A stretch of 64,000 nt of DNA from Platerodrilus igneus (lineage: Eukaryota; Arthropoda; Insecta; Coleoptera; Lycidae), in NCBI GenBank assembly GCA_036346225.1, contig JARFIW010001670.1:2542001-2606000 (forward strand), in the 5' to 3' direction. The translations under genes and the position numbers were made by a program. Below, in pieces: positions 1 to 64,000 of this stretch. The notes beneath the pieces are model-generated. The model made no database searches and was not told the origin of the DNA. It saw only the letters and a program-made list of their open reading frames with translations. Each line of letters opens with the position of its first letter. The stretch's first letter is position 1.

Positions 1-849
1 CTATCCTTTTAAGATGGGGAAGAGCCAGGTAATAGAGTAGCATAACAATATTGTGGCTGTGTTTTATTCATATGCGCAACGATGAGTCATGCTTGACTTT
101 ATTTGATTTCAACTATAGTTGAGAGATTAAATTTTTCATCGTAGTATTTTCTCTGGTACTGTTGATAATTCTTCTGGTTAGTAGTTTCAATTCAGTGTTG
201 GTTTAGAAAGTTTTTCTCTTGCTTTTTGTTCTAGTTAAAGATGCTTTGTGGAGACCTGTGAGACATATTATAATTTTTTTCCGTGAGAGTGTTGGACTTC
301 CCGATTGCGACAATTCCCGATAGTGTCATACCGATATTGTTTCCTTGTTGGCGTTTAGTACGCGTAGCTACTAAAACACTCCCTCTTTCTTATTTTGCTT
401 CTCCAATTTTTAATTTTTTTTATTGTTTCTCTACAGGTCATTCTAAAAATATTTCAATTTTAAGGTTAGAATTTCGTTAAGGGTTGTTAAACAAAAAAAT
501 CTTTGATTATCCTAAGGAAAGATTTTTTTCCTTTTTGGAGAGAAGCAGTGTAACAATTTCTTTTTGAAGACTGCAAATACTCTAAGATTATTCATTGAAT
601 ACGCTGTTTTGTCTATTTAACTAAACACTTAAATATTGTTATGCAAACAAAAATTCAGATTGGAACCGTGTAGCCCAATCACAAGACAGAAATTATTCCA
701 TAGTGCTGGTCTGTTTGCTATTAACAAACGTTGGCCGTTTGAATAGACTCTTCAATGTCAAGCGACGTTGAAATTACTTGTGCGCATAAGACAAATAGGT
801 TAGTCTGGCAAGAGCATTCGCTAAAGAAACACAATGCAGTGGCATTGTG
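1..849. other. AT-rich stretch without recognisable gene
   Basis: Short open frames here (for example 283-480) have no recognisable domain, no codon-like composition and many flanking stops. I see no RNA gene or terminal repeat. It could be intergenic DNA or intron of a gene lying outside the window. Confidence 0.5.
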
Positions 850-1705
850 TTCTCGCCAGCAATTTACGTGTGGCCATAGGCGTAGCCGCTTGGTCAAGCG
901 CAACATGCACTTGGGTTATAGTGTTTTTTTAAATAATGGTAAGCACATTGAGTATTTGTTAAATCAAACTAAATAATTCTGTTGTAGCGCTCTAAAGGAT
1001 AACGATATTTTTAAATAAAATGCACTCTAAAGTATTACGATAATTTGTTAAAGAACTGTTAATATGTTTAGTGATACCGTTTGCAAGATACCGTTCATAT
1101 GTTTAATGTTGAATTTTAATATAATAGCGTTTAAACGCTCCATAGACTTTTGGTAAAAATTAGCCAAGCCTGTTAATTTTGCTTTCACTAAATTTATAAA
1201 ACGTGCTCCAAGAATTTCTTAGTATGACTTCAGAGAACTTCTAATAATAATTTTCTTAAAAGCTTGTTAAAATTGATTTCAATTAATTCATAAAATTAAC
1301 CTAAATGGTTAGCAAAAACCCGGTCTTTGTAATGATTAAACTTTATTATCAGTAATGCAATAATAATACTGGAGATTTAGCAAAGATAAAGTTTCGAATT
1401 TACAAGAACAAATAGCAAAATTGGATTCTCCGAATTACGGTCGAATTGACTGTCTTAATAACAATTGCAACACCGTTAAAGACAAAGTATTTTGGATAGC
1501 CCATTGGATGGTTGTTTTTGTTTCAATTTACGTGGAGGAGATACATTTTACGTTTGTATAAATGGTTCCAGGATACTTCTAGTTATTACACCACAAAATG
1601 TGGACTGTGTATTGACGTCACTTGTTCGTCAAAACACCGTATGTCAGCACATCTGGTTTAGACAATCTAATAGTCTCTACGTAATTAAGAACATCGTTGT
1701 GCAAG
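850..1705 (+). repeat. Diverged repeat copy 1 (inverted partner at 5648-6440)
   Basis: Blocks of this stretch recur in reverse complement at 5648-6440 in the same order. The block near 855-880 (TCTCGCCAGCAATTTACGTG) matches the reverse strand near 6410-6430. The block near 925-945 (TTTTTAAATAATGGTAAGCA) matches near 6330-6350. A block around TTGTAGCGCTCT matches near 6285, and the block near 1617-1660 matches near 5700-5735. Similarity is patchy, so the duplication is old. No protein is encoded. It may be an old mobile element, or a duplicated promoter plus first-exon segment (next entry). Confidence 0.5.
1530..1705 (+). promoter_or_regulatory. Candidate 5' noncoding exon ending in a splice donor
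   Basis: The conserved part of the repeat ends at a consensus donor, AAG|GTAAG, with the exon edge at 1705. The inverted copy ends at GAG|GTAAG (minus strand, edge at 5648). The downstream UGT coding exon starts two bases after an acceptor (24121/24122), so a 5' untranslated exon must exist upstream on the + strand. This segment is one candidate. The donor and repeat are seen directly; the link to UGT is inference. Confidence 0.25.
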
Positions 1706-2160
1706 GTAAGCTTTTTTATTACTTTCACATGACGACCGCAGTTGGCTAATATTGACACAAGACAGGATATAGGAAACAATTGTAACAACCTACAATTCTG
1801 GTTTTGCTGTGTAGTCATAATAACTTTTGATATTTAGAATTTATCACTTTTCAAATTAAGGGTTATACCTTATATTATTATGAATGAACTTGAATACCTT
1901 AATTTAGTCCTAGCTAAATATTTCATTTAAATGCAAAGATACATAAAGTAGTTATGAAAACTAAAAATTATTAGACTTTTGAAATTCTAATAGACATTTG
2001 TAAATCAAGTAACAGATCTAATATTTTGGGTAGTTAATTTAGAAAGCCTTGTAAAGATGATTAACACGTTATTGATATTTTGGTTGATTCTTGGTGAATA
2101 TTGTTATAATTTTCTATTTCTATAATTCTGTACTTTTGCACCCCTATTTTAGTATTACTA
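1706..2160. other. Gene-free AT-rich DNA
   Basis: No coding frame, RNA gene or repeat recognised. Confidence 0.4.
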
Positions 2161-3070
2161 GAGTCAGCAAGTAAATAATGTTTTGTCATAAGAACCACGA
2201 CAAATCCTCATAAGATCTACCTGTTACGTGCCAAATCGGCACTTAAACATTGTTTCTAGGTTAATTTTTAATGTACGGGAGTTTCGCGCCATAATTTCAA
2301 AAGACGCGGTGCGCGGGAATTTGAAATAGGCTAGGTGTATACTTCCGTTACGTCAGAGGGCATTTGCGCCGATCGCACAACGCTAGAGGGTGGACGAATA
2401 CTGGACAAGGAGTGGGGACAAAGTGGTGAGAGGTTTTACCGTGACGCTCTGAAACGTGGCCTTTTCGCCTTGGTTCGTCGAGTGAAGTGGTCGCTTATTT
2501 GGTAACGTATCGCTAGCTTTACCTATGTAGTTCCTTGCTTGCTTATCTTTTGTTTGTCGACCCTTACCTGTTTTTTTCCGTCATTCCCTGCATAGGTAGG
2601 TAATCAGCAACCTTCGGCAAACTGGACTCCACGACCCTGATGTCCATGCCCCGCTAGCAGCTCCGGAGGAATCACCATCTTTAATCCCTCCGGGATGTAG
2701 CCGGATATCTTATGTGAGTATTCTGTTTGTTAAAATTATTCGCTTTTATCTTTCATTGTTTAATTTTTTATATTTCCGATTATGGCGCAATATAATTTGG
2801 GGTAATGATGACGTCATGGTAGTTGGCCACGCGAAACCTGTAAAAGGGGTTCGCGCTGCCCTCCGCTAGAGGCGTTACTCGCTTTACTCATTGCGCTTGC
2901 GCGATGTATTTTATGAACTTTGGTAACTGTATTATCGGCTTTTAACTGTATTACCGACTTTTAAGAACTGTCACCATATAAATGTATCACCAATTTAAGT
3001 GTAATAACCCGAAGAATAGACCCCTAGCATAGTCGGAAGATAGTTGAGGTTCCATCTTTTTAAAGGAGAT
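2161..3070 (+). repeat. Dispersed repeat split by an insertion (empty copy at 4640-4745)
   Basis: The flanks 2175-2221 and about 3011-3060 are contiguous, in reverse complement, at 4640-4745. There the tract reading ATCCTCATAAG..CTACC runs straight into GAATAGACCCCTAGC. The 4640-4745 copy is therefore the empty site, and 2222-3010 is an insertion here. Confidence 0.55.
2222..3010 (+). mobile_element. Solo-LTR-like insertion
   Basis: This roughly 790-bp block begins TGTTACGTG and ends near GTAATAACC, a weak LTR-like inverted terminus. It is much richer in GC than its surroundings and is absent from the paired empty copy at 4640-4745. The length and TG start fit a gypsy-type solo LTR. No clear target duplication can be fixed because the edges are decayed, so a non-autonomous DNA element is also possible. 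Confidence 0.35.
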
Positions 3071-4639
3071 CCCTTCACATAAAAGATCTCAAGAAGACAA
3101 TAATAATTATAACAATTTTAAATTTTTGTTATAAGCTGTATTATATTCACGCAAGTTATAAAATTTGTGTATGAAATGTTGGCGTTACATGTGTAGGTTA
3201 CATTTGATTCAACAAGAATAAATCCGGTACAATGAGGAATTACTGAGATGCGTCTGTTATGGGCGCAGATGGTAACGCAACAAAAGCACGTTGATTGCAT
3301 TTATTACCTTATCGTCTTCTGAACATTTTTTAAAATATAACATTTACGGACGTTGATGGGCGATTAAGCAAATATGAGACCTGTTTCCCATAAATAAAGA
3401 ATGTAGCGCAACTAAGAAGTCTGAATCTTTGGATAATTTGTCTTTCTTATTCAAAGATTATTAATAATTACTACAGGTAAGCGAGTTCTTTGAAGTGAAA
3501 ATAAAAATCATCTAGCTAAACTGTTAATAAGCTCATTAGTAAATCTACAGCAAGTATTGGAATAGGTTAATTAACTGGTAAATTATTGTGAGATTTACAC
3601 GCACTGTTTGCCATGTAAAAATATAATTAGCGTCTTTAGTAATTCGCCGGCATTTCAAGCTCACTTGAAGGCATCAGGAAATATGTGGTATTTGAATTCT
3701 GATGTTACAAAGAATTTTAGAAAGTATCATGCGTTAGAATAAACAATTATTTTTCAATTAGGATGATTGTGCATCTTAATGCAAAAAAATTAATCACTAA
3801 AATACAACAGAAAGCTTTAGATGTAAAACGCATCAAAGTGAAAGTTTGCCGCACTCTCATAGTTAAAAATCACGCACAGTAACAATTGCGCTAGTTCTGA
3901 TTTTAGAGTAAATACAGATATGAATAAGATAACAAAATTTTACATTTAAAAATATAAAATAAATGTAGCTATATATGAATAAATCTTTATTAAACATTTT
4001 TTTGCAGTAAAACCAATTTGATGTTATGACTTGATATAGGTTTCGTTATGTATGTTGTCTTGGCAGGGGTGGCTCTAAGCAGTAGCCAAAGTAGGCATTG
4101 CTTCATTTGGTACCTAAAAAAATACTGGCACATGATAGAATCTTCAAGATATAAAAATGTATCAGAAGATGTATTTTTACGAATTAGTTTTAACTAACGC
4201 CAAAATTAATGTTTAATTGTGCTGTCAGAAGGCTAGTATATATACAGTGCGGTTGTCCTGTGGCGGGAAGATTTTTTAAAAAGATATAACTATATAACAA
4301 TACAGTCAACCTCTGTATAACATTGAACTGTCGAAAAAGGTTGGGAAATCCAAGTATAATACAGCAACACACTTTTGCTCTTATACTATATGAAATTTAG
4401 AAAATAGTACTATGTACCACTATACAAATATAGTTGTTTTCCAATATATACAAATAACGGGTATTTTAACCCATTCTTTTCCTAACGGTATTTTAACCCG
4501 TTATCTTTAAATTAATCACAGTAAATTAAGAAATGTTGAATAGTTCAATATGTCCTTGAGAAGTTCTTACTAAATAAATATATCGTTCTTTAATATTTTC
4601 AAATGGAAGCAGTGGACTTTAAGGAAGGATTTCCCTAAA
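3071..4639. other. Gene-free AT-rich DNA
   Basis: No recognisable gene. The short open frames at 3118-3300 and 4190-4372 have no family features. Confidence 0.4.
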
Positions 4640-4745
4640 ATGATGAGACGCAAATATCTTCCGACTTTGCTAGGGGTCTATTCCTAGGGTAGAACTTATG
4701 AGGATTGGTTGTGGTTCTTTTTACAAAACATTATTTGCTTACTAG
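4640..4745 (-). repeat. Uninterrupted copy of the 2161-3070 repeat
   Basis: Reverse complement matches 2175-2221 joined to 3011-3060. It serves as the pre-insertion reference for the solo-LTR-like insertion at 2222-3010. Confidence 0.55.
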
Positions 4746-5647
4746 GGCTTGATTCATACCGAAACAGGGGTTTAGGGAGGGCGCCACCAAGTCATTAAAT
4801 TTTAAACACAGGGTTTCCTTAAGGGGGACTTGGAAGTCCTTAGAGAGGAATATCGTATTAACTGCTTACGCAGGTGCTGTAAAGAAAATTAAATTAAATT
4901 AAGAAAGTGAGGACACAAGAGGTATACTCTTGCTACCTCATAAAAAATAGCTGAAAAGATTAATTATGCACACAATTTTATAAACACAAATATTAGCCAT
5001 CAAATTCTGAAAGAACAATTAAAGCTTTTTTGTTAAATCGGAGCTTCAACTATCATTACCTCGAAAGTATTTATGCCTTTTGTTCATTGACCTGGTTCAC
5101 TATTTCTGAACTCACTTGTTCAAAATAAAACAATTAATTAAGAGAATTAAATGTTGATTCTTTAATTAAAAGTTGTTTCGTCATAAAAAATTGTATGTAC
5201 AAAATTTAAGTTTAAAAAGGTTAATATAATTTCTTCTACTCTGAGGTAGAACTATGAATTTGAATGAAATATCAAGAATTTTAAGCGTTTCTTTTTACTA
5301 CAAAAATTAACCCAAACCAATACCAAAAATACCAGAACTGCTATTCGGTTTACAAATATATATGAAAATATCTAAAATCTAAAAATAATTCAATGTTCAA
5401 AAGCTGTAACTAAAATTATACATAGATGAAACTTTAATCAGAACTCAATAGAGTTGTTTAATTTCGTTAATAATAATAACTGCTATTACACTGCATTTAT
5501 ATTGGCAGTAAAAATTTATCAAAGTCCTTTCTAGTTTGTTAAACTAAATAATAGTTATAGATCATCACAAAGTTATTTGCCTGGTGCAGCCTTGTATCAA
5601 AGTTCGCCAAGTGCGGACGTGATGTAAGAATAATATAAATTTCTTAC
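4746..5647. other. Gene-free AT-rich DNA
   Basis: No open frame of note, no RNA gene and no repeat recognised. Confidence 0.4.
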
Positions 5648-6440
5648 CTCGTTTCAACAGGTGTTGTTTGTGTGACAGCGTTACATCGTGTTAGAGCAGA
5701 TGTTTATACATACGGTCCCTGGACAAACAAGTGACGCCGCCTTCACGTGTTGTACTGCAAATAACCAGCTGCGTGATTCTTGTACCTGACCACATGAGCT
5801 TAAAGCGTATTTCCTATACGCAACAACGGAACAAACCAAAATCCATTCCAACGGTTATCACAAATATGCAAAACTTCGATGTACTATTGTAAATTCATAC
5901 TAGCAATTTCAAAAAGACCATTATTGTTAATTATTGGACTTTAGATTGAAGCCAAAGAATTGTTATCTACATTGCAGAACATTTTATTAAAATTTAAAAC
6001 ATACAGTTTCATCGCAGAACATTTCATTAAATCCAACTATTATAGTAAAGTTGAAGGACATTTATGCTAGACCAATATTTTCTTATCGCTACATTGAAGT
6101 AATTGAACTGTAAACTCGATAATCGTAAATGCAAAGAAAGGATCCATATAATCTTGTAACACAAAATTTAAACGGGCTAATTTTTATAAAACCAGATAAA
6201 ACGGAATCATACTAACGAAGGAATATACAAAGAGTATCTAAAAGAACTTTCAAAAGAATATAAAAAAGAGTTTTCACAAGAGCGCTACAACAAAATCATT
6301 TAGCTTGTCCAGGAGATCACATCTAATTGCTTACCATTATTAAAAAACACTATGTCAAGTGTCTATTACACTTGAGTTTTACTACGGTGCAAAGTCACAC
6401 GCAAATTACTCGCCAGAACTCTCAGGTTTTCCATGGTACC
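5648..6440 (-). repeat. Diverged repeat copy 2, inverted relative to 850-1705
   Basis: Read on the minus strand, this carries the same ordered blocks as 850-1705. They include GTCACTTGTTTGTCC followed by CCGTATGTA and ACATCTG, and it ends in the same donor-like context, GAG|GTAAG. The two copies point toward each other across 4 kb. No coding capacity is evident. Confidence 0.5.
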
Positions 6441-8210
6441 CTCGTGCCAAGTGTTCCAGCTAAAGTGACCGTTGACACATTGTGCACGAAATAGGAAAGG
6501 TGTTTGGCCCTGAAATATCTATACAAATAGTCAGCGCCTGATGTTAGCAACCAAACCAGCATCTCCGTACCGTGGCTAGACCACACGATTCCAACACGGA
6601 CACCCATTCAACTGACGATGTCCACTGGTTCAATGGACCAGACAAAAAGACGTATTCAACCAATAACTTATTGGTGCTTTGCAGTGGTAAAAAAACTGTT
6701 ACAAAGTGTTCTATATATCTATGTATTAAGGTTTGGAAAGGTGGCTAGCGCCACACGCACTTAGACCACAAGGTGGCCTTTTGTGCTACCTTCCTTGCAA
6801 TAGCCTGGTCTTCCCTCACTCAGCCATCCGGCCTTGGAGGAGAGTTTAAGAATATCAGACCAAATGTCCTTCTGATTCCCGATGTGTCGGGCCAGAAAAC
6901 ACCTAGCATAGAGGCACGAAGTCTTGCAAGTACCAGACAGGAACAGTAAGTGTGCCGCTGTCCTCGTGCTGACACCTGCGACAAATAGGATCATCAGACA
7001 GGCCCAACCTGTGCAAATGCTTCTTAAAGTTGCCGTGTTCAGTTAGAACATCCACGAGTAATTATAGTTTTTGTCTTGGCAGGTGGATGCAAAATTTAAC
7101 GTTTTTGCCTCTGGGAATGTATCTAAAAACGAGGCAGCCCCGCATAATGCCACCGTGAACGGACGCAACCTTTCTAAGCTCTATTGTAGTAGCAGTAAGA
7201 GATACACTTCCAGAAAAGTGCGGTTCTGCAAGTAGCTCGGCAGTTTTTTTCTCGTGCGTACCTATCGGCGGAAAGTTTCAGATAGCACGATAGATGGCGG
7301 GAAGTCTTCTTGGCAAACTCTATAGAGTTACAGAAGGTCTTCCAGGAGTCGTTCTTTTGTTTTCTAATTTCCGCTTTGTATAGTCTCAGGTGACTTTTTT
7401 AAACCTCTCAGTCAATTATACTCCTGGTATTTTTTGCCTTACTAAATAATTTGACAACAGTTTTCTTTAGTCTTTGAAGTTCATCGCATCACCATGGGAC
7501 GGTAGATCTAGTGGAGGCTATCAATACCGGGCATGTTTGCTCAAAGGATTCTATAATAGAGGTATGTAGAAAATCGGATTTTCTTTGCAGTTCTTCATTG
7601 GTTGTAGGTTATTTACACCTTGCTGTATCAAAAGCCACTCAGTCAGTCGCCCAACAAACACCAATCTGTTAGTGGCTTTGTATTCTTGTGTTCTTTACAG
7701 ACAGCTTCCACTGCATTTATTTTAAAGTTCAACAACCTGTGATCAGACAGATTTGTCTTAGGCAACACCTGTCAGTTCGAGATGTGTTTAGAGATGCTTA
7801 CCGATGCCAGTGTGATGTCGATTACTGTTTGGCAGCGAGATGTCACAAACGTGGGTTTGCTGTCCCAGTTTAAAATTTTCTAGTATTTTCCCACAATATA
7901 TTCTATTAGTGTTCAGCCACGAAGGTTAATGTAATCGCTTTCCACTTTCCATGTGGCTTGCGTTAGAATCAATCCTAAAATAATATGCTTTCTTTGACTT
8001 TGGCAATAGTCGGTGATCGCCATTAACTCCAAACAATGGGGTCCCATTCAATCGCAAAGTATTCCGAAACCAGATTAATCACAGTGATTACTTCAATCCT
8101 ATAACTGATTTGAACGGCCGTGACGTCTCAGTCACTCAGTTGCGGCAGGAAGAGGGCGTTTATGTACCTGGGAATGTAAATACACGCAGTAGGCTTAGGT
8201 TGATTTACTG

Positions 8211-8514
8211 CGGTAAAGATACATTTTAAGACTACGGATCCCAAGGTCCTGGGTTTGAATCCCGACACGGCCGACTGCTTGAAAAATGACAGGTGAGCAT
8301 TTTTCACAAAAATTACGCCCTCGTTCGGATGAGAGTTTAAATGGAGGTCCCGTGTGTGAGTGTTGTTACGCACGTTAAAGATCCCTACTTTGCCTGGAAC
8401 GGCAAGGGTTCCGCAAAATTCTAAATTTCCAGGCAACAAAAAACTCGCCTCCTGGCCAATGTAGTACTTTCTGGTGGAGCATTGGAAATATAAATGTACG
8501 GTAAAGATACATTT
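8211..8514 (+). repeat. Target-site duplication flanking SINE copy 1
   Basis: The 16-bp direct repeat CGGTAAAGATACATTT occurs at 8211-8226 and 8499-8514, bracketing the SINE at 8227-8498. Confidence 0.85.
8227..8498 (+). mobile_element. tRNA-derived SINE copy 1 (5' truncated)
   Basis: This 272-bp insertion shares its body with 37447-37750 and 53792-54077. It has a tRNA-like B box (GGTTTGAATCC, 8252-8262), but the A box is missing because the head is truncated. The 3' body has the family's conserved segment around GTTAAAGATCCCTAC and ends near GAGCATTGGAAA. The 16-bp target duplication marks retrotransposition into the LINE endonuclease region. The 141-codon minus-strand frame across it is not a gene. 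Confidence 0.8.
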
Positions 8515-9109
8515 ATTTAAGCTGTTCAGTCCAGAAACTCCAGTTTCAGTCATCCAGAGCTTTTGGATGAGGGTGATGTCCTACTTCCTTCTCAAGTGTC
8601 TGTATAGAGCGTTAGCAGCCGCACGGTAGTGTGGCAGGTTTACTTGTACAATGTCTAGTCCCGCCATTGGTCTGCGAAGACTTACCTTTTAAACGACATT
8701 GCTTGGACTGGCTTGTATCCATCAGGCTGCGTGACGAAGTCGATGGTTGGGCTGTCGCGGCCCTTGCGAGCTGCGTCTGGATAGGATTTCGCGGCAGCTG
8801 TACTAAAAGTACAGGTTGCTGCTGCTGTTACTCGAGGAACTTCCTTAGCAGCAGGGTATGTTTTCTGAATTTTGATGTTCAGCGAGGAAAGCTTGTAGTG
8901 CCCCCTTTACTTTTTATTGCCCCTTGGTGTCTTCCACAATGCCACAGACTACCAGTTCCTCTTGCGATTGGTCCTTAGTGACCTTATGAAAGACGCACTA
9001 CCTGGAAGTGTCGGCCCAAGGGTTTTACTCTAGCAGATGACTTTGGACGAAGTTCATGTATTCCGGGGAACTGGAATCCATAGAGTCGTCTTCAAAAGCC
9101 TGGGTAGCA

Positions 9110-9681
9110 ATCCTACCTGAAGGATCGTAAGGTTGCTAACCGCTTCAATTATTCACTTTAGAGAGTGGTCATCCTCGCACCAAATCCGATAGATCTTGCC
9201 CAAGTACGCCCAACCTCTAAAAGTTGGTGAACTCCTATTAACGGGAAAGGCAAACAGATGGTCGTCAAATGACTTCTCAATAACTGATTGCAAGACCTCA
9301 GCTTGGGTCTTATTGCTTTTGGCCCAGAGATTGTTCCTGTCGATCACGGCTACGTGGAGATGCCTTGTGGTTGCCTCTACGTAACGGGCACCGAAATCCA
9401 AAGTGGAGCTACTTTTACAGTCTCTTTCCCGAAGTCTGGCCTGCCGAGGGGTATCATTGAACCTAGTCCTCTCTTTACTTGTTACCGTCATGGCCTCGGC
9501 AGGCATTGAGGTGGGAGTAACAGTATGGAGGTGTGTTGGACAGCAGATTGTCTCGGAGGTACGTTAGCCGTAGTGCCAGCCCTATCCCTGGCAGCAGTCT
9601 ACGCCGCTCAACGAACCTTTCTTCTTTTCTGTTTAGTTCCACTAATCCGTTTCTTCTGCAGGTGCTGTTGTTTTCACTCAT
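9110..9681 (-). pseudogene. LINE ORF1-like (DUF4780-like) fragment
   Basis: The longest open part (9153-9506) contains a motif series typical of ORF1 C-terminal regions of insect Jockey/R1-like LINEs. These are a tryptophan-containing strand (NNLWAKSN), a helix (AEVLQSVIEKSF), and FRGWAYLGK followed by WCEDDHSLK. The upstream frame 9475-9681 supplies the N-terminal part in another phase, so at least one frameshift separates them. ORF1 proteins bind the element RNA. The DUF4780 assignment is from memory and should be tested by a profile search. Confidence 0.45.
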
Positions 9682-9900
9682 CTGACTGGTTTTTCACTCC
9701 AGATTGGGGTTGCTGTTAGTGATGTGGCAGTTCAGAAGGGACCTGCAATATGTTTTGAGGGGTGTCCGAGGATGCATCCTTTTAGTTACACTAAATAACT
9801 ATATGTTAGTAGAAACACTTGGTGTTCTTGACTTCTCATTTATCACGGAGCTCAAATGGGATGACAGAGCCGACACCAGAACTACCAGGAAGAAATAGCT

Positions 9901-11040
9901 CGCAACTGGATGGGTTGTGTGCAAGTCCACATACTATTTCGTGATGACACACATGTACGATGTGCCGTACAATTTTGGTACTGGCTGCCCACCCCCATTT
10001 TCAAGAGCTCACCCAGTCGACGACTTGATTCGACGATAGCCGATTGATTAAGATGATTTAGTCTCGACCTCGATTAAGGTAAAGTCCGGACCAAGGTTGT
10101 GTGCTTTCAGACTCCGAGGAACTAACCCCGCTTCGGATGTGAGTCATTCACCAGGAGCTTTTATTTAACTGACACGGGTCGTCTTGCAAGGCATAATCAC
10201 GAGGTGGCTTACCCTGGGTAGACCGCTGCCCGCCCATCGTGCAGTGTTTAACTCGCACTGATGTACACTCGTTCCCCCGTATGTTGTGATCTTTTAGGCC
10301 ACTTAACGCTTTACATCCAAATGAGTGCTAGGCTTATTTTTCCACAAAGCTCGATTAGAACGTCGATTGCTCGAGCGATGACACTGTACGCCCTCTCCAC
10401 TTCAAGTATTCGCCACCTGGGGACGCATCGGATAAGTAACCCCAACCACACGAGATTGAGAAGTGTTGTTTCAGATAATGTTTACTTTTTTACTAGTGAT
10501 AGTGGTGTTATTATAATACTTTCCTCTATCCCAAATTATGGTATAAATTTCTTCAAATCCTTTGATTATTCAAATTTAAAGAATTTGATGGATTTCAATT
10601 ATTGCATGTTGAAAAATAATGTATTCCTAATACTTTTATAGTTGGATGTATTCAAAACAAATTTTAACATTTTGCTGCTGTTAGTTGAAAAAAAGACAAA
10701 GAGTAGAAAATTAAAATCGCACTTATTTAGAAGAAAATATGGAAGATATTATCAAAGATAATAGTGGTGTATTTATAAGAAGAGTCCAAAAAGATAACAA
10801 TTCACTTCTGGTCAGCGCAATGGAATTTTACAGTTCTTACTGCAATATAAAGTAAGGAACAAATTGAGCCGCGGTGTTGTTAACGAAGCCGTAACCAAAT
10901 TCGACGTAACTCGATTCACTGAATTTGGCATTGAGCTAAAGAACAATACGATAAAAGCTTTCCTTCTTCGGATGACTCGGCTAGAAGAAAAGAGGTCCAA
11001 AACCCAAAAATTACTCGGAAAATTGGAATAAAATTCGTGA
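9901..11040. other. Possible LINE 5' region, then unassigned DNA
   Basis: 9901-10260 is GC-richer than the rest and is continuous with the LINE, so it may be its 5' untranslated region. The 126-codon frame at 10261-10641 shows no recognisable domain and I do not call it a gene. 10650-11040 is AT-rich with no feature. Confidence 0.3.
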
Positions 11041-11840
11041 TATTCCGTTAATTATAGCGGCATTTATCGAAGCTGCATGTACTTCTTCGTTGTTTTTTAA
11101 TACAATATATAGGCTTAGGATAATTATGTATTAAAAAATTAAAAATATACATGCCAATATTTACGCTAAAAGGTAATAAATCAAATTTTCTGAAACTTAC
11201 TGAAGTATTAGCAAAATTAGATAGTGTCACTTCAAATCTTTTTCAACGCACCATGAAACCAAATAATAAAGTCTATCATTTAGGAAAAAGTATTCAAAAT
11301 GGAATTAGAAGTATTTTGTCACAAAAAAATAACGACAATGTTTTAAATTGAGTAAGAAAAGCAAAATATTTTTCTATTATATTTGATTGTACTCTAGACA
11401 TCAGTAAAATGAAATAAATAGTTGTAAGAACTGTCTGTCTAAAACATACACATGTTAGCATAGAAAAACAGTTTTTAGGTTTTATCAGATTATAAATACA
11501 ACTATAAGTGGACGTGTATCTAAGGAAGCAGATAAATTTAAAGCATTAAATTTAGACATCAAAAAACTTGTGGTGCTGGTGTACGATTATGTATCTAATA
11601 TGAAAGGAAAAACAAAGAACTACAACACAATGTAAATATAAATTCCGTAACGTTCTACACTCCGAACTGTTGTCTTTCATTAAATTTAACAGGAAATGTT
11701 GCAGTAACGACAAATTATAAACCATTTTTTTTAGTGGTAGTTAAGAAATTTATAATTATTTGCTGCATCAACAAAAGGTGGTATGTATTAAACAGTTATG
11801 TAAAGAATTTACTTTAAAACCTATCAGTGACATAATGAAA
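11041..11840 (+). pseudogene. hAT/ZMYM1-like (DUF4371-type) transposase relic
   Basis: Frames in order on the + strand carry landmarks of the DUF4371 region of hAT-derived/ZMYM1-like proteins. 11151-11351 gives a helix-rich segment ending LGKSIQNGIRSI. Around 11365 comes AKYFSIIFDCTLDIS, the conserved first-Asp strand. Near 11440 is HVSIEKQFLGFI. Near 11580 is YDYVSNMKGK (family: YDNGANMKG), and near 11660 a remnant of the F-x-P-C-x-x-x-SLNL motif. Stops and frameshifts separate them, so it is dead. No terminal inverted repeats were found. Confidence 0.6.
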
Positions 11841-12199
11841 TTATGTATAACATTTTTAAAAACTCCTAGTCTATTATGCAATATTACGGCATCTCCAATG
11901 GACAATTGAAATCCGCATTCTCAAATCCAACCAACCCATTATCATACATAACCATATCCTACACCATGAAGGCCAGCGAAACTTTCCCAGTACCGAAACT
12001 AAATCCCGCATTCATAGTTCTTTGGTCCACTCCTGTCAACAACTTTGATGTCCGCGCAGCCTGCTATCATGTTAACAAACAAGTATTGCTATCCCGACTC
12101 TTTATACACTACATCGATGCGATACTACGCCTTCAAACATTAAGATATAGTTTAAACAAAGGTTAAATTCCTTAAAATAACTTTCTTCCTTTTGACAAT

Positions 12200-12320
12200 A
12201 CGAGTGCGTTCCTCAACGTTACACCAATCAAATAAAATAAATTTCTTTATTACTAGACATTTACAACTTTATATACAGAAATTGAATTAATTTTGTAGCG
12301 GTCATAGAATGACTGTTACA
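12200..12320 (-). repeat. Start of gypsy 3' LTR (right edge fixed, left edge unclear)
   Basis: Read on the minus strand, TGTAACAG at 12320 follows a polypurine tract (12322-12337), the expected start of a 3' LTR. A TATA-like box and an AATAAA lie within about 90 bp. I cannot find the matching 5' LTR, so the far edge is not determined. Confidence 0.5.
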
Positions 12321-12391
12321 ACTCCCCCTTTCCTTACCTTAAGCCTCCTCCAAAAAGTCAAACATTTGCTTCTATAGCCTGTCACAAAATT

Positions 12392-13744
12392 TCATTCATT
12401 TTGGCTACCATCTAGCTTTATATTTTTAAGGTGCCAATGGCCTAGATCACGCCCCGAGAAAAAGTCTGCTAACCGATAAACATTTGGCGAAACCTTTCCT
12501 TTCACGCGACACTTTACAAATTTTGGATTGAGTTTGGCAGCAACAAAGTCTGTTTTTTTGGACAGTGTGTAATTCCGTTTCCAAACTATCTGGCCGATTT
12601 CCAGAGATAATGGCCTATGTCTCAAATTATAGCGATTGCTATTTTTTCCGTAAGCTATCTCCAGTTTCTTTTTAACCCTCGGCATCAATTCCTTGATAGA
12701 TTTCAAATGATCGGTTAGGTATTCTCTTGTACTAAAATCTATAGCACCCTCATTATCCGTTCCCCCTGCGCGAAATATATCCCCTGATAATTGTACTTCA
12801 CGACCAAAATTCAGATAACAGGGACTAAAACTTGTCACCTCGTGTACAGCTGTGCGAATCGCAATACCTAAAGCTAGAAGCCTCGTATCCCAATTTCTGT
12901 GGTCCTTGTCCACGTACGAGCGGATCATAGTCTTTAGAGTTCGGTTCACCCGTTCCGTAGGGTTAGCCTGCGGATGGTATCTCGCCATAAAAATGATTTT
13001 AGTTTTATACCCCTTAGCCATATCCTTAAACTTTGAACTTACATATTGATTACCGTTGTCACATGAAATCCGTTCTGGAGCCCCATAGACCAAGAAAACG
13101 TCTTCCTCGATATGTTTTACTACAGCCGAGCTGGTTGCCGATTTTAATGGGAAGAACAAAACATATTTAGTAAAACAGTCTGCGACAACTAGAATAAATC
13201 TGTTCCTTTTTTTCGACAAAGGAAGGGGACCAACTAGATCTGTAACAACCACTTCCCACGGTCGGGAAATCGTTCGTTTGTACATATACCCATGCGGAGA
13301 TTTCTGTTCCACTTTTTGTGCCGGACACACTTCAGATTTCCTAACATATTTGGCAATGTCGTAATTCATACCTGGCCAATAATAATTTTGGGAAATCCGC
13401 TTCCGTGTTTTAAAGTAACCCATGTGACCAGCTGTAGGGGCATCATGATTTTCTAACAATACCTCAGACCTTAATTTTTTCGGCACAACAATCTTCCAAG
13501 CATCGTCATCATTTAAAGAAATTTCAGTATTATCAACCAATTTAAAAATTTGATCCTTGTGCACTCGCCACCTCGGATATTTACCTGGATTCTTTAAAAT
13601 ACTAGTTTTTAAGTTTAAATACCACTCGTCTAAATTCTGGTTTGTTACACAAATTAGTGAAATAGCTCTTGACAAAGCATCGGGCACTTGGTGAGAAGTC
13701 CCTTTTCTGTGAACTATATTGAAATCGTATCCTTGCAACCGCAA
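12392..13744 (-). pseudogene. Gypsy integrase
   Basis: The 450-codon frame begins in the RNase H/linker (DFNIVHRKGTSHQVPDALSR) and continues into integrase. The H-H-C-C zinc site has one cysteine replaced by serine (KSEVCPAQK). The DDE core is intact, with D in VVTDLVGPL, D in ISCDNGNQY, and E in ANPTERVNRTLK. A C-terminal GPF/chromatin-binding-like segment closes the frame. The zinc-site loss suggests it is inactive despite the long open frame. Confidence 0.85.
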
Positions 13745-13774
13745 TGCCCACCTGGCTAAGCGACCTGAAGGATT

Positions 13775-14776
13775 CTAAAGCTTGTGCAGCCATAATAATG
13801 AAAAATGGTCGGTCACTACTGTAAAATGAACTCCTTCAATGTAGGATCTAAATTTTTCGATCGCCCAAACTACGGCTAAGCATTCGAGTTCCGTTGATGA
13901 ATATTTCCTTTCTTGTGCTGTTAAGCTTCTACTGGCAAACGCGATAATATGCTCACCATCTTCGAAATCCTGTGTTAATACACTCCCTAGACCAACTTGA
14001 GAAGCATCAGCCTGTATACAAAATTCCTTTGAAAAATCTGGACAGGATAATATTGGCGATGATATAAGACATTGTTTAATATCTAAGAATGCTTTATTAA
14101 CCTCTTCATCCCAAACAAATTTAGCAGTTTTTCTGGTTAAGCGATTTAACGGAGCCACCCGACATGAAAAATCCTTAACAAATCTTCTATACCATGAAAT
14201 AAGACCTACAAACCGGCGTACGTCCTTAGCACATTTAGGTATTGGGTAATCCACCATTGATTTGATTTTCGCAGGGTCTGGTCTTAACCCATCTGCGTCC
14301 ACGACAAAGCCTAAATATTTAAGACTACTTTTAACAAACTCGCATTTTTCGGCATTTATCGTAAGTCCTGCTGCCGCTAATCTTTGAAACACCTCTTTTA
14401 AAACTCTCAAATGTGTAGAATAATCAGGAGTAGCGATAAGAATGTCGTCCAAATAAATTAAAACATATTTTTCCAACTCTGGCCCTAAGATATTGTCTAC
14501 CAACCGCTGGAAAGTTGCGGATGCGTTATGTAAGCCATAAGGTATTCTCGTAAACTGATATAACCCTTTGCCTGGCACGACCAAAGCCGCCTTCTCTTTA
14601 CTACTCGCTTCCAGTGGAATCTGATGGTACGCTGATTTAAGATCAATGGTCGATAAATATTTTGCATCCCTTAGACGATCTAAGATACTAGAAATATATG
14701 GAATGGGGTAAGCGTCTCTCTTAGTTACTTGATTTACCTTCCGAAAGTCTATACAGAAACGGTACTCAATACTCAT
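13775..14776 (-). pseudogene. Gypsy reverse transcriptase and RNase H
   Basis: The frame carries the RT landmarks in order: FCIDFRKVNQ, STIDLKSAYHQI, FTRIPYGLHNASATFQ, the catalytic YLDDIL, and YLGFVV. The RNase H domain follows (QADASQVGLGSVL, SSTELECLAVVWA, VTDHFSLLWL). All RT aspartates are present. A stop follows LLWLHKL, separating it from the integrase frame that starts NPSGRLARW. The enzyme would copy element RNA into DNA. Confidence 0.9.
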
Positions 14777-14810
14777 TATTGGGTTTTTTGACCATCACAA
14801 TAGGAGAGCT

Positions 14811-15581
14811 TCAAGGTGATCTGGATTTTTCGATTATACCTAACGTTAACATTTTATCAACCTCTTCGTTAATAATATTTTGTACATACGGTGATACTGG
14901 ATAGTACCGCTGTTTGATTGGCAAATGATTTCCTGTATCTATAACGTGATGCACATTTTTAGCACAACCTAAAGATTGACCGATTTCCTTAAAGAAAAAT
15001 GTTACAAGCTTATCCAGCTCTGTTTTCTGCAAATCGTTTAATAAGTCTCTCACAGAAATTCCGTTTAGTTTGATATCCTTTCGAAATTGCCACTTGTTGT
15101 CCTTCACGAACGGTACGATATCCATCTGATATAGAAAATCAATCCCCAAAATAATGTCCTCGACAACATCGCAGATAACCAAAGTCTTTATCACTTTAAT
15201 ATTACCCCCCAAATTGATCGGTAACTGAACGCTTCCTAAAACATTACATGTCCTTCCATCTACCACTCGAACTAACGAATCGTCTTGTTCTAAACTAACA
15301 CCAATTTCTTTTAGTTTACTCCACCCCGATTTCCCTATTACAGTTTGACTAGCTCCGGTATCAACCAATCCTACCATTTTAATATCATATACACCCAAAG
15401 ATATGAATGGACGATGATCTCCGCCTACTCTTACAAACATCTCATTAAGTTTAGCTTTTTGAAATTCCACCCGGACTAAGTCTAACCATGATTTCCAAGA
15501 ACTATCTAATTTTATTGCCGAATTTGTGTTTGAGATCGACGACCGGCCTCTCGACGACCTGAATACTCGTTTCCCGAGCAC
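14811..15581 (-). pseudogene. Gypsy protease and start of reverse transcriptase
   Basis: The 256-codon frame has the aspartic protease active-site motif VDTGAS near its first third and the flap/second hydrophobic motif (ILGIDFL) after it. It runs into the reverse transcriptase N-terminus (EVDKMLTLGIIEKSRSP). It ends at a stop where the family normally continues with W-S-S-P, a single-base change. A 4-bp insertion-like shift just after moves pol to the frame of 13775-14776. Confidence 0.8.
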
Positions 15582-16153
15582 CTACTACATGCATATTTCG
15601 TTACACCTTCTTGTCCGCAACCAAAACGAAACGTCCTTTCCCTAGGGCGAGAACAACGTTTAAAAGAATGCCCTACCCTTCGACAATTCCAACACTGTAT
15701 GTCCAGGTTAATGGGTTTCTCTACAACAACCGATGAAACCTGTCTACTTTTATTTTTGCATGGTGATATACCTGATAACTCGGGCTCTAAGGGAGAATTT
15801 AGATTAACCGTCGATTGACGAAACTCAGTCGCTATCTGTTTATTTATTTCTAACTTCTTGCACAAAAGACGTAATTCTTCTACCGTCGAAAAATCGTGTA
15901 AGCCTAACCCGTGAATATAATACGGCAAAATATTTCTACGCAAAATTGCTAGTTTTTCATTTTCCGGTAACGCTACAGAAAGTCTCGCAAAAACATTGAT
16001 CATACAATAAAAATAGTCCCCCACCTTTTCTTGTGGTAATTGTTTCCGATTTCTAATCTCATATAATAACTCGCGTTCATAATCAAAGGGCAAATATTCC
16101 TTGCGTAATCCGTCGACAAAATGCGTCCATGAAGTGATCGACGAACGAACCAA
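15512..16153 (-). pseudogene. Gypsy gag (nucleocapsid part)
   Basis: A 213-codon open frame covers the capsid C-terminal part and two zinc knuckles. The first is a canonical CCHC (CWNCRRVGHSFKRC). The second (FGCGQEGVTKYACSRC) has lost the histidine position. Gag would form the particle and package element RNA. The frame overlaps the protease frame by about 70 nt, so a frameshift is needed to continue into pol, either programmed or a mutation. The start of gag is truncated. Confidence 0.75.
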
Positions 16154-16237
16154 TCTGTACTATATAAGCGCCTTGCCTTGAAGTAAGTCTATAATAGAAT
16201 TATTCAACTCAACTTCGGTAATATTTCGCAGAATTGG

Positions 16238-17147
16238 TTTTCACGTTAAGACATTCACCTACGATTTGCTGTGTGATATACCGCAAACACTGCGTTTTCC
16301 ATGTCTTAAAAGTGCAGCTGCATCTACCAATTTAGCATAAGAACATTAAAATATCTTGGAGGGACCATAGTTCGTGAAACCAAACGTCGAAACAAACAGC
16401 ACTTTTACTACAGGCCTTTATCGACTGCGGACGTGTTAGTGCGGGAGTTAGTGAAGTGATCCACCCTCCTTTTGTTACCTATTTTATTACCGATATAAAA
16501 ATACCGGCACTTTGTCGACAAGCACCACCGACAACCAAACAACGAATACCTGGACAACCCTTGAGAGGCAAGCCGAATCGAGCCCATAATCTCCAAGGGA
16601 TAAGCTTTCGCATTATAATTTTAGGGGCTTTGATGCCACGCGGGGGGGGGGAATTAATCCCAAGTATATTTAAATATATTATATTATTGTTATATATAAT
16701 CAACATAATCTTACAACGTTTATAACGATGCGCTCGATCTGGTTGAAGTCAACATGATCGAAGTTAACCGGTTGAAATGATCGATTAAGCGCTTTCTCGA
16801 CCTGATTGGAGCACTGAACTCAACCTCCTTCAACCAAAGGGTAAACTGAGTTTAAATATCAAAATTGACGACATAAACCACAAGAGTTGATCGAGTTATA
16901 TTTGTAGCTTAATTTTAGTTATTGTCCGTGTAATGAGGTTAGGTTATGTTAATACTTTTGTAAACATACCGTCCCACGCAAAAGCTTCTGTTTATCCCAG
17001 CGCTAATATATGCCTGAAGTTGTGTACATAAATCAAAGCGGATCAGGATGATTCATTGGAGTGGGTTGGTTACGTTCCGATCAAATTCAAATTCGATCTG
17101 ATCGGTTTTGAATCGGGTTCAACTATGCAGAGATAAACGTAGTTATA
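16238..17147 (+). repeat. 0.9-kb dispersed repeat, copy A (uninterrupted)
   Basis: Closely similar to 17885-18328 joined to 22536-22980. Shared landmarks include the opening CACGTTA.GACATTC, CTACGATTTGCTGTG, ACCGATATAAAAATACCGGC, and the end near CGAGATAAACGTAGT. It encodes nothing recognised. A run of ten or so G occurs near 16641-16651. It may be a non-autonomous element. Confidence 0.75.
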
Positions 17148-17884
17148 TACTAGGTTGAGGGAGGTTTTTTTAATAAGGCTTCACTTTTTCATTGTATTAT
17201 TTAAATTTATGGAATTTTCAAACTCCGCAAGTTAGAGTTCGTGGCTTCGAGCGGTCCTTTTTAAAAAGACTTCTTTGAACAATAACACATTTATTTAGTT
17301 TTGTACAGAATTTAATTAAGGAATTTGAACAAACTTGATTTATAAGTCTAAGTCGAAATACTTTAATTAATTGTACAGTGAGTTACCAGTGAACTGCAAG
17401 GTAAAAGCTGAACGTCTGATGAACTGACTAGGAGTGGAGCTCCTGGTCCTTATATAACTTTCTCCCCTCACAATACTGTGGGAACCTGCGGACGTAATGT
17501 CCGCTTACATTCTACAATACTTAGTTGCTATCTTAAGAGCTATTCATAAATTACATTGTTGCAGGCTTATTCTGCGTAATCACGGTACGTGACATCCGTC
17601 GACCGTCTGTGACCTGACTTCTGCAGTGTCACTTATCCTTGGGCTACTTTGTAGCGTTTCCACTCATGGGAACTGAAATAATCATAATAATATGTAATTA
17701 AAATGTTGCAACGACATTGTTGCACTTGTCTTTAGCATTTCTTAGTTTCCTAATATTTCCTAATACAAATATTAGTTTTATATATATATTAGATGGGGGT
17801 TATTATAACTCGCATAGGAAAATCTTCCATTATTATTGTGTTTAATTTGAGCTTCACATGAAAATCACATGAAGAATTTTTTTC
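17148..17884. other. Spacer between the two 0.9-kb repeats
   Basis: No gene seen. It contains short AT runs and a microsatellite-like TATATATATATATTAG stretch near 17779. Confidence 0.4.
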
Positions 17885-18328
17885 ACGTTATGACATTCAT
17901 CTACGATTTGCTGTGTAATATACCGCAAACACTACGTTTTTCATGTTTTAATAGTGCAGCTGCGTCTGTCAGTTTAGCGCGAGAACATTAAAATATCTTG
18001 GGGAACCATAGTTCATGAAACCAGGCGTCGAAACGCAAAGCAATTTTCCTACCGACCTTCATCGACTGCGGACGTGTTAGTGCCAGAGTCAGCAAAGCCA
18101 TCCACCCTCCTTTTGTTACCTATTCTGTTACCGATATAAAAATACCGGCGCTTCGTCGACAAAGGACCACCGACGACCAAGCAACGAACACCTGGACAAA
18201 CCTTGAGAGGAGTGACGAATCGGGCTCATAATCTCCACAGAGTAAGTTTGTTCATTATAATTTGAGAGGCTTTGATGCCACGAGGGAGATTAATCCCAAA
18301 TAAATTTGAATGTTATATTATTGTTATA
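17885..18328 (+). repeat. 0.9-kb dispersed repeat, copy B, left part
   Basis: Matches copy A from its start to the TTATTGTTATA point (18328), where a mariner element interrupts it. It resumes at 22536. Confidence 0.75.
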
Positions 18329-18890
18329 CAGGGTGTAATAAAATAAGTGTAAAACATTTCAGGGGGGTGATTCCTCATCGTGAAAGAGATAGGGTCTTTC
18401 ATATAAAGAAACTTCATTGGAGCATCCATTGTTAAGATACAGCTGCTTAAAGAGGGTACATAAAATTTGTTTTTCATTTTTTTTACAAACACTAAAAAAG
18501 TTATAAAATTGAAATTAAGGTGACATTTTTTACTATCAAAAATACACTTACTCAGTAATTTATTTGGTTTACCCCATGGTTGTAAGGGGTGGAAAACGCA
18601 ACCCCTAAAATTTATTTTCAATGTAACTTTTTGTCTTATTTTTTTGCCATTTAAAAATTTATTTCCAATAGCTTATTTCAGTCTAAACAAAATATGTCTT
18701 TCGAATTTTTTACCCAAAATTAACCAGTTTGCAGAAAAAAATTATTTTACAAACAACTACAGAGATACTTCGTCATAAATGCGAACTGGATTATTATTGT
18801 TATTTTGTAGTTACTACTTGCATCAAAGTATGATTAAAGATGACTAAACAAAACTAATTTATTAATAACAAAACATCCAACATGTAGAAA

Positions 18891-19942
18891 TCATAGTAAA
18901 TGTTCAATATGTCCACCTTCAGTCAGTACACATGCGTCTAGACGTCGGCGCATTGAGCCACGTATTCGCTCAAATATTCCTGGAGTCTCTCTAATTACCC
19001 TGCACGCATCGATGATGCGGTTTCTTAAGTCCTCAACATCGCAAACAGAAGTAGGATAAACCAAACTCAGTAAATGGCCCCAAGTAGAGAAATCGAAAGG
19101 ATTCAAATCCGGTGATCGAGCGGGCTAATTCTGTGGTCCTCCTTTACCTATCCAATGATTTGGATATGTTTGAGTTAAATGCTGACGTGCTGCTTAACTA
19201 AAATGGGCGGGAGCCCCATCATGCATAAAAACATAACCCTTCTGATACCACAAGGAACTTCCTCCACCAGAACTGGATGCACTTCTCTTAAAAATTGAGT
19301 GTATGTCTCACCATTTAATCGAGGAGGTAAAAAATGAGGGCCAATTAAATTTCCCTAATAACTCCGACCCACACGTTAAGACAAAAATGTTCTTGATGGT
19401 TAGTTTCGACAATAGCGTGAGGGTTTTCATCAGCCCATATGTGGTTATTATGAAAATTAATAATCTTGTCTCGGGAAAAAGTCCATTCGTCTGTGAATTT
19501 GATCGTCTTCAGAAAGTCAGGATTTCTTCTAATCATTTCCAGCATCCAATTGGAAAATTCAAGACGGTTCGGAAAATCTCGCGGTAACAGTGCCTGTACT
19601 CGTTGTAGATGGTAGGGGTATACAAGTTGTTCCTTTAAAATTCGAAATACCGTCATATGATCAACATTTAGCTTGAAAGCAATCTTTCTAGTACTGCTAG
19701 TGGGTTGTTCTTCAACCAAATTAAGTACTGCTCCTTCAAGCTGTGGTGTTCAACTTTTCGATGGCGACCACAATCCTGCGTTCTTTTTTCGAAAAACCAT
19801 ATTCTCGTAATCGTTGATGAAGTTGGGCAAATATTCTTTGCAAAGGAAGCTGCCGTTGAGGATACATTTCAGCATACTTTCTACAAGCTTCTTCTAACCC
19901 ATTACCCTGCGACACACCGTAAACGTAATGCATATCAGCCAT
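18891..19942 (-). pseudogene. Mariner-type transposase, frameshifted
   Basis: Three frames in series make one transposase. 19942-19736 is the N-terminus (MADMHYVYGVSQGNGLEEAC) with the first helix-turn-helix region. 19719-19345 gives the second DNA-binding helix (KLNVDHMTVFRIL) and the first catalytic Asp region (FTDEWTFSRD). The linking region has MHDGAPAHF, the second Asp. 19106-18891 holds NPFDF and the C-terminus EGGHIEHLL. At least three frame breaks or stops occur. The third catalytic Asp lies in RSPDLNPFDF, about 36 residues after the second by my count. Confidence 0.85.
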
Positions 19943-19995
19943 TTCCGCATTTGTGTATGCAATTTTAATAACAAGTGAATTATTAAACTAACAAA

Positions 19996-20664
19996 TTAAG
20001 AACATGATAAATGTATAGCACCCTTGTTGTCGCAGTGTATGATTGTTGCTTGCTTCTTTGATGTCCACGAAATCGCACCACCTTGCAGTTTGAATACATA
20101 CCCTGTAGTCGAGCGTCTGTCTGTAGCATCACTAGCCCAATCTGAGTCACCGTAACCCTGTACAAAAGCATTTCCATTTTTTGAATAAGTCAACTTCCAG
20201 TCAATTGTGCCCTTTAAATAACGCAGAATTCGTTTTGCGGCATTCCAATGCGCCTTTCCTGGGTTTTTGTTAAAACGACTTACGACTCCTACTGCATACT
20301 GAATGTCCGGTCGTGACACTTGTGCCGCAAACAACAAACTCCCAACAACTTCTTGATATGGTACATTCTGCATTGTTTTTCGATCTTCTTCGTTTTGTGG
20401 TGACATTGCTGTTGTCAATTTTTGATTTGGGTCTACTGGCGTAGACACGCTATTACAATCAGTCATTTGAAATTTGTCAAGCATTTTTTGAATATACTGA
20501 CTCTGATCAATTGAAATTGAACCTGATTTTATATCACGTGTGATCTTCATACCCAAGACAAACTTGGCTTCACCAAAGTCCTTCATTTTAAACTGACCTT
20601 GCAGCGTTGACTTCAACTTATTTTTTAAGTCTTTGTTGTTGGAGAAGACCGCCACGATTAACAT
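19996..20664 (-). pseudogene. Copia RT end and RNase H, catalytic box deleted
   Basis: A 222-codon frame that begins where the Y-V-D-D box should be. It continues with KMKDFGEAKFVLGM, YIQKMLDKFQM, SRPDIQYAVGVVSRF, KRILRYLKGT and GDSDWASDATDRRSTTGYVF, then jumps across an internal RNase H deletion to HCDNKGAIHLS. Both lesions remove catalytic residues without a frameshift. Confidence 0.88.
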
Positions 20665-20685
20665 TTGACTGCCATTAACATAATA

Positions 20686-20898
20686 CTATATGCACGGATC
20701 GACTACTGAGCAGTTGAGACCAAACTTTCTCAGTGCAGTATCCAAATGTTGGTTCCATATGCGACTCGCTTGTTTGAGACCATATAACGATTTCTTTAAT
20801 CGGCAAACACGCTGACTGTCATCGTTAAACAATTCAGGCTGAATCATGTAAACTTCTTCTTCTAAATTACCTTGCAGAAAAGCTGTGACCGCATCCAT
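20686..20898 (-). pseudogene. Copia reverse transcriptase, middle part
   Basis: A 70-codon frame with the conserved MDAVTAFLQGNLEEEVYM and CRLKKSLYGLKQASR segments. It is separated from the upstream frame by a stop near 20985 and from the downstream frame by another. It belongs to the same pol as its neighbours. Confidence 0.85.
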
Positions 20899-20982
20899 CT
20901 GATCAATCTCTAAGTCAAATTTTGCAGCAATCGCAATGAGAAAACGTAATGATGAGTAACGAACAACGGGTGAGAAAATTTC

Positions 20983-22347
20983 TTAGTAATCAATTCCTTT
21001 ACGTTGAGAACAACCTATTATTACCAGACGAGCTTTATATCGATTCACTTGACCATTCTCATCGCATTTAGTTTTAAATATCCATTTGCTTCGAATTGCC
21101 TTGTGATTTACTGGCAAATTTTCCAAGGACCAAGTTCCATTTTCAACTAGAGACTTATACTCAGCTTCCATGGCTCTCTTCCAGTAAGACGCGTATAGAC
21201 TTTTCATCGCATCCTCCACTGTCAACGGATCGCCTACGTTATTCACTGTTGCAACATAGACAAAGTCCTCCGTCTTTGTGGATTTTCTTATTCTTGTTGA
21301 TCGCCGTAACTCTTCGTCTTCATCGATGCTTATATTGCCCATTGAGTTATTAGTAATAGGTTGCTCATTACTGCTTATATCATCAAACTGACTCGTATTC
21401 AAACTACTGTTCTGAGATTCCATTTCATCTTGGTCTTGCATGTCGGTATTATTCGTAACAAATAGTTCCTCCACTTCATTGTTATCGTCTTTGAATAGAT
21501 AAAAATGATTAAATTTGTTACAAGAAAGTACTTCGTTTTCGTAACGTTGCTCTTCCAGAAAAATCACGTCGCGCCTTACATTAACATGCATCTTCTCTGG
21601 ATCAAAGACTCTATAGCCTTTACACTGTTCACTGTAACCAACAATGATGAATACTTTAGACTTAGAATCAAACTTTTTACGTTGTTGTTTTGGAACATGC
21701 ACCATTGCTTTGCATCCAAAAACTTTCAAATTTGACAGATTTGGCTTCTTGCTAGACCAAATTTCTTCGGGTGTTTTGTCAATAGCCTCCCGGCACGGGG
21801 AACGATTAATAAGATATCCTGCTGTATTGATCGCTTCCCCCCAAAATTTGACATTCAGCTTTGTGTCAAAAAGCATACATCTTGCTTTTTCGACCAAAGT
21901 CCGATTCATCCGCTCGGCCAAACCATTCGGTTCGGGCGTATACGGTGTTGTTGTTTGGTGTTCAATTCCAGAATCAAGTAGAAACTTTGAAAAGTCTTTG
22001 TTACAGTATTCTGTGCCGTTGTCCGTGCGAATTTTTTTAATTTTTTTACTAGTCTGCTTTTCAACATGACTTTTGAAATCCTTGAAGGCATTTAAAGCAT
22101 TTGACTTGTTCTTAATAAAGTACACAAATACTTTTCTGCTAAAGTCATCGATAAAAGTCATAAAATACCGAGAACCTCCAAACGAATCAACAGACATAGG
22201 ACCACACAAATCGGAATGTATCAATTCCAAAATACTGGAAGTTTGTGAATTGCTCGTTTTAAATGGAAAACAAGTCTGCTTTCCCATATCCAAGAGGCAA
22301 AATCGGCCAAGGAAGTGTGGCAGAAAGAACGCGGAATAACTACACAA
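20983..22347 (-). pseudogene. Copia integrase and RT N-terminus
   Basis: A 454-codon open frame. The integrase core contains D of HSDLCGPM, D of RTDNGTEYCN and E of PEPNGLAERMNRT (DDE). It is followed by GYLINRSPC, the KVFGCKA segment, an acidic linker, and the copia RT start (WKRAMEAEYKSL, RSKWIFKTK, RYKARLV). The N-terminal residues (MCSYSAFF) come from flanking sequence. It would integrate element cDNA, but the zinc-binding part upstream is missing. Confidence 0.88.
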
Positions 22348-22535
22348 CGTGTTTTAATAACTTTCTTTTATAACAGTTTAATATGGAAGCATAATATATT
22401 ATATTGAAACATTGACAGTTAAAAAGGAACACTCTAGAATACACAAAACTTAACCATGACTACTATATAAATCACGGCTTACTTTACAACACCCGCCCCC
22501 TGAAATGTTTTACACTTATTTTGTTACACCCGGTA

Positions 22536-22980
22536 TAGAAGTAAGATAACGTAATAACATTTATCTCGATGCGCTCGGTCCGGTCGAAGTTAATGATCGA
22601 TTAAGCGCTTTGTCGACCGGATCGGAACACTGAAGTGAACATCCTTTAACAAAAAGGTTGCACTGAGTTTAAAGATCGAGATTGACGACATAAACCACCG
22701 GAGTGGAGAGAGTTCACTTGTTGCTAACTTCATTCTGGCTGTGTAACGAGGTTAGGTTATGTTATTCAGTACTTTTGTGAATATGTCGTCTCGCGCAAAA
22801 GGATATGTTCAATAGCTAATTTTGTCTGAAGTTGTGTACATAAATCAGGACGGGTGGTAAGAAGGTCTTTCGAACGATTTGGTTACTTTCAATATAAACG
22901 CGTTCAGATCCAGTTCAAATTCGATCGACTAGGTTTTTAATCTGGTTCAATATGCCGAGATAAACGTAGTAATAATTTGC
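22536..22980 (+). repeat. 0.9-kb dispersed repeat, copy B, right part
   Basis: Resumes the match with copy A (around CTCGATGCGCTCGGTC and GATTAAGCGCTTT) and ends near CGAGATAAACGTAGTAAT. Together with 17885-18328 it makes one full repeat split by the mariner. Confidence 0.75.
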
Positions 22981-24121
22981 ACACTAATAGTTAATACTGC
23001 TGTTTGCCAATAATTTTTAATGGATTTCATTATTGTCAAGTTTTGGTCGGAAGTGATATCCTTGGATCTTCTTTCACTTGGCTTATCAGTGATTATGAAA
23101 TCTCCACACTTTATCTCGAAAACCCGGTTTCGGTTGCTATTAACTTTATTGTATTATCTTTATAACAGTTCTCCGATTATTCATGGTTTTTTGGGACATG
23201 GTTTTGTCGGTCAACACATGGAATTTTTTGATAATCCGATACTCTAGGCATGCGTTTATTTCTTGCTTTGTTTCTTCTAATTCTAAAAGTACAAAGCTAC
23301 GTATTAGGTATGATTTTGTAGAGGAGACTAGGCAATAAGAACGTACAATTGGTTTTTTGTTTACAAAACTCATTATTTTTCAGGAAACCGTTGTACTATA
23401 GTGACATAAATAACTATAATACTCTATTATCAGTTATTTGAAAGCGTGGGCATGTTCCAAGACCGAAGAAACTTAAACACACACGATAAAGTTTCAGGTG
23501 TACTTGATTATGCTTAGCAAGAATAAATGAAATTGATTTATACCCGCCACAGAATTTTTTGAGTAGTATAAAGAATAGAACGCAACTTCCGTTAACTTTA
23601 TAAAAATTATTATAATAAGGGAAAGGATATCTATTATGACATAGCAGAAAGTACGATGCGACAATACTCAAACCTTTGTGTTTACCGATGTTTAAACATT
23701 TGAACAAACTAGATAAGAGAAAGGATGCATTTTTATGCGAAAGAGTGAAGTTTTTCTGGGTTTACAACCGTAAACTACTACTGCAAGCACTAATTTTTAA
23801 TGCGGTAAGCAACAAAGTGAAAGTAATCTGTAAGTGCAAGTTTAGGAATAATTGTTTTTGTACTTAAATATCTAGATATTTTTCATACAATTGAGAGAAA
23901 ACTAAAATACAAAAAATAGCAAAAATGTTCTACTTTGGTTTAAGTAAACGTGGAATTCCCCTATAATAATGAAGTTGTTTATAAGCGTCAACAAATTTTA
24001 CTTTCTTTAATACCAAGAATGTGAAAGTTACATAACGTCTCTAATATTTGATAATTTCTTAATTAGTCACACATTGTTTACTATATAATCGACTATTATA
24101 TAACGCTTTTTTTTCTTCTAG
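22981..24121. other. Gene-free DNA up to the UGT splice acceptor
   Basis: No coding frame recognised. At the right edge a pyrimidine tract followed by CTAG (24118-24121) forms a good splice acceptor directly before the UGT start codon. Confidence 0.5.
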
Positions 24122-24123
24122 CA

Positions 24124-24447
24124 ATGGTGTCAGTATTAACACCAATAATATTCTACATATCGGTCAATCTGAGCTCCTGTTCTAATATTTTGATGATAAC
24201 AATGGGCGGAACAAAATCGCACAAAATTCCATTTTGGGAATTAGCTAAAGGATTGATTCCCAGAGGACATAATATTACATTTCTCAGTGCATTTCCTCAA
24301 GATTTTGTTATTGATGGATTAGAAGAAATTACGCCCATTGGATTGGTTTTTTACGTCAGAAATTTTACTAATTGGGATTTGGTAGGAGCCCGAATGCGAG
24401 GAGAAGAACCAGTTCATCCGGTAGATGCCTTTCGATATGGATATGAG
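24124..24447 (+). CDS. UGT: UGT coding exon 1
   Basis: Encodes residues 1-108: signal peptide and the first part of the acceptor-binding domain, with SHKIPFWELAKGLIPRGHNIT. It ends at GAG|GTACAT. The open frame runs on past the donor to 24567, but that extension has no UGT similarity. The start is the first ATG after the acceptor at 24121. Confidence 0.88.
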
Positions 24448-27400
24448 GTACATATTACACACTATTTAATCAAGAACGCATGGTTACGTAAGATGTGTTA
24501 CTTTCCGGAATCGTTTGAATACATTTCACCAGTTCTGAAGTTGGTATTAAGATTCCGAATATTTTAACACCTCTTATATGTTCATTATTATTCTAAAACA
24601 TTTAACTACATTGTTTGTTCCGAACAACTTCCTAAGTCTTAAGTAGAATAAAGAAGCATGTTTGGCACATTCAAACCTGCTTAAGAAGATAAGTAAACAA
24701 AAAAAATAAATAATGAATACTCGTGCTTGGTAATATTACAATAAATCTTCTTTCTATTTATATAATCACTCACCGCTCATCCAACTGAATACAGATTATT
24801 AAGTATAATCGCCGAAACAACCGTTGCACGTCCTACTTGTAATCACGTCGCCAAACTAAATTTTTTGTATTTGTCGTTATTATAAAATTTGTTTTTTTAT
24901 TCATGATCATTTTGTTTTCGACTTAGTTAAGGTCGGTTTGGCGCAGCTCAAACTTCTTTTCTATTCTGTGCTAATCTAAAAAGTTCTACATACCCTTCAC
25001 AACCTAAGTTTTTAATAATTTGACTAATCTAGCTTGGTCTAGGTCTTCATATACTCTTCTATCTTTTTCCTATATACTTGGCTCTACATAGATATTAGCA
25101 CCCCGATGGTTGTTAAAGAATTCCAACATGTTTACATGATTCCCATTTATAAGGAAATGAAATATTATATGGCTATCCCCTCCAAAAAAGGAAAAGTGTT
25201 AAATTATATGTTATGATAAGGCTTAAGCAACGAATCGCTACCAAAATGCCAGACCGCTAACTAATTGTGAGTTATGTCATGGTGACATTTATTTAACTGA
25301 TTTTTATTTATTTATTTTTTTTGTTTTGTTATCGAACTTACTTAAGGTCGGTTTGACGCAGCTCTAAATTCTTTTCTATTCTGAGCTAGACTAAAAAGGT
25401 CTACATACCCTTCACAACCTAAATCTCTAATAATTTAACTAATATAGCTTTGTCTAGGTCTTGCTACTCTATTTTTATTTAGTAGTCTATAATCTAAGAC
25501 CTTACTAAATAGTCCCTCATGTCTTACCTGGTGCCCTATCATTCTGTCTCTCTTGACCTTTAATTGTTTCCACATACAGGCTTCCTCACCTATCCTTCTA
25601 TAAACTTCTTTATTTGTTACTCTATCTGCCCAACTAATCTTTAACATTCTCCTATAACACCAAGTTTCAAAAGCTTCTATCTTTTTCTTATCTGCCTCTT
25701 TAATTGTCCAAGTCTCACTACCGTATAATAGAACGCTCCATGCGTACCACTTTAAAAAACTTTTTCTATTATCTAAACTAATACTATTAGCAATTAGTAA
25801 GTTTTTCTTTTTGAAAAACATTTTTCTAGCTTGAGCTATTCTAGGTACTATATCCCTTCTGCTACGTCCGTCCTTTGTAATTATACTAACTAAATAGCAA
25901 AATTCATCTACCTCCTTTAACTCGGTATTACCTATTTTTAATTTTGGTTTAGAACTAGGCTGTAACTCACTTGTCATTATCTTTGATTTTCCTGAGTTAC
26001 TTTTCATACTATAGTTACTCAGTAGTACGTTATTGGAGTAATCAGACCCTCATTTGCTCCAGAATCCCTCATTTGCTCCTTCATCTGGACCAAATTTACA
26101 TGTAAAAACCCACTATCAAGTCTTATTTTTTAGGAATCTCCTCCTTGTGGAGATGAATCTCCTCCTTGTGGACCTCCTTGTGGGAGTTTTACCCCAACCG
26201 TCCCTAACCTAAAAATCGATAACCTAACCCCTAAAATTTTTGAGATACTTCTCGGTGCTTATTGACACCGCACCCACGAGATAAACCTATCTTGTTTGGT
26301 ATAAATTAATATTAGATTTTTCTCAGCTACCCGAAGCTTTAGGAATTTTTTAGATAGCATCATCTCCCAGAGAGCTACTCTAATTTTAAGATTTCTTACC
26401 TGTAGCGACTTTTAAGCGTTCTTATAAATTTTTTTATACATGAGATACATTCAATTAGTCTAGAATTTTATGCAGAATCCGAATCTGCAAACAGATTTAA
26501 AATAGGACCACGCCCTGCAAAGTTATACCCCTTTAAAGTCTGGAACCTCTAAATTCCGCTCTTTGCTTTATAAGCAAAACTAACAAATAGTTTTCTTCGT
26601 CTAACCAATGCATCTTTTGAGATAAACCTATCTTGTTTGGTATCAATTAATATTAGAATTTTCTCAGCTACCCGAATTTCTAGGATTTTTTTAGATAGCT
26701 CCATTCCCCAGGGGGCTACCCGAATTTTAAGATTTTTTTTTATCAATGTCGATTTCTAGTCACCTCCCTTTTTCAATATCTACAATCCTTTAACCAAACA
26801 CGTAGCAGTATTAACATAAATTAAGCATGCAAAATTTTAATAATTTATTTTATCTAATTTACAGTTTAATAAACTTATAGAATGCAATTTTACAAAGTAT
26901 AACATTATTTCCTGTGTTTAGTCGAATCCAAGTAGTTTAACCTGTAACAAAAAAAGATTAATGTGTTGTTTAAAAAAAGAGGAAACATGTTTTCGGTCAA
27001 TAAGACATATTATCGTTAACCTAACAATATGAGAATAATGTAAATACATTCCAATGTAATGTGTTTTAAATACGTAAGTGGGAAGGTCGACTTTTACGTA
27101 ATCATCGCGTGGTTAATAATTAAGAAAGCTGTATATAATTTCTTCTCCAAACAAATGCGGTTATTACAATAGGAAAGTACGCTAAATGCAAGTCAATTAA
27201 CAGCAATTTAATATTGCTTACTGACCTACCTTAATTAGGTTGCTGTGCTATTAGGAATGATGTACTTTTGTTGTCCTCGCCCGACAAACTGATTTTATTA
27301 ATTGGGTATAAAGTTGGTGTTTACATGGTTTCGTTTAAGACCTCGTACATATTTTCCGGATTACTAGAAGACGTTATAACCATACTTTTTGTGTTAAAGG

Positions 27401-30400
27401 ATTTCACATCGGTAGTCTCTTCCCCCATTTTGGTGTAAACGCCGTAGAGTTCGCAATCGACTTTTATTGCTGTATGTTGTATTCTTTTTTTATTAAGTAA
27501 TCGAATAAATCATCCCTTCTGCTTCCAAAGAAACTCGAACACTCCATCGCCCACACTGACATTCTTTATGCGATAGCTAACCATACGGATGTTAAACGCT
27601 GTGCTAACCATTTCTACACCATCGTCGTTAGTAGCGGTAACTGATGCATTTTTATGTTTGTTGCTCCGTAGATGACCAGGGTATGCAGACTTTAACACCT
27701 CCATGTCGCACACTTTACACATAATTCGTGGTTGTTTCGTACAAGACCCTTTAACAGCTGGCGGAGCTGAACGTTTACTGCTTAATGACATACCGTGCTG
27801 TTTTTCCTTGTGTCGCTGTAAGCTATTCTTGTAAAAGCGATACTGCAAGACCCCACAGTTTAAGTTCTTTGCTGCCAACGGATGTATAAGCTTAACCGGG
27901 GACGATGTTACACCACGACATTTGTTCTGGTGCCGTTTGAGAGCATCCCTCCTGGTAAAGTAGACGTGACAGGGCTCGCATTTAAAAACGTTTACTACAA
28001 AACAAAATCCGCACTATAAGACTTGACTTGTAATCGAACCAACTTATAACTAAAAAGCTTACTCTAGCGTACTTGATTTATGTACCCTATAGAATGCATA
28101 CCAAAGGTTTCCGAAGACGGCCGAACGATGTTGAGGATTCAGCGGGGAACTAAATGACGTCATAATCCTTGCTGCTCGTCCAATACATTTAGCGCCAATG
28201 CATGCACCTGGTTCGCATCGTCGATGGTGCGAATGCCGTTAGTAGAAACATCGGAAACGTCTTCCATGTTATACGGATTGCGTGCATATTAAAAATCCGA
28301 AAGGGTGGTAGCACACGCACACAAATTGTGTGCAAGTCGTGCTGTAGAAGATGCAGTGCTACTATAACCAAAAACTTAATAAAAACACTTTAAACACTTT
28401 ACTAAGGGAACACCGAACTTGTTGTCTACAGGATACTTACTAATAAAGCAATTTAATTTTAAATAACTTGTACGTCATACTTTAGGAAATGGTGGGCTTG
28501 AATATTTTCCAAATGAATCACCAAGCGAAAGTATATGCATAGCAGTATTAAAATTAACCATTAATTTCCCATTTTTACGACCGTGGTTAATTATAGATTA
28601 AAATTTAATTTGTGCACGTTCGAGCTTCTCGTAAACTAACATATTTTATAGCAACAATGCGCTGTATAATACATGCATACTCCTTCGCCGCGCTACTGCT
28701 ATTCTTGTAATTGCTAGAAAAAGTCACTCTCCTTTTTACTGTTAGGACCGATGCAAAGCACCATTTTTTTATACATTCTATAGCACATCGCGCACTTTTT
28801 GTCGGATAATTAAATTTTGCTTCTGTAGGCTTTTACACTTTCGCATAGCGGTCGGCCGCACGTAATGATTTCTAGAACCCGTAAGTACTCGATATCGTCC
28901 AAATAGAGAATTAGATGCTCGATGTTTGTCAACTTCCGATTCCTTCGTAAAAGGTAGAAAAAAACTCGGTCAATCATTCATTATACTTCGACCCGCTCCT
29001 GTTCTGATAATTTACAAACATTTTTCAAACGACAATGGGCTGAGAATTTTTAAACCTCCGAGGGATCTTTAAGTCGTAATCAATTACACATCCGAGCTAC
29101 GCGTAAACTAACAATGCGCTGTATAATACATGCATACCCCTTCTCTGCGCTACTGCTATTCTTGTAGTTGCTTGAAAAAGTCAGTCGCCCTTTTTACTGC
29201 TAGGGTCGCTAAAAGGCACCATTCCATACATTCAATAGCACATCGCGCACTTTTTTTGTCGGATAATTAAATTTTGCTTATGTAGGCTTTTACACTTTCT
29301 CTTATTTAAACATCTAATACGATTGATTAACCACTTTCGATTATTCTAACGGAGACCACCATACATCCCGCCGCATCGTTCTTTTTGAATCCAACGATCC
29401 TATGGGCTTCCACGCACTAACACCTGACGTATCTTTCCTACTATTTGTTAAACAAAAACTACCGGTATCGCCATTGTGAACGTAAACAGATGTTTGTGGA
29501 TGTGTACGAGAGTATGTAACCATATACATTAACCAGTCTAAGCTATTTTATTTAATCCAAAAACTATTATTTTTCTAAACCACAATTAATAATCGCCTTT
29601 ATAGGTTTAACATTTCGATCATTTCCCAATGACTGGTGCTACGTACATGGAAACTTTAATTTCTTATTGGAGAGAATTCTTATTCTCCCGCGCACTGCTG
29701 CGTAGTTGCATGCCTACCCTTTTTGGAGGTATATGCTCGTTATAGGTTGTAAGACCCTCGGTTTTACTTAACTACAATTCGCGAGACCCCTTTAATCTTT
29801 TTAATCGTATCTTTCTCGCTTACAATACAGTCGGACTCAGCCTTACTTCCAACAAATTCTAATACTGGACCCCCATTAAATTCGTCTTTAAATTTCCCTA
29901 CAACTTTTTTGTTGACAAGTGTTATATTGTATTTATTATACGCGGGGTAGTCACTCTTTTAAGATAAATATATTTTGCTAGGTATCAACTAACATTAAAT
30001 TTTTCTAGGGACCCCAAATCTGTAAATAGATTTTAAATAGGACCACCCCTTACAAAGTTATACCTTTTAAAGACTAATTTTTGCTCATCTTTATTTAACA
30101 CCATCTTTAGAACCTTTTTTTTGCTACGCAAGACATATGCCTTAACCAACCATCTCCCGAGAAATCTAAAACCGCCGTGTCCCGCGAATACCGCGTGGAG
30201 ATAACACGTATACTCTGTCAACCAGGATAGAAGCAGGAAGGATTTGGAAGTTGGGCGAGGAGCTTAAAAATTATGGAATCTTAAAACTAATATACACAAT
30301 AGATTTACAAAATCTATACAAATATAAACAACTATCTTATATCTTTATGCCTCCATGCGTAGATTGCTGTACTATTAGGAATGATGTGCCTTTTGTTATC

Positions 30401-33400
30401 TTCCCTCGATAAACTAATTTTATTAATAAGCTGCGTATACAAATCGTATTTTTTACTCCGGATACATACGCAGGCAAGTACTCGATACCATCCAAATAAA
30501 GAATTGGATGCTTGGTGACTGTTAACATCCGCTTCTCTCGTGTACGCCCAGACACATCCCAGCCCATGAGCACCCCTGCGCATGCACACTCCAGCTCATG
30601 CGCACCCCTGCGCGTACGCACCCCTGCCCATGCACGCTGCCCATGAGCACCCCTCTCTGTGCGACTGCTATTTCGGGGTAATGTCACAGCCTTTTATAAA
30701 TAAAGAACAATGAATATAACATTGTTCTTTATTTATAAAGGGTGTGACATTACCCGAAATAGCAGTCGCACAGAGATGCTCATGGCAGCGTGCATGCAGG
30801 TGCTCATGGGCTGGGATGTGTCTGGGCGTACACGAGGGAAGCGGATGTTAACAGTCACCAAGCATCCAATTCTTTATTTGGATGGTATCGAGTACTTGCC
30901 TGCGTATGTATCCGGAGTAAAAATACGATTTGTATACGCAGCTTATTAATAAAATTAGTTTATCGAGGAAGATAACAAAAGGCACATCATTCTAATAGTA
31001 CAGCAATCTACGCATGGAGGCATAAAGATATAAGATAGTTGTTTATATTTGTATAGATTTTGTAAATCTATTGTGTATATTAGTTTTAAAATTCCATAAT
31101 TTTTAAGCTCCTCGCCCACCTTCCAAATCCTTCCTGCTTCTATCCTGGTTGACAGAGTATATGTGTTATCTCCACGCGGTATTCGCGGGACACGGCGGTT
31201 TTAGATTTCTCGGGAGATGGTTGGTTAAGGCATATGTCTTGCGTAGCGAAAAAAAGGTTCTAAAGATGGTGTTAAATAAAGATGAGCAAAAATTAGTCTT
31301 TAAAAGGTATAATTTTGTAAGGGGTGGTCCTATTTAAAATCTATTTACAGATTTGGGGTCCCTAGAAAAATTTAATGTTAGTTGATACCTAGCAAAATAT
31401 ATTTATCTTAAAAGAGTGACTATCCCGCGTATAATAAATACAATATAACACTTGTCAACAAAAAAGTTGTAGGGAAATTTAAAGACGAATTTAATGGGGG
31501 TCCAGTATTAGAATTTGTTGGTAGTAGGGCTGAGTCCGACTGTATTGTAAGCCAGAAAGATACGATTAAAAAGATTAAAGGGGTCTCGCGAATTGTAGTT
31601 AAGTAAAACCGAGGGTCTTACAACCTATAACGAGCATATACCTTCAAAAGGGGTAGGCATGCAACTACGCAGCAGTGCGCGGGAGAATAAGAATTCTCTC
31701 CAATAAGAAATTAAAGTTTCCATGTACGTAGCACCAGTCATTGGGAAATGATCGAAACGTTAAACCTATAAAGGCGATTATTAATTGTGGTTTAGAAAAA
31801 TAATAGTTTTTGGATTAAATAAAATAGCTTAGACTGGTTAATGTATATGGTTACATACTCTCGTACACATCCACAAACATCTGTTTACGTCCACAATGGC
31901 GATACCGGTAGTTTTTGTTTAACAAATAGTAGGAAAGATACGTCAGGTGTTAGTGCGTGGAAGCCCATAGGATCGTTGGAATCAAAAAGCACGATGCGGC
32001 GGGATGTATGGTGGTCTCCGTTAGAATAATTGAAAGTGGTTAATCGATTGTATTAGATGTTTAAATATGCGAAAGTGTAAAAGCCTACATAAGCAAAATT
32101 TAATTATCCGACAAAAAAAGTGCGCGATGTGCTATAGAATGTATGGAATGGTGCCTTTTAGCGACCCTAGCAGTAAAAAGGGCGACTGACTTTTTCAAGC
32201 AACTACAAGAACAGCAGTAGCGCAGAGAAGGGGTATGCATGTATTATACAGCGCATTGTTAGTTTACGCGTAGCTCGGATGTGTAATTGATTACGACTTA
32301 AAGATCCCTCGGAGGTTTAAAATTCTCAGCCCATTGTCGTTTGAAAATGTTTGTAAATTATCAGAACAGGAGCGGGTCGAAGTATAATGGATGATTGACC
32401 GAGTTTTTCTACCTTTACGAAGGAATCGGAAGTTGACAAACATCGAGCATCTAATTCTATTTGGACGATATCGAGTACTTACGGGTTCTAGAAATCATTA
32501 CGTGCGGCCGACCGCTATGCGAAAGTGTAAAAGCCTACAGAAGCAAAATTTAATTATCCGACAAAAGTGCGCGATGTGCTATAGAAAGTATAAAAATGGT
32601 GCTTTGCATCGGTCCTAACAGTAAAAGGAGAGTGACTTTTCTAGCAATTACAAGAATAGCAGTAGCGCGGCGAAGGAGTATGCATGTATTATACAGCGCA
32701 TTGTTGCTATAAAATATGTTAGTTTACGAGAAGCTCGAACGTGCACAAATTAAATTTTAATCTATAATTAACCACGGTCGTAAAAATGGGAAATTAATGG
32801 TTAATTTTAATACTGCTAAGCATATACTTTCGCTTGGTGATTCATTTGGAAAATATTCAAGCCCACCATTTTCTAAAGTATGACGTACAAGTTATTTAAA
32901 ATTAAATTGCTTTATTAGTAAGTATCCTGTAGTCAACAAGTTCGGTGTTCCCTTAGTAAAGTGTTTAAAGTGTTTTTATTAAGTTTTTGGTTATAGTAGC
33001 ACTGCATCTTCTACAGCACGACTTGCACACAATTTGTGTGCGTGTGCTACCACCCTTTTGGATTTTTAATATGCACGCAATCCGTATAGCATGGAAGACG
33101 TTTCCGATGTTTCTACTAACGGCATTCGCACCATCGACGATGCGAACCAGGTGCATGCATTGGCGCTAAATGTATTGGACGAGCAGCAAGGATTATGACG
33201 TCATTTAGTTCCCCGCTGAATCCTCAACATCGTTCGGCCGTCTTCGGAAACCTTTGGTATGCATTCTATAGGGTACATAAATCAGGTACGCTAGAGTAAG
33301 CTTTTTAGTTATAAGTTGGTTCGATTACAAGTCAAGTCTTATAGTGCGGATTTTGTTTTGTAGTAAACGTTTTTAAATGCGAGCTCTGTCACGTCTACTT

Positions 33401-36400
33401 TACCAGGAGGGATGCTCTCAAACGGCACCAGAACAAATGTCGTGGTGTAACATCGTCCCCGGTTAAGCTTATACATCCGTTGGCAGCAAAGTACTTAAAC
33501 TGTGGGGTCTTGCAGTATCGCTTTTACAAGAATAGCTTACAGCGACACAAGGAAAAACAGCACGGTATGTCATTAAGCAGTAAACGTTCAGCTCCGCCAG
33601 CTGTTAAAGGGTCTTGTACGAAACAACCACGAATTATGTGTAAAGTGTGCGACATGGAGGTGTTAAAGTCTGCATACCCTGGTCATCTACGGAGCCACAA
33701 ACATAAAAATGCATCAGTTACCGCTACTAACGACGATGGTGTAGAAATGGTTAGCACAGCGTTTAACATCCGTATGGTTAGCTATCGCATAAAGAATGTC
33801 AGTGTGGGCGATGGAGCGTTCGAGTTTCTTTGGAAGCAGAAGGAACGATTTATTCGATTACTTAATAAAAAAAGAATACAACATACAGCAATAAAAATCG
33901 ATTGCGAACTCTACGGCGTTTACACCAAAAAGGGGGAAGAGACTACCGATGTGAAATCCTTTAACACAAAAAGTATGGTTATAACGTCTTCTAGTAATCC
34001 GGAAAATATGTACGAGGTCTTAAACGAAACCATGTAAACACCAACTTTATACCCAATTAATAAAATCAGTTTGTCGGGCGAGGACAACAAAAAGTACATC
34101 ATTCCTAATAGCACAGCAACCTAATTAAGGTAGGTCAGTAAGCAATATTAAATTGCTGTTAATTGACTTGCATTTAGCGTACTTTCCAATTGTTATAACC
34201 GCATTTGTTTGGAGAAGAAATTATATACAGCTTTCTTAATTATTAACCACGCGATGATTACGTAAAAGTCGACCTTCCCATTTACGTATTTAAAACACAT
34301 TACATTGGAATGTATTTACATTATTCTCATATTGTTAGGTTAACGATAATATGTCTTATTGACCGAAAACATGTTTCTTCTCTTTTTAAACAACACATTA
34401 ATCTTTTTTTGTTACAGGTTAAACTACTTGGATTCGACTAAACACAGTAAATAATGTTATACTTTGTAAAATTGCATTCTATAAGTTTATTAAACTGTAA
34501 ATTGGATCAAATAAATTATTAAAATTTTGCATGCTTAATTTATGTTAATACTGCTACGTGTTTGGTTAAAGGATTGTAGATATTAAAAAAGGGAGGTGAT
34601 TAGAAATCGACATTGATAAAAAAAATCTTAAAATTCGGGTAGCTCCCTAGGAAATGGAGCTATCTAAAAAATTCCTAGAAATTCGGGTAGCTGAGAAAAT
34701 TCTAATATTAATTGATACCAAACAAGATAGGTTTATCTCAAAAGATGCATTGGTTAGACGAAGAAAACTATTTGTTAGTTTTGCTTATAAAGCAAAGACC
34801 GGAATTTAGAGGTTCCGGACTTTAAAGGGGTATAACTTTGCAGGGCGTGGTCCTATTTTAAATCTGTTTGCAGATTTGGATTCTGCATAAAATTCTAGAC
34901 TAATTTAAGGTATAAAAAAATTTATAAGAACGCTCAAAAGTCGCTACAGGTAAGAAATCTTAAAATTAGGGTAGCTCTCTGGGGGATGATACTATCTAAA
35001 AAATTCCTAAAGATTCGGGTAGCTGAGAAAAATCTAATATTAATTGATACCAAACAAGATAGGTTTATCTCGTGGGTGCGGTGTCAATAGGCACCGAGAA
35101 GTATCTCAAAAATTTTAGGGGTTAGGTTATCGATTAGGTTAGGGATGGTTGGGGTAAAACTTCCACAAGGAGGTCCACAAAGAGGAGATTCATCTCCACA
35201 AGGAGGAGATTCCTAAAAAATAAGACTTGATAGTGGGTTTTTACATGTAAATTTGGTCCAGATGAAGGAGCAAATGAGGGATTCTGGAGCAAATGAGGGT
35301 TTGATTACTCCAATAATGTACTACTTTACTCTGTAGTATATCATCTAAAATATTTAAAAACTCTCCTAACTCTTTTCTAGACTCTGCTATGATGGTTATA
35401 TCATCTTCAAGAAGTAACATGCCTATTTTCTGTCTTGGTACACTAATACCTATCTCTTTTCTCTCTCTAAGTTTAAAGCTACCTTAATATAAATATTAAA
35501 AATAAGGGAGATAGTATGTAGTCCTGTCTAACACCATTTCTAATCTTAGCTTCCTTTTCTATTTCATCAAATCTAATTACTATGTTTTGGTTTTTATATA
35601 GACTGTAAATAATTTTTCTATCCCTATGAGAGATTCCTATTTTTCGCGAAACCCTGAAGATAACAATCCAATAAACCCTATCAAATGCTTTTTCTAAATC
35701 TACAAACGCGAAATGAGTCTTTTTATTTTTTTGTAACCTTTTTTCGATAATTACCCTAATCATTAGTATCGGTTCTCTATTCCCTCTGTCTTTACGAAAA
35801 CCGTATTGATCTTCGCCTAAATAATTCTCAGTCAAAGCTTCTACTCTATTTTTAATTATTATTGTTAGTATTTTGGAAGCGTGGGAAGTTAAACTAACCG
35901 TTTTAAAATTCTCACACCTATCAGCTCCTGACTTTTTGAGATTGGGATAATAATATTTTTTTCGAAATCTATTGGGACCTCACCTGTATCACATATTATT
36001 TTACTAGTTCATATAATTTGTCTAAAGTTTTCTGACTTGCATATTTTATTAATTCTGCGGGTATATCGTCTATCCCCGGCGCTTTATTTAGTTTTAGATC
36101 CCTAAAAGCTCTATCAAATTCCTCTCTTAATATTGAGAACCCTATTTCTACATCATTTTCTTGGTCATTCTCTAACTCATCCATATCGTCTCCCTTATAT
36201 AAATCTTCTAAATATCTTTTCCATCTATCTGCTACCTCAACTTTATTTGTTAGAACCTCATTATTCTCATCTTTAATACCATTATATGTTTTCTTATCTT
36301 CCCCGAAAAGCTGCATTGTAAGCCCTGTCTGTCTTACCTACTCTTAAATCATGTTGTATTCTCTTACAATTCTCCTCCATCCATTTATTTCTAGCTTTTT

Positions 36401-39400
36401 TACACTCATGTACTATCTTATTTCTAACTCTATTATATTTTTGCTTACTTTCACTATCCAATTCTCTGAAAGGTTTAAGCTTTCCTCTATTCTCTAATAA
36501 ATCTAATATCTCCTTTGTTACCCAAGGTTTTCTCGCTTCTATTTTTTCCTTACCTATAGTCTGTGTTGCTGTATCATGTACAGCCCTTTTTATTTCTTTC
36601 CATCTATTTTCTACGTTCCCTCTTATAGCTATCTCTTTGATCATATTATCTAATACTTGTTTATATTCCTCTTTTACCTCACTATCATTAAGCTTACCTA
36701 GATCCCATCCCTCTCTTTTAGTCTTTCTCAATTTTTAAATTTTAGATTACATTTTACTTTAACTAAGTTATTATCGCTATCTAAGTCAGCCTCTGGATAA
36801 GTACGATAGTTTTTAACTTGGTTTCTAAATGTTTGTTTAACTAAAATATAATCTATTTAGTATCTAGCCTTATCACCTGGTTCTTTCCAGGTATATCTTC
36901 TTCTAACATGTTGTTTGAATAGGGTGTTTACAGTTACTAATCTATGTTCCTGGCAAAACTCAACTAATCTTTCTCGTTTATCATTTCGTCTACCATAGCC
37001 AAATTTTTCTACAATTTTTCCCTCACAACCTTCTCCCACTGACGCATTAAAATCGCCCATAACTATTAAATTCTTATCTACCTTTACTTTTCTCACTATG
37101 CTATTTATATCCTCGTATACTTTTTCTACTTTCTCATCTTCGTACTGAGTTGTTGGCATGTATAACTGTACTAAAGCAGTGTCTGTGGGTTTCATACTCA
37201 ATCTAACCGTAATTATTTTATCACTAAATTGTAAGTACTCTTTAACTTTACGCCCTAATCTTTTACCTAACAATGTTTCTACCCCTACCTGTTCATTAGT
37301 TGAAAACGTTGTGATTATTCTACAATTATCTTTCCAAAAGTCATTACTATCTGGCCATCTCACCTCACTAATATCTAAAATGTCAATCTTTCCTTTTCTC
37401 ATTTCGACTAATAAATTCGTTAACTTATCTACTCTAAGTAATGACCTTATATGTGATTTTTCCAATGCTCTACCCGAAAGTACTACATTGGCCAGGAAGA
37501 AAGTTTTTTTTTACCTGGAAAATTTGGAATTTTGACGAACCCTTGCTGTTCCAAGCAAGGTAGGGATCTTTAACGTGCGTGACAACACTCACACACGAGA
37601 CCTCCATTTTACCTCTTATCCGAACAAGGGTGTATTTTTGTGAAAAATGCTCGCCTAACATTTTTCAAGCGGACCGTGTCGGGATTTGAACCCGGGACCT
37701 TGGGCGTAGTAGTCACACACATACCACTACGCTACGGAGCCGCGATTCTGAGTAATGACCAAGTGCTTATCACTAAATCGTACCGTTGTTTTAAATTTTT
37801 ACGATGACGAGCCTCAAGTACCCCCTTCCGGAGAACTGAATGAGGGAGTATTTTTTACCGCCGGACACGAATTTTACTTGTGAGCTTTTCATCTTCGTGT
37901 TTTAGGCCACGCATACCTGGGAAATATTTGTTATTGAGGATTGGTATTAGTTTTTTCCTCACATCAGTCAATTAGTTGTGTCTTGCAATTTTTCAATCCT
38001 CTCTATTCTGTGACAGTTGCCTCATGTCAGCAAGCCCAGTATAACCTGCGTTGTTTATAAGTGTGTAAGTTATTTAAGTCATAGTCAAACTACACAATTT
38101 TTCCCATCTAATCTTTCTTTTCATTATTAGTGATATAAGTGGTGCATGTTGTTAGCGGTATGCTATCAGTGAATTTCTTCTTTATACTACATTTTTCCAA
38201 AAGAATCGCTTTTTATCGTTTCGTTTTAGCACATCTTTCGTTGTTAACTTGCTTGTTACACATATCACTGCATTTTAAAAGCTTCAATCTTTTTTCCTCT
38301 GCTTACCCGATAATCCAGGATCCACAAACGTACAATGCTGCACTCCATATAAATGTTCCTATTTTTTTAAATTTTAATGTAATGTTAAATGTTAAATGTT
38401 AAATGTGAGCAAAATATTTACGGGAAAACGTTTTCTTTGCTAAAGCAATGTTCTCTTTCTATTTTAAATCTCACATCCTTTGTAATTTCTTATACTAGAT
38501 AGCAATTTTCTCGACCTTACCTAATCCATGTAATATCAAAAACTTTAAAAGAGCTTTATATTGTAAGCTAGTTGATGGCAGGTTTGATATGACATGGACG
38601 ATTTATTTCTGTTGTTTATTTTCTTTTTTATAATTCTTATTGCGGGAACAAATTGAAAACTCTTGCTGAAATTTAGGGTTAAGTGGTAGAACAGTTGGAA
38701 CTGAATTTTTCCCTTGATTATTTTGTTGATTTTTTTATATATTAATATTATTTTATTTTTGTAATTACATTCTTAATAACCAATAAAGGTCCCTATTATT
38801 ATTATTAATATTATTATTTATTTTTCTTCGCAAAGAGCTGTATCTGATTTTAGTAGATAAACACGTGGACTTTTGTCAAACCTGTTATCTGTTATCTATA
38901 AGTTATATTTTGCACATAGAAATTTTTAGTGATTGTACATAAATCGAGTATTATTGATTTTTGTAGATGTGTGAATGTGTTAAGTGTGGTTGCAGTTTAT
39001 GGATGGTGTGATATGGCTCCTGTGCTGATAATAAGATCGGTATTATTTCTACATTGTCCTGGTGGTACATGTCCTAGGTTTCATCAACTAGTTGTATGTA
39101 TTTTTCTATTTTTTCTCCTGTCTTCTTCTGTATATTGGGAATGTTTAAGATATATATTTCTATTAGTGGTGTGATTTTCTTTTGCTTGTGGATGAGTGCA
39201 ATGTCTAGTTTGTTGTGTAGTGTGTTTTGTTGGCTATAATGCTTTTGTGGCAGTTTAGCTTGTGTTCTGTTTTTAAGTATGTTTTGCGGTGTGTAGTTGT
39301 ATATTAGTGTATGTTTTTTTATGAGTGTGTGTAGTAGAGCTAGTTGTTGGTGTATCATTTTTGCGGCGTTGTCATATCGTTTGATATATTCTGTATTTGT

Positions 39401-42400
39401 TAGTATTGGGCATGTGTTTGTAATGCGCTCTAATTTCTATTTGTTGTACACACCGTATCTGTTGTTGTGTTGGGGGGCCTTTGATGATGTGTTTGCAGTA
39501 ATATTGTATAGATTGTTCGGTCTTGTATTGCTATTATGAATCCTCTGTTTCACTAAATATTTTGCACGTCTTGAGCAATGTGTTTAAAGCTTCTTGGATG
39601 ATATGTGATTGTGTGAATCTCTACCGTGTAGTGTTTTTTCCAGATTTTTTTGCTTTGTGAGTGTTGTGATTTCTTCTTTGAGGCTAAAGGTGCTGTTTTT
39701 AAGTGATAGTGGTGTGGCTGATGTGTTTGCGTGCATGATCGCATTGTGTATGTTACTTGTTTCTGCTCTTTTTAGGAAGTACTTTCTTCAATTATCTATT
39801 TGCATGATGCACATGTTTCTCATATCGATGAATCCTTTTCCTCCATCTTTTCTATTGAACGTAAATCGTTCCATAGCTGAGTGGATGTGGTGTATTCTGT
39901 ATTTATGACATTGTGATCGTGCGAGTGTGTTGAGTGCTTCTAAATCAGTACTATTCTATCTTATTATGCCGAAGGCGTAAGTTCGTCGTAGGCCTTTTGG
40001 TAGTCTATGTATGTGTAGTGTAAAGTTCTTTTTTAATTTTAGTTTGGTGTGTTATTTCTGTGTTTATTATCAAGTGCTCTTTACATTCTCCTGTTTTTTT
40101 GTTGAATCCTTTTTGTTTTTTGTGTATTATGTTGTTTTGTGTTGCATGTGTGACTAGCTTGTGCGTTATTATAGATGTTAGTATTTTGTATATTGTTGGT
40201 AGGTATGTTATTGGGCGATATTATGATGGGGTTTCTGTATCTTTCTCACCTTTTGGTTTGAGATATGTTATTCTTTCTGTTATCGTGTGTGTTGTTGTGT
40301 GTGCTTGTGTGATATATTTGCTGAATACTTTTGCCAGCTGTGTGTGTCTGTGTCGACTTGAACTTTTTTTAGCCAGAAGCTTGTTATTTTGTCCTTGCCA
40401 GGTTCTTTCCAGTTGTGTGATTTGTTAATGGCATGTCTAATTTCTTGTGTGTGTGAGATGGTTATTTCTTGCATTTCTTTTATCGTGTTGTATTTCTTCG
40501 TTTCTGTTTAGATTCATTGTGTTGTGCTGGGTTGGAACATAGTCTGATCCAAAAGTGTTTAGTGTTTTATGTTTGGTGGGTTGTTTTGTACAGTTTTTTC
40601 TTATTATTGCCTTTTTGGCATCTTTTGAGTCGCTTGGCTAGTGCTTTTTGTTTCGGTATTTTTCCTATTACTTTTCGTTCCTTTTCTGATTTTTCTTCTT
40701 TTATGTATTGTGTTAGTTGACTTGTTTGTTCTCAGTTTCAGCATTTTTGTTTGTATTCTGTGTTGTCGTAGTGGTATTGTTTGTTTCTTTTGTTTGTTGT
40801 CTGTTGATTGTTTTTGTTTTGTGTCAAATCTCGTTGTGGTGTCTGCTCCAATATAAATTAGTTGTAGTTTTATGCACAATTGTGCCGTTTTGTATTTTGT
40901 TTTTATTATTATGTCAATGTGTGCAATTGTTGTGTTTATGATTGTGTTGTTCGGTGTTTTGTGTATGTACGGTTTGATGTCATTGTTTGTGTCTTTGAAT
41001 TATACGTATGTTATTTCAAATTTATCTTCTAAATCTGTGATTTATTTCTTTGTATCCTGTGTTATTTTATGTGACAGTTGTGTTTTTCTGGTTATTATGT
41101 GTTTCTGTGCCTTATTGTGTTTGGCTTTGGTGCATGTTTCTATTTGGTTGTTATTTTGTAGTGTTTGTTGTACTGTTCTTTTATGTGATGTAGTTCCGAT
41201 TTTAGTATTCTGTAGTTTTTGGTTATTGCTCGTACTTGGCCCGAGAGCCTTATTCTGTGATAAATTGTAGTTCTGGGTTTTTGTTTATGAATGCTTTGTA
41301 TATTAGTGATCTATTTGTTAAGTTTGTTTCGCAGTTAGTTGTTTGATAATAACATAGAATGAGGTTTCGGTTGATTTTGTCCGATCATCCATTCGCTTGC
41401 CTTTTCATTCCTCCTAGTGTGGTTGCGGGCTACATATCTCACAAAACACCTTTATTTGAATTTTCATTTATTTTTGTGGCTATTGTGTTTGGTACTTTTT
41501 GGTCGAGAGTGTTTTTGTACGAAATCTATGACCTGGGTGTCGTATGGTGCTTGTCTTTATTTTTAAATTTTATTGTACTTCCATGAGTACCGCGATGGTG
41601 ATAGTCTGCCTGAGCAGAGTCGCATTTTCGAGGTAAATTTCATTAACATAAAGTAATTGTAATATACACACAAATTTTACTTTAAAAAGATATTTTTTTG
41701 GCTAGGTTTTGCTAAAAAAATCCTAAGTTGACTTTAAATCCAATTCATCAATTGGCCTATTACCACTCTGAATTTTTTTGTTTCCTATATTAAATTGCAT
41801 TATATTTATAAACCCCAGTTTCTGGGAATGTCGCTTAGCAAACTTAGAAAACAGGTAAATACCAGCTTTCTTTTTATACTTTCATAGTCCATACAAAATA
41901 ATTTAAAGTCAATTTGTACATTCTTTTTAATATTATTAAATTGATAACATTATGCTTATTTTTGAACCAACACGTTTCGTCAGTAAATCATTGATAAATA
42001 AAATAATCACTTTCACTTTAGTTAATTTTCTAGTGCATAAATGCATACCATTGCCATTTAAAAGTTGCATATCAGCACATAATATTGCTTACTGCTTAAT
42101 TCCAGGATTTCCAACAACCATCAGTATTTGTCATTTTTTCGTGCTGTGAAAAACAGTTCGTTTGACACAACAAACTCCAAAATTTCAAAATAATGGCGAG
42201 GTGAACTCTCCAAGTCTATAGCCCCTTGAACCGTTTACAACGACGATGCTTTCAGAAACATATGAATTGAAAATACCTGGCCCGTATAAGCGTAAGTTCA
42301 AACATTTTCCGCACGCCGCACTTATTATCCTTGCGGAAACATCTACATTAATTTTTTTCTTGAAGCTGTGTTTTGTTCACCTTCAACTTTCTTCCCTATA

Positions 42401-45400
42401 TCGACTGCCTACAGCACGGGTTACCACCGTATTGCACGCTCAAATGATTACATTTTAAACTGCTAGCCGATAATAAATTTTTTGACGTTCTCAAGTTAAC
42501 CGCTTGCGGATAATTAATTCGTTTATCCGTCGAATGTAATTATTGTCATTTAATTCTTCCCCTTTTTATGTTTAGAAAGGAGCTTTGCCATGCTACAATC
42601 TTCCTGTTAGGTTTATGAAATGAATTCCGGAAAAACACTGTGTTGCCATGTGATTTACTTAGCTTAAATTTTGTGTTTCGTTTTGTTCACCAATGTAAAT
42701 AAATACATTGTATTGAAATGATTAAATTAAATCTGCAATCTGATATCCGTAAATTTCTTCTACTCAACGTCTGGGTTTTTACATTGTATTGCACTATGTA
42801 TTGAAACCACGTAGCACTGAATTTAATTTAGTTAAATAAAATTTGTAAAAGAGTTCTTCTATATTTGAGATGCATTTTAATGAATACACTGTTATTTATT
42901 TCATAATTCTAATGATGTCTTAAAATGGCATGATTCCAATATGATAATTTATAAAAAGAAGTATTTTGTTTACACTTTTGTGGTTTAAAATAATCTATGC
43001 ACCTGAGTTCCGTTCTAATGTGTATTTGACGAAGATAAAACAATGCTTTTATGGTTTTTAAGTTTATGATCGTAAAACAGCTTATTGAAAGTCTTGCTTA
43101 CTGAACACTACCGTTTATGAAATTAGAATATACATGGTATTTTTTAAATTTTCTTTGGGAATTAAACCACTCATAGTTTTTGAAATCATCTTTATTTACG
43201 TTTTGATCCATGACCTAGGATCGTTGTCAAAATAATAAACACTTCAAGTTTGACATTTATGACATAAATTGAACGTGACTTTAATTTATTGATGTTCGAA
43301 ATATTTGGTTTGAGTACACTAGGCAAAAAGAATGATTGCTTTCAATTTTGTTGCGGCCTCGGACCGACTTTTTCAGGTAGCCAATACGCTTAACGTGAAA
43401 TCAGCTAATTAATTTTTATTGGCGAATTTCAAATAAATTCAATAACTTGAAGATTGGAAAACATTTTTTAACATGTTTTTATTTATACAATTGAGAGGAT
43501 GATTATTAAAGAAGTGTGCGTTTACGTTACCGTAAGGCTTAAGCAGTCGTTTTTTATATTAATTTTGAAGGGGAAAATCATTATGATTTAGGCTACCTTT
43601 TTGGTAGATTTTAACATGGTTCTGAGACGACCTTATGGCGGGTTTACACTTGTCAGATACCAATGTTGTTCTATGAAGATTGTATATGGATCTGAGGCGA
43701 CCCTATGGCGGGTTTACACTTGTCAGATTTGAAATTTGAAACTCACCAATAAAAATTGATCAGATGATTTCACGTTAAGCGTATTGGCTACCTGAAAAAG
43801 TCGGTCCCAGGCCGCAATACAAATTGAAAGCAATCATTCTTTTAAACTTTAAAAATTTTTTGCCTAGTGTACTCAAACCAAATATTTCGAACATCAATAA
43901 ATCAAAGTCACCTTCAATTTATGTCATAAATGTCAAACTTGAAATTTTTATTATTTTGACAACGATCCTAGTCATGGATCGAACCGTAAATAAAGATGAT
44001 TTTAAAAACTATGAGTGGTTTAATTACCAAAGAAAATTAAGAAAAATGCTAAACAAACCACAACAAACATACAGAGAGTATGTACATGGTATATAAATAT
44101 AAAGCTTGACCTTTTGAGATTAATTTTCCTCTTTTTGCATTAGGTTTATATTTACCGTAACGCTAAGGGGTTACAGAAGTATAATTATCAAACAATTATA
44201 TAATAAAAATTAAACGAATAATATCTGTAAAATGTGAATTTCTATAATATATAAGCTATATGTATGGTTCTGTTATTAGCCATCATCGTGGAACACGAAG
44301 CAGAAAAATTCAAAACTCTATCTAACCAAATTGCGCAACGAATACCGTATGGAACTTTATAATAAAGTATTCGCCAATAGCATGTTGAGGGCTCTGTTGC
44401 TGGTTACAAACAGAAAATCAATTAAGCATTGTTTGTGTTTGTGAGCAATTTGCAAAGAAAGAAAAACCAATGACAGGTTTTGATGCATTTGCAGCTTGTT
44501 GGATTGGCATACACTTTCTGCACAAAAAGCTATCAACAGTCTTGAAATCACGAACGTATATACGAAGGGAGAAAATTTACAACGCCATCTACAAAGAATG
44601 GCAACGTGTCCCTCGACCTTATATCATTCTTTATACTATAAAGAATAAGTGAATAGACAACACCTTCTTTAAATATTTGCGGTATTCACCTGAAATCTTA
44701 CACGAGCTAAGACTACTGTTTCTGTTTAGTAAACATTACACGCGCCCATTACATTCTGTTACTACTATAGAGTTACAAATAATTATAATTAGAAAGCTAT
44801 CGAAAATTAATAACTACACATTCTGTGTAAGAGCAAATAAATCCTTTTGGGTAAATTTAATTATTATTATTATTCACCTCAGGTTCACTACTATAGTAAT
44901 TAGAAATTAAATCAGTAGATTAAATGGAAGTTATAACTATAGGTATAGGAGGCCACACTCATTTGCTATTGCACACCTCATTAACCATTCTAAAACCACC
45001 CATTATCATTACCATTATTTCGCAGTGCAAGGAAAGTTACATGCTATTACATCAAAGATAATTTATTTAATGTTTAAATAATAACCACTCTTTTTCTGTT
45101 TTAGACATGCGAGGTCTTATTGTCCGATCCAGAAACAAAAGATTTTTTGTTCTCAGCACACAAATTCGACTTACTTGTTTTAGACGGTGCATATCCAGAA
45201 TGCGCTCTTGGATTTACACATCACTTCAAAGCACCATTTATCTATTTAAATACCGTAGGTTTCTACACAGGAAGTTTGTCTGTGGCTGGGAACCCGGTAC
45301 CGTTTTCTGTTACTCCTTTTTTTGGACGTCCGTTTACAGATAATATGAATATCATACAAAGAACCGTGAACACACTGTGGCACCTTGCAGCGTACGCGGT

Positions 45401-46447
45401 TCATTCCCTTGTGGTGCATGTTATGCTACAGGGTATCCTACACCAACATTTTGGAGATGATGTTCCACCCATTTATGAAATGTCAAAAAATGTAAGCTTT
45501 ATCTTGCAAAATGCTTATGCAACTATTACGTATCCAAGACCATATTTGCCAAATGTTGCTGAAATTGCCTGCATTCATTGTAAGAAGCCAAAACCACTGC
45601 CTTCGGTAAGTATTATTCATGACGGAATTTTCCTCTTTTCACATCTACCTGGTAGGATTTAGAAGAATTCGTGTCTGGTAGTGGCGAAGCGGGTTTTATA
45701 TTTATAAGCATGGGTTCTTCTGTTAAAGCTGCTAACATGCCTGAGTATTTGAGACGATTGCTGCTATTGGTTTTTAGGCAGTTACCACAACGTGTACTAT
45801 GGAAGTGGGAAGGCGATACCGACATGCCAGACTTACCTTCAAATGTAAAACTTTTACGGTGGCTGCCTCAACAAGATCTTTTAGGTAAGTAAATAACAAA
45901 CATAAAGAGTTTTAATCTGAATATTATAGGGCATCCCAAAATACGCGCTTTTATAACACACGGTGGGTTACTTAGTATGTTTGAAACAGTTTTTCATGGA
46001 GTGCCTATTGTAACATTGCCTGTCTTTTGTGATCATGAATCAAATGCTGCTAAGGCTGCTCTAGACGGTTATGCCATTAAGCTTGACCTCGAAAAACTAA
46101 CAGCAGATTTATTGTTACGATCCATTAAGAAAATTATTTATGATCCAAAGTATAAGGAAGAGGTAAAACAAAAGCAGCTGTTGTTACTTGATCAAAAAGA
46201 AACTCCTTTGGAACGAGCTGTGTATTGGACCGAATATGTTTTGAGACATCGTGGTGCTAAACACTTGCAATCAAGGTCTAAGGATCTTAACGTTATTCAG
46301 TATTTCCTTATTGATGTAGTTGTATTACTGATATTTTTCTTTTGGATAATTTTCCTAGCGATCAAATTATTTTTAAAAATATTTTATAAGTTTTTGACAA
46401 CTAATGTAAATACGTCAATGTTTAAAAAAACTGTTAAAATTGAATGA
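24124..46447 (+). CDS. UGT: UDP-glucosyltransferase (UGT), four coding exons, 523 aa
   Basis: Coding exons are 24124-24447, 45105-45605, 45656-45884 and 45930-46447. All introns are GT-AG and phases agree (0, 0, 1), giving 523 residues, a normal UGT length. It should transfer sugar from a UDP-sugar to small lipophilic molecules in the ER lumen, a detoxification role in insects. Visible are an N-terminal signal peptide (to about residue 20), the catalytic-His region GTKSHKIPFWEL, the donor-binding signature (FITHGG..S..E..FHGVP....P.F.DH..NA), and a C-terminal membrane helix (YFLIDVVVLLIFFFWIIFLA) with a cytosolic tail. An acceptor ends two bases before ATG, so a 5' noncoding exon lies upstream. 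AATAAA occurs at 46553-46558. Intron 1 is 20.7 kb, packed with mobile DNA including a 9.3-kb palindrome. Confidence 0.93.
24905..25075 (-). mobile_element. RTE LINE 3'-end fragment (5' truncated copy)
   Basis: Closely matches 25328-25500, the 3' end of the RTE LINE beside it, including TTAAGGTCGGTTTG and TCTACATACCCTTCACAACC. It is in the same orientation and ends in the same place. Short 5'-truncated copies like this are usual for LINE insertions. Confidence 0.7.
25310..26014 (-). mobile_element. RTE-type LINE, 3' part (split by the palindromic element)
   Basis: The minus-strand frame 26007-25435 is the C-terminal part of an RTE-like ORF2: GSETWTIKEADKKKIEAFE, WCYRRMLKISWADRV, RDRMIGHQVRHEG. 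A 3' untranslated tail ends in a TTTA-rich microsatellite. The rest of the LINE lies at 35332-37436. Joining the two at the TTACTC duplication keeps the reading frame open. Confidence 0.88.
26015..26020 (+). repeat. Target-site duplication, left (TTACTC)
   Basis: TTACTC directly left of the palindromic element. The same six bases occur directly right of it at 35326-35331. Six-bp duplications are known for Maverick/Polinton elements. Confidence 0.85.
26045..26200. repeat. Terminal iterons of the left arm
   Basis: Two copies of CCTCATTTGCTCC lie at 26048-26082, followed by three of CTCCTTGTGGA at about 26148-26185. They are mirrored at 35150-35297 in the right arm. The related copy has a variant pair (CCACATTTCCTC) at 54912-54945. 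They are placed where a replication or integration protein would bind; the function is inferred. Confidence 0.6.
26230..26760. repeat. Subterminal repeat array, left arm (about 1.6 units)
   Basis: A unit beginning GAGATAAACCTATCTTGTTT occurs near 26280 and 26618, about 336 bp apart, with a shared body (GTAGCGACTTTT, CCTGCAAAGTTATACCCC). The right arm mirrors it at 34600-35070. The same unit forms longer arrays in both terminal repeats of the other copy (54960-56215 and 62937-64000). Confidence 0.8.
27324..27999 (-). pseudogene. Truncated zinc-finger PolB N-terminus, left arm
   Basis: Mirror of 33360-34128. The open part (27510-27878) carries the zinc-finger region CKVCDMEVLKSAYPGHLRS. A stop follows FLWKQKG, where the right arm has FLWKQKERF, so this arm's copy is broken by a mutation not shared with the other arm. 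The start codon is also lost. Confidence 0.7.
28160..28267 (-). other. 35-codon acidic frame, left arm
   Basis: An ATG frame (MEDVSDVSTNGIRTIDDANQ, then an alpha-helical tail) lies upstream of the truncated PolB gene. It is identical in register in the right arm (33091-33198) and shifted by one base in the third copy near 57585-57480. No recognised family. It may be a real small gene or the remnant of a larger one. Confidence 0.3.
28620..29320. repeat. Pair of direct repeats inside the left arm
   Basis: About 210 bp at 28640-28860 (AATGCGCTGTATAATACATG, CTACTGCTATTCTTGTA, GGCTTTTACACTTTC) recurs at 29105-29310 with around 10-15% divergence. The right arm has the pair at 32050-32260 and 32515-32720. 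The third copy also has both, so the duplication predates the palindrome. Confidence 0.7.
29745..29922 (-). pseudogene. PolB palm-end fragment, left arm
   Basis: Mirror of 31439-31606; see that entry. The minus-strand reading carries GKFKDEFNGG and EFVGS with a stop at the same position. Confidence 0.5.
30033..30221 (-). other. 62-codon frame conserved between arms (left copy)
   Basis: Reads MTEYTCYLHAVFAGHGGFRF and then a basic C-terminus (KKVLKMVLNKDEQKLVFKRY). The right-arm copy (31149-31337) is open over the same length with two changes. The third copy (about 59527-59340) is frameshifted. No family recognised; it could be a fragment of a larger gene of the parental element. Confidence 0.35.
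30332..30687 (-). pseudogene. PolB C-terminal tail fragment with repeat-coded head, left arm
   Basis: The head is coded by a GC-rich VNTR giving repeats of the GAHGxRxWxG type. Then come KHPILYLDGIEYLPAYVSGV and, in a shifted frame, YDLYTQLINKISLSREDNK and PNSTAIYAWRHKDI. The last segment resembles, from memory, the extreme C-terminus of type-B polymerases of insect Maverick-like elements (N-K-I-x-L-S-x-x-D-D-K-R). A TATA-like TTATTTATAAAAGG lies just upstream, near 30690-30703. Confidence 0.5.
30560..30660. repeat. GC-rich VNTR, left arm (long allele)
   Basis: Roughly 20-bp units (GCACCCCTGCGCATG-like) are repeated about five times. The mirrored position in the right arm (30775-30815) keeps only about two units. 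The third copy has a third version at about 59850-59960. Base composition is far GC-richer than the rest of the element. Confidence 0.75.
30700..30732. other. Centre of the palindrome
   Basis: AACAATG (30706-30712) and CATTGTT (30720-30726) are mirror arms around a 7-nt loop (30713-30719). Read on the minus strand, the loop continues AACAATG with TTATAT. That is exactly what follows AACAATG in the non-palindromic copy at 60009-60021. The loop is thus original parental sequence at the fold-back point. Confidence 0.8.
30733..30990 (+). pseudogene. PolB C-terminal tail fragment, right arm
   Basis: Mirror of 30332-30687 with a shortened VNTR. It carries KHPILYLDGIEYLPAYVSG. The frame breaks before the KISLSREDNK tail seen in the left arm. 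Confidence 0.5.
31149..31337 (+). other. 62-codon frame conserved between arms (right copy)
   Basis: Mirror of 30033-30221, open over the full length. It starts at a TTG; the first ATG is three codons further on. Confidence 0.35.
31439..31606 (+). pseudogene. Type-B DNA polymerase palm-end fragment, right arm
   Basis: An open stretch reads NKKVVGKFKDEFNGG, LEFVGSRAESD and KKIKGVSRIVVK, then stops. From memory, this spacing (V-x-G-K-x-K-D-E, then E-F-x-G-x-R-A-K, then K-G-V-x-x-x-V-V-K) is typical of the end of the palm domain of protein-primed type-B polymerases from insect Maverick-like elements. It is out of order relative to the N-terminal fragment, showing scrambling. The catalytic palm motifs upstream are absent. 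Confidence 0.55.
31605..31700 (+). pseudogene. Fragment paralogous to the 60118-60663 gene
   Basis: Immediately after the palm stop, in another frame, the sequence reads KTEGLTTYNEHIPSKG. This matches KTEGLTTYNNHIFPK in the intact 181-aa gene at 60118-60663. The left arm has the same join at about 29650-29745. A duplicated piece of that gene was spliced next to the polymerase fragment before the palindrome arose. Confidence 0.65.
32050..32720. repeat. Pair of direct repeats inside the right arm
   Basis: Mirror of 28620-29320. The two ~210-bp modules sit at about 32060-32260 and 32515-32715. Confidence 0.7.
33091..33198 (+). other. 35-codon acidic frame, right arm
   Basis: Mirror of 28160-28267. 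ATG at 33091, TGA at 33196-33198. Confidence 0.3.
33360..34128 (+). pseudogene. Mini-PolB: zinc-finger N-terminus joined to the C-terminal tail
   Basis: The best-preserved copy. In order it has a CxxC-HxxxxC finger (KCELC...RHQNKC), a decayed second finger (SLQRHKEKQH), a third finger (MCKVCDMEVLK with two histidines), then KIDCELYGVYTKKG and KSFNTKSMVI. I recall the last two as the segment preceding the polymerase domain in insect Maverick-like PolB proteins. After ENMYEVLNETM comes one stop codon. The same frame then continues INKISLSGEDNKKYIIPNST to a second stop at 34128, the protein's C-terminal tail. The whole exonuclease-polymerase core (normally many hundreds of residues) was removed by a deletion that keeps frame. 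The start codon is lost relative to the third copy. Confidence 0.7.
34600..35070. repeat. Subterminal repeat array, right arm
   Basis: Mirror image of 26230-26760. Confidence 0.8.
35326..35331 (+). repeat. Target-site duplication, right (TTACTC)
   Basis: Direct copy of 26015-26020. Keeping one of the two restores a continuous LINE frame across the junction. Confidence 0.85.
35332..37436 (-). mobile_element. RTE-type LINE, 5' part (endonuclease and RT)
   Basis: Minus-strand pieces lie in order. The endonuclease (37465-36857) has KIDILDISEVRW, VMGDFNASVGE and RRRYTWKEPG. The linker frame is 36731-36294. RT start (36316-35996) has LKLNKAPGIDDIPAELIK. RT middle (35835-35479) has QYGFRKDRG, FVDLEKAFDRV and NGVRQDYILSPLF. 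Last is the catalytic box region near 35400, degraded to LLLEDDITII (family: FADD). Frameshifts separate the pieces. It is interrupted by the palindromic element at 26020/35326 and by SINE copy 2 at its 5' side. Confidence 0.88.
37437..37760. repeat. Target-site duplication flanking SINE copy 2
   Basis: AGTAATGACC occurs at 37437-37446 and 37751-37760, bracketing the SINE. Confidence 0.8.
37447..37750 (-). mobile_element. tRNA-derived SINE copy 2 (full length)
   Basis: 304 bp, minus strand. The tRNA-like head has a good A box (TAGCGTAGTGG, complement of 37724-37734) and B box (GGTTCAAATCC, complement of 37682-37692), the two internal promoter elements of RNA polymerase III. The body matches copies 1 and 3. 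It inserted into the 5' part of the RTE LINE, with a 10-bp target duplication. Confidence 0.88.
37761..38929. other. Gene-free intronic DNA
   Basis: AT-rich, with a short ATTATT microsatellite near 38796-38824 and a triple TAATGTTAAATG-like run near 38379-38405. No gene recognised. Confidence 0.45.
38930..41600 (-). mobile_element. LINE relic with RLE-type endonuclease end
   Basis: The minus strand reads as a very A-rich, stop-riddled RT polyprotein. Near 40400 is HNWKEPGKDKITSFWLKKV (RT region 1). Near 39850 is ERFTFNRKDGGKGFIDMRN. Near 39360 is DNAAKMIHQQLALLH. Near 39200 is KLDIALIHKQKKITPLIEI, which fits the PD...E-x-x endonuclease strand of LINEs with a restriction-like endonuclease. 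The T-rich plus-strand frames here are its shadows. Clade cannot be fixed by eye. Confidence 0.6.
41601..43147. other. Gene-free intronic DNA
   Basis: Short frames at 41952-42149 and 42246-42458 lack any family signature. No repeat recognised. Confidence 0.4.
43148..44040. repeat. Inverted repeat with 290-bp arms
   Basis: 43148-43437 matches the reverse complement of 43728-44040 at roughly 90%. Shared landmarks are AAACCACTCATAGTTTTTGA, AGTACACTAGGCAAAAA, and the inner AACGCTTAACGTGAAATC-like block. The spacer (43438-43727) holds a near-duplicate pair of about 40 bp (GGCGGGTTTACACTTGTCAG at about 43638-43657 and 43707-43726). A 90-codon frame starts inside the right arm (43824-44096), ending NYEWFNYQRKLRKMLNKPQQ. 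No TIR-type ends or target duplication were identified. Confidence 0.65.
44041..45104. other. End of UGT intron 1, no gene recognised
   Basis: Frames at 44470-44652 and 44677-44910 show nothing recognisable. A pyrimidine-rich acceptor ends at 45104. Confidence 0.4.
45105..45605 (+). CDS. UGT: UGT coding exon 2
   Basis: Encodes residues 109-275, beginning TCEVLLSDPETKDFL. It contains KFDLLVLDGAYPECALGF, the strand with the second catalytic residue region, and ends CIHCKKPKPLPS before GTAAG at 45606. A long overlapping frame to 45662 reads through the donor and is not used. Confidence 0.9.
45656..45884 (+). CDS. UGT: UGT coding exon 3
   Basis: Encodes residues 276-351: DLEEFVSGSGEAGFIFISMG, then WKWEGD and LLRWLPQQDLLG, which lead into the donor-binding domain. 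It ends in phase 1 at TTAG|GTAAGT. The acceptor is CTGGTAG at 45655. Confidence 0.92.
45930..46447 (+). CDS. UGT: UGT coding exon 4
   Basis: Encodes residues 352-523. It carries the family signature (HPKIRAFITHGG, then GVPIVTLPVFCDHESNA), a helix-rich C-terminus, one transmembrane helix and a lysine-containing cytosolic tail. The stop TGA is at 46445-46447. Confidence 0.93.
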
Positions 46448-46552
46448 AACTAAAACCTGTTAAGTACCTGTGTAAATAATTAATTAGTGATAGTATTTCT
46501 GTAAATAGTAAGAATCTATGTTTGTGATAATAGTTGTTAAATTGTATAACTT

Positions 46553-46558
46553 GAAATA
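46553..46558 (+). terminator. UGT polyadenylation signal
   Basis: AATAAA about 105 bp after the UGT stop codon, the first such hexamer downstream. Confidence 0.6.
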
Positions 46559-46912
46559 AAAATATCGTTTACTAAGATATAGTTTCCCACATATGTTAAA
46601 TTATCAAATTATTGTAAGCACGATTTAGGTTTTGCTATCCAAACGATCTTTCTGACTTAGTAATACATTTCTTTCACTACTAACAGAGTTGTTAAGTTTG
46701 GTTTTACTAACACTTGTATAAATGAGGTTAATAATGAGATATTATTGACCAAGGCCAATAATGAAATCTGTCACTATCAACATATGTCGTTCTAAAGCAA
46801 TACAATCTAGTAAACCATTTAAGAAAATGTATCTGTTTTTAATTTTATTATTTCAATTACCAACAGACTTGTTTTATTCACAAACAACTTGAACACATAT
46901 TATTTAAGTACA

Positions 46913-47327
46913 AGTTAAACTGAAGTAAATTAATACAAATTTTATTGATTAATAATTAATGGTGAGTAACTTGAATTATAACAATGCGAAAGTTATGAGA
47001 TTCGAAGACTAACTGACTGGCAGAGGTTCTTACATTTAACATGAAGCCTGTGGTCTCACATTGTTCTGTGGCAATCTGCAAAATTGCTTTTATTCTGCTT
47101 CTTAAAAATTATACAATGTCAAGTCTGCTTGGCAGCAATTCATTGTTTCTAATCTGATTTTATCAACTTGCATCTGTGTTACAAAGGAATTGTCTATTAT
47201 TCATTCCCAGTATGAACTCGGTTGACACTTATTGCATTACATTCCATAATACAATGTATCGCTGTATTTCTGTAAATAATTAATACACTTAATTTTTAAT
47301 ACATATTACTATAACGAATATGTAACT
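46913..47327 (-). repeat. Errantivirus-like 3' LTR
   Basis: Read on the minus strand, a polypurine tract (47326-47339) is followed by AGTTAC, and the block ends TTTAACT at 46913, matching the AGT...ACT termini typical of errantivirus LTRs. AATAAA (complement of 46941-46946) lies about 30 bp before the end, as in a short R-U5. About 415 bp. The matching 5' LTR is not in the window. Confidence 0.5.
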
Positions 47328-47417
47328 TCTCCCCTCTTTGATACGAAATTAAGGGTTAGTACTTAATTTTTTAAATTGATTGCTTCTGAGGGATCAAGCG
47401 CTGTTGCTTTAATCTTT

Positions 47418-47935
47418 TTATCTAATGTACATTTTGCCTATTAAGTATACAGCTATCAACAATATTAAAATTATCAATACCATTTTCCAAAAACTAATAT
47501 TAATGTAGTGTAACTTTTGCATTTTTAGACTATTTAAATGTTTTTTTTTGTAATTGTTCATTAATTTTACTGCGGGGTTGAGATCGTCTAAATTTAAATG
47601 CTCTAATTGCATCAGTTTCTGGATAATTGCGTTATCTTTGATTAGGGAAATTTTGATTTTGGGTAGATTTTCAAATTCCTTTATTACTGTCGGGTCTGGA
47701 TACACTCGTATGATATCATTTTTTAATTTTAGGTAGCAATCTTTCTGGTGATAACTTTGCTTACGATCAGGGCTAAATTGTTTTCGTCCGTATTGCAATT
47801 GGCGGTTGCTATCACTTCTTCCGGAAACACCGCAATCCACTTGTTATCCTGAATCATTTTAATTTTCATCTCTGTAGTCTGTACTGGTTTTGGTACACAG
47901 TTCACATATTGATTAGAGAACAGTGATAATTGCAC
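47418..47935 (-). pseudogene. Endogenous errantivirus env-like C-terminal fragment
   Basis: Two minus-strand frames (47935-47729 and 47840-47418) together resemble the C-terminal half of an insect errantivirus/baculovirus-F-like envelope protein. They show a WIAVFPEEV-type strand, cysteine-containing segments, a helical stem and a single membrane anchor (WKMVLIILILLIAVYLIGKM) with a short tail. A frameshift separates the pieces and everything upstream (gag, pol, the rest of env) is missing. It is followed by a polypurine tract and an LTR. It is a dead fragment. Confidence 0.5.
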
Positions 47936-47939
47936 TTCG

Positions 47940-49992
47940 CAAAGGCTATATGCATCAATGGTTGTTGTTGTGATTGGTTGACATATGTATTAATAAAATC
48001 CAAAAGAGAGTATTCTCGTGTAAAATAATATAATATTTAAAAAATCTTTATTAAATTACAGCAGAACGCTTTCGGCGTTAGCCATCTTCGGTGCCATGTC
48101 AACTTAAAAATAAATATTCCATTAAACTATTACATTAAATATAAGACATTTTATGTATAAAACTAATATCACATCAATAAAGACTAGTTAAATAATTGAT
48201 TGTTTCAATAAATATGGATTACATCTTGTCTACGTCAATGAGCATAAACAGGTATCTGCCATTAAACCATCGCTGACCTCAACGACTGCACGTACTGGAA
48301 ACACCCCAAGTTGACTCCCACCATTTGGAACAGCAATCATCTATCCAAATTTTTAGTTCTCCAATCTACCATAGCTCCAATCGTCCACACATCAGCTAAG
48401 TTCCATTAACATCCATTATTCTATTCGGGTGCTCAACAAGCACCAGCCACCAAATTAAGAAAGTAATTTCTACTTACAGTTTATCACGCTTCGATTTTTT
48501 AAAATATATTTCAAACACATTTAAACTGTTATCTCAACAGTACACCAACTTGTGCACGTTGAAATAATTTCAATAAAATAACAAAACTCACTTGTCGCTT
48601 GACTCATGTACTAAAGTAGTTCGAAGCTTGAATGAAATTTATCAGAAAGTCACTCACCGTTTCCCGGTGGTTTATAAAGACCAATATCCCCCCCGACTAG
48701 GTTCCTTTCCGAAAACATACCACTTCTACAAACAAAGTTTCTTGGTAAATTTGTACAACGGTTCACAATTCTCAAAAACAATCCATACAAACAACACTTA
48801 ACCGTCGTCGATTCTAAATATCGTATCGTTTACTTTCAACAATTCAGTGGAAAACTGACAGCCGTAAGCCAACCGTTTCGAAAATCTTAGAATTTTGAAT
48901 ACCAAATAAACGCTTTAATCCGAAATCTAATAAAATTTTCAACGGCTGTCGAATTCGTTAAAGTCCTTCGCCAACTGATACAAACACGCGCATCTAAAAC
49001 ACGCCTGTCGAAAATACGTATATACAATTACTTCCCTCTATTTTATCTACAAAAATGTTCTATTTTGCACCCTTCCTATTTTTCCCATGCCAGTTAACAG
49101 TTTATTATGTCCCTGTCTAACCCGTATTTTATATCTCTTTTCCCAAGTTTACAAGTATAATAATATTCTAACAATGTCTACCCTCTCTCGAATATCATCC
49201 ATCTCCTTTCTATATGTGTATTCCTACCAACTATCTCCGTTTCTCATATGTTCATTATATTGGTCCTTATCTCCCCCAGTCGATGCAAAGTCAGTGCACA
49301 CATAAACTGTGTCTCATCCCAATACATGTTAAAACACGGCCTCTCTATCTAATATCAATTCATTTATACAACCTTCAACACCCTAACTCAATACTTGTTG
49401 CTCGTCTGTTTATAACGATCCTAAGCTTTTAACTAGAATCCTTAAAATAAAATATCTTCCCTCCTTTTAAATTAATACCAGGAACATTTTCAACTTGCAT
49501 TTTTGCTAGAAATAAATTGTTTGTTTGCACATCCTTTCTTAGAATACTTAACCGTTTATAAGTTGCCTAACGACAACACTTTCCTACCTTACGCTACATC
49601 TTTGCAAGATTAACCAATATTAAAGCTCTACCCTATGCTAAATTTATGTACACTATGCAATCAAGGAATTCACCCTCCTCAATTATCGATTTTTACTATA
49701 TGCAGAAACTGAAAGCTTTCGTATTAAATAACCTAAAGTTACTTCATAAAAATGCAAGTCTTCACTCTACGCTTTACAAAACAACGTTTTCTACCTAATA
49801 TTAGTAATAAATATTTACAGTTATTTTACACTGACACAAAATCAATCCTAAAGAGTAATGTAAATTGTAAAATACTATACTATTGTTTACAAAAACGTCT
49901 TAAATTCTAATTGATGCTTATATTCATGGTTCACCCTGCCATAAATAATTATCAGACCTATCTAACATCCATTGTACCCTATAAATCTACAG

Positions 49993-50034
<42 letters not shown>
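47940..50034. other. Gene-free AT-rich DNA with a structured terminal-like motif
   Basis: Near 48062-48105 the minus strand reads CCGAAGATGGCTAACGCC then GAAAGCGTTCTGC, giving compact nested hairpins (GGC/GCC and AACGC/GCGTT). Similar motifs occur at ends of some insect retroelements, but I cannot assign it. An (AT)n microsatellite runs 49995-50029. Short frames at 49087-49432 show no domain. Confidence 0.4.
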
Positions 50035-50620
50035 TGTAACGGGCTACTACTACCGCGCTTCTTTAATTTAAAACAAGTAATAATAAAGGTCTTTATTACT
50101 CACTGTTCACAAGTCTAATTAACAGTATATGCCTTATTTATAGATGTTTTCAGTCCACTTAACAATGAAGCACTATTACACTAATGAATTTACAAGCACT
50201 AATTTCTTCTTAAACTAACTTCTTTACCATAGGTCCATTAACAACACTAACACAACTATTTGTTTATACACTTCTATTTATTTATGTATACTACAAGCTG
50301 CATGTACATTAGACACAGCATATAACATCTATGTTTACTTCTAAAAGCTCAAACTACTATTACTTTACAACGTTATAATTTATATTAGACATTCTAGTAT
50401 AGACTGCCTCTTGCATTTCTCAGCGGTCTTATATATACTCAGATTTAAAGATATGACTCATCTTCTGGTAATTACGAGAAGCTTCCAGGTCTGGCGAGAA
50501 TGAACAGTGCTGCCGGCGTTTTGTGTGTTTAATTGCTAGAAGCATTCTAGAATCCTGGAAACTATGCAGACCCTACAACGCTTGTGTGTTTGACGAGTTG
50601 CCTAATAGTAGCTCGCAACA
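50035..50620 (-). mobile_element. Solo LTR (gypsy-like)
   Basis: 586 bp starting TGTAACGGGCTACTA and ending TAGTAGCTCGCAACA, imperfect inverted ends of TG...CA type. On the minus strand an AATAAA lies about 60 bp before the end, fixing the orientation. No internal region and no clear target duplication. It is next to an AT microsatellite. Confidence 0.55.
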
Positions 50621-51841
50621 CTATATAACATATACATGCGAACCAAATACTAGTCTGTACAGAACAACTTACAGCACTTCACTAATAATATAGACAGATA
50701 GACAGAATAATTATGGGGTTTATTACAGCATTTTTGCACATTTTAATACCTTATAATACCCATAAATAAAAATCGACATATAAATAGAAATAGAAACATC
50801 ACAAAAAACCTACCTAACTAATTAGTATGTTGGCGATGATGAACTGGTCTCCAATAAAATCTACTAAAACATAAAACACAAAATACATATTTACAGTAAT
50901 ACATTTAGGTACAATCAATAAATCAGCACCAATAATTATTCAAATATCACAGTTGGTGTATAAATACCAAGTCTGTATAAAATTTCGAACCTAATAACTC
51001 AGTTATCTATCAATATATAAAACGATATCACGCAACATTCACACTATATCATTTTTATAATAATCACAATATTAAATAATCCATAATGGGTTACTTCTCA
51101 ATCTCTTAATATTACTATAATACAAGCAAAAATTCATATCATAAACGAGCAGGGTTTCGTTATCTGCCAACTATGATGATGAAATGACGAGATGTGTTAT
51201 AACGACCAAGTGGAATCTCGATATCAAAGCCAAGTAAGCAGTGGTTTAAAGAATTTACGATCGCCGGTATCTACAATTGAATCATTTCAGAATGCGGACG
51301 GAAGTCCTAAACTTTAGAATGTGAGTTAAAATTTCGGACTGAAAACATTAAAATTTCTATTAAAGGAACAACACCCATCACATACCTGCCAGTCACGTAG
51401 AAAGAATGTAAGGTATCACTATAAAGATCTTTGTATCTGCCCGATTGGGTTTATATTATTTAACACAAAACAACTCATGCCAATCAACACTCGAAAGTAT
51501 AATGAACTATTTCAACAGATGTAACGTAACATTGTTTTCTGAAGAATAATCACGGAAAACACATTATAGAATCGCAATAACTTTTAAACATATTTCTAGT
51601 ATTCAATGATGACACGGCGGTTTTATCTAATGACAATTAAACTAGGTCATTTAATTCTAATAAATATCGAGTACTAACATATCATAGGCGGCTCGTATAA
51701 TTAGTCAATTTATAAAACGAGAAAGCAACCATTTATTACAATAGGGCATAGAGAGCAAAATGCAGAAAGCATTTAAACTACGAAATGGAATGTAACAACG
51801 TTTAGAACATTAAATATGTTATGAAATGCAAATTATATATC
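50621..51841. other. Gene-free AT-rich DNA
   Basis: No recognisable frame, RNA gene or repeat. Confidence 0.4.
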
Positions 51842-53776
51842 TAGTGTAGACGCACGTAAAGAATTTTGGCGAATATCTCTTTTGCCAGATGCTAAGGTTA
51901 AAACTGCTTTTAGCGCGATAGCAAGAGGGCAGTATAAGTTTGTCGTCGTCCCTTTTAAAATCAGAAATGCTGCATAGGCTTAGCAGCGTCTGATCAATAC
52001 CATATTCTAGCTGAAATTTAAACCATCCGTTTTCTGTTAATTGGATGACATGATTCTATATTTCCCACGTTTGAGGAACTATTAAGTTTTTGAATAAAGT
52101 TAAAGTTCGTCTCGAAAAAGTTAACTTGACATTAAATTTTGAAAAATATGAATTGTTTAAAAAGTCTTTGAAATTTTTTGATTATACAATAGGTTCTGAT
52201 TCCTTGCGAACTGATTCAGAGAAGGTACCTGCTACGGTAAATTATCTTCGTCCGAAGATATTAACTGAAGTCAAGCGTTTTATCGGTATATGCATCTGGT
52301 ACCGTCACTTTATAAAAAAATTTTCTTTGTTAGTATCCCCTAATAATGCGTTATTGAAAGGCAAAAAAAGAGAGCCAATTATTTGAACTTCAGAAGCAGA
52401 AATACATTTTATACAAATTAAACAGGTTTTAGTTTTAGCTCCTTTACTAACACAACTGTTTATTCCATACCCCTAATAAGGGAATCTGACGTTAGTGACA
52501 CTGGTGTCGGAGCAGCCATAATTCAGAACGTAAATGGTGTAGAAAATGTTATATCTTATGCAAAGAACTCTCAATAGCCCCGAAAAAAACTATTTGGTAA
52601 CTGAAAAGGATTGCCTGACAGTAATCTTTGCCATTGAGAAATTTTGACCATGGGTAGAAAGCAAAAAATTCATTGGCGTAACGGACCATTATTTCTTTTT
52701 GTGACTTAGTAGCTTACAAAATTATACTGGAAAATTGGCGGTTTGAGCTATTTGTCTGCGACGAACACTTTCGATTTTGTGCACCGCAAAGGAAAATTTA
52801 ACGTAGTTCCTGAATTTCTTAGTTGTACTTCCGTTATTGAAAATCTAGTAATTAATTTAATAGAGTTGAAATTAAATGACCTAGATAAGCGGTACAATTT
52901 TTTGCGTGAAAAATTATCTGCTTCACTAAAATATTATCCCCTATGGAAAGTTGAGAATAATTATATTTTAAAATTTCTCCTTTCTAATTTGTCATTATAA
53001 TCTAATATTCTATATTGGAAATAATTGTTACCCATATTGCAGAGACGATTTTATTCGTTCGTGTGATAATTCTCCATCTGCAGGGTACTTTGGATGTTCT
53101 AAAACTACCTTTTGCGGGCAAGAAAATTATTACTGGCCTAAAAAGAAAACAAGTGTTCTCAGATTCTGTCGTAAATGCGCGAGGTGTACTGCATAGAAAT
53201 CTTCAAACCTTGATTCTTATGGTTTCACGGGGACAGAGAAAGTTGTTCACGTTTCATTTCAAGTTATCGCATTAGATTTTATGGGACCTTCTTCCTTGAT
53301 CTAAAAGTGGACATAAATGGTTGTTACTAGTTAGTAACTGCTTTTCAAAAAAATATCGCACTAATTTCACTGTGTAGTGCAATGGCAAAAGTCGTAGAAT
53401 GTCATCCAGAAGAAATATTTTGTTATTGTTTTTGGCGCACCTCAATTTGTTTCTGCGATAATGGTTTCCAACTTACATACCATATTTTTAAAGCCATGTG
53501 TACGAAATACGATATTCAAGAAATTTGACTTAATGCGGTCAACATAATTTTGTCGGGAGAGATGCTAGAACAATCGGTACTGTGATTCGTTCCTATATTA
53601 AGGAACATAACGGTTGGGATTTTGAGGTACCACAAATTCAGTATGCTTTAAGTTAAGCAAAGCATGAAGCTAATGGGTATACACCCAATTTTTTAGCTTT
53701 TGGGTGCAACGTATTCGTGCGCGAAAAGTTCTAGCACCAACTGATGCTAAGGATATCATCACCGGTGGTAAAACGT

Positions 53777-54092
53777 TGTATATTTCAGACCTACATGTGA
53801 TTTTTTCCAATGCTCCACCCGAAGGTACTACATTGGCCACCAAGCGAGTTTTTTTACCTGAAAAATTTTGAATATTGCCGAACCCTTGCTGTTTCGAGCA
53901 AGGTAGGGATCTTTAACGTGCGTGACAACACTCGTTTTACTTCTTATCTGAACGAGGGCGTATTTTTGTGAAAAAAGCTCGCCTAACATTTTTCAAGTGC
54001 AACCGTGTCGGGATTCGAATTCGGGACCTTGGGCGTAGTAGTCACATGCATACCAACTACGCCACGGAGCCGCCAGGTGTATATTTCAAACC
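53777..54092. repeat. Target-site duplication flanking SINE copy 3
   Basis: TGTATATTTCAGACC at 53777-53791 and TGTATATTTCAAACC at 54078-54092. Removing the SINE and one copy rejoins the gypsy sequence. Confidence 0.85.
53792..54077 (-). mobile_element. tRNA-derived SINE copy 3
   Basis: 286 bp, minus strand, with a B box (complement of 54011-54021) and an A-box-like TGGCGTAGTTGG (complement of 54053-54064). About 90% similar to copy 2 over the body. A 15-bp target duplication with one mismatch flanks it. Confidence 0.87.
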
Positions 54093-54390
54093 GTCAGGGT
54101 CTTTCAAATATTTTTCGAGATGTTTGTAAAAATTTATATGCTGCTTATGAAAAGTCAAGTCGTCGATATAATCTAGGGAGATATCATATTACTTTTGAAA
54201 TAAATGAGTCAATAAAGTACTTTCAAACCCTGACGAAAGATTTATAGCTAAGTTTGCGCCAAAAAAAACTTTCAAATTTAGCATATGATTTGATAAATTC
54301 AATGTTTTAAGGTCGGTGTCTGGCACGCTAAAGATTAAAAACATTATTATGCTGGCAATTTAGACGACGAAGTTTCAGACGAGTAAATAG

Positions 54391-54886
54391 TGCTTATATA
54401 TTCGTTTAGTAGCACCTATTAACCTATTTTCGTTATTTGAGTTTTATTATTCAATTAGTTAGTGCATTCGTATTTGAATCGTTACAAATACGACGAAGTA
54501 GGTAATCTTTACCAACCTTCTTGTAATCTTATGTCATCTAATCGTTATGAAGTTAAAGAGGTGTACGTAATTCAGTACTCTTGCATGATGATTAGCTTGT
54601 TGTTTTGTTATAAGATTCTATGTGATAAATTGTTTTGGTTAATCACCAAATTGTAGATCTAAAGTTAGTGGGTGAAATTTTTGTGGCCACGTATAAGAAG
54701 ATAAGCCTTTGTTGATTAAATTATATGTGGCTATTGAAAGAGTCGCGTGACTAAGTTGGAAAATGTGTCTTTTCATTAATTTAATTGTTTTGAATTTGAT
54801 GAGTTGTAAAAAACAACTATAGTTCAAACATTTTTTGCAGTGGCATACAATTTAAGTATTTTTAGGTTTTATGCAAAGCGAATATT
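54391..54886. other. Spacer between gypsy relic and PolB element
   Basis: No gene recognised. The six bases before the element, AATATT (54881-54886), would be its left target duplication; the partner lies outside the window. Confidence 0.4.
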
Positions 54887-54959
54887 AGTAGACCATTTAG
54901 TGACGAACTGCCGCCACATTTCCTCCAGAATCCCACATTTCCTCACACATCTGGACCAA

Positions 54960-56215
54960 AAAGTTTTCTTCGACTAACCATTTTTCATCTTTCGAGATAA
55001 ATATATCTTAATTTTTCATCTTTCGAGATAAATGAGCATCCTCATTTCCACACACGAGATAAACCTATTTTTAAGATTTTTTTACCGCTAACATTCTGAA
55101 CCAAAAAGTTTTCTTCGACTAGCCATTTTTTATCTTTCGAGCTAAACCTATCATGTTTGGTATCAATTAATATTAGAATTTTCTCAGCTACCCAAATCTC
55201 TAGGAATTTTTTAGATAGCATCATCCCCCAGGGAGCTACCCTAATTTTAAGATTTTTTACCTGTAGCGACTTTTGAGCGTTCTTATAATTTTTTTATACA
55301 TGCGATACATCTTGTCAGTCTAAAATTTTACGCAGAATCCAAATCTGCAAACAGATTTAATATAGGACCACGCCCTGCAAAGTTACACATATACCCTCTG
55401 CGAGATAAATCTTTTTCCACATTTCCACACACGAGATAAACCTACCTTGTTTGGTATCAATTAATATTAGAATTTTCTCAGCTACCCAAATCTCTAGGAA
55501 TTTTTTAGATAGCATCATCCCCCAGGGAGCTACCCTAATTTTAAGATTTTTTACCTATAGCGACTTTTGAGCGTTCTTATAAATTTTTTATACATGCGAT
55601 ACATCTTGTTAGTCTAAAATTTTATGTAGAATCCAAATCTGTAAACAGATTTGAAATCGGACCACGCCCTGCAAAGTTATACCCCTTTAAAGTCCTGATC
55701 TTCTAATTTTGCTATTTGCTCTATAAGCAAACCTAACAAATAGTTTTCTTTGTCTAGCCATTGCATCTTTCGAGATAAACCTATCTTGTTTGGTATCAAT
55801 TAATATTAGAATTTTCTCAGCTACCCAAATTTCTAGGAATTTTTTAGATTGCATCACCCCCAAGGGAGCTACCCCAATTTTAAGATTTTTTACCTGTAGC
55901 GACTTTTGAGCGTTCTTATAATTTTTTTATACATGCGATACATCTTGTTAGTCTAAAATTTTACGCAGAATCTAAATCTGCAAACAGATTTAATATAGGA
56001 CCACGCCCTGCAAAGTTACACATATACCCTCTGCGAGATAAATCTTTTTCCACATTTCCACACACGAGATAAACCTACCTTGTTTGGTATCAATTAATAT
56101 TAGATTTTCTCAGCTACCCAAATCTCTTTAAATTTTTCAGATTGCATCATCCCTAAGGGAGCTACCCCAATTTTAAGATTTTGTACCAAGATCAATTTCT
56201 AATCACCTCTCCTTT
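54960..56215. repeat. Left terminal repeat array (about 3.5-4 units)
   Basis: Units starting at the TTTGGTATCAATTAATATTA landmark recur near 55155, 55448, 55788 and 56085. Spacings alternate at about 297, 335 and 296 bp because two linkers alternate: a short one with CACATTTCCACACACGAGAT and a longer one with AACAAATAGTTTTCTT. The array is therefore a two-unit higher-order repeat. Confidence 0.82.
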
Positions 56216-56727
56216 TTAATATCTACAATCCTTTAACCAAACACGTAGCAGTATTAACATAAATTAAGCATGCGAAAATTTATTTTATTCGATTTACAGT
56301 TTAATAAACTAATTACAATTTTTACAAAGTATAACATTATTTCCTGTGCGTAGCCGAAAGTTTAACCTGTAAAAAAAAAGATTAATGTGTTGTTTAAATA
56401 GACCTGTAATAAAAAGAGATTAATGTAAAAAAAAAGGAGACATGTTTTCGGTTAATAAGACATATTATCGTTAATCTAACAATATGTTTTACCGTCCAGC
56501 GACACCACGTGGAGGTAAACACATTCCAATGTAATGGGTTTTAAATATGAGAATGGGGAGGTCAACTTTCACGTAATCATCGCGTGGTTAATAATTAAGA
56601 AAGCTGTATATAATTTTATTTTAAACGTGTATATCTTCTCCAAACAAATGCGGTTATTATAATAGGAAAGTACGCTAAATACAAGTCAATTAACAGCAAT
56701 TAAATATTGCTTACTGACCTACCTTAA

Positions 56728-57303
56728 TTAGGTTGCTGTGCTATTAGGAATGATGTTTAAGACTTCGTACGTATTTTCCGGATTATATGTTGTATTCTTT
56801 TTATTAAGTAATCGAATAAATCGTTCCTTCTGCTTCCAAAGAAACTCGGACACTCCATTGTCGACGCTGGCGTTATTTATGCGATAGCTAGCCATGCAGT
56901 TGTTAAACGCTGTGCTAATCATTTCTACGCCATCTTCGTTAGTAGCGGTAACTGATGCATTTTATGTTTGTTGCTCCTTAAGTGTGCGGCGTACGTAGTT
57001 TTTCCATTTCGAAATCGCATACTGTACACATAATTCGTGGTTGTTTCGTACAAGACCCTTTAACAGCTGGTGGCGTTGAACGTTTACTGCTTAATGACAT
57101 ACCGTGCTGTTTTTCCTTGTGTCGCTGTGAGCTATTCTCGTAAAAGCGATACCGCAAGACCCAGAGTTTAAGTACTTTGCTGCGGAAGGCTTAACCCTGG
57201 GCGATGTTACACTACGACATTTGTTCTGGTGCCGTTTGAGAGCATTTTTCCAGGTATAGGAAGCACCGCAAGGGTTGCACTTATAAACGTTTGCAGGTAC
57301 CAT
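56728..57303 (-). pseudogene. Mini-PolB zinc-finger gene, third copy
   Basis: Here the start codon is kept: ATG at 57303 gives MVPANVYKCNPCG with an intact CxxC-HxxxxC finger, followed by RHQNKC. Frameshifts then disrupt the middle. 56922-56728 reads through CMASYRI, FLWKQKERFIRLL, NPENTYEVLN and directly into the C-terminal IIPNSTAT and a stop. The deletion joining N- and C-terminal parts is larger than in the palindrome but reaches the same C-terminus. Confidence 0.65.
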
Positions 57304-58632
57304 TTTAGTACAAAACAAAACCCGCACTATAGCACTTTGGTTAAACTTGTAATCGAACTAACTAAAAGCTTACTCGAGCGTACCTGATTTATGTTCCTTA
57401 TAGAATGCATACCGAAGGTTTCCGAAGACGACCGAACGATGTTGAGGATTCGGCGGGGAACTAAATGATGTCATATTCCTTGCTGCTCGTCCAATACATT
57501 TAGCGCTAATGCATGCACCTGGTTCGCTTCGTCGATGGTGCGAATGCCGTTAGTAGAAACACCGGAAAACGTCTTCCATGTTATACGGATCGCGTGCATA
57601 TTAAAAATCCAAAGGGTGGTAGCACACGCACACAAGTTGTGTGCAAGTCGTGCTGTAGAAGATGCAATGCTACTATAACCAAAAACACTTTAAACCATTA
57701 CTAAGAAAATACCAACTTGTTGTCTACAGGATACTTACAACAATTTAATTTTAAATAACTTCTACGTCATATTTTAGGAAATGGGGGGCTTGAATATTTT
57801 TCCAAATGAATCACCAAGCGAAAGTATATGCTTAACGGTATTAGAATTACCCATTAATTTCCTATTTTTACGACCGTGGTTAATTATAGATTGAAATTTA
57901 ATTTGTGCACGTTCGAGCTTCTCGTAAACTAACATATTTTAGAGCAACAATGCGCTGTATAATACATGCATACCCCTTCGCCGCGCTACTGCTATTCTTG
58001 TAATTGCTAGAAAAGTCACTCTCCTTTTTACTGTTAGGAGCGATGCAAAGCACCATTTTTATACTTTCTATAGCACATCGCACACTTTTTCGTCTGATAA
58101 TTAAATTTTGCTTCTGTAGGCTTTTACACTTTCGCATAGCGGTCGGCCGCACGTATTGATTTCTAGAACCGGTAAGTACTCGATATCCTCCAAATAGAGA
58201 ATTAGATGCTCGATGTCTGTCAACTTCCAATTCCCTCGTAAAAGGTAGAAAAACTCGGTCAATCATCCATTAAACTTCGACCCGCTACCGTTTTGATAAT
58301 TTCCAAACATTTTTCGAACGACAATGGGCTGAGAATTTTTAAACCTCCGAGGGATCTTTAAGTCGTGATCAATTACACATCCGAGCTACGCGTAAACTAA
58401 CATATTTTGCAGCAACTGTATAATACATGCATACCCCTTCTCTGCGCTACTGCTATTCTTGTAGTTGCTTGGAAAAGTCAGTCGCCCTTTTTACTGCTAG
58501 GGTCGCTAAAAAGCACCATTCCATACTTTATTTATAAGTGTAGCACATCGCACACTTTTTTTGTCGGTTAATTAAATTTTTGTTTATGTAGGCCTTTACA
58601 CTTTCGCTTATTTAAACATCTAATACGACCGA

Positions 58633-58836
58633 TTAACCACTTTCGATTATTCTAACGGGGAACCACCATACATCCCACCGCATCGTTCTTTTTGAATCCA
58701 ACGATCCTATAGGCTTCCGCACACTAACACCTAACGTATCTTTCCTACTAGTTGTTAAACAAAAACTACCGGTATCGCCATTGTGGATATAAGCAGATGT
58801 TTGTGGATGTGTACGAGAATATGTAACCATATACAT
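58633..58836 (-). other. About 62-67-codon frame shared by all three copies
   Basis: Starts MYMVTYSRTHPQTSAYIHNG. Same frame at 29341-29529 (-) and 31841-32029 (+). No family recognised; the frame is open in all three copies with several amino-acid changes. Confidence 0.35.
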
Positions 58837-59079
58837 TAATTAGTCTAAGCTATTTTATTTAGTCCAAGAAAATTATTATTTTTCTAATCCACAACTAATA
58901 ATCGCCTTTATAGGTTTAACATTTCTACCATTTCCCAATGACTGGTGCTACGTACATGGAAACTTTAATTTCTTATTAGAGAGAATTCTTATTATCCCAC
59001 GCACTGCTGCGTAGTTGCATGCCCACCCCTTTTGGGAATATATGCTCGTTATAGGTTGTAGCACCCGCGGTTTTACTTA

Positions 59080-59250
59080 ACTACACTTCGTGAGACCCCT
59101 TTAATCTTTTTAATCGAATCTTTCTCGCTTACAATACACTCGGACTTAGCCCTACTACCAACAAATTCTAATACTAGACCCCCATTAAATTGGTCTTTAA
59201 ATTTCCCTACAAGTTTTTATCGACAAGTGTTATATTGTATTTATTATACG
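59080..59250 (-). pseudogene. PolB palm-end fragment, third copy
   Basis: Reads GKFKDQFNGG, LEFVGSRAKSE and KKIKGVSRSVVK, then stop. RAKSE is closer to the polymerase consensus than the RAESD of the palindrome arm. Confidence 0.5.
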
Positions 59251-59637
59251 CGGGGTAGTCACTCTTTAAGATAAATATATTTTGCTAGGTATCAACTAAT
59301 ATTAAATTTTCTAGGGACCCCAAATCTGTAAATAGATTTTAAATAGCTCCACCCATACAAAGTTATGCCTTCTAAAGACTAATTTTGCCCATCTTTATTT
59401 AACTCCATCTTTAAAACCCTTTTTGCTACGCAAGACATATGCTTTAGCCACCCATCTCCCGAGAAATCTAAAACCGATGTATCCTCGAACACCACGTGGA
59501 GGTAACACGTATACTCTGTCAACCAGGATAGAAGCAGGAAAGATTTGGAAGGTGGGCGAAGAACTTAAAAATTATGGAATTTAAAAACTAATATATACAA
59601 TAGATTTACAAAATCTATACAAATATAAACAACTATC

Positions 59638-59990
59638 TTATATCTTTACGTCCCCATGCGTAGATTGTTGTACTATTAGGGTGACGTAACGCTTGTCATC
59701 TTCCCTCGATAAACTAATTTTATTAATAAGCTGCGTATGCAAATCGTATTCTTTTACTCCGGATACATACGCAGACAAGTACTCGATACCATCCAAATAA
59801 AGAATTGGATGCTTGGTGACTGTTAACATCTGCCTCCCTCGTGTACGCCTAAGCACGCCTGTGCCCATGCGCGCCCCCTGCGCGTGCACACCCCTGCCCA
59901 TGCGCGCCCCATGCGCGTACGCACCCCTGCCCATGCTCGCTGCCCATGAGCACCCCTTTCTGTGCGACTGCTATTTCGTGGTAACGTCAC
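59638..59990 (-). pseudogene. PolB C-terminal tail fragment with VNTR head, third copy
   Basis: Reads GAxAxGARMGRG-type repeats, KHPILYLDGIEYLSAYVSGV, YDLHTQLINKISLSREDDKRY. Here the frame stays open from the repeat-coded head through the tail, unlike either palindrome arm. A TATA-like TTATTTATAAAAGG sits upstream. Confidence 0.5.
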
Positions 59991-60117
59991 AGCCTTTTAT
60001 AAATAAAGAACAATGTTATATACTATTATAAAATGTTTATTCTGACATTATACATAACAAATTTAAAAATATTTAATACCAAGCATGGATCCATTTAAAC
60101 TTAATTTTAATACAAAG

Positions 60118-60663
60118 TTATACACAGAAGACAGTCCTTTCTTTATGTTTGTTTGCAGTGGTTTTAATTTTATCTAATTTTATTCGCAGCTTAAAATTTA
60201 AATCGACACCCAAGTCTTCTATCTCCTTTTCTAACCAATAGTTTGATACATAAAGACCGTCTAGGTTTTCGAATTGTAAAATGTACCGAAGTTTGCCTCT
60301 ATATTTAAAGTCTTTGATTCCACCGACAACCAGATCCATTCCTTCGTGTAATTCTTGCAGCTTGTGACAATCTTTTAATCGCAGCTTTCCCACTATATCC
60401 TGTATACGTATCTTGTTAGCTTGATCGACTTCTTCTTGTCGGTATTGGAGGAAATCCTTTTTCTCCCACACACCGTTGTGTAGATGCATATCCACCACTT
60501 TTGGGAATATATGGTTGTTATAGGTCGTAAGACCCTCGGTTTTAAATGATCCGAAAGGTTCTTTACTAGGTAAATATACAATGTTTAGCAGAACCCCTTT
60601 GCGTGTGGTGTACGCCAAGGTTACGAAACCCGCATTCCTTAGTTCGTCTTTGTTATCTGCCAT
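60118..60663 (-). CDS. Intact 181-aa element protein, possible DNA-binding protein
   Basis: The only intact gene of the element: ATG at 60663, stop at 60118, starting MADNKDELRNAGFVTLAYTT. It is lysine-rich and mostly beta-strand-like (DLVVGGIKDFKYRGKLRYIL) with a basic C-terminus (KIKTTANKHKERT). It lies 28 bp downstream of the larger broken gene, a compact virus-like arrangement. A fragment of a paralogue (KTEGLTTYN) is found in each palindrome arm and at about 59050. I do not recognise the family. The strand-rich basic character would suit a single-strand-DNA-binding or accessory replication protein, which is inference. Confidence 0.6.
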   Translation of the reverse strand: MADNKDELRNAGFVTLAYTTRKGVLLNIVYLPSKEPFGSFKTEGLTTYNNHIFPKVVDMHLHNGVWEKKDFLQYRQEEVDQANKIRIQDIVGKLRLKDCHKLQELHEGMDLVVGGIKDFKYRGKLRYILQFENLDGLYVSNYWLEKEIEDLGVDLNFKLRIKLDKIKTTANKHKERTVFCV

Positions 60664-60691
60664 TTTGATAAATACGTTTTAGAATAACCTT

Positions 60692-62501
60692 TTAAAAGTA
60701 TACGGATTTAGTACCATCCTTTTCTACAAGAAGACCTACATAACTAAAAGAGTCTTTCTTACTAACCGCAAATGCATACAGCTTGTACAACCCGGATGTA
60801 TCTAAGTCAGTCCATCGACACATAAAATAATCTTTTAATTCTTCCTCATTTTCTCTAATAAGATGTTCTTTGTCTAACACATCTTTGTATTGTTCGCGTA
60901 TCGTCGCAGTGTTTTCCATGTAGTCCAATTTTCGCCTTTTTGCATCCATTTCCTCTAATTCCAGTTGTCTTTTCCTTCCACTTACTGCGTATGGCATACA
61001 TAATGGGGTAATTTCCTTTAGCGTAAACGGATAGAGTTTACTACCAATATTTGCGCGTTGTCGTACAACCTCTGGGCGAATGTTAGGTGTATTTATCAAT
61101 CCCAATTCCGAAATGACTATTTCTTTTGGAATTGTAGAATATGGTGTTGCAGATTGTGTAAAATATGTACTACCTGCTTTAATGTAGCACTTGTGTAAGA
61201 TTTTTATTTTATCTTGGCTGTCTTCCTCCTCTACTATCTCCAAATAATTTACGGGTAAATAGTTAAAACTAAAAGCCGAAAGCACATACTTTATCAATGT
61301 TTCCCTTTCTTTTGGTTTTTCGGACAACTTAATTTGTAAGCCCGTCAATTTCTTTGTATTACCATTACCCCAATACACGTACTGTAGCAGGTTATTATAC
61401 ACTAAACAGCAGCTATTTTGTAGCTTGTCCGATAGCTTACTCTACATTTTGGCAAGTGGTACCGAGTACATTGGCGCCTTTAGGAAGTATAACTTACTAT
61501 CTTCCAATAACGTTAAACAGTCTTTTAAGGGATTATACACCCGTTCCGCACTGACATAGCTTCCAATTGCACAATTGTATATTGTCGCTTCCAATCGCGT
61601 AATACCATGTTCTTTAGCCAAAGTAGACGCAAATGTTTCCTTAAACGTACATCTGGACAAGGTAAAAATCTAGTATATGATTTCCAAGTTGTTTATTAAC
61701 ACCAGGACTTGTTATCTGACACACAAATTTGTTGTATATCTTAATTCTTGCATTGGTTGTTAGCCATGTTAAACAATCAATTCCTACAGTTTTATCGTTG
61801 TCAACTATAATATTACACTTTTCTTCGTATTAGCCCTTATAGCAAAAGTTATGGTTTGTAGTTAAATAATTACACATCTCCATCTTGCTAAATATACCCG
61901 CAAAATCTTGGGTTACATCCATGTCAAAAAGATAGAAATAATCTTTTTCGAGTTCGTCTAATATATCTGGTAGTTCCTCCAATAAAGTTTCCAACTTAAC
62001 ATCTGCTAGTTCCACTTTGTATGGAACACATATAGGATTTTGGAATTTTTTATTAATGCATTCGAGGTCTTCTTTTCCGATAATTTCTTTTACTCTCTAA
62101 CCCATCTTGTTAGTGCTTTCCAGAGAAAACGGGAGCTTAGCTTTAACACCATGCCTAGCGGAAACAAATCGGTCAAACTTTCTTCGTAGATAGCTGTTAA
62201 ATGCACCACAAATTTCTTTTTTTAGGATAAACATCCTTTTGCTTGCAGATGTTTGTTCGGCGTCAGAAAGGTCGCAAATTTTAACCAACATTATATTGTC
62301 ACAAAATGGTTCTGTAATTGGTGTGTGTAGTCCACCAGTCAGCATCTGTTCGCCTTCGACATAACAAATATTACCAATATCTGTTACCAGATTATTGTTG
62401 CACATATTTTCTGTCAACAGCCATAATCCAAATCGCTCATTTGTCGGTTTCACTTTATTCCCAAGAAGTTGAGAAACGTTAATCACCTTTGAGACGCTCA
62501 T
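60692..62501 (-). pseudogene. Broken ~600-codon element gene (replication-protein candidate)
   Basis: One long gene, starting at ATG 62501 (MSVSKVINVSQLLGNK), reads through five segments to a stop at 60692. It is broken by TAG at 62097-62099, TAA at 61830-61832, a one-base shift in a T-run near 61668, and TAG at 61442-61444. Distinct motifs are DVTQDFAGIF, a [14 protein letters not shown] segment, KIYNKFV, GNHILDF, HGITRLEATIYN, and a basic helix KRRKLDY near the C-terminus. I recall similar motif series in uncharacterised replication-type proteins of eukaryotic mobile DNA, but cannot name a family. Few lesions in 1.8 kb imply recent inactivation. Confidence 0.6.
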
Positions 62502-62649
62502 GTTTACCGTTCTAGCTACTATCGAATACTAAATTGAATACGAAAAAATTGTTCTCTTATGTATTCTACAGAGTCGGGACGTATATTACCGAAGATAGTC
62601 GAATATGTTGTTATCCGACCTAAGCCGACAGGGATGCGCATCGACATAT

Positions 62650-62880
62650 ATCCGGATATATGTAGGATGTAAAGTTAGGGTGAAATTACCCCATAGGGTG
62701 AAATTGCCCCATAGAGTGAAATTGCCCCATGACCACATGACCATATGACCACATGACCACATGACCATATGACCACATGACCATATGACCACATGACCAT
62801 ATGACCTAATTGCTTTTTAATGAGTTTTCTCATTAAAAACCCATTAGCACTAATTGCTTTTTAATGAGTTTTTCCATTAT
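62650..62880. repeat. Three sets of short tandem iterons
   Basis: In order: three copies of a 17-18-bp unit (AGGGTGAAATTGCCCCAT) at about 62678-62731; about eight 10-bp units alternating ATGACCACAT/ATGACCATAT at 62729-62806; and two ~45-bp units (TAATTGCTTTTTAATGAG) at about 62806-62885, each an imperfect palindrome. They lie between the ~600-codon gene's 5' end and the right terminal repeat, where a promoter or origin would be. Confidence 0.75.
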
Positions 62881-62936
62881 AAACCAAGTGTGGACCTAGG
62901 TTAGATAAAAGGAAAAAATAATAGGTTAAGTCGCAT

Positions 62937-64000
62937 TTTAGACTAACAAGATGTATCGCATGTATAAAAAATTTATAAGAACGCTCAAAAGTCGCTATAG
63001 GTAAAAAATCTTAAAATTAGGGTAGCTCCCTGGGGGATGATGCTATCTAAAAAATTCCTAGAGATTTGGGTAGCTGAGAAAATTCTAATATTAATTGATA
63101 CCAAACAAGGTAGGTTTATCTCGTGTGTGGAAATGTGGAAAAAGATTTATCTCGCAGAGGGTATATGTGTAACTTTGCAGGGCGTGGTCCTATATTAAAT
63201 CTGTTTGCAGATTTGGATTCTGCGTAAAATTTTAGACTAACAAGATGTATCGCATGTATAAAAAAATTATAAGAACGCTCAAAAGTCGCTACAGGTAAAA
63301 AATCTTAAAATTGGGGTAGCTCCCTTGGGGGTGATGCAATCTAAAAAATTCCTAGAAATTTGGGTAGCTGAGAAAATTCTAATATTAATTGATACCAAAC
63401 AAGATAGGTTTATCTCGAAAGATGCAATGGCTAGACGAAGAAAACTATTTGTTAGGTTTGCTTATAGAGCAAATAGCAAAATTAGAAGATCAGGACTTTA
63501 AAGGGTATAACTTTGCAGGGCGTGGTCCGATTTCAAATCTGTTTACAGATTTGGATTCTACATAAAATTTTAGACTAACAAGATGTATCGCATGTATAAA
63601 AAATTTATAAGAACGCTCAAAAGTCGCTATAGGTAAAAAATCTTAAAATTAGGGTAGCTCCTGGGGATGATGCTATCTAAAAAATTCCTAGAGATTTGGG
63701 TAGCTGAGAAAATTCTAATATTAATTGATACCAAACAAGGTAGGTTTATCTCGTGTGTGGAAATGTGGAAAAAGATTTATCTCGCAGAGGGTATATGTGT
63801 AACTTTGCAGGGCGTGGTCCTATATTAAATCTGTTTGCAGATTTGGATTCTGCGTAAAATTTTAGACTGACAAGATGTATCGCATGTATAAAAATTATAA
63901 GAACGCTCAAAAGTCGCTACAGGTAAAAATCTTAAAATTAGGGTAGCTCCTGGGGATGATGCTATCTAAAAATTCCTAGAGATTTGGGTAGCTGAGAAAA
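62937..64000. repeat. Right terminal repeat array (continues past window)
   Basis: Reverse complement of the left array, with the same alternation of linkers. The landmark recurs near 63095, 63390 and 63725, spacings about 297 and 335 bp. The inner edge differs from the left array's inner edge, so the two arrays do not hold the same number of units. Confidence 0.82.

What the first reader, a model, noticed from the sequence alone, without database searches (positions are those of the whole stretch)
26021..35325. A 9.3-kb element that is one continuous palindrome, with a 6-bp target duplication
The whole insertion is an inverted repeat with ~4.6-kb arms, begins AG and ends CT, and is flanked by TTACTC. 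It disrupts an RTE LINE, and excising it with one TTACTC leaves the LINE in frame. It therefore moved as a palindrome or became one as it integrated. The arms carry remnants of a zinc-finger type-B DNA polymerase. Six-bp duplications and AG...CT ends are features I recall for Maverick/Polinton elements. An integrated, fully palindromic member is not something I know to be described. Unequal arm decay (a stop in the left mini-PolB, a shorter VNTR in the right arm) argues against a simple assembly artefact.
Basis: partly seen in the sequence, partly recalled or inferred. Interest (0 to 1): 0.9.

Follow-up and report, generated by a model that had tools for sequence, protein, structure and literature searches.

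The report
Fully palindromic fold-back transposon
A 9.3-kb piece of jumping DNA here is almost perfectly its own mirror image, and relatives in the same genome are mirrored to different degrees, which points to copying errors that fold such elements back on themselves.

Summary
26021-35325 is a 9,305-bp insertion made of two inverted arms (76 mismatches in 4,605 aligned positions) meeting at a 7-nt loop, with AGTAGT...ACTACT ends and a 6-bp TTACTC duplication. It interrupts a LINE whose frame is continuous without it.

It belongs to an abundant family in this genome with very long terminal inverted repeats. Of eleven elements with both ends in hand, nine have exact 6-bp duplications. At the fold point, 16 other arm ends run on without folding; an unknown gene (P1), absent from this copy, begins about 0.1 kb beyond. 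At exact match the fold occurs once in the 2.71-Gb assembly.

Relatives have loops of about 78 bp, 0.57 kb, and 0.9 kb to several kb. In two of them gene sequence is duplicated inverted, which deletion from the single-gene forms cannot produce. In 10 of 11 elements in a tree the two arms are sisters.

Best reading: a fold-back (snapback) derivative, one half copied into its mirror, then integrated. A symmetric internal deletion, or conversion after insertion, is not excluded. Insertion hallmarks are Polinton-like, but the element keeps only a weak polymerase remnant. TIR-only and extended-TIR copies are known from Galileo (longest TIR about 1.26 kb): a new variant of a known kind.

The parts
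26015..26020 (.). left copy of target duplication TTACTC
26021..35325 (.). palindromic element, AGTAGT...ACTACT, 9,305 bp
26021..30712 (+). left arm (family arm positions 1-4692)
   Evidence: 98.35% of 4,605 aligned positions identical to the right arm
30706..30726 (.). fold-back centre AACAATG-AATATAA-CATTGTT, found once in the 2.71-Gb assembly at exact match
30720..35325 (-). right arm, inverted copy of the left arm
35326..35331 (.). right copy of target duplication TTACTC
27510..28013 (-). zinc-finger ORF, left arm, 167 aa (shorter than in the right arm)
   Evidence: zf-met E 0.0019, below Pfam cut-off
33345..34037 (+). same zinc-finger ORF, right arm, 230 aa
   Evidence: zf-C2H2 E 0.0018, below Pfam cut-off
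29776..29955 (-). PolB-like C-terminal remnant, left arm (weak)
   Evidence: tblastn, 22/65 identical, E 3e-5 over the window
31415..31594 (+). PolB-like C-terminal remnant, right arm (weak)
   Evidence: tblastn, 22/65 identical, E 3e-5 over the window
35479..35979 (-). reverse transcriptase ORF of the interrupted LINE
   Evidence: RVT_1 E 1.1e-15; the next frame on this strand runs across the insertion point once the insert is left out
25435..26014 (-). downstream half of the interrupted LINE frame
54887..64000 (.). second, non-palindromic family copy (continues to 64292 outside the window), TSD AATATT, TIR about 1.3 kb, carries disrupted P1

Best explanation
A TIR-only, fold-back derivative of an abundant long-TIR DNA element. 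Ordinary members have an arm of about 4.7 kb, then the P1 gene, then an inverted arm of variable length. In this copy DNA synthesis came up to about 0.1 kb short of the P1 stop codon (arm position about 4692-4702), turned back on its own strand at a self-complementary TATATA, and copied the arm out to the terminus. That left out P1 and made a linear palindrome with two good ends. It was then inserted with a 6-bp stagger, presumably by an integrase acting in trans. Shown: the palindrome, the ends, the duplication, the fold point relative to unfolded copies, and related elements with other loop sizes. Inferred: that the event was a template switch during element replication before integration, and that the enzyme was Polinton-type.
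For: (1) 16 other arm ends in the fetched loci and the second window copy run past the fold point; 11 read CAATG-TTATATACTAT, so TATATA lies at the turn. The P1 stop codon is about 103 bp further in two copies measured. (2) The fold pattern occurs once in 2.71 Gb, control 0 (exact match only); of 40 scored of 2,721 candidates only this locus has a match across the fold. (3) C30 (13,361 bp, TSD AATATG) has about 6.4-kb arms with P1 codons about 191-513 in both, and a 0.57-kb loop. C171 (about 14.5 kb) has arms of about 7 kb with PolB matches in both and a 78-bp loop, with AGGA shared between the two sides of the turn. Both carry gene sequence duplicated in inverted orientation, which deletion from the single-gene forms cannot give. 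(4) Neighbouring PolB hits within 15 kb, split hits of one gene left out: 11 convergent pairs, 1 same-strand, 1 divergent (typed, where 124 of 1,117 candidates were scored). (5) Left and right arms are sisters in 10 of 11 elements with both arms in a tree of 24 pieces of about 860 bp; ours 87/85 support, exception C1048. (6) Exact 6-bp duplications in 9 of 11 elements with both ends, 5 of 6 bases in C1546, none in C171.
Against: C990 and C170 already have TIRs ending about 66 and 184 bp past the fold point, with 2.8 and 2.7 kb holding P1 between, so deletion between two symmetric TATATA words would give the same junction. The arms differ more in the outer 1.2 kb (31/1200) than inside (45/3405; Fisher p 0.005), which hints at later conversion. 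The change-point test (p 0.035) is not special, though: 2 of 5 control elements also fall under 0.05. The observed centre TTATATTC is not exactly the TTATATAAC that a clean TATATA turn predicts. C171 lacks a matching duplication. No palindromic siblings were found. Inverted gene copies could also descend from an ancestor whose TIRs were longer still.
Confidence: 0.5

Rival explanations
1. Symmetric internal deletion: a copy with about 4.76-kb TIRs lost its whole unique middle (P1) by end joining or slippage between the two TATATA words, which are direct repeats because the word is self-complementary.
For: C990 and C170 have the structure of such progenitors; other members lack parts of the middle, e.g. 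C1452 = arm up to 3053 plus inverted arm up to 4087; Galileo 2-TIR copies are called deletion derivatives (PMC3573991, passages).
Against: Needs two end points symmetric to within a few bases, while spacers in the other fetched copies of this family are 0.57 kb or more. Does not explain C30 and C171, where gene sequence is duplicated inverted, unless their ancestors had longer TIRs.
Confidence: 0.27
2. In-situ conversion: an ordinary copy with a short (about 1.2 kb) right TIR inserted, and a later double-strand break was repaired by copying the left arm onto the right side up to the break.
For: Outer 1.2 kb of the arms is about twice as diverged as the rest (31/1200 against 45/3405); the copies C433 and W2 have about 1.3-kb TIRs, and C433 is the best other match to this element's end (97% over 20-255); both palindromic folds tested are single-locus.
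Against: Control elements C1061 and C1452 also show clustered arm differences, so the step may be chance. Arms of most elements coalesce together whatever their TIR length, which homogenisation at transposition would explain without later repair.
Confidence: 0.18
3. Assembly artefact: a hairpin read or mis-join mirrored one arm.
For: Long palindromes are a known artefact class (general knowledge); no reads were available here.
Against: 76 substitutions and about 20 indels between arms, unique flanks on both sides in one LINE, matching TTACTC, 52-bp asymmetry near the centre.
Confidence: 0.03

Closest known systems
Galileo 2T and 2RT copies (P superfamily, Drosophila mojavensis; PMC3573991, passages read)
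   Same: Long TIRs with internal tandem repeats, highly variable TIR length, TIR-only copies, TIRs extended by inverted recruitment of internal sequence
   Different: Galileo TIRs reach about 1.26 kb and are bounded by 7-bp sequences; here arms are 4.6-7 kb, the TSD is 6 bp, ends are AGTAG...CTACT, no transposase of that kind was found, and this copy has a 7-nt centre
Polinton/Maverick elements (PMC6431247, PMC4046053, PMC2836005, passages read)
   Same: 6-bp TSD and AG...CT ends (this part of the definition is recalled); a PolB-bearing relative in the genome has the same ends and a 6-bp TSD
   Different: No integrase, ATPase, protease or capsid hit in the ORFs of this copy that were scanned; own PolB only a weak remnant; TIRs far longer than the several hundred bp recalled for Polintons
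AAV snapback subgenomes (PMC8235507, passages read)
   Same: One genome end duplicated as an inverted copy; symmetric forms and asymmetric forms with a loop both exist
   Different: Those are packaged parvoviral subgenomes; this is an integrated chromosomal copy
Drosophila Foldback (FB) elements (recalled)
   Same: Long inverted repeats with short tandem repeats, variable length
   Different: 9-bp TSD (recalled); different ends

Membership tests
Polinton/Maverick | 6-bp target site duplication (recalled definition) | tested here: met
   TTACTC; 9 of 11 elements with both ends exact
Polinton/Maverick | AG...CT termini (recalled definition) | tested here: met
   AGTAG...CTACT at both ends of 10 of 11 elements; C171 right end is CCTAC. 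Outside these, the C20 right end extrapolates to AATAG
[quoted passage not shown]
   only a 65-aa remnant per arm, 22/65 identical, without Pfam hit; a nested relative does encode DNA_pol_B_2
Polinton/Maverick | retroviral-type integrase, packaging ATPase, protease, capsid | tested here: not met
   no such Pfam hit in the 13 palindrome ORFs scanned (3, 10); 30 ORFs of 50 aa or more overlap the right arm, 11 of them scanned. Pox_A32-family ATPase hits exist elsewhere in the genome
Polinton/Maverick | same termini as intact Polintons of this genome | tested here: inconclusive
   ends of the ATPase-bearing loci L034 and L035 were not reached; the boundary search did not complete
Foldback/Galileo | long, internally repetitive, length-variable TIRs; TIR-only copies | tested here: met
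Foldback/Galileo | 7-bp (Galileo) or 9-bp (FB, recalled) duplication and P- or MULE-type transposase | tested here: not met
   6-bp duplications; no transposase domain in the P1 frame
Snapback (fold-back) replication product | one end duplicated inverted around a single turn point absent from other copies | tested here: met
Snapback (fold-back) replication product | exists as an extrachromosomal replicating molecule | not testable with these tools
   needs DNA from cells

The most novel reading that the evidence does not exclude
These are integrated snapback genomes of a Polinton-like, protein-primed linear replicon in a eukaryote: fold-back replication products, like the defective genomes of linear DNA viruses, are regularly made and then inserted by an integrase because both ends stay intact, leaving a chromosomal record of replication errors as palindromes with loops from 7 nt to several kb.
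Probability: 0.33. Interest if true: 0.75.

Novelty: new variant of a known kind. Interest (0 to 1): 0.52.

Why it matters
Large palindromes are usually unstable or assembly errors (general knowledge). Here one sits in an insertion with unique flanks, beside relatives with other loop sizes. The set makes it testable how very long TIRs arise: by template switching during element replication, by deletion, or by repair in the chromosome. It also bears on hairpin-driven chromosome rearrangement and on double-stranded RNA from mirrored genes.

Tried and rejected
Rejected: that the palindrome carries the zinc-finger PolB found in the C980 copy. That PolB sits in a separate nested element (C980:1055103-1064539) with its own ends and CTCGGT duplication, and its pieces have no hit in the window. 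Rejected as uninformative: the change-point test for a two-step history, since 2 of 5 controls also cluster. Led nowhere: identity of P1 (no significant hit in Pfam, PHROGs, NCBIfam or PDB; best rows Pentaxin E 0.085 and PRK07399 E 0.092); viral-contig searches with P1 and the zinc-finger ORF (no relative). A likeness of P1 motifs to Rep_trans-type initiators is recalled only and untested. Palindromic Polintons in print: searches (44 papers hold both words, 15 listed; no paper holds all four terms); titles and abstract starts of the listed papers were seen and none described one.

Corrections to my own notes: note 2 says 17 other copies pass the fold point; one search shows 16 arm ends, of which 14 stay in the shared sequence over the 160 bp printed, while C1275 (left) and C537 leave it after about 8 and 38 bp. 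A note placed a full PolB in both C171 arms; the calls show PolB matches along both arms with frame breaks. Notes give the nested element as 1055105-1064537; one search gives 1055103-1064539.
Full report
The observation. The window (C1598:2542001-2606000 of a 2.71-Gb, 1,723-contig genome) holds at 26021-35325 a 9,305-bp insertion whose arms align inverted at 97.85% over 4,555 columns. Cut at the centre, 4,529 of 4,605 aligned positions agree. The centre is AACAATG-AATATAA-CATTGTT. The ends are AGTAGT and ACTACT and TTACTC flanks both sides. The host is a LINE: an ORF at 35479-35979 is a reverse transcriptase, and the host flanks joined with a single TTACTC read as one open frame across the junction.

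The family. The arm finds many relatives: one search scored 40 of 13,206 candidates, one search scored 40 of 3,838 for the terminal 255 bp. In one search, 28 of the 40 rows form 14 inward-facing end pairs about 4.7 to 17.7 kb apart, this element included; 12 rows are single. I fetched parts of about twenty copies and relatives. Of eleven elements with both ends in hand, exact 6-bp duplications flank nine: this one, the second window copy W2 (AATATT), C980 host (TATCAA), C1014 (AGTAGT), C1061 (GATAGT), C1452 (TGCATA), C30 (AATATG), C433 (CATTAC) and the nested PolB element in C980 (CTCGGT). C1546 agrees in five of six bases and C171 has no match.

What lies at the fold. In 16 other arm ends the sequence runs on past arm position 4692; 11 read TTATATACTAT there, and 14 stay in the shared sequence over the 160 bp printed. 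About 103 bp on, in the two copies measured (L018, L036), is the stop codon of P1, a gene with open frames of up to 804 aa (84 scored of 24,734 candidates, 93-96% identical apart from the query's own locus). P1 has no recognised relative. Two copies, C990 and C170, have arms ending about 66 and 184 bp past the fold point with 2.8 and 2.7 kb holding P1 between them. The element in the window is therefore arm plus inverted arm, without P1.

The set of loop sizes. This element 7 nt; C171 78 bp; C30 0.57 kb; C1588 940 bp and C165 1,760 bp; C1452 about 1.0 kb, C1014 1.7 kb, C1061 2.9 kb, C1275 4.1 kb; W2 several kb with about 1.3-kb TIRs. C171, C165 and C1588 belong to the PolB relatives. Some spacers hold other insertions (for example reverse transcriptase in C1546), so spacer length is not always the original loop. 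In C30 the arms extend into P1. In C171 PolB matches lie in both arms, the two sides of the turn share AGGA, and the turn lies in an inverted PolB fragment that also sits at the inner end of the left TIR of the C980 nested element. Such inverted duplication of gene sequence needs copying; deletion from the single-gene forms would not give it. Genome-wide, neighbouring PolB hits within 15 kb are convergent in 11 of 13 pairs (split hits of one gene left out).

Arms and time. In a tree of 24 arm pieces, left and right arms of the same element are sisters in 10 of 11 cases, the exception being C1048; support for ours is 87/85, under the tool's starred level. Arms thus look regenerated or homogenised element by element. 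Of the 76 differences in this element, 22 look derived in the left arm, 35 in the right, 17 have both states in other copies and 2 lack data. The outer 1.2 kb is more diverged (31/1200 against 45/3405, Fisher p 0.005; change-point p 0.035), but two of five controls also show change-points under 0.05, so no two-step history is claimed.

Mechanism. Fold-back synthesis at a self-complementary word explains the symmetry, the location of the turn, and the gene-duplicating arms of relatives. AAV snapback genomes show symmetric and looped forms of the same kind (PMC8235507, passages). A symmetric deletion gives the same junction for this copy and cannot be excluded. Both fold junctions tested are single-locus at exact match, so nothing shows that palindromes multiply; they may be end products made in the last round before insertion, or in place.

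Kinship. Ends and duplication match what I recall for Polintons. A related PolB element shares the ends and the 6-bp duplication (DNA_pol_B_2 E 6e-12). Pox_A32-family ATPase hits, as Polintons carry (recalled), occur in the genome: 76 matches with E from 1.1e-5 to 1e-3, 150 of 945 candidates scored; the same model also rings in 2 of 14 control genomes. One such locus, L035, has the ATPase (E 1e-7) and a DNA_pol_B_2 ORF, so a helper is plausible. Each arm keeps a short PolB-like stretch. But the element itself lacks the defining genes, so I describe it as inserted like a Polinton, not as a Polinton. Its structural behaviour is closest to Galileo 2T and 2RT copies (PMC3573991, passages), at several times the arm length.

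Noticed in passing
window 54887-64000 (to 64292 outside): A second copy of the family lies 20 kb away with AATATT duplication, about 1.3-kb TIRs and a disrupted P1; it shows what the palindrome lacks.
   Followed up: yes
L036:3-2258; L018:1700-3238: P1, an unknown protein with open frames of up to 804 aa, very abundant in this genome and without a recognised relative; motif likeness to replication initiators is recalled only.
   Followed up: partly
L002/L003, C980:1055103-1064539: A PolB-bearing element with AGTAGG...CCTACT ends and CTCGGT duplication is nested in a family copy; its TIR runs into its own PolB gene.
   Followed up: yes
L024, L027-L030, C171:2794863-2809404: About 14.5-kb palindromic PolB element with 78-bp loop; its right end and flank do not match the left duplication.
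   Followed up: partly
L033:2508-3845 (C1253): A 1.35-kb palindrome of its own inside another family copy.
   Followed up: no
L006:5842-6317 (C1014:1778841-1779316): A short palindrome of about 475 bp inside the spacer of the C1014 copy, perhaps a second fold.
   Followed up: no
window 43139-43434 and 43734-44047: A separate inverted repeat, 88.6% identical over 315 columns, elsewhere in the window.
   Followed up: no
L034, L035 (C1229, C215): Loci with an open Pox_A32-type ATPase frame and DNA_pol_B_2 pieces, likely Polintons of another clade.
   Followed up: partly
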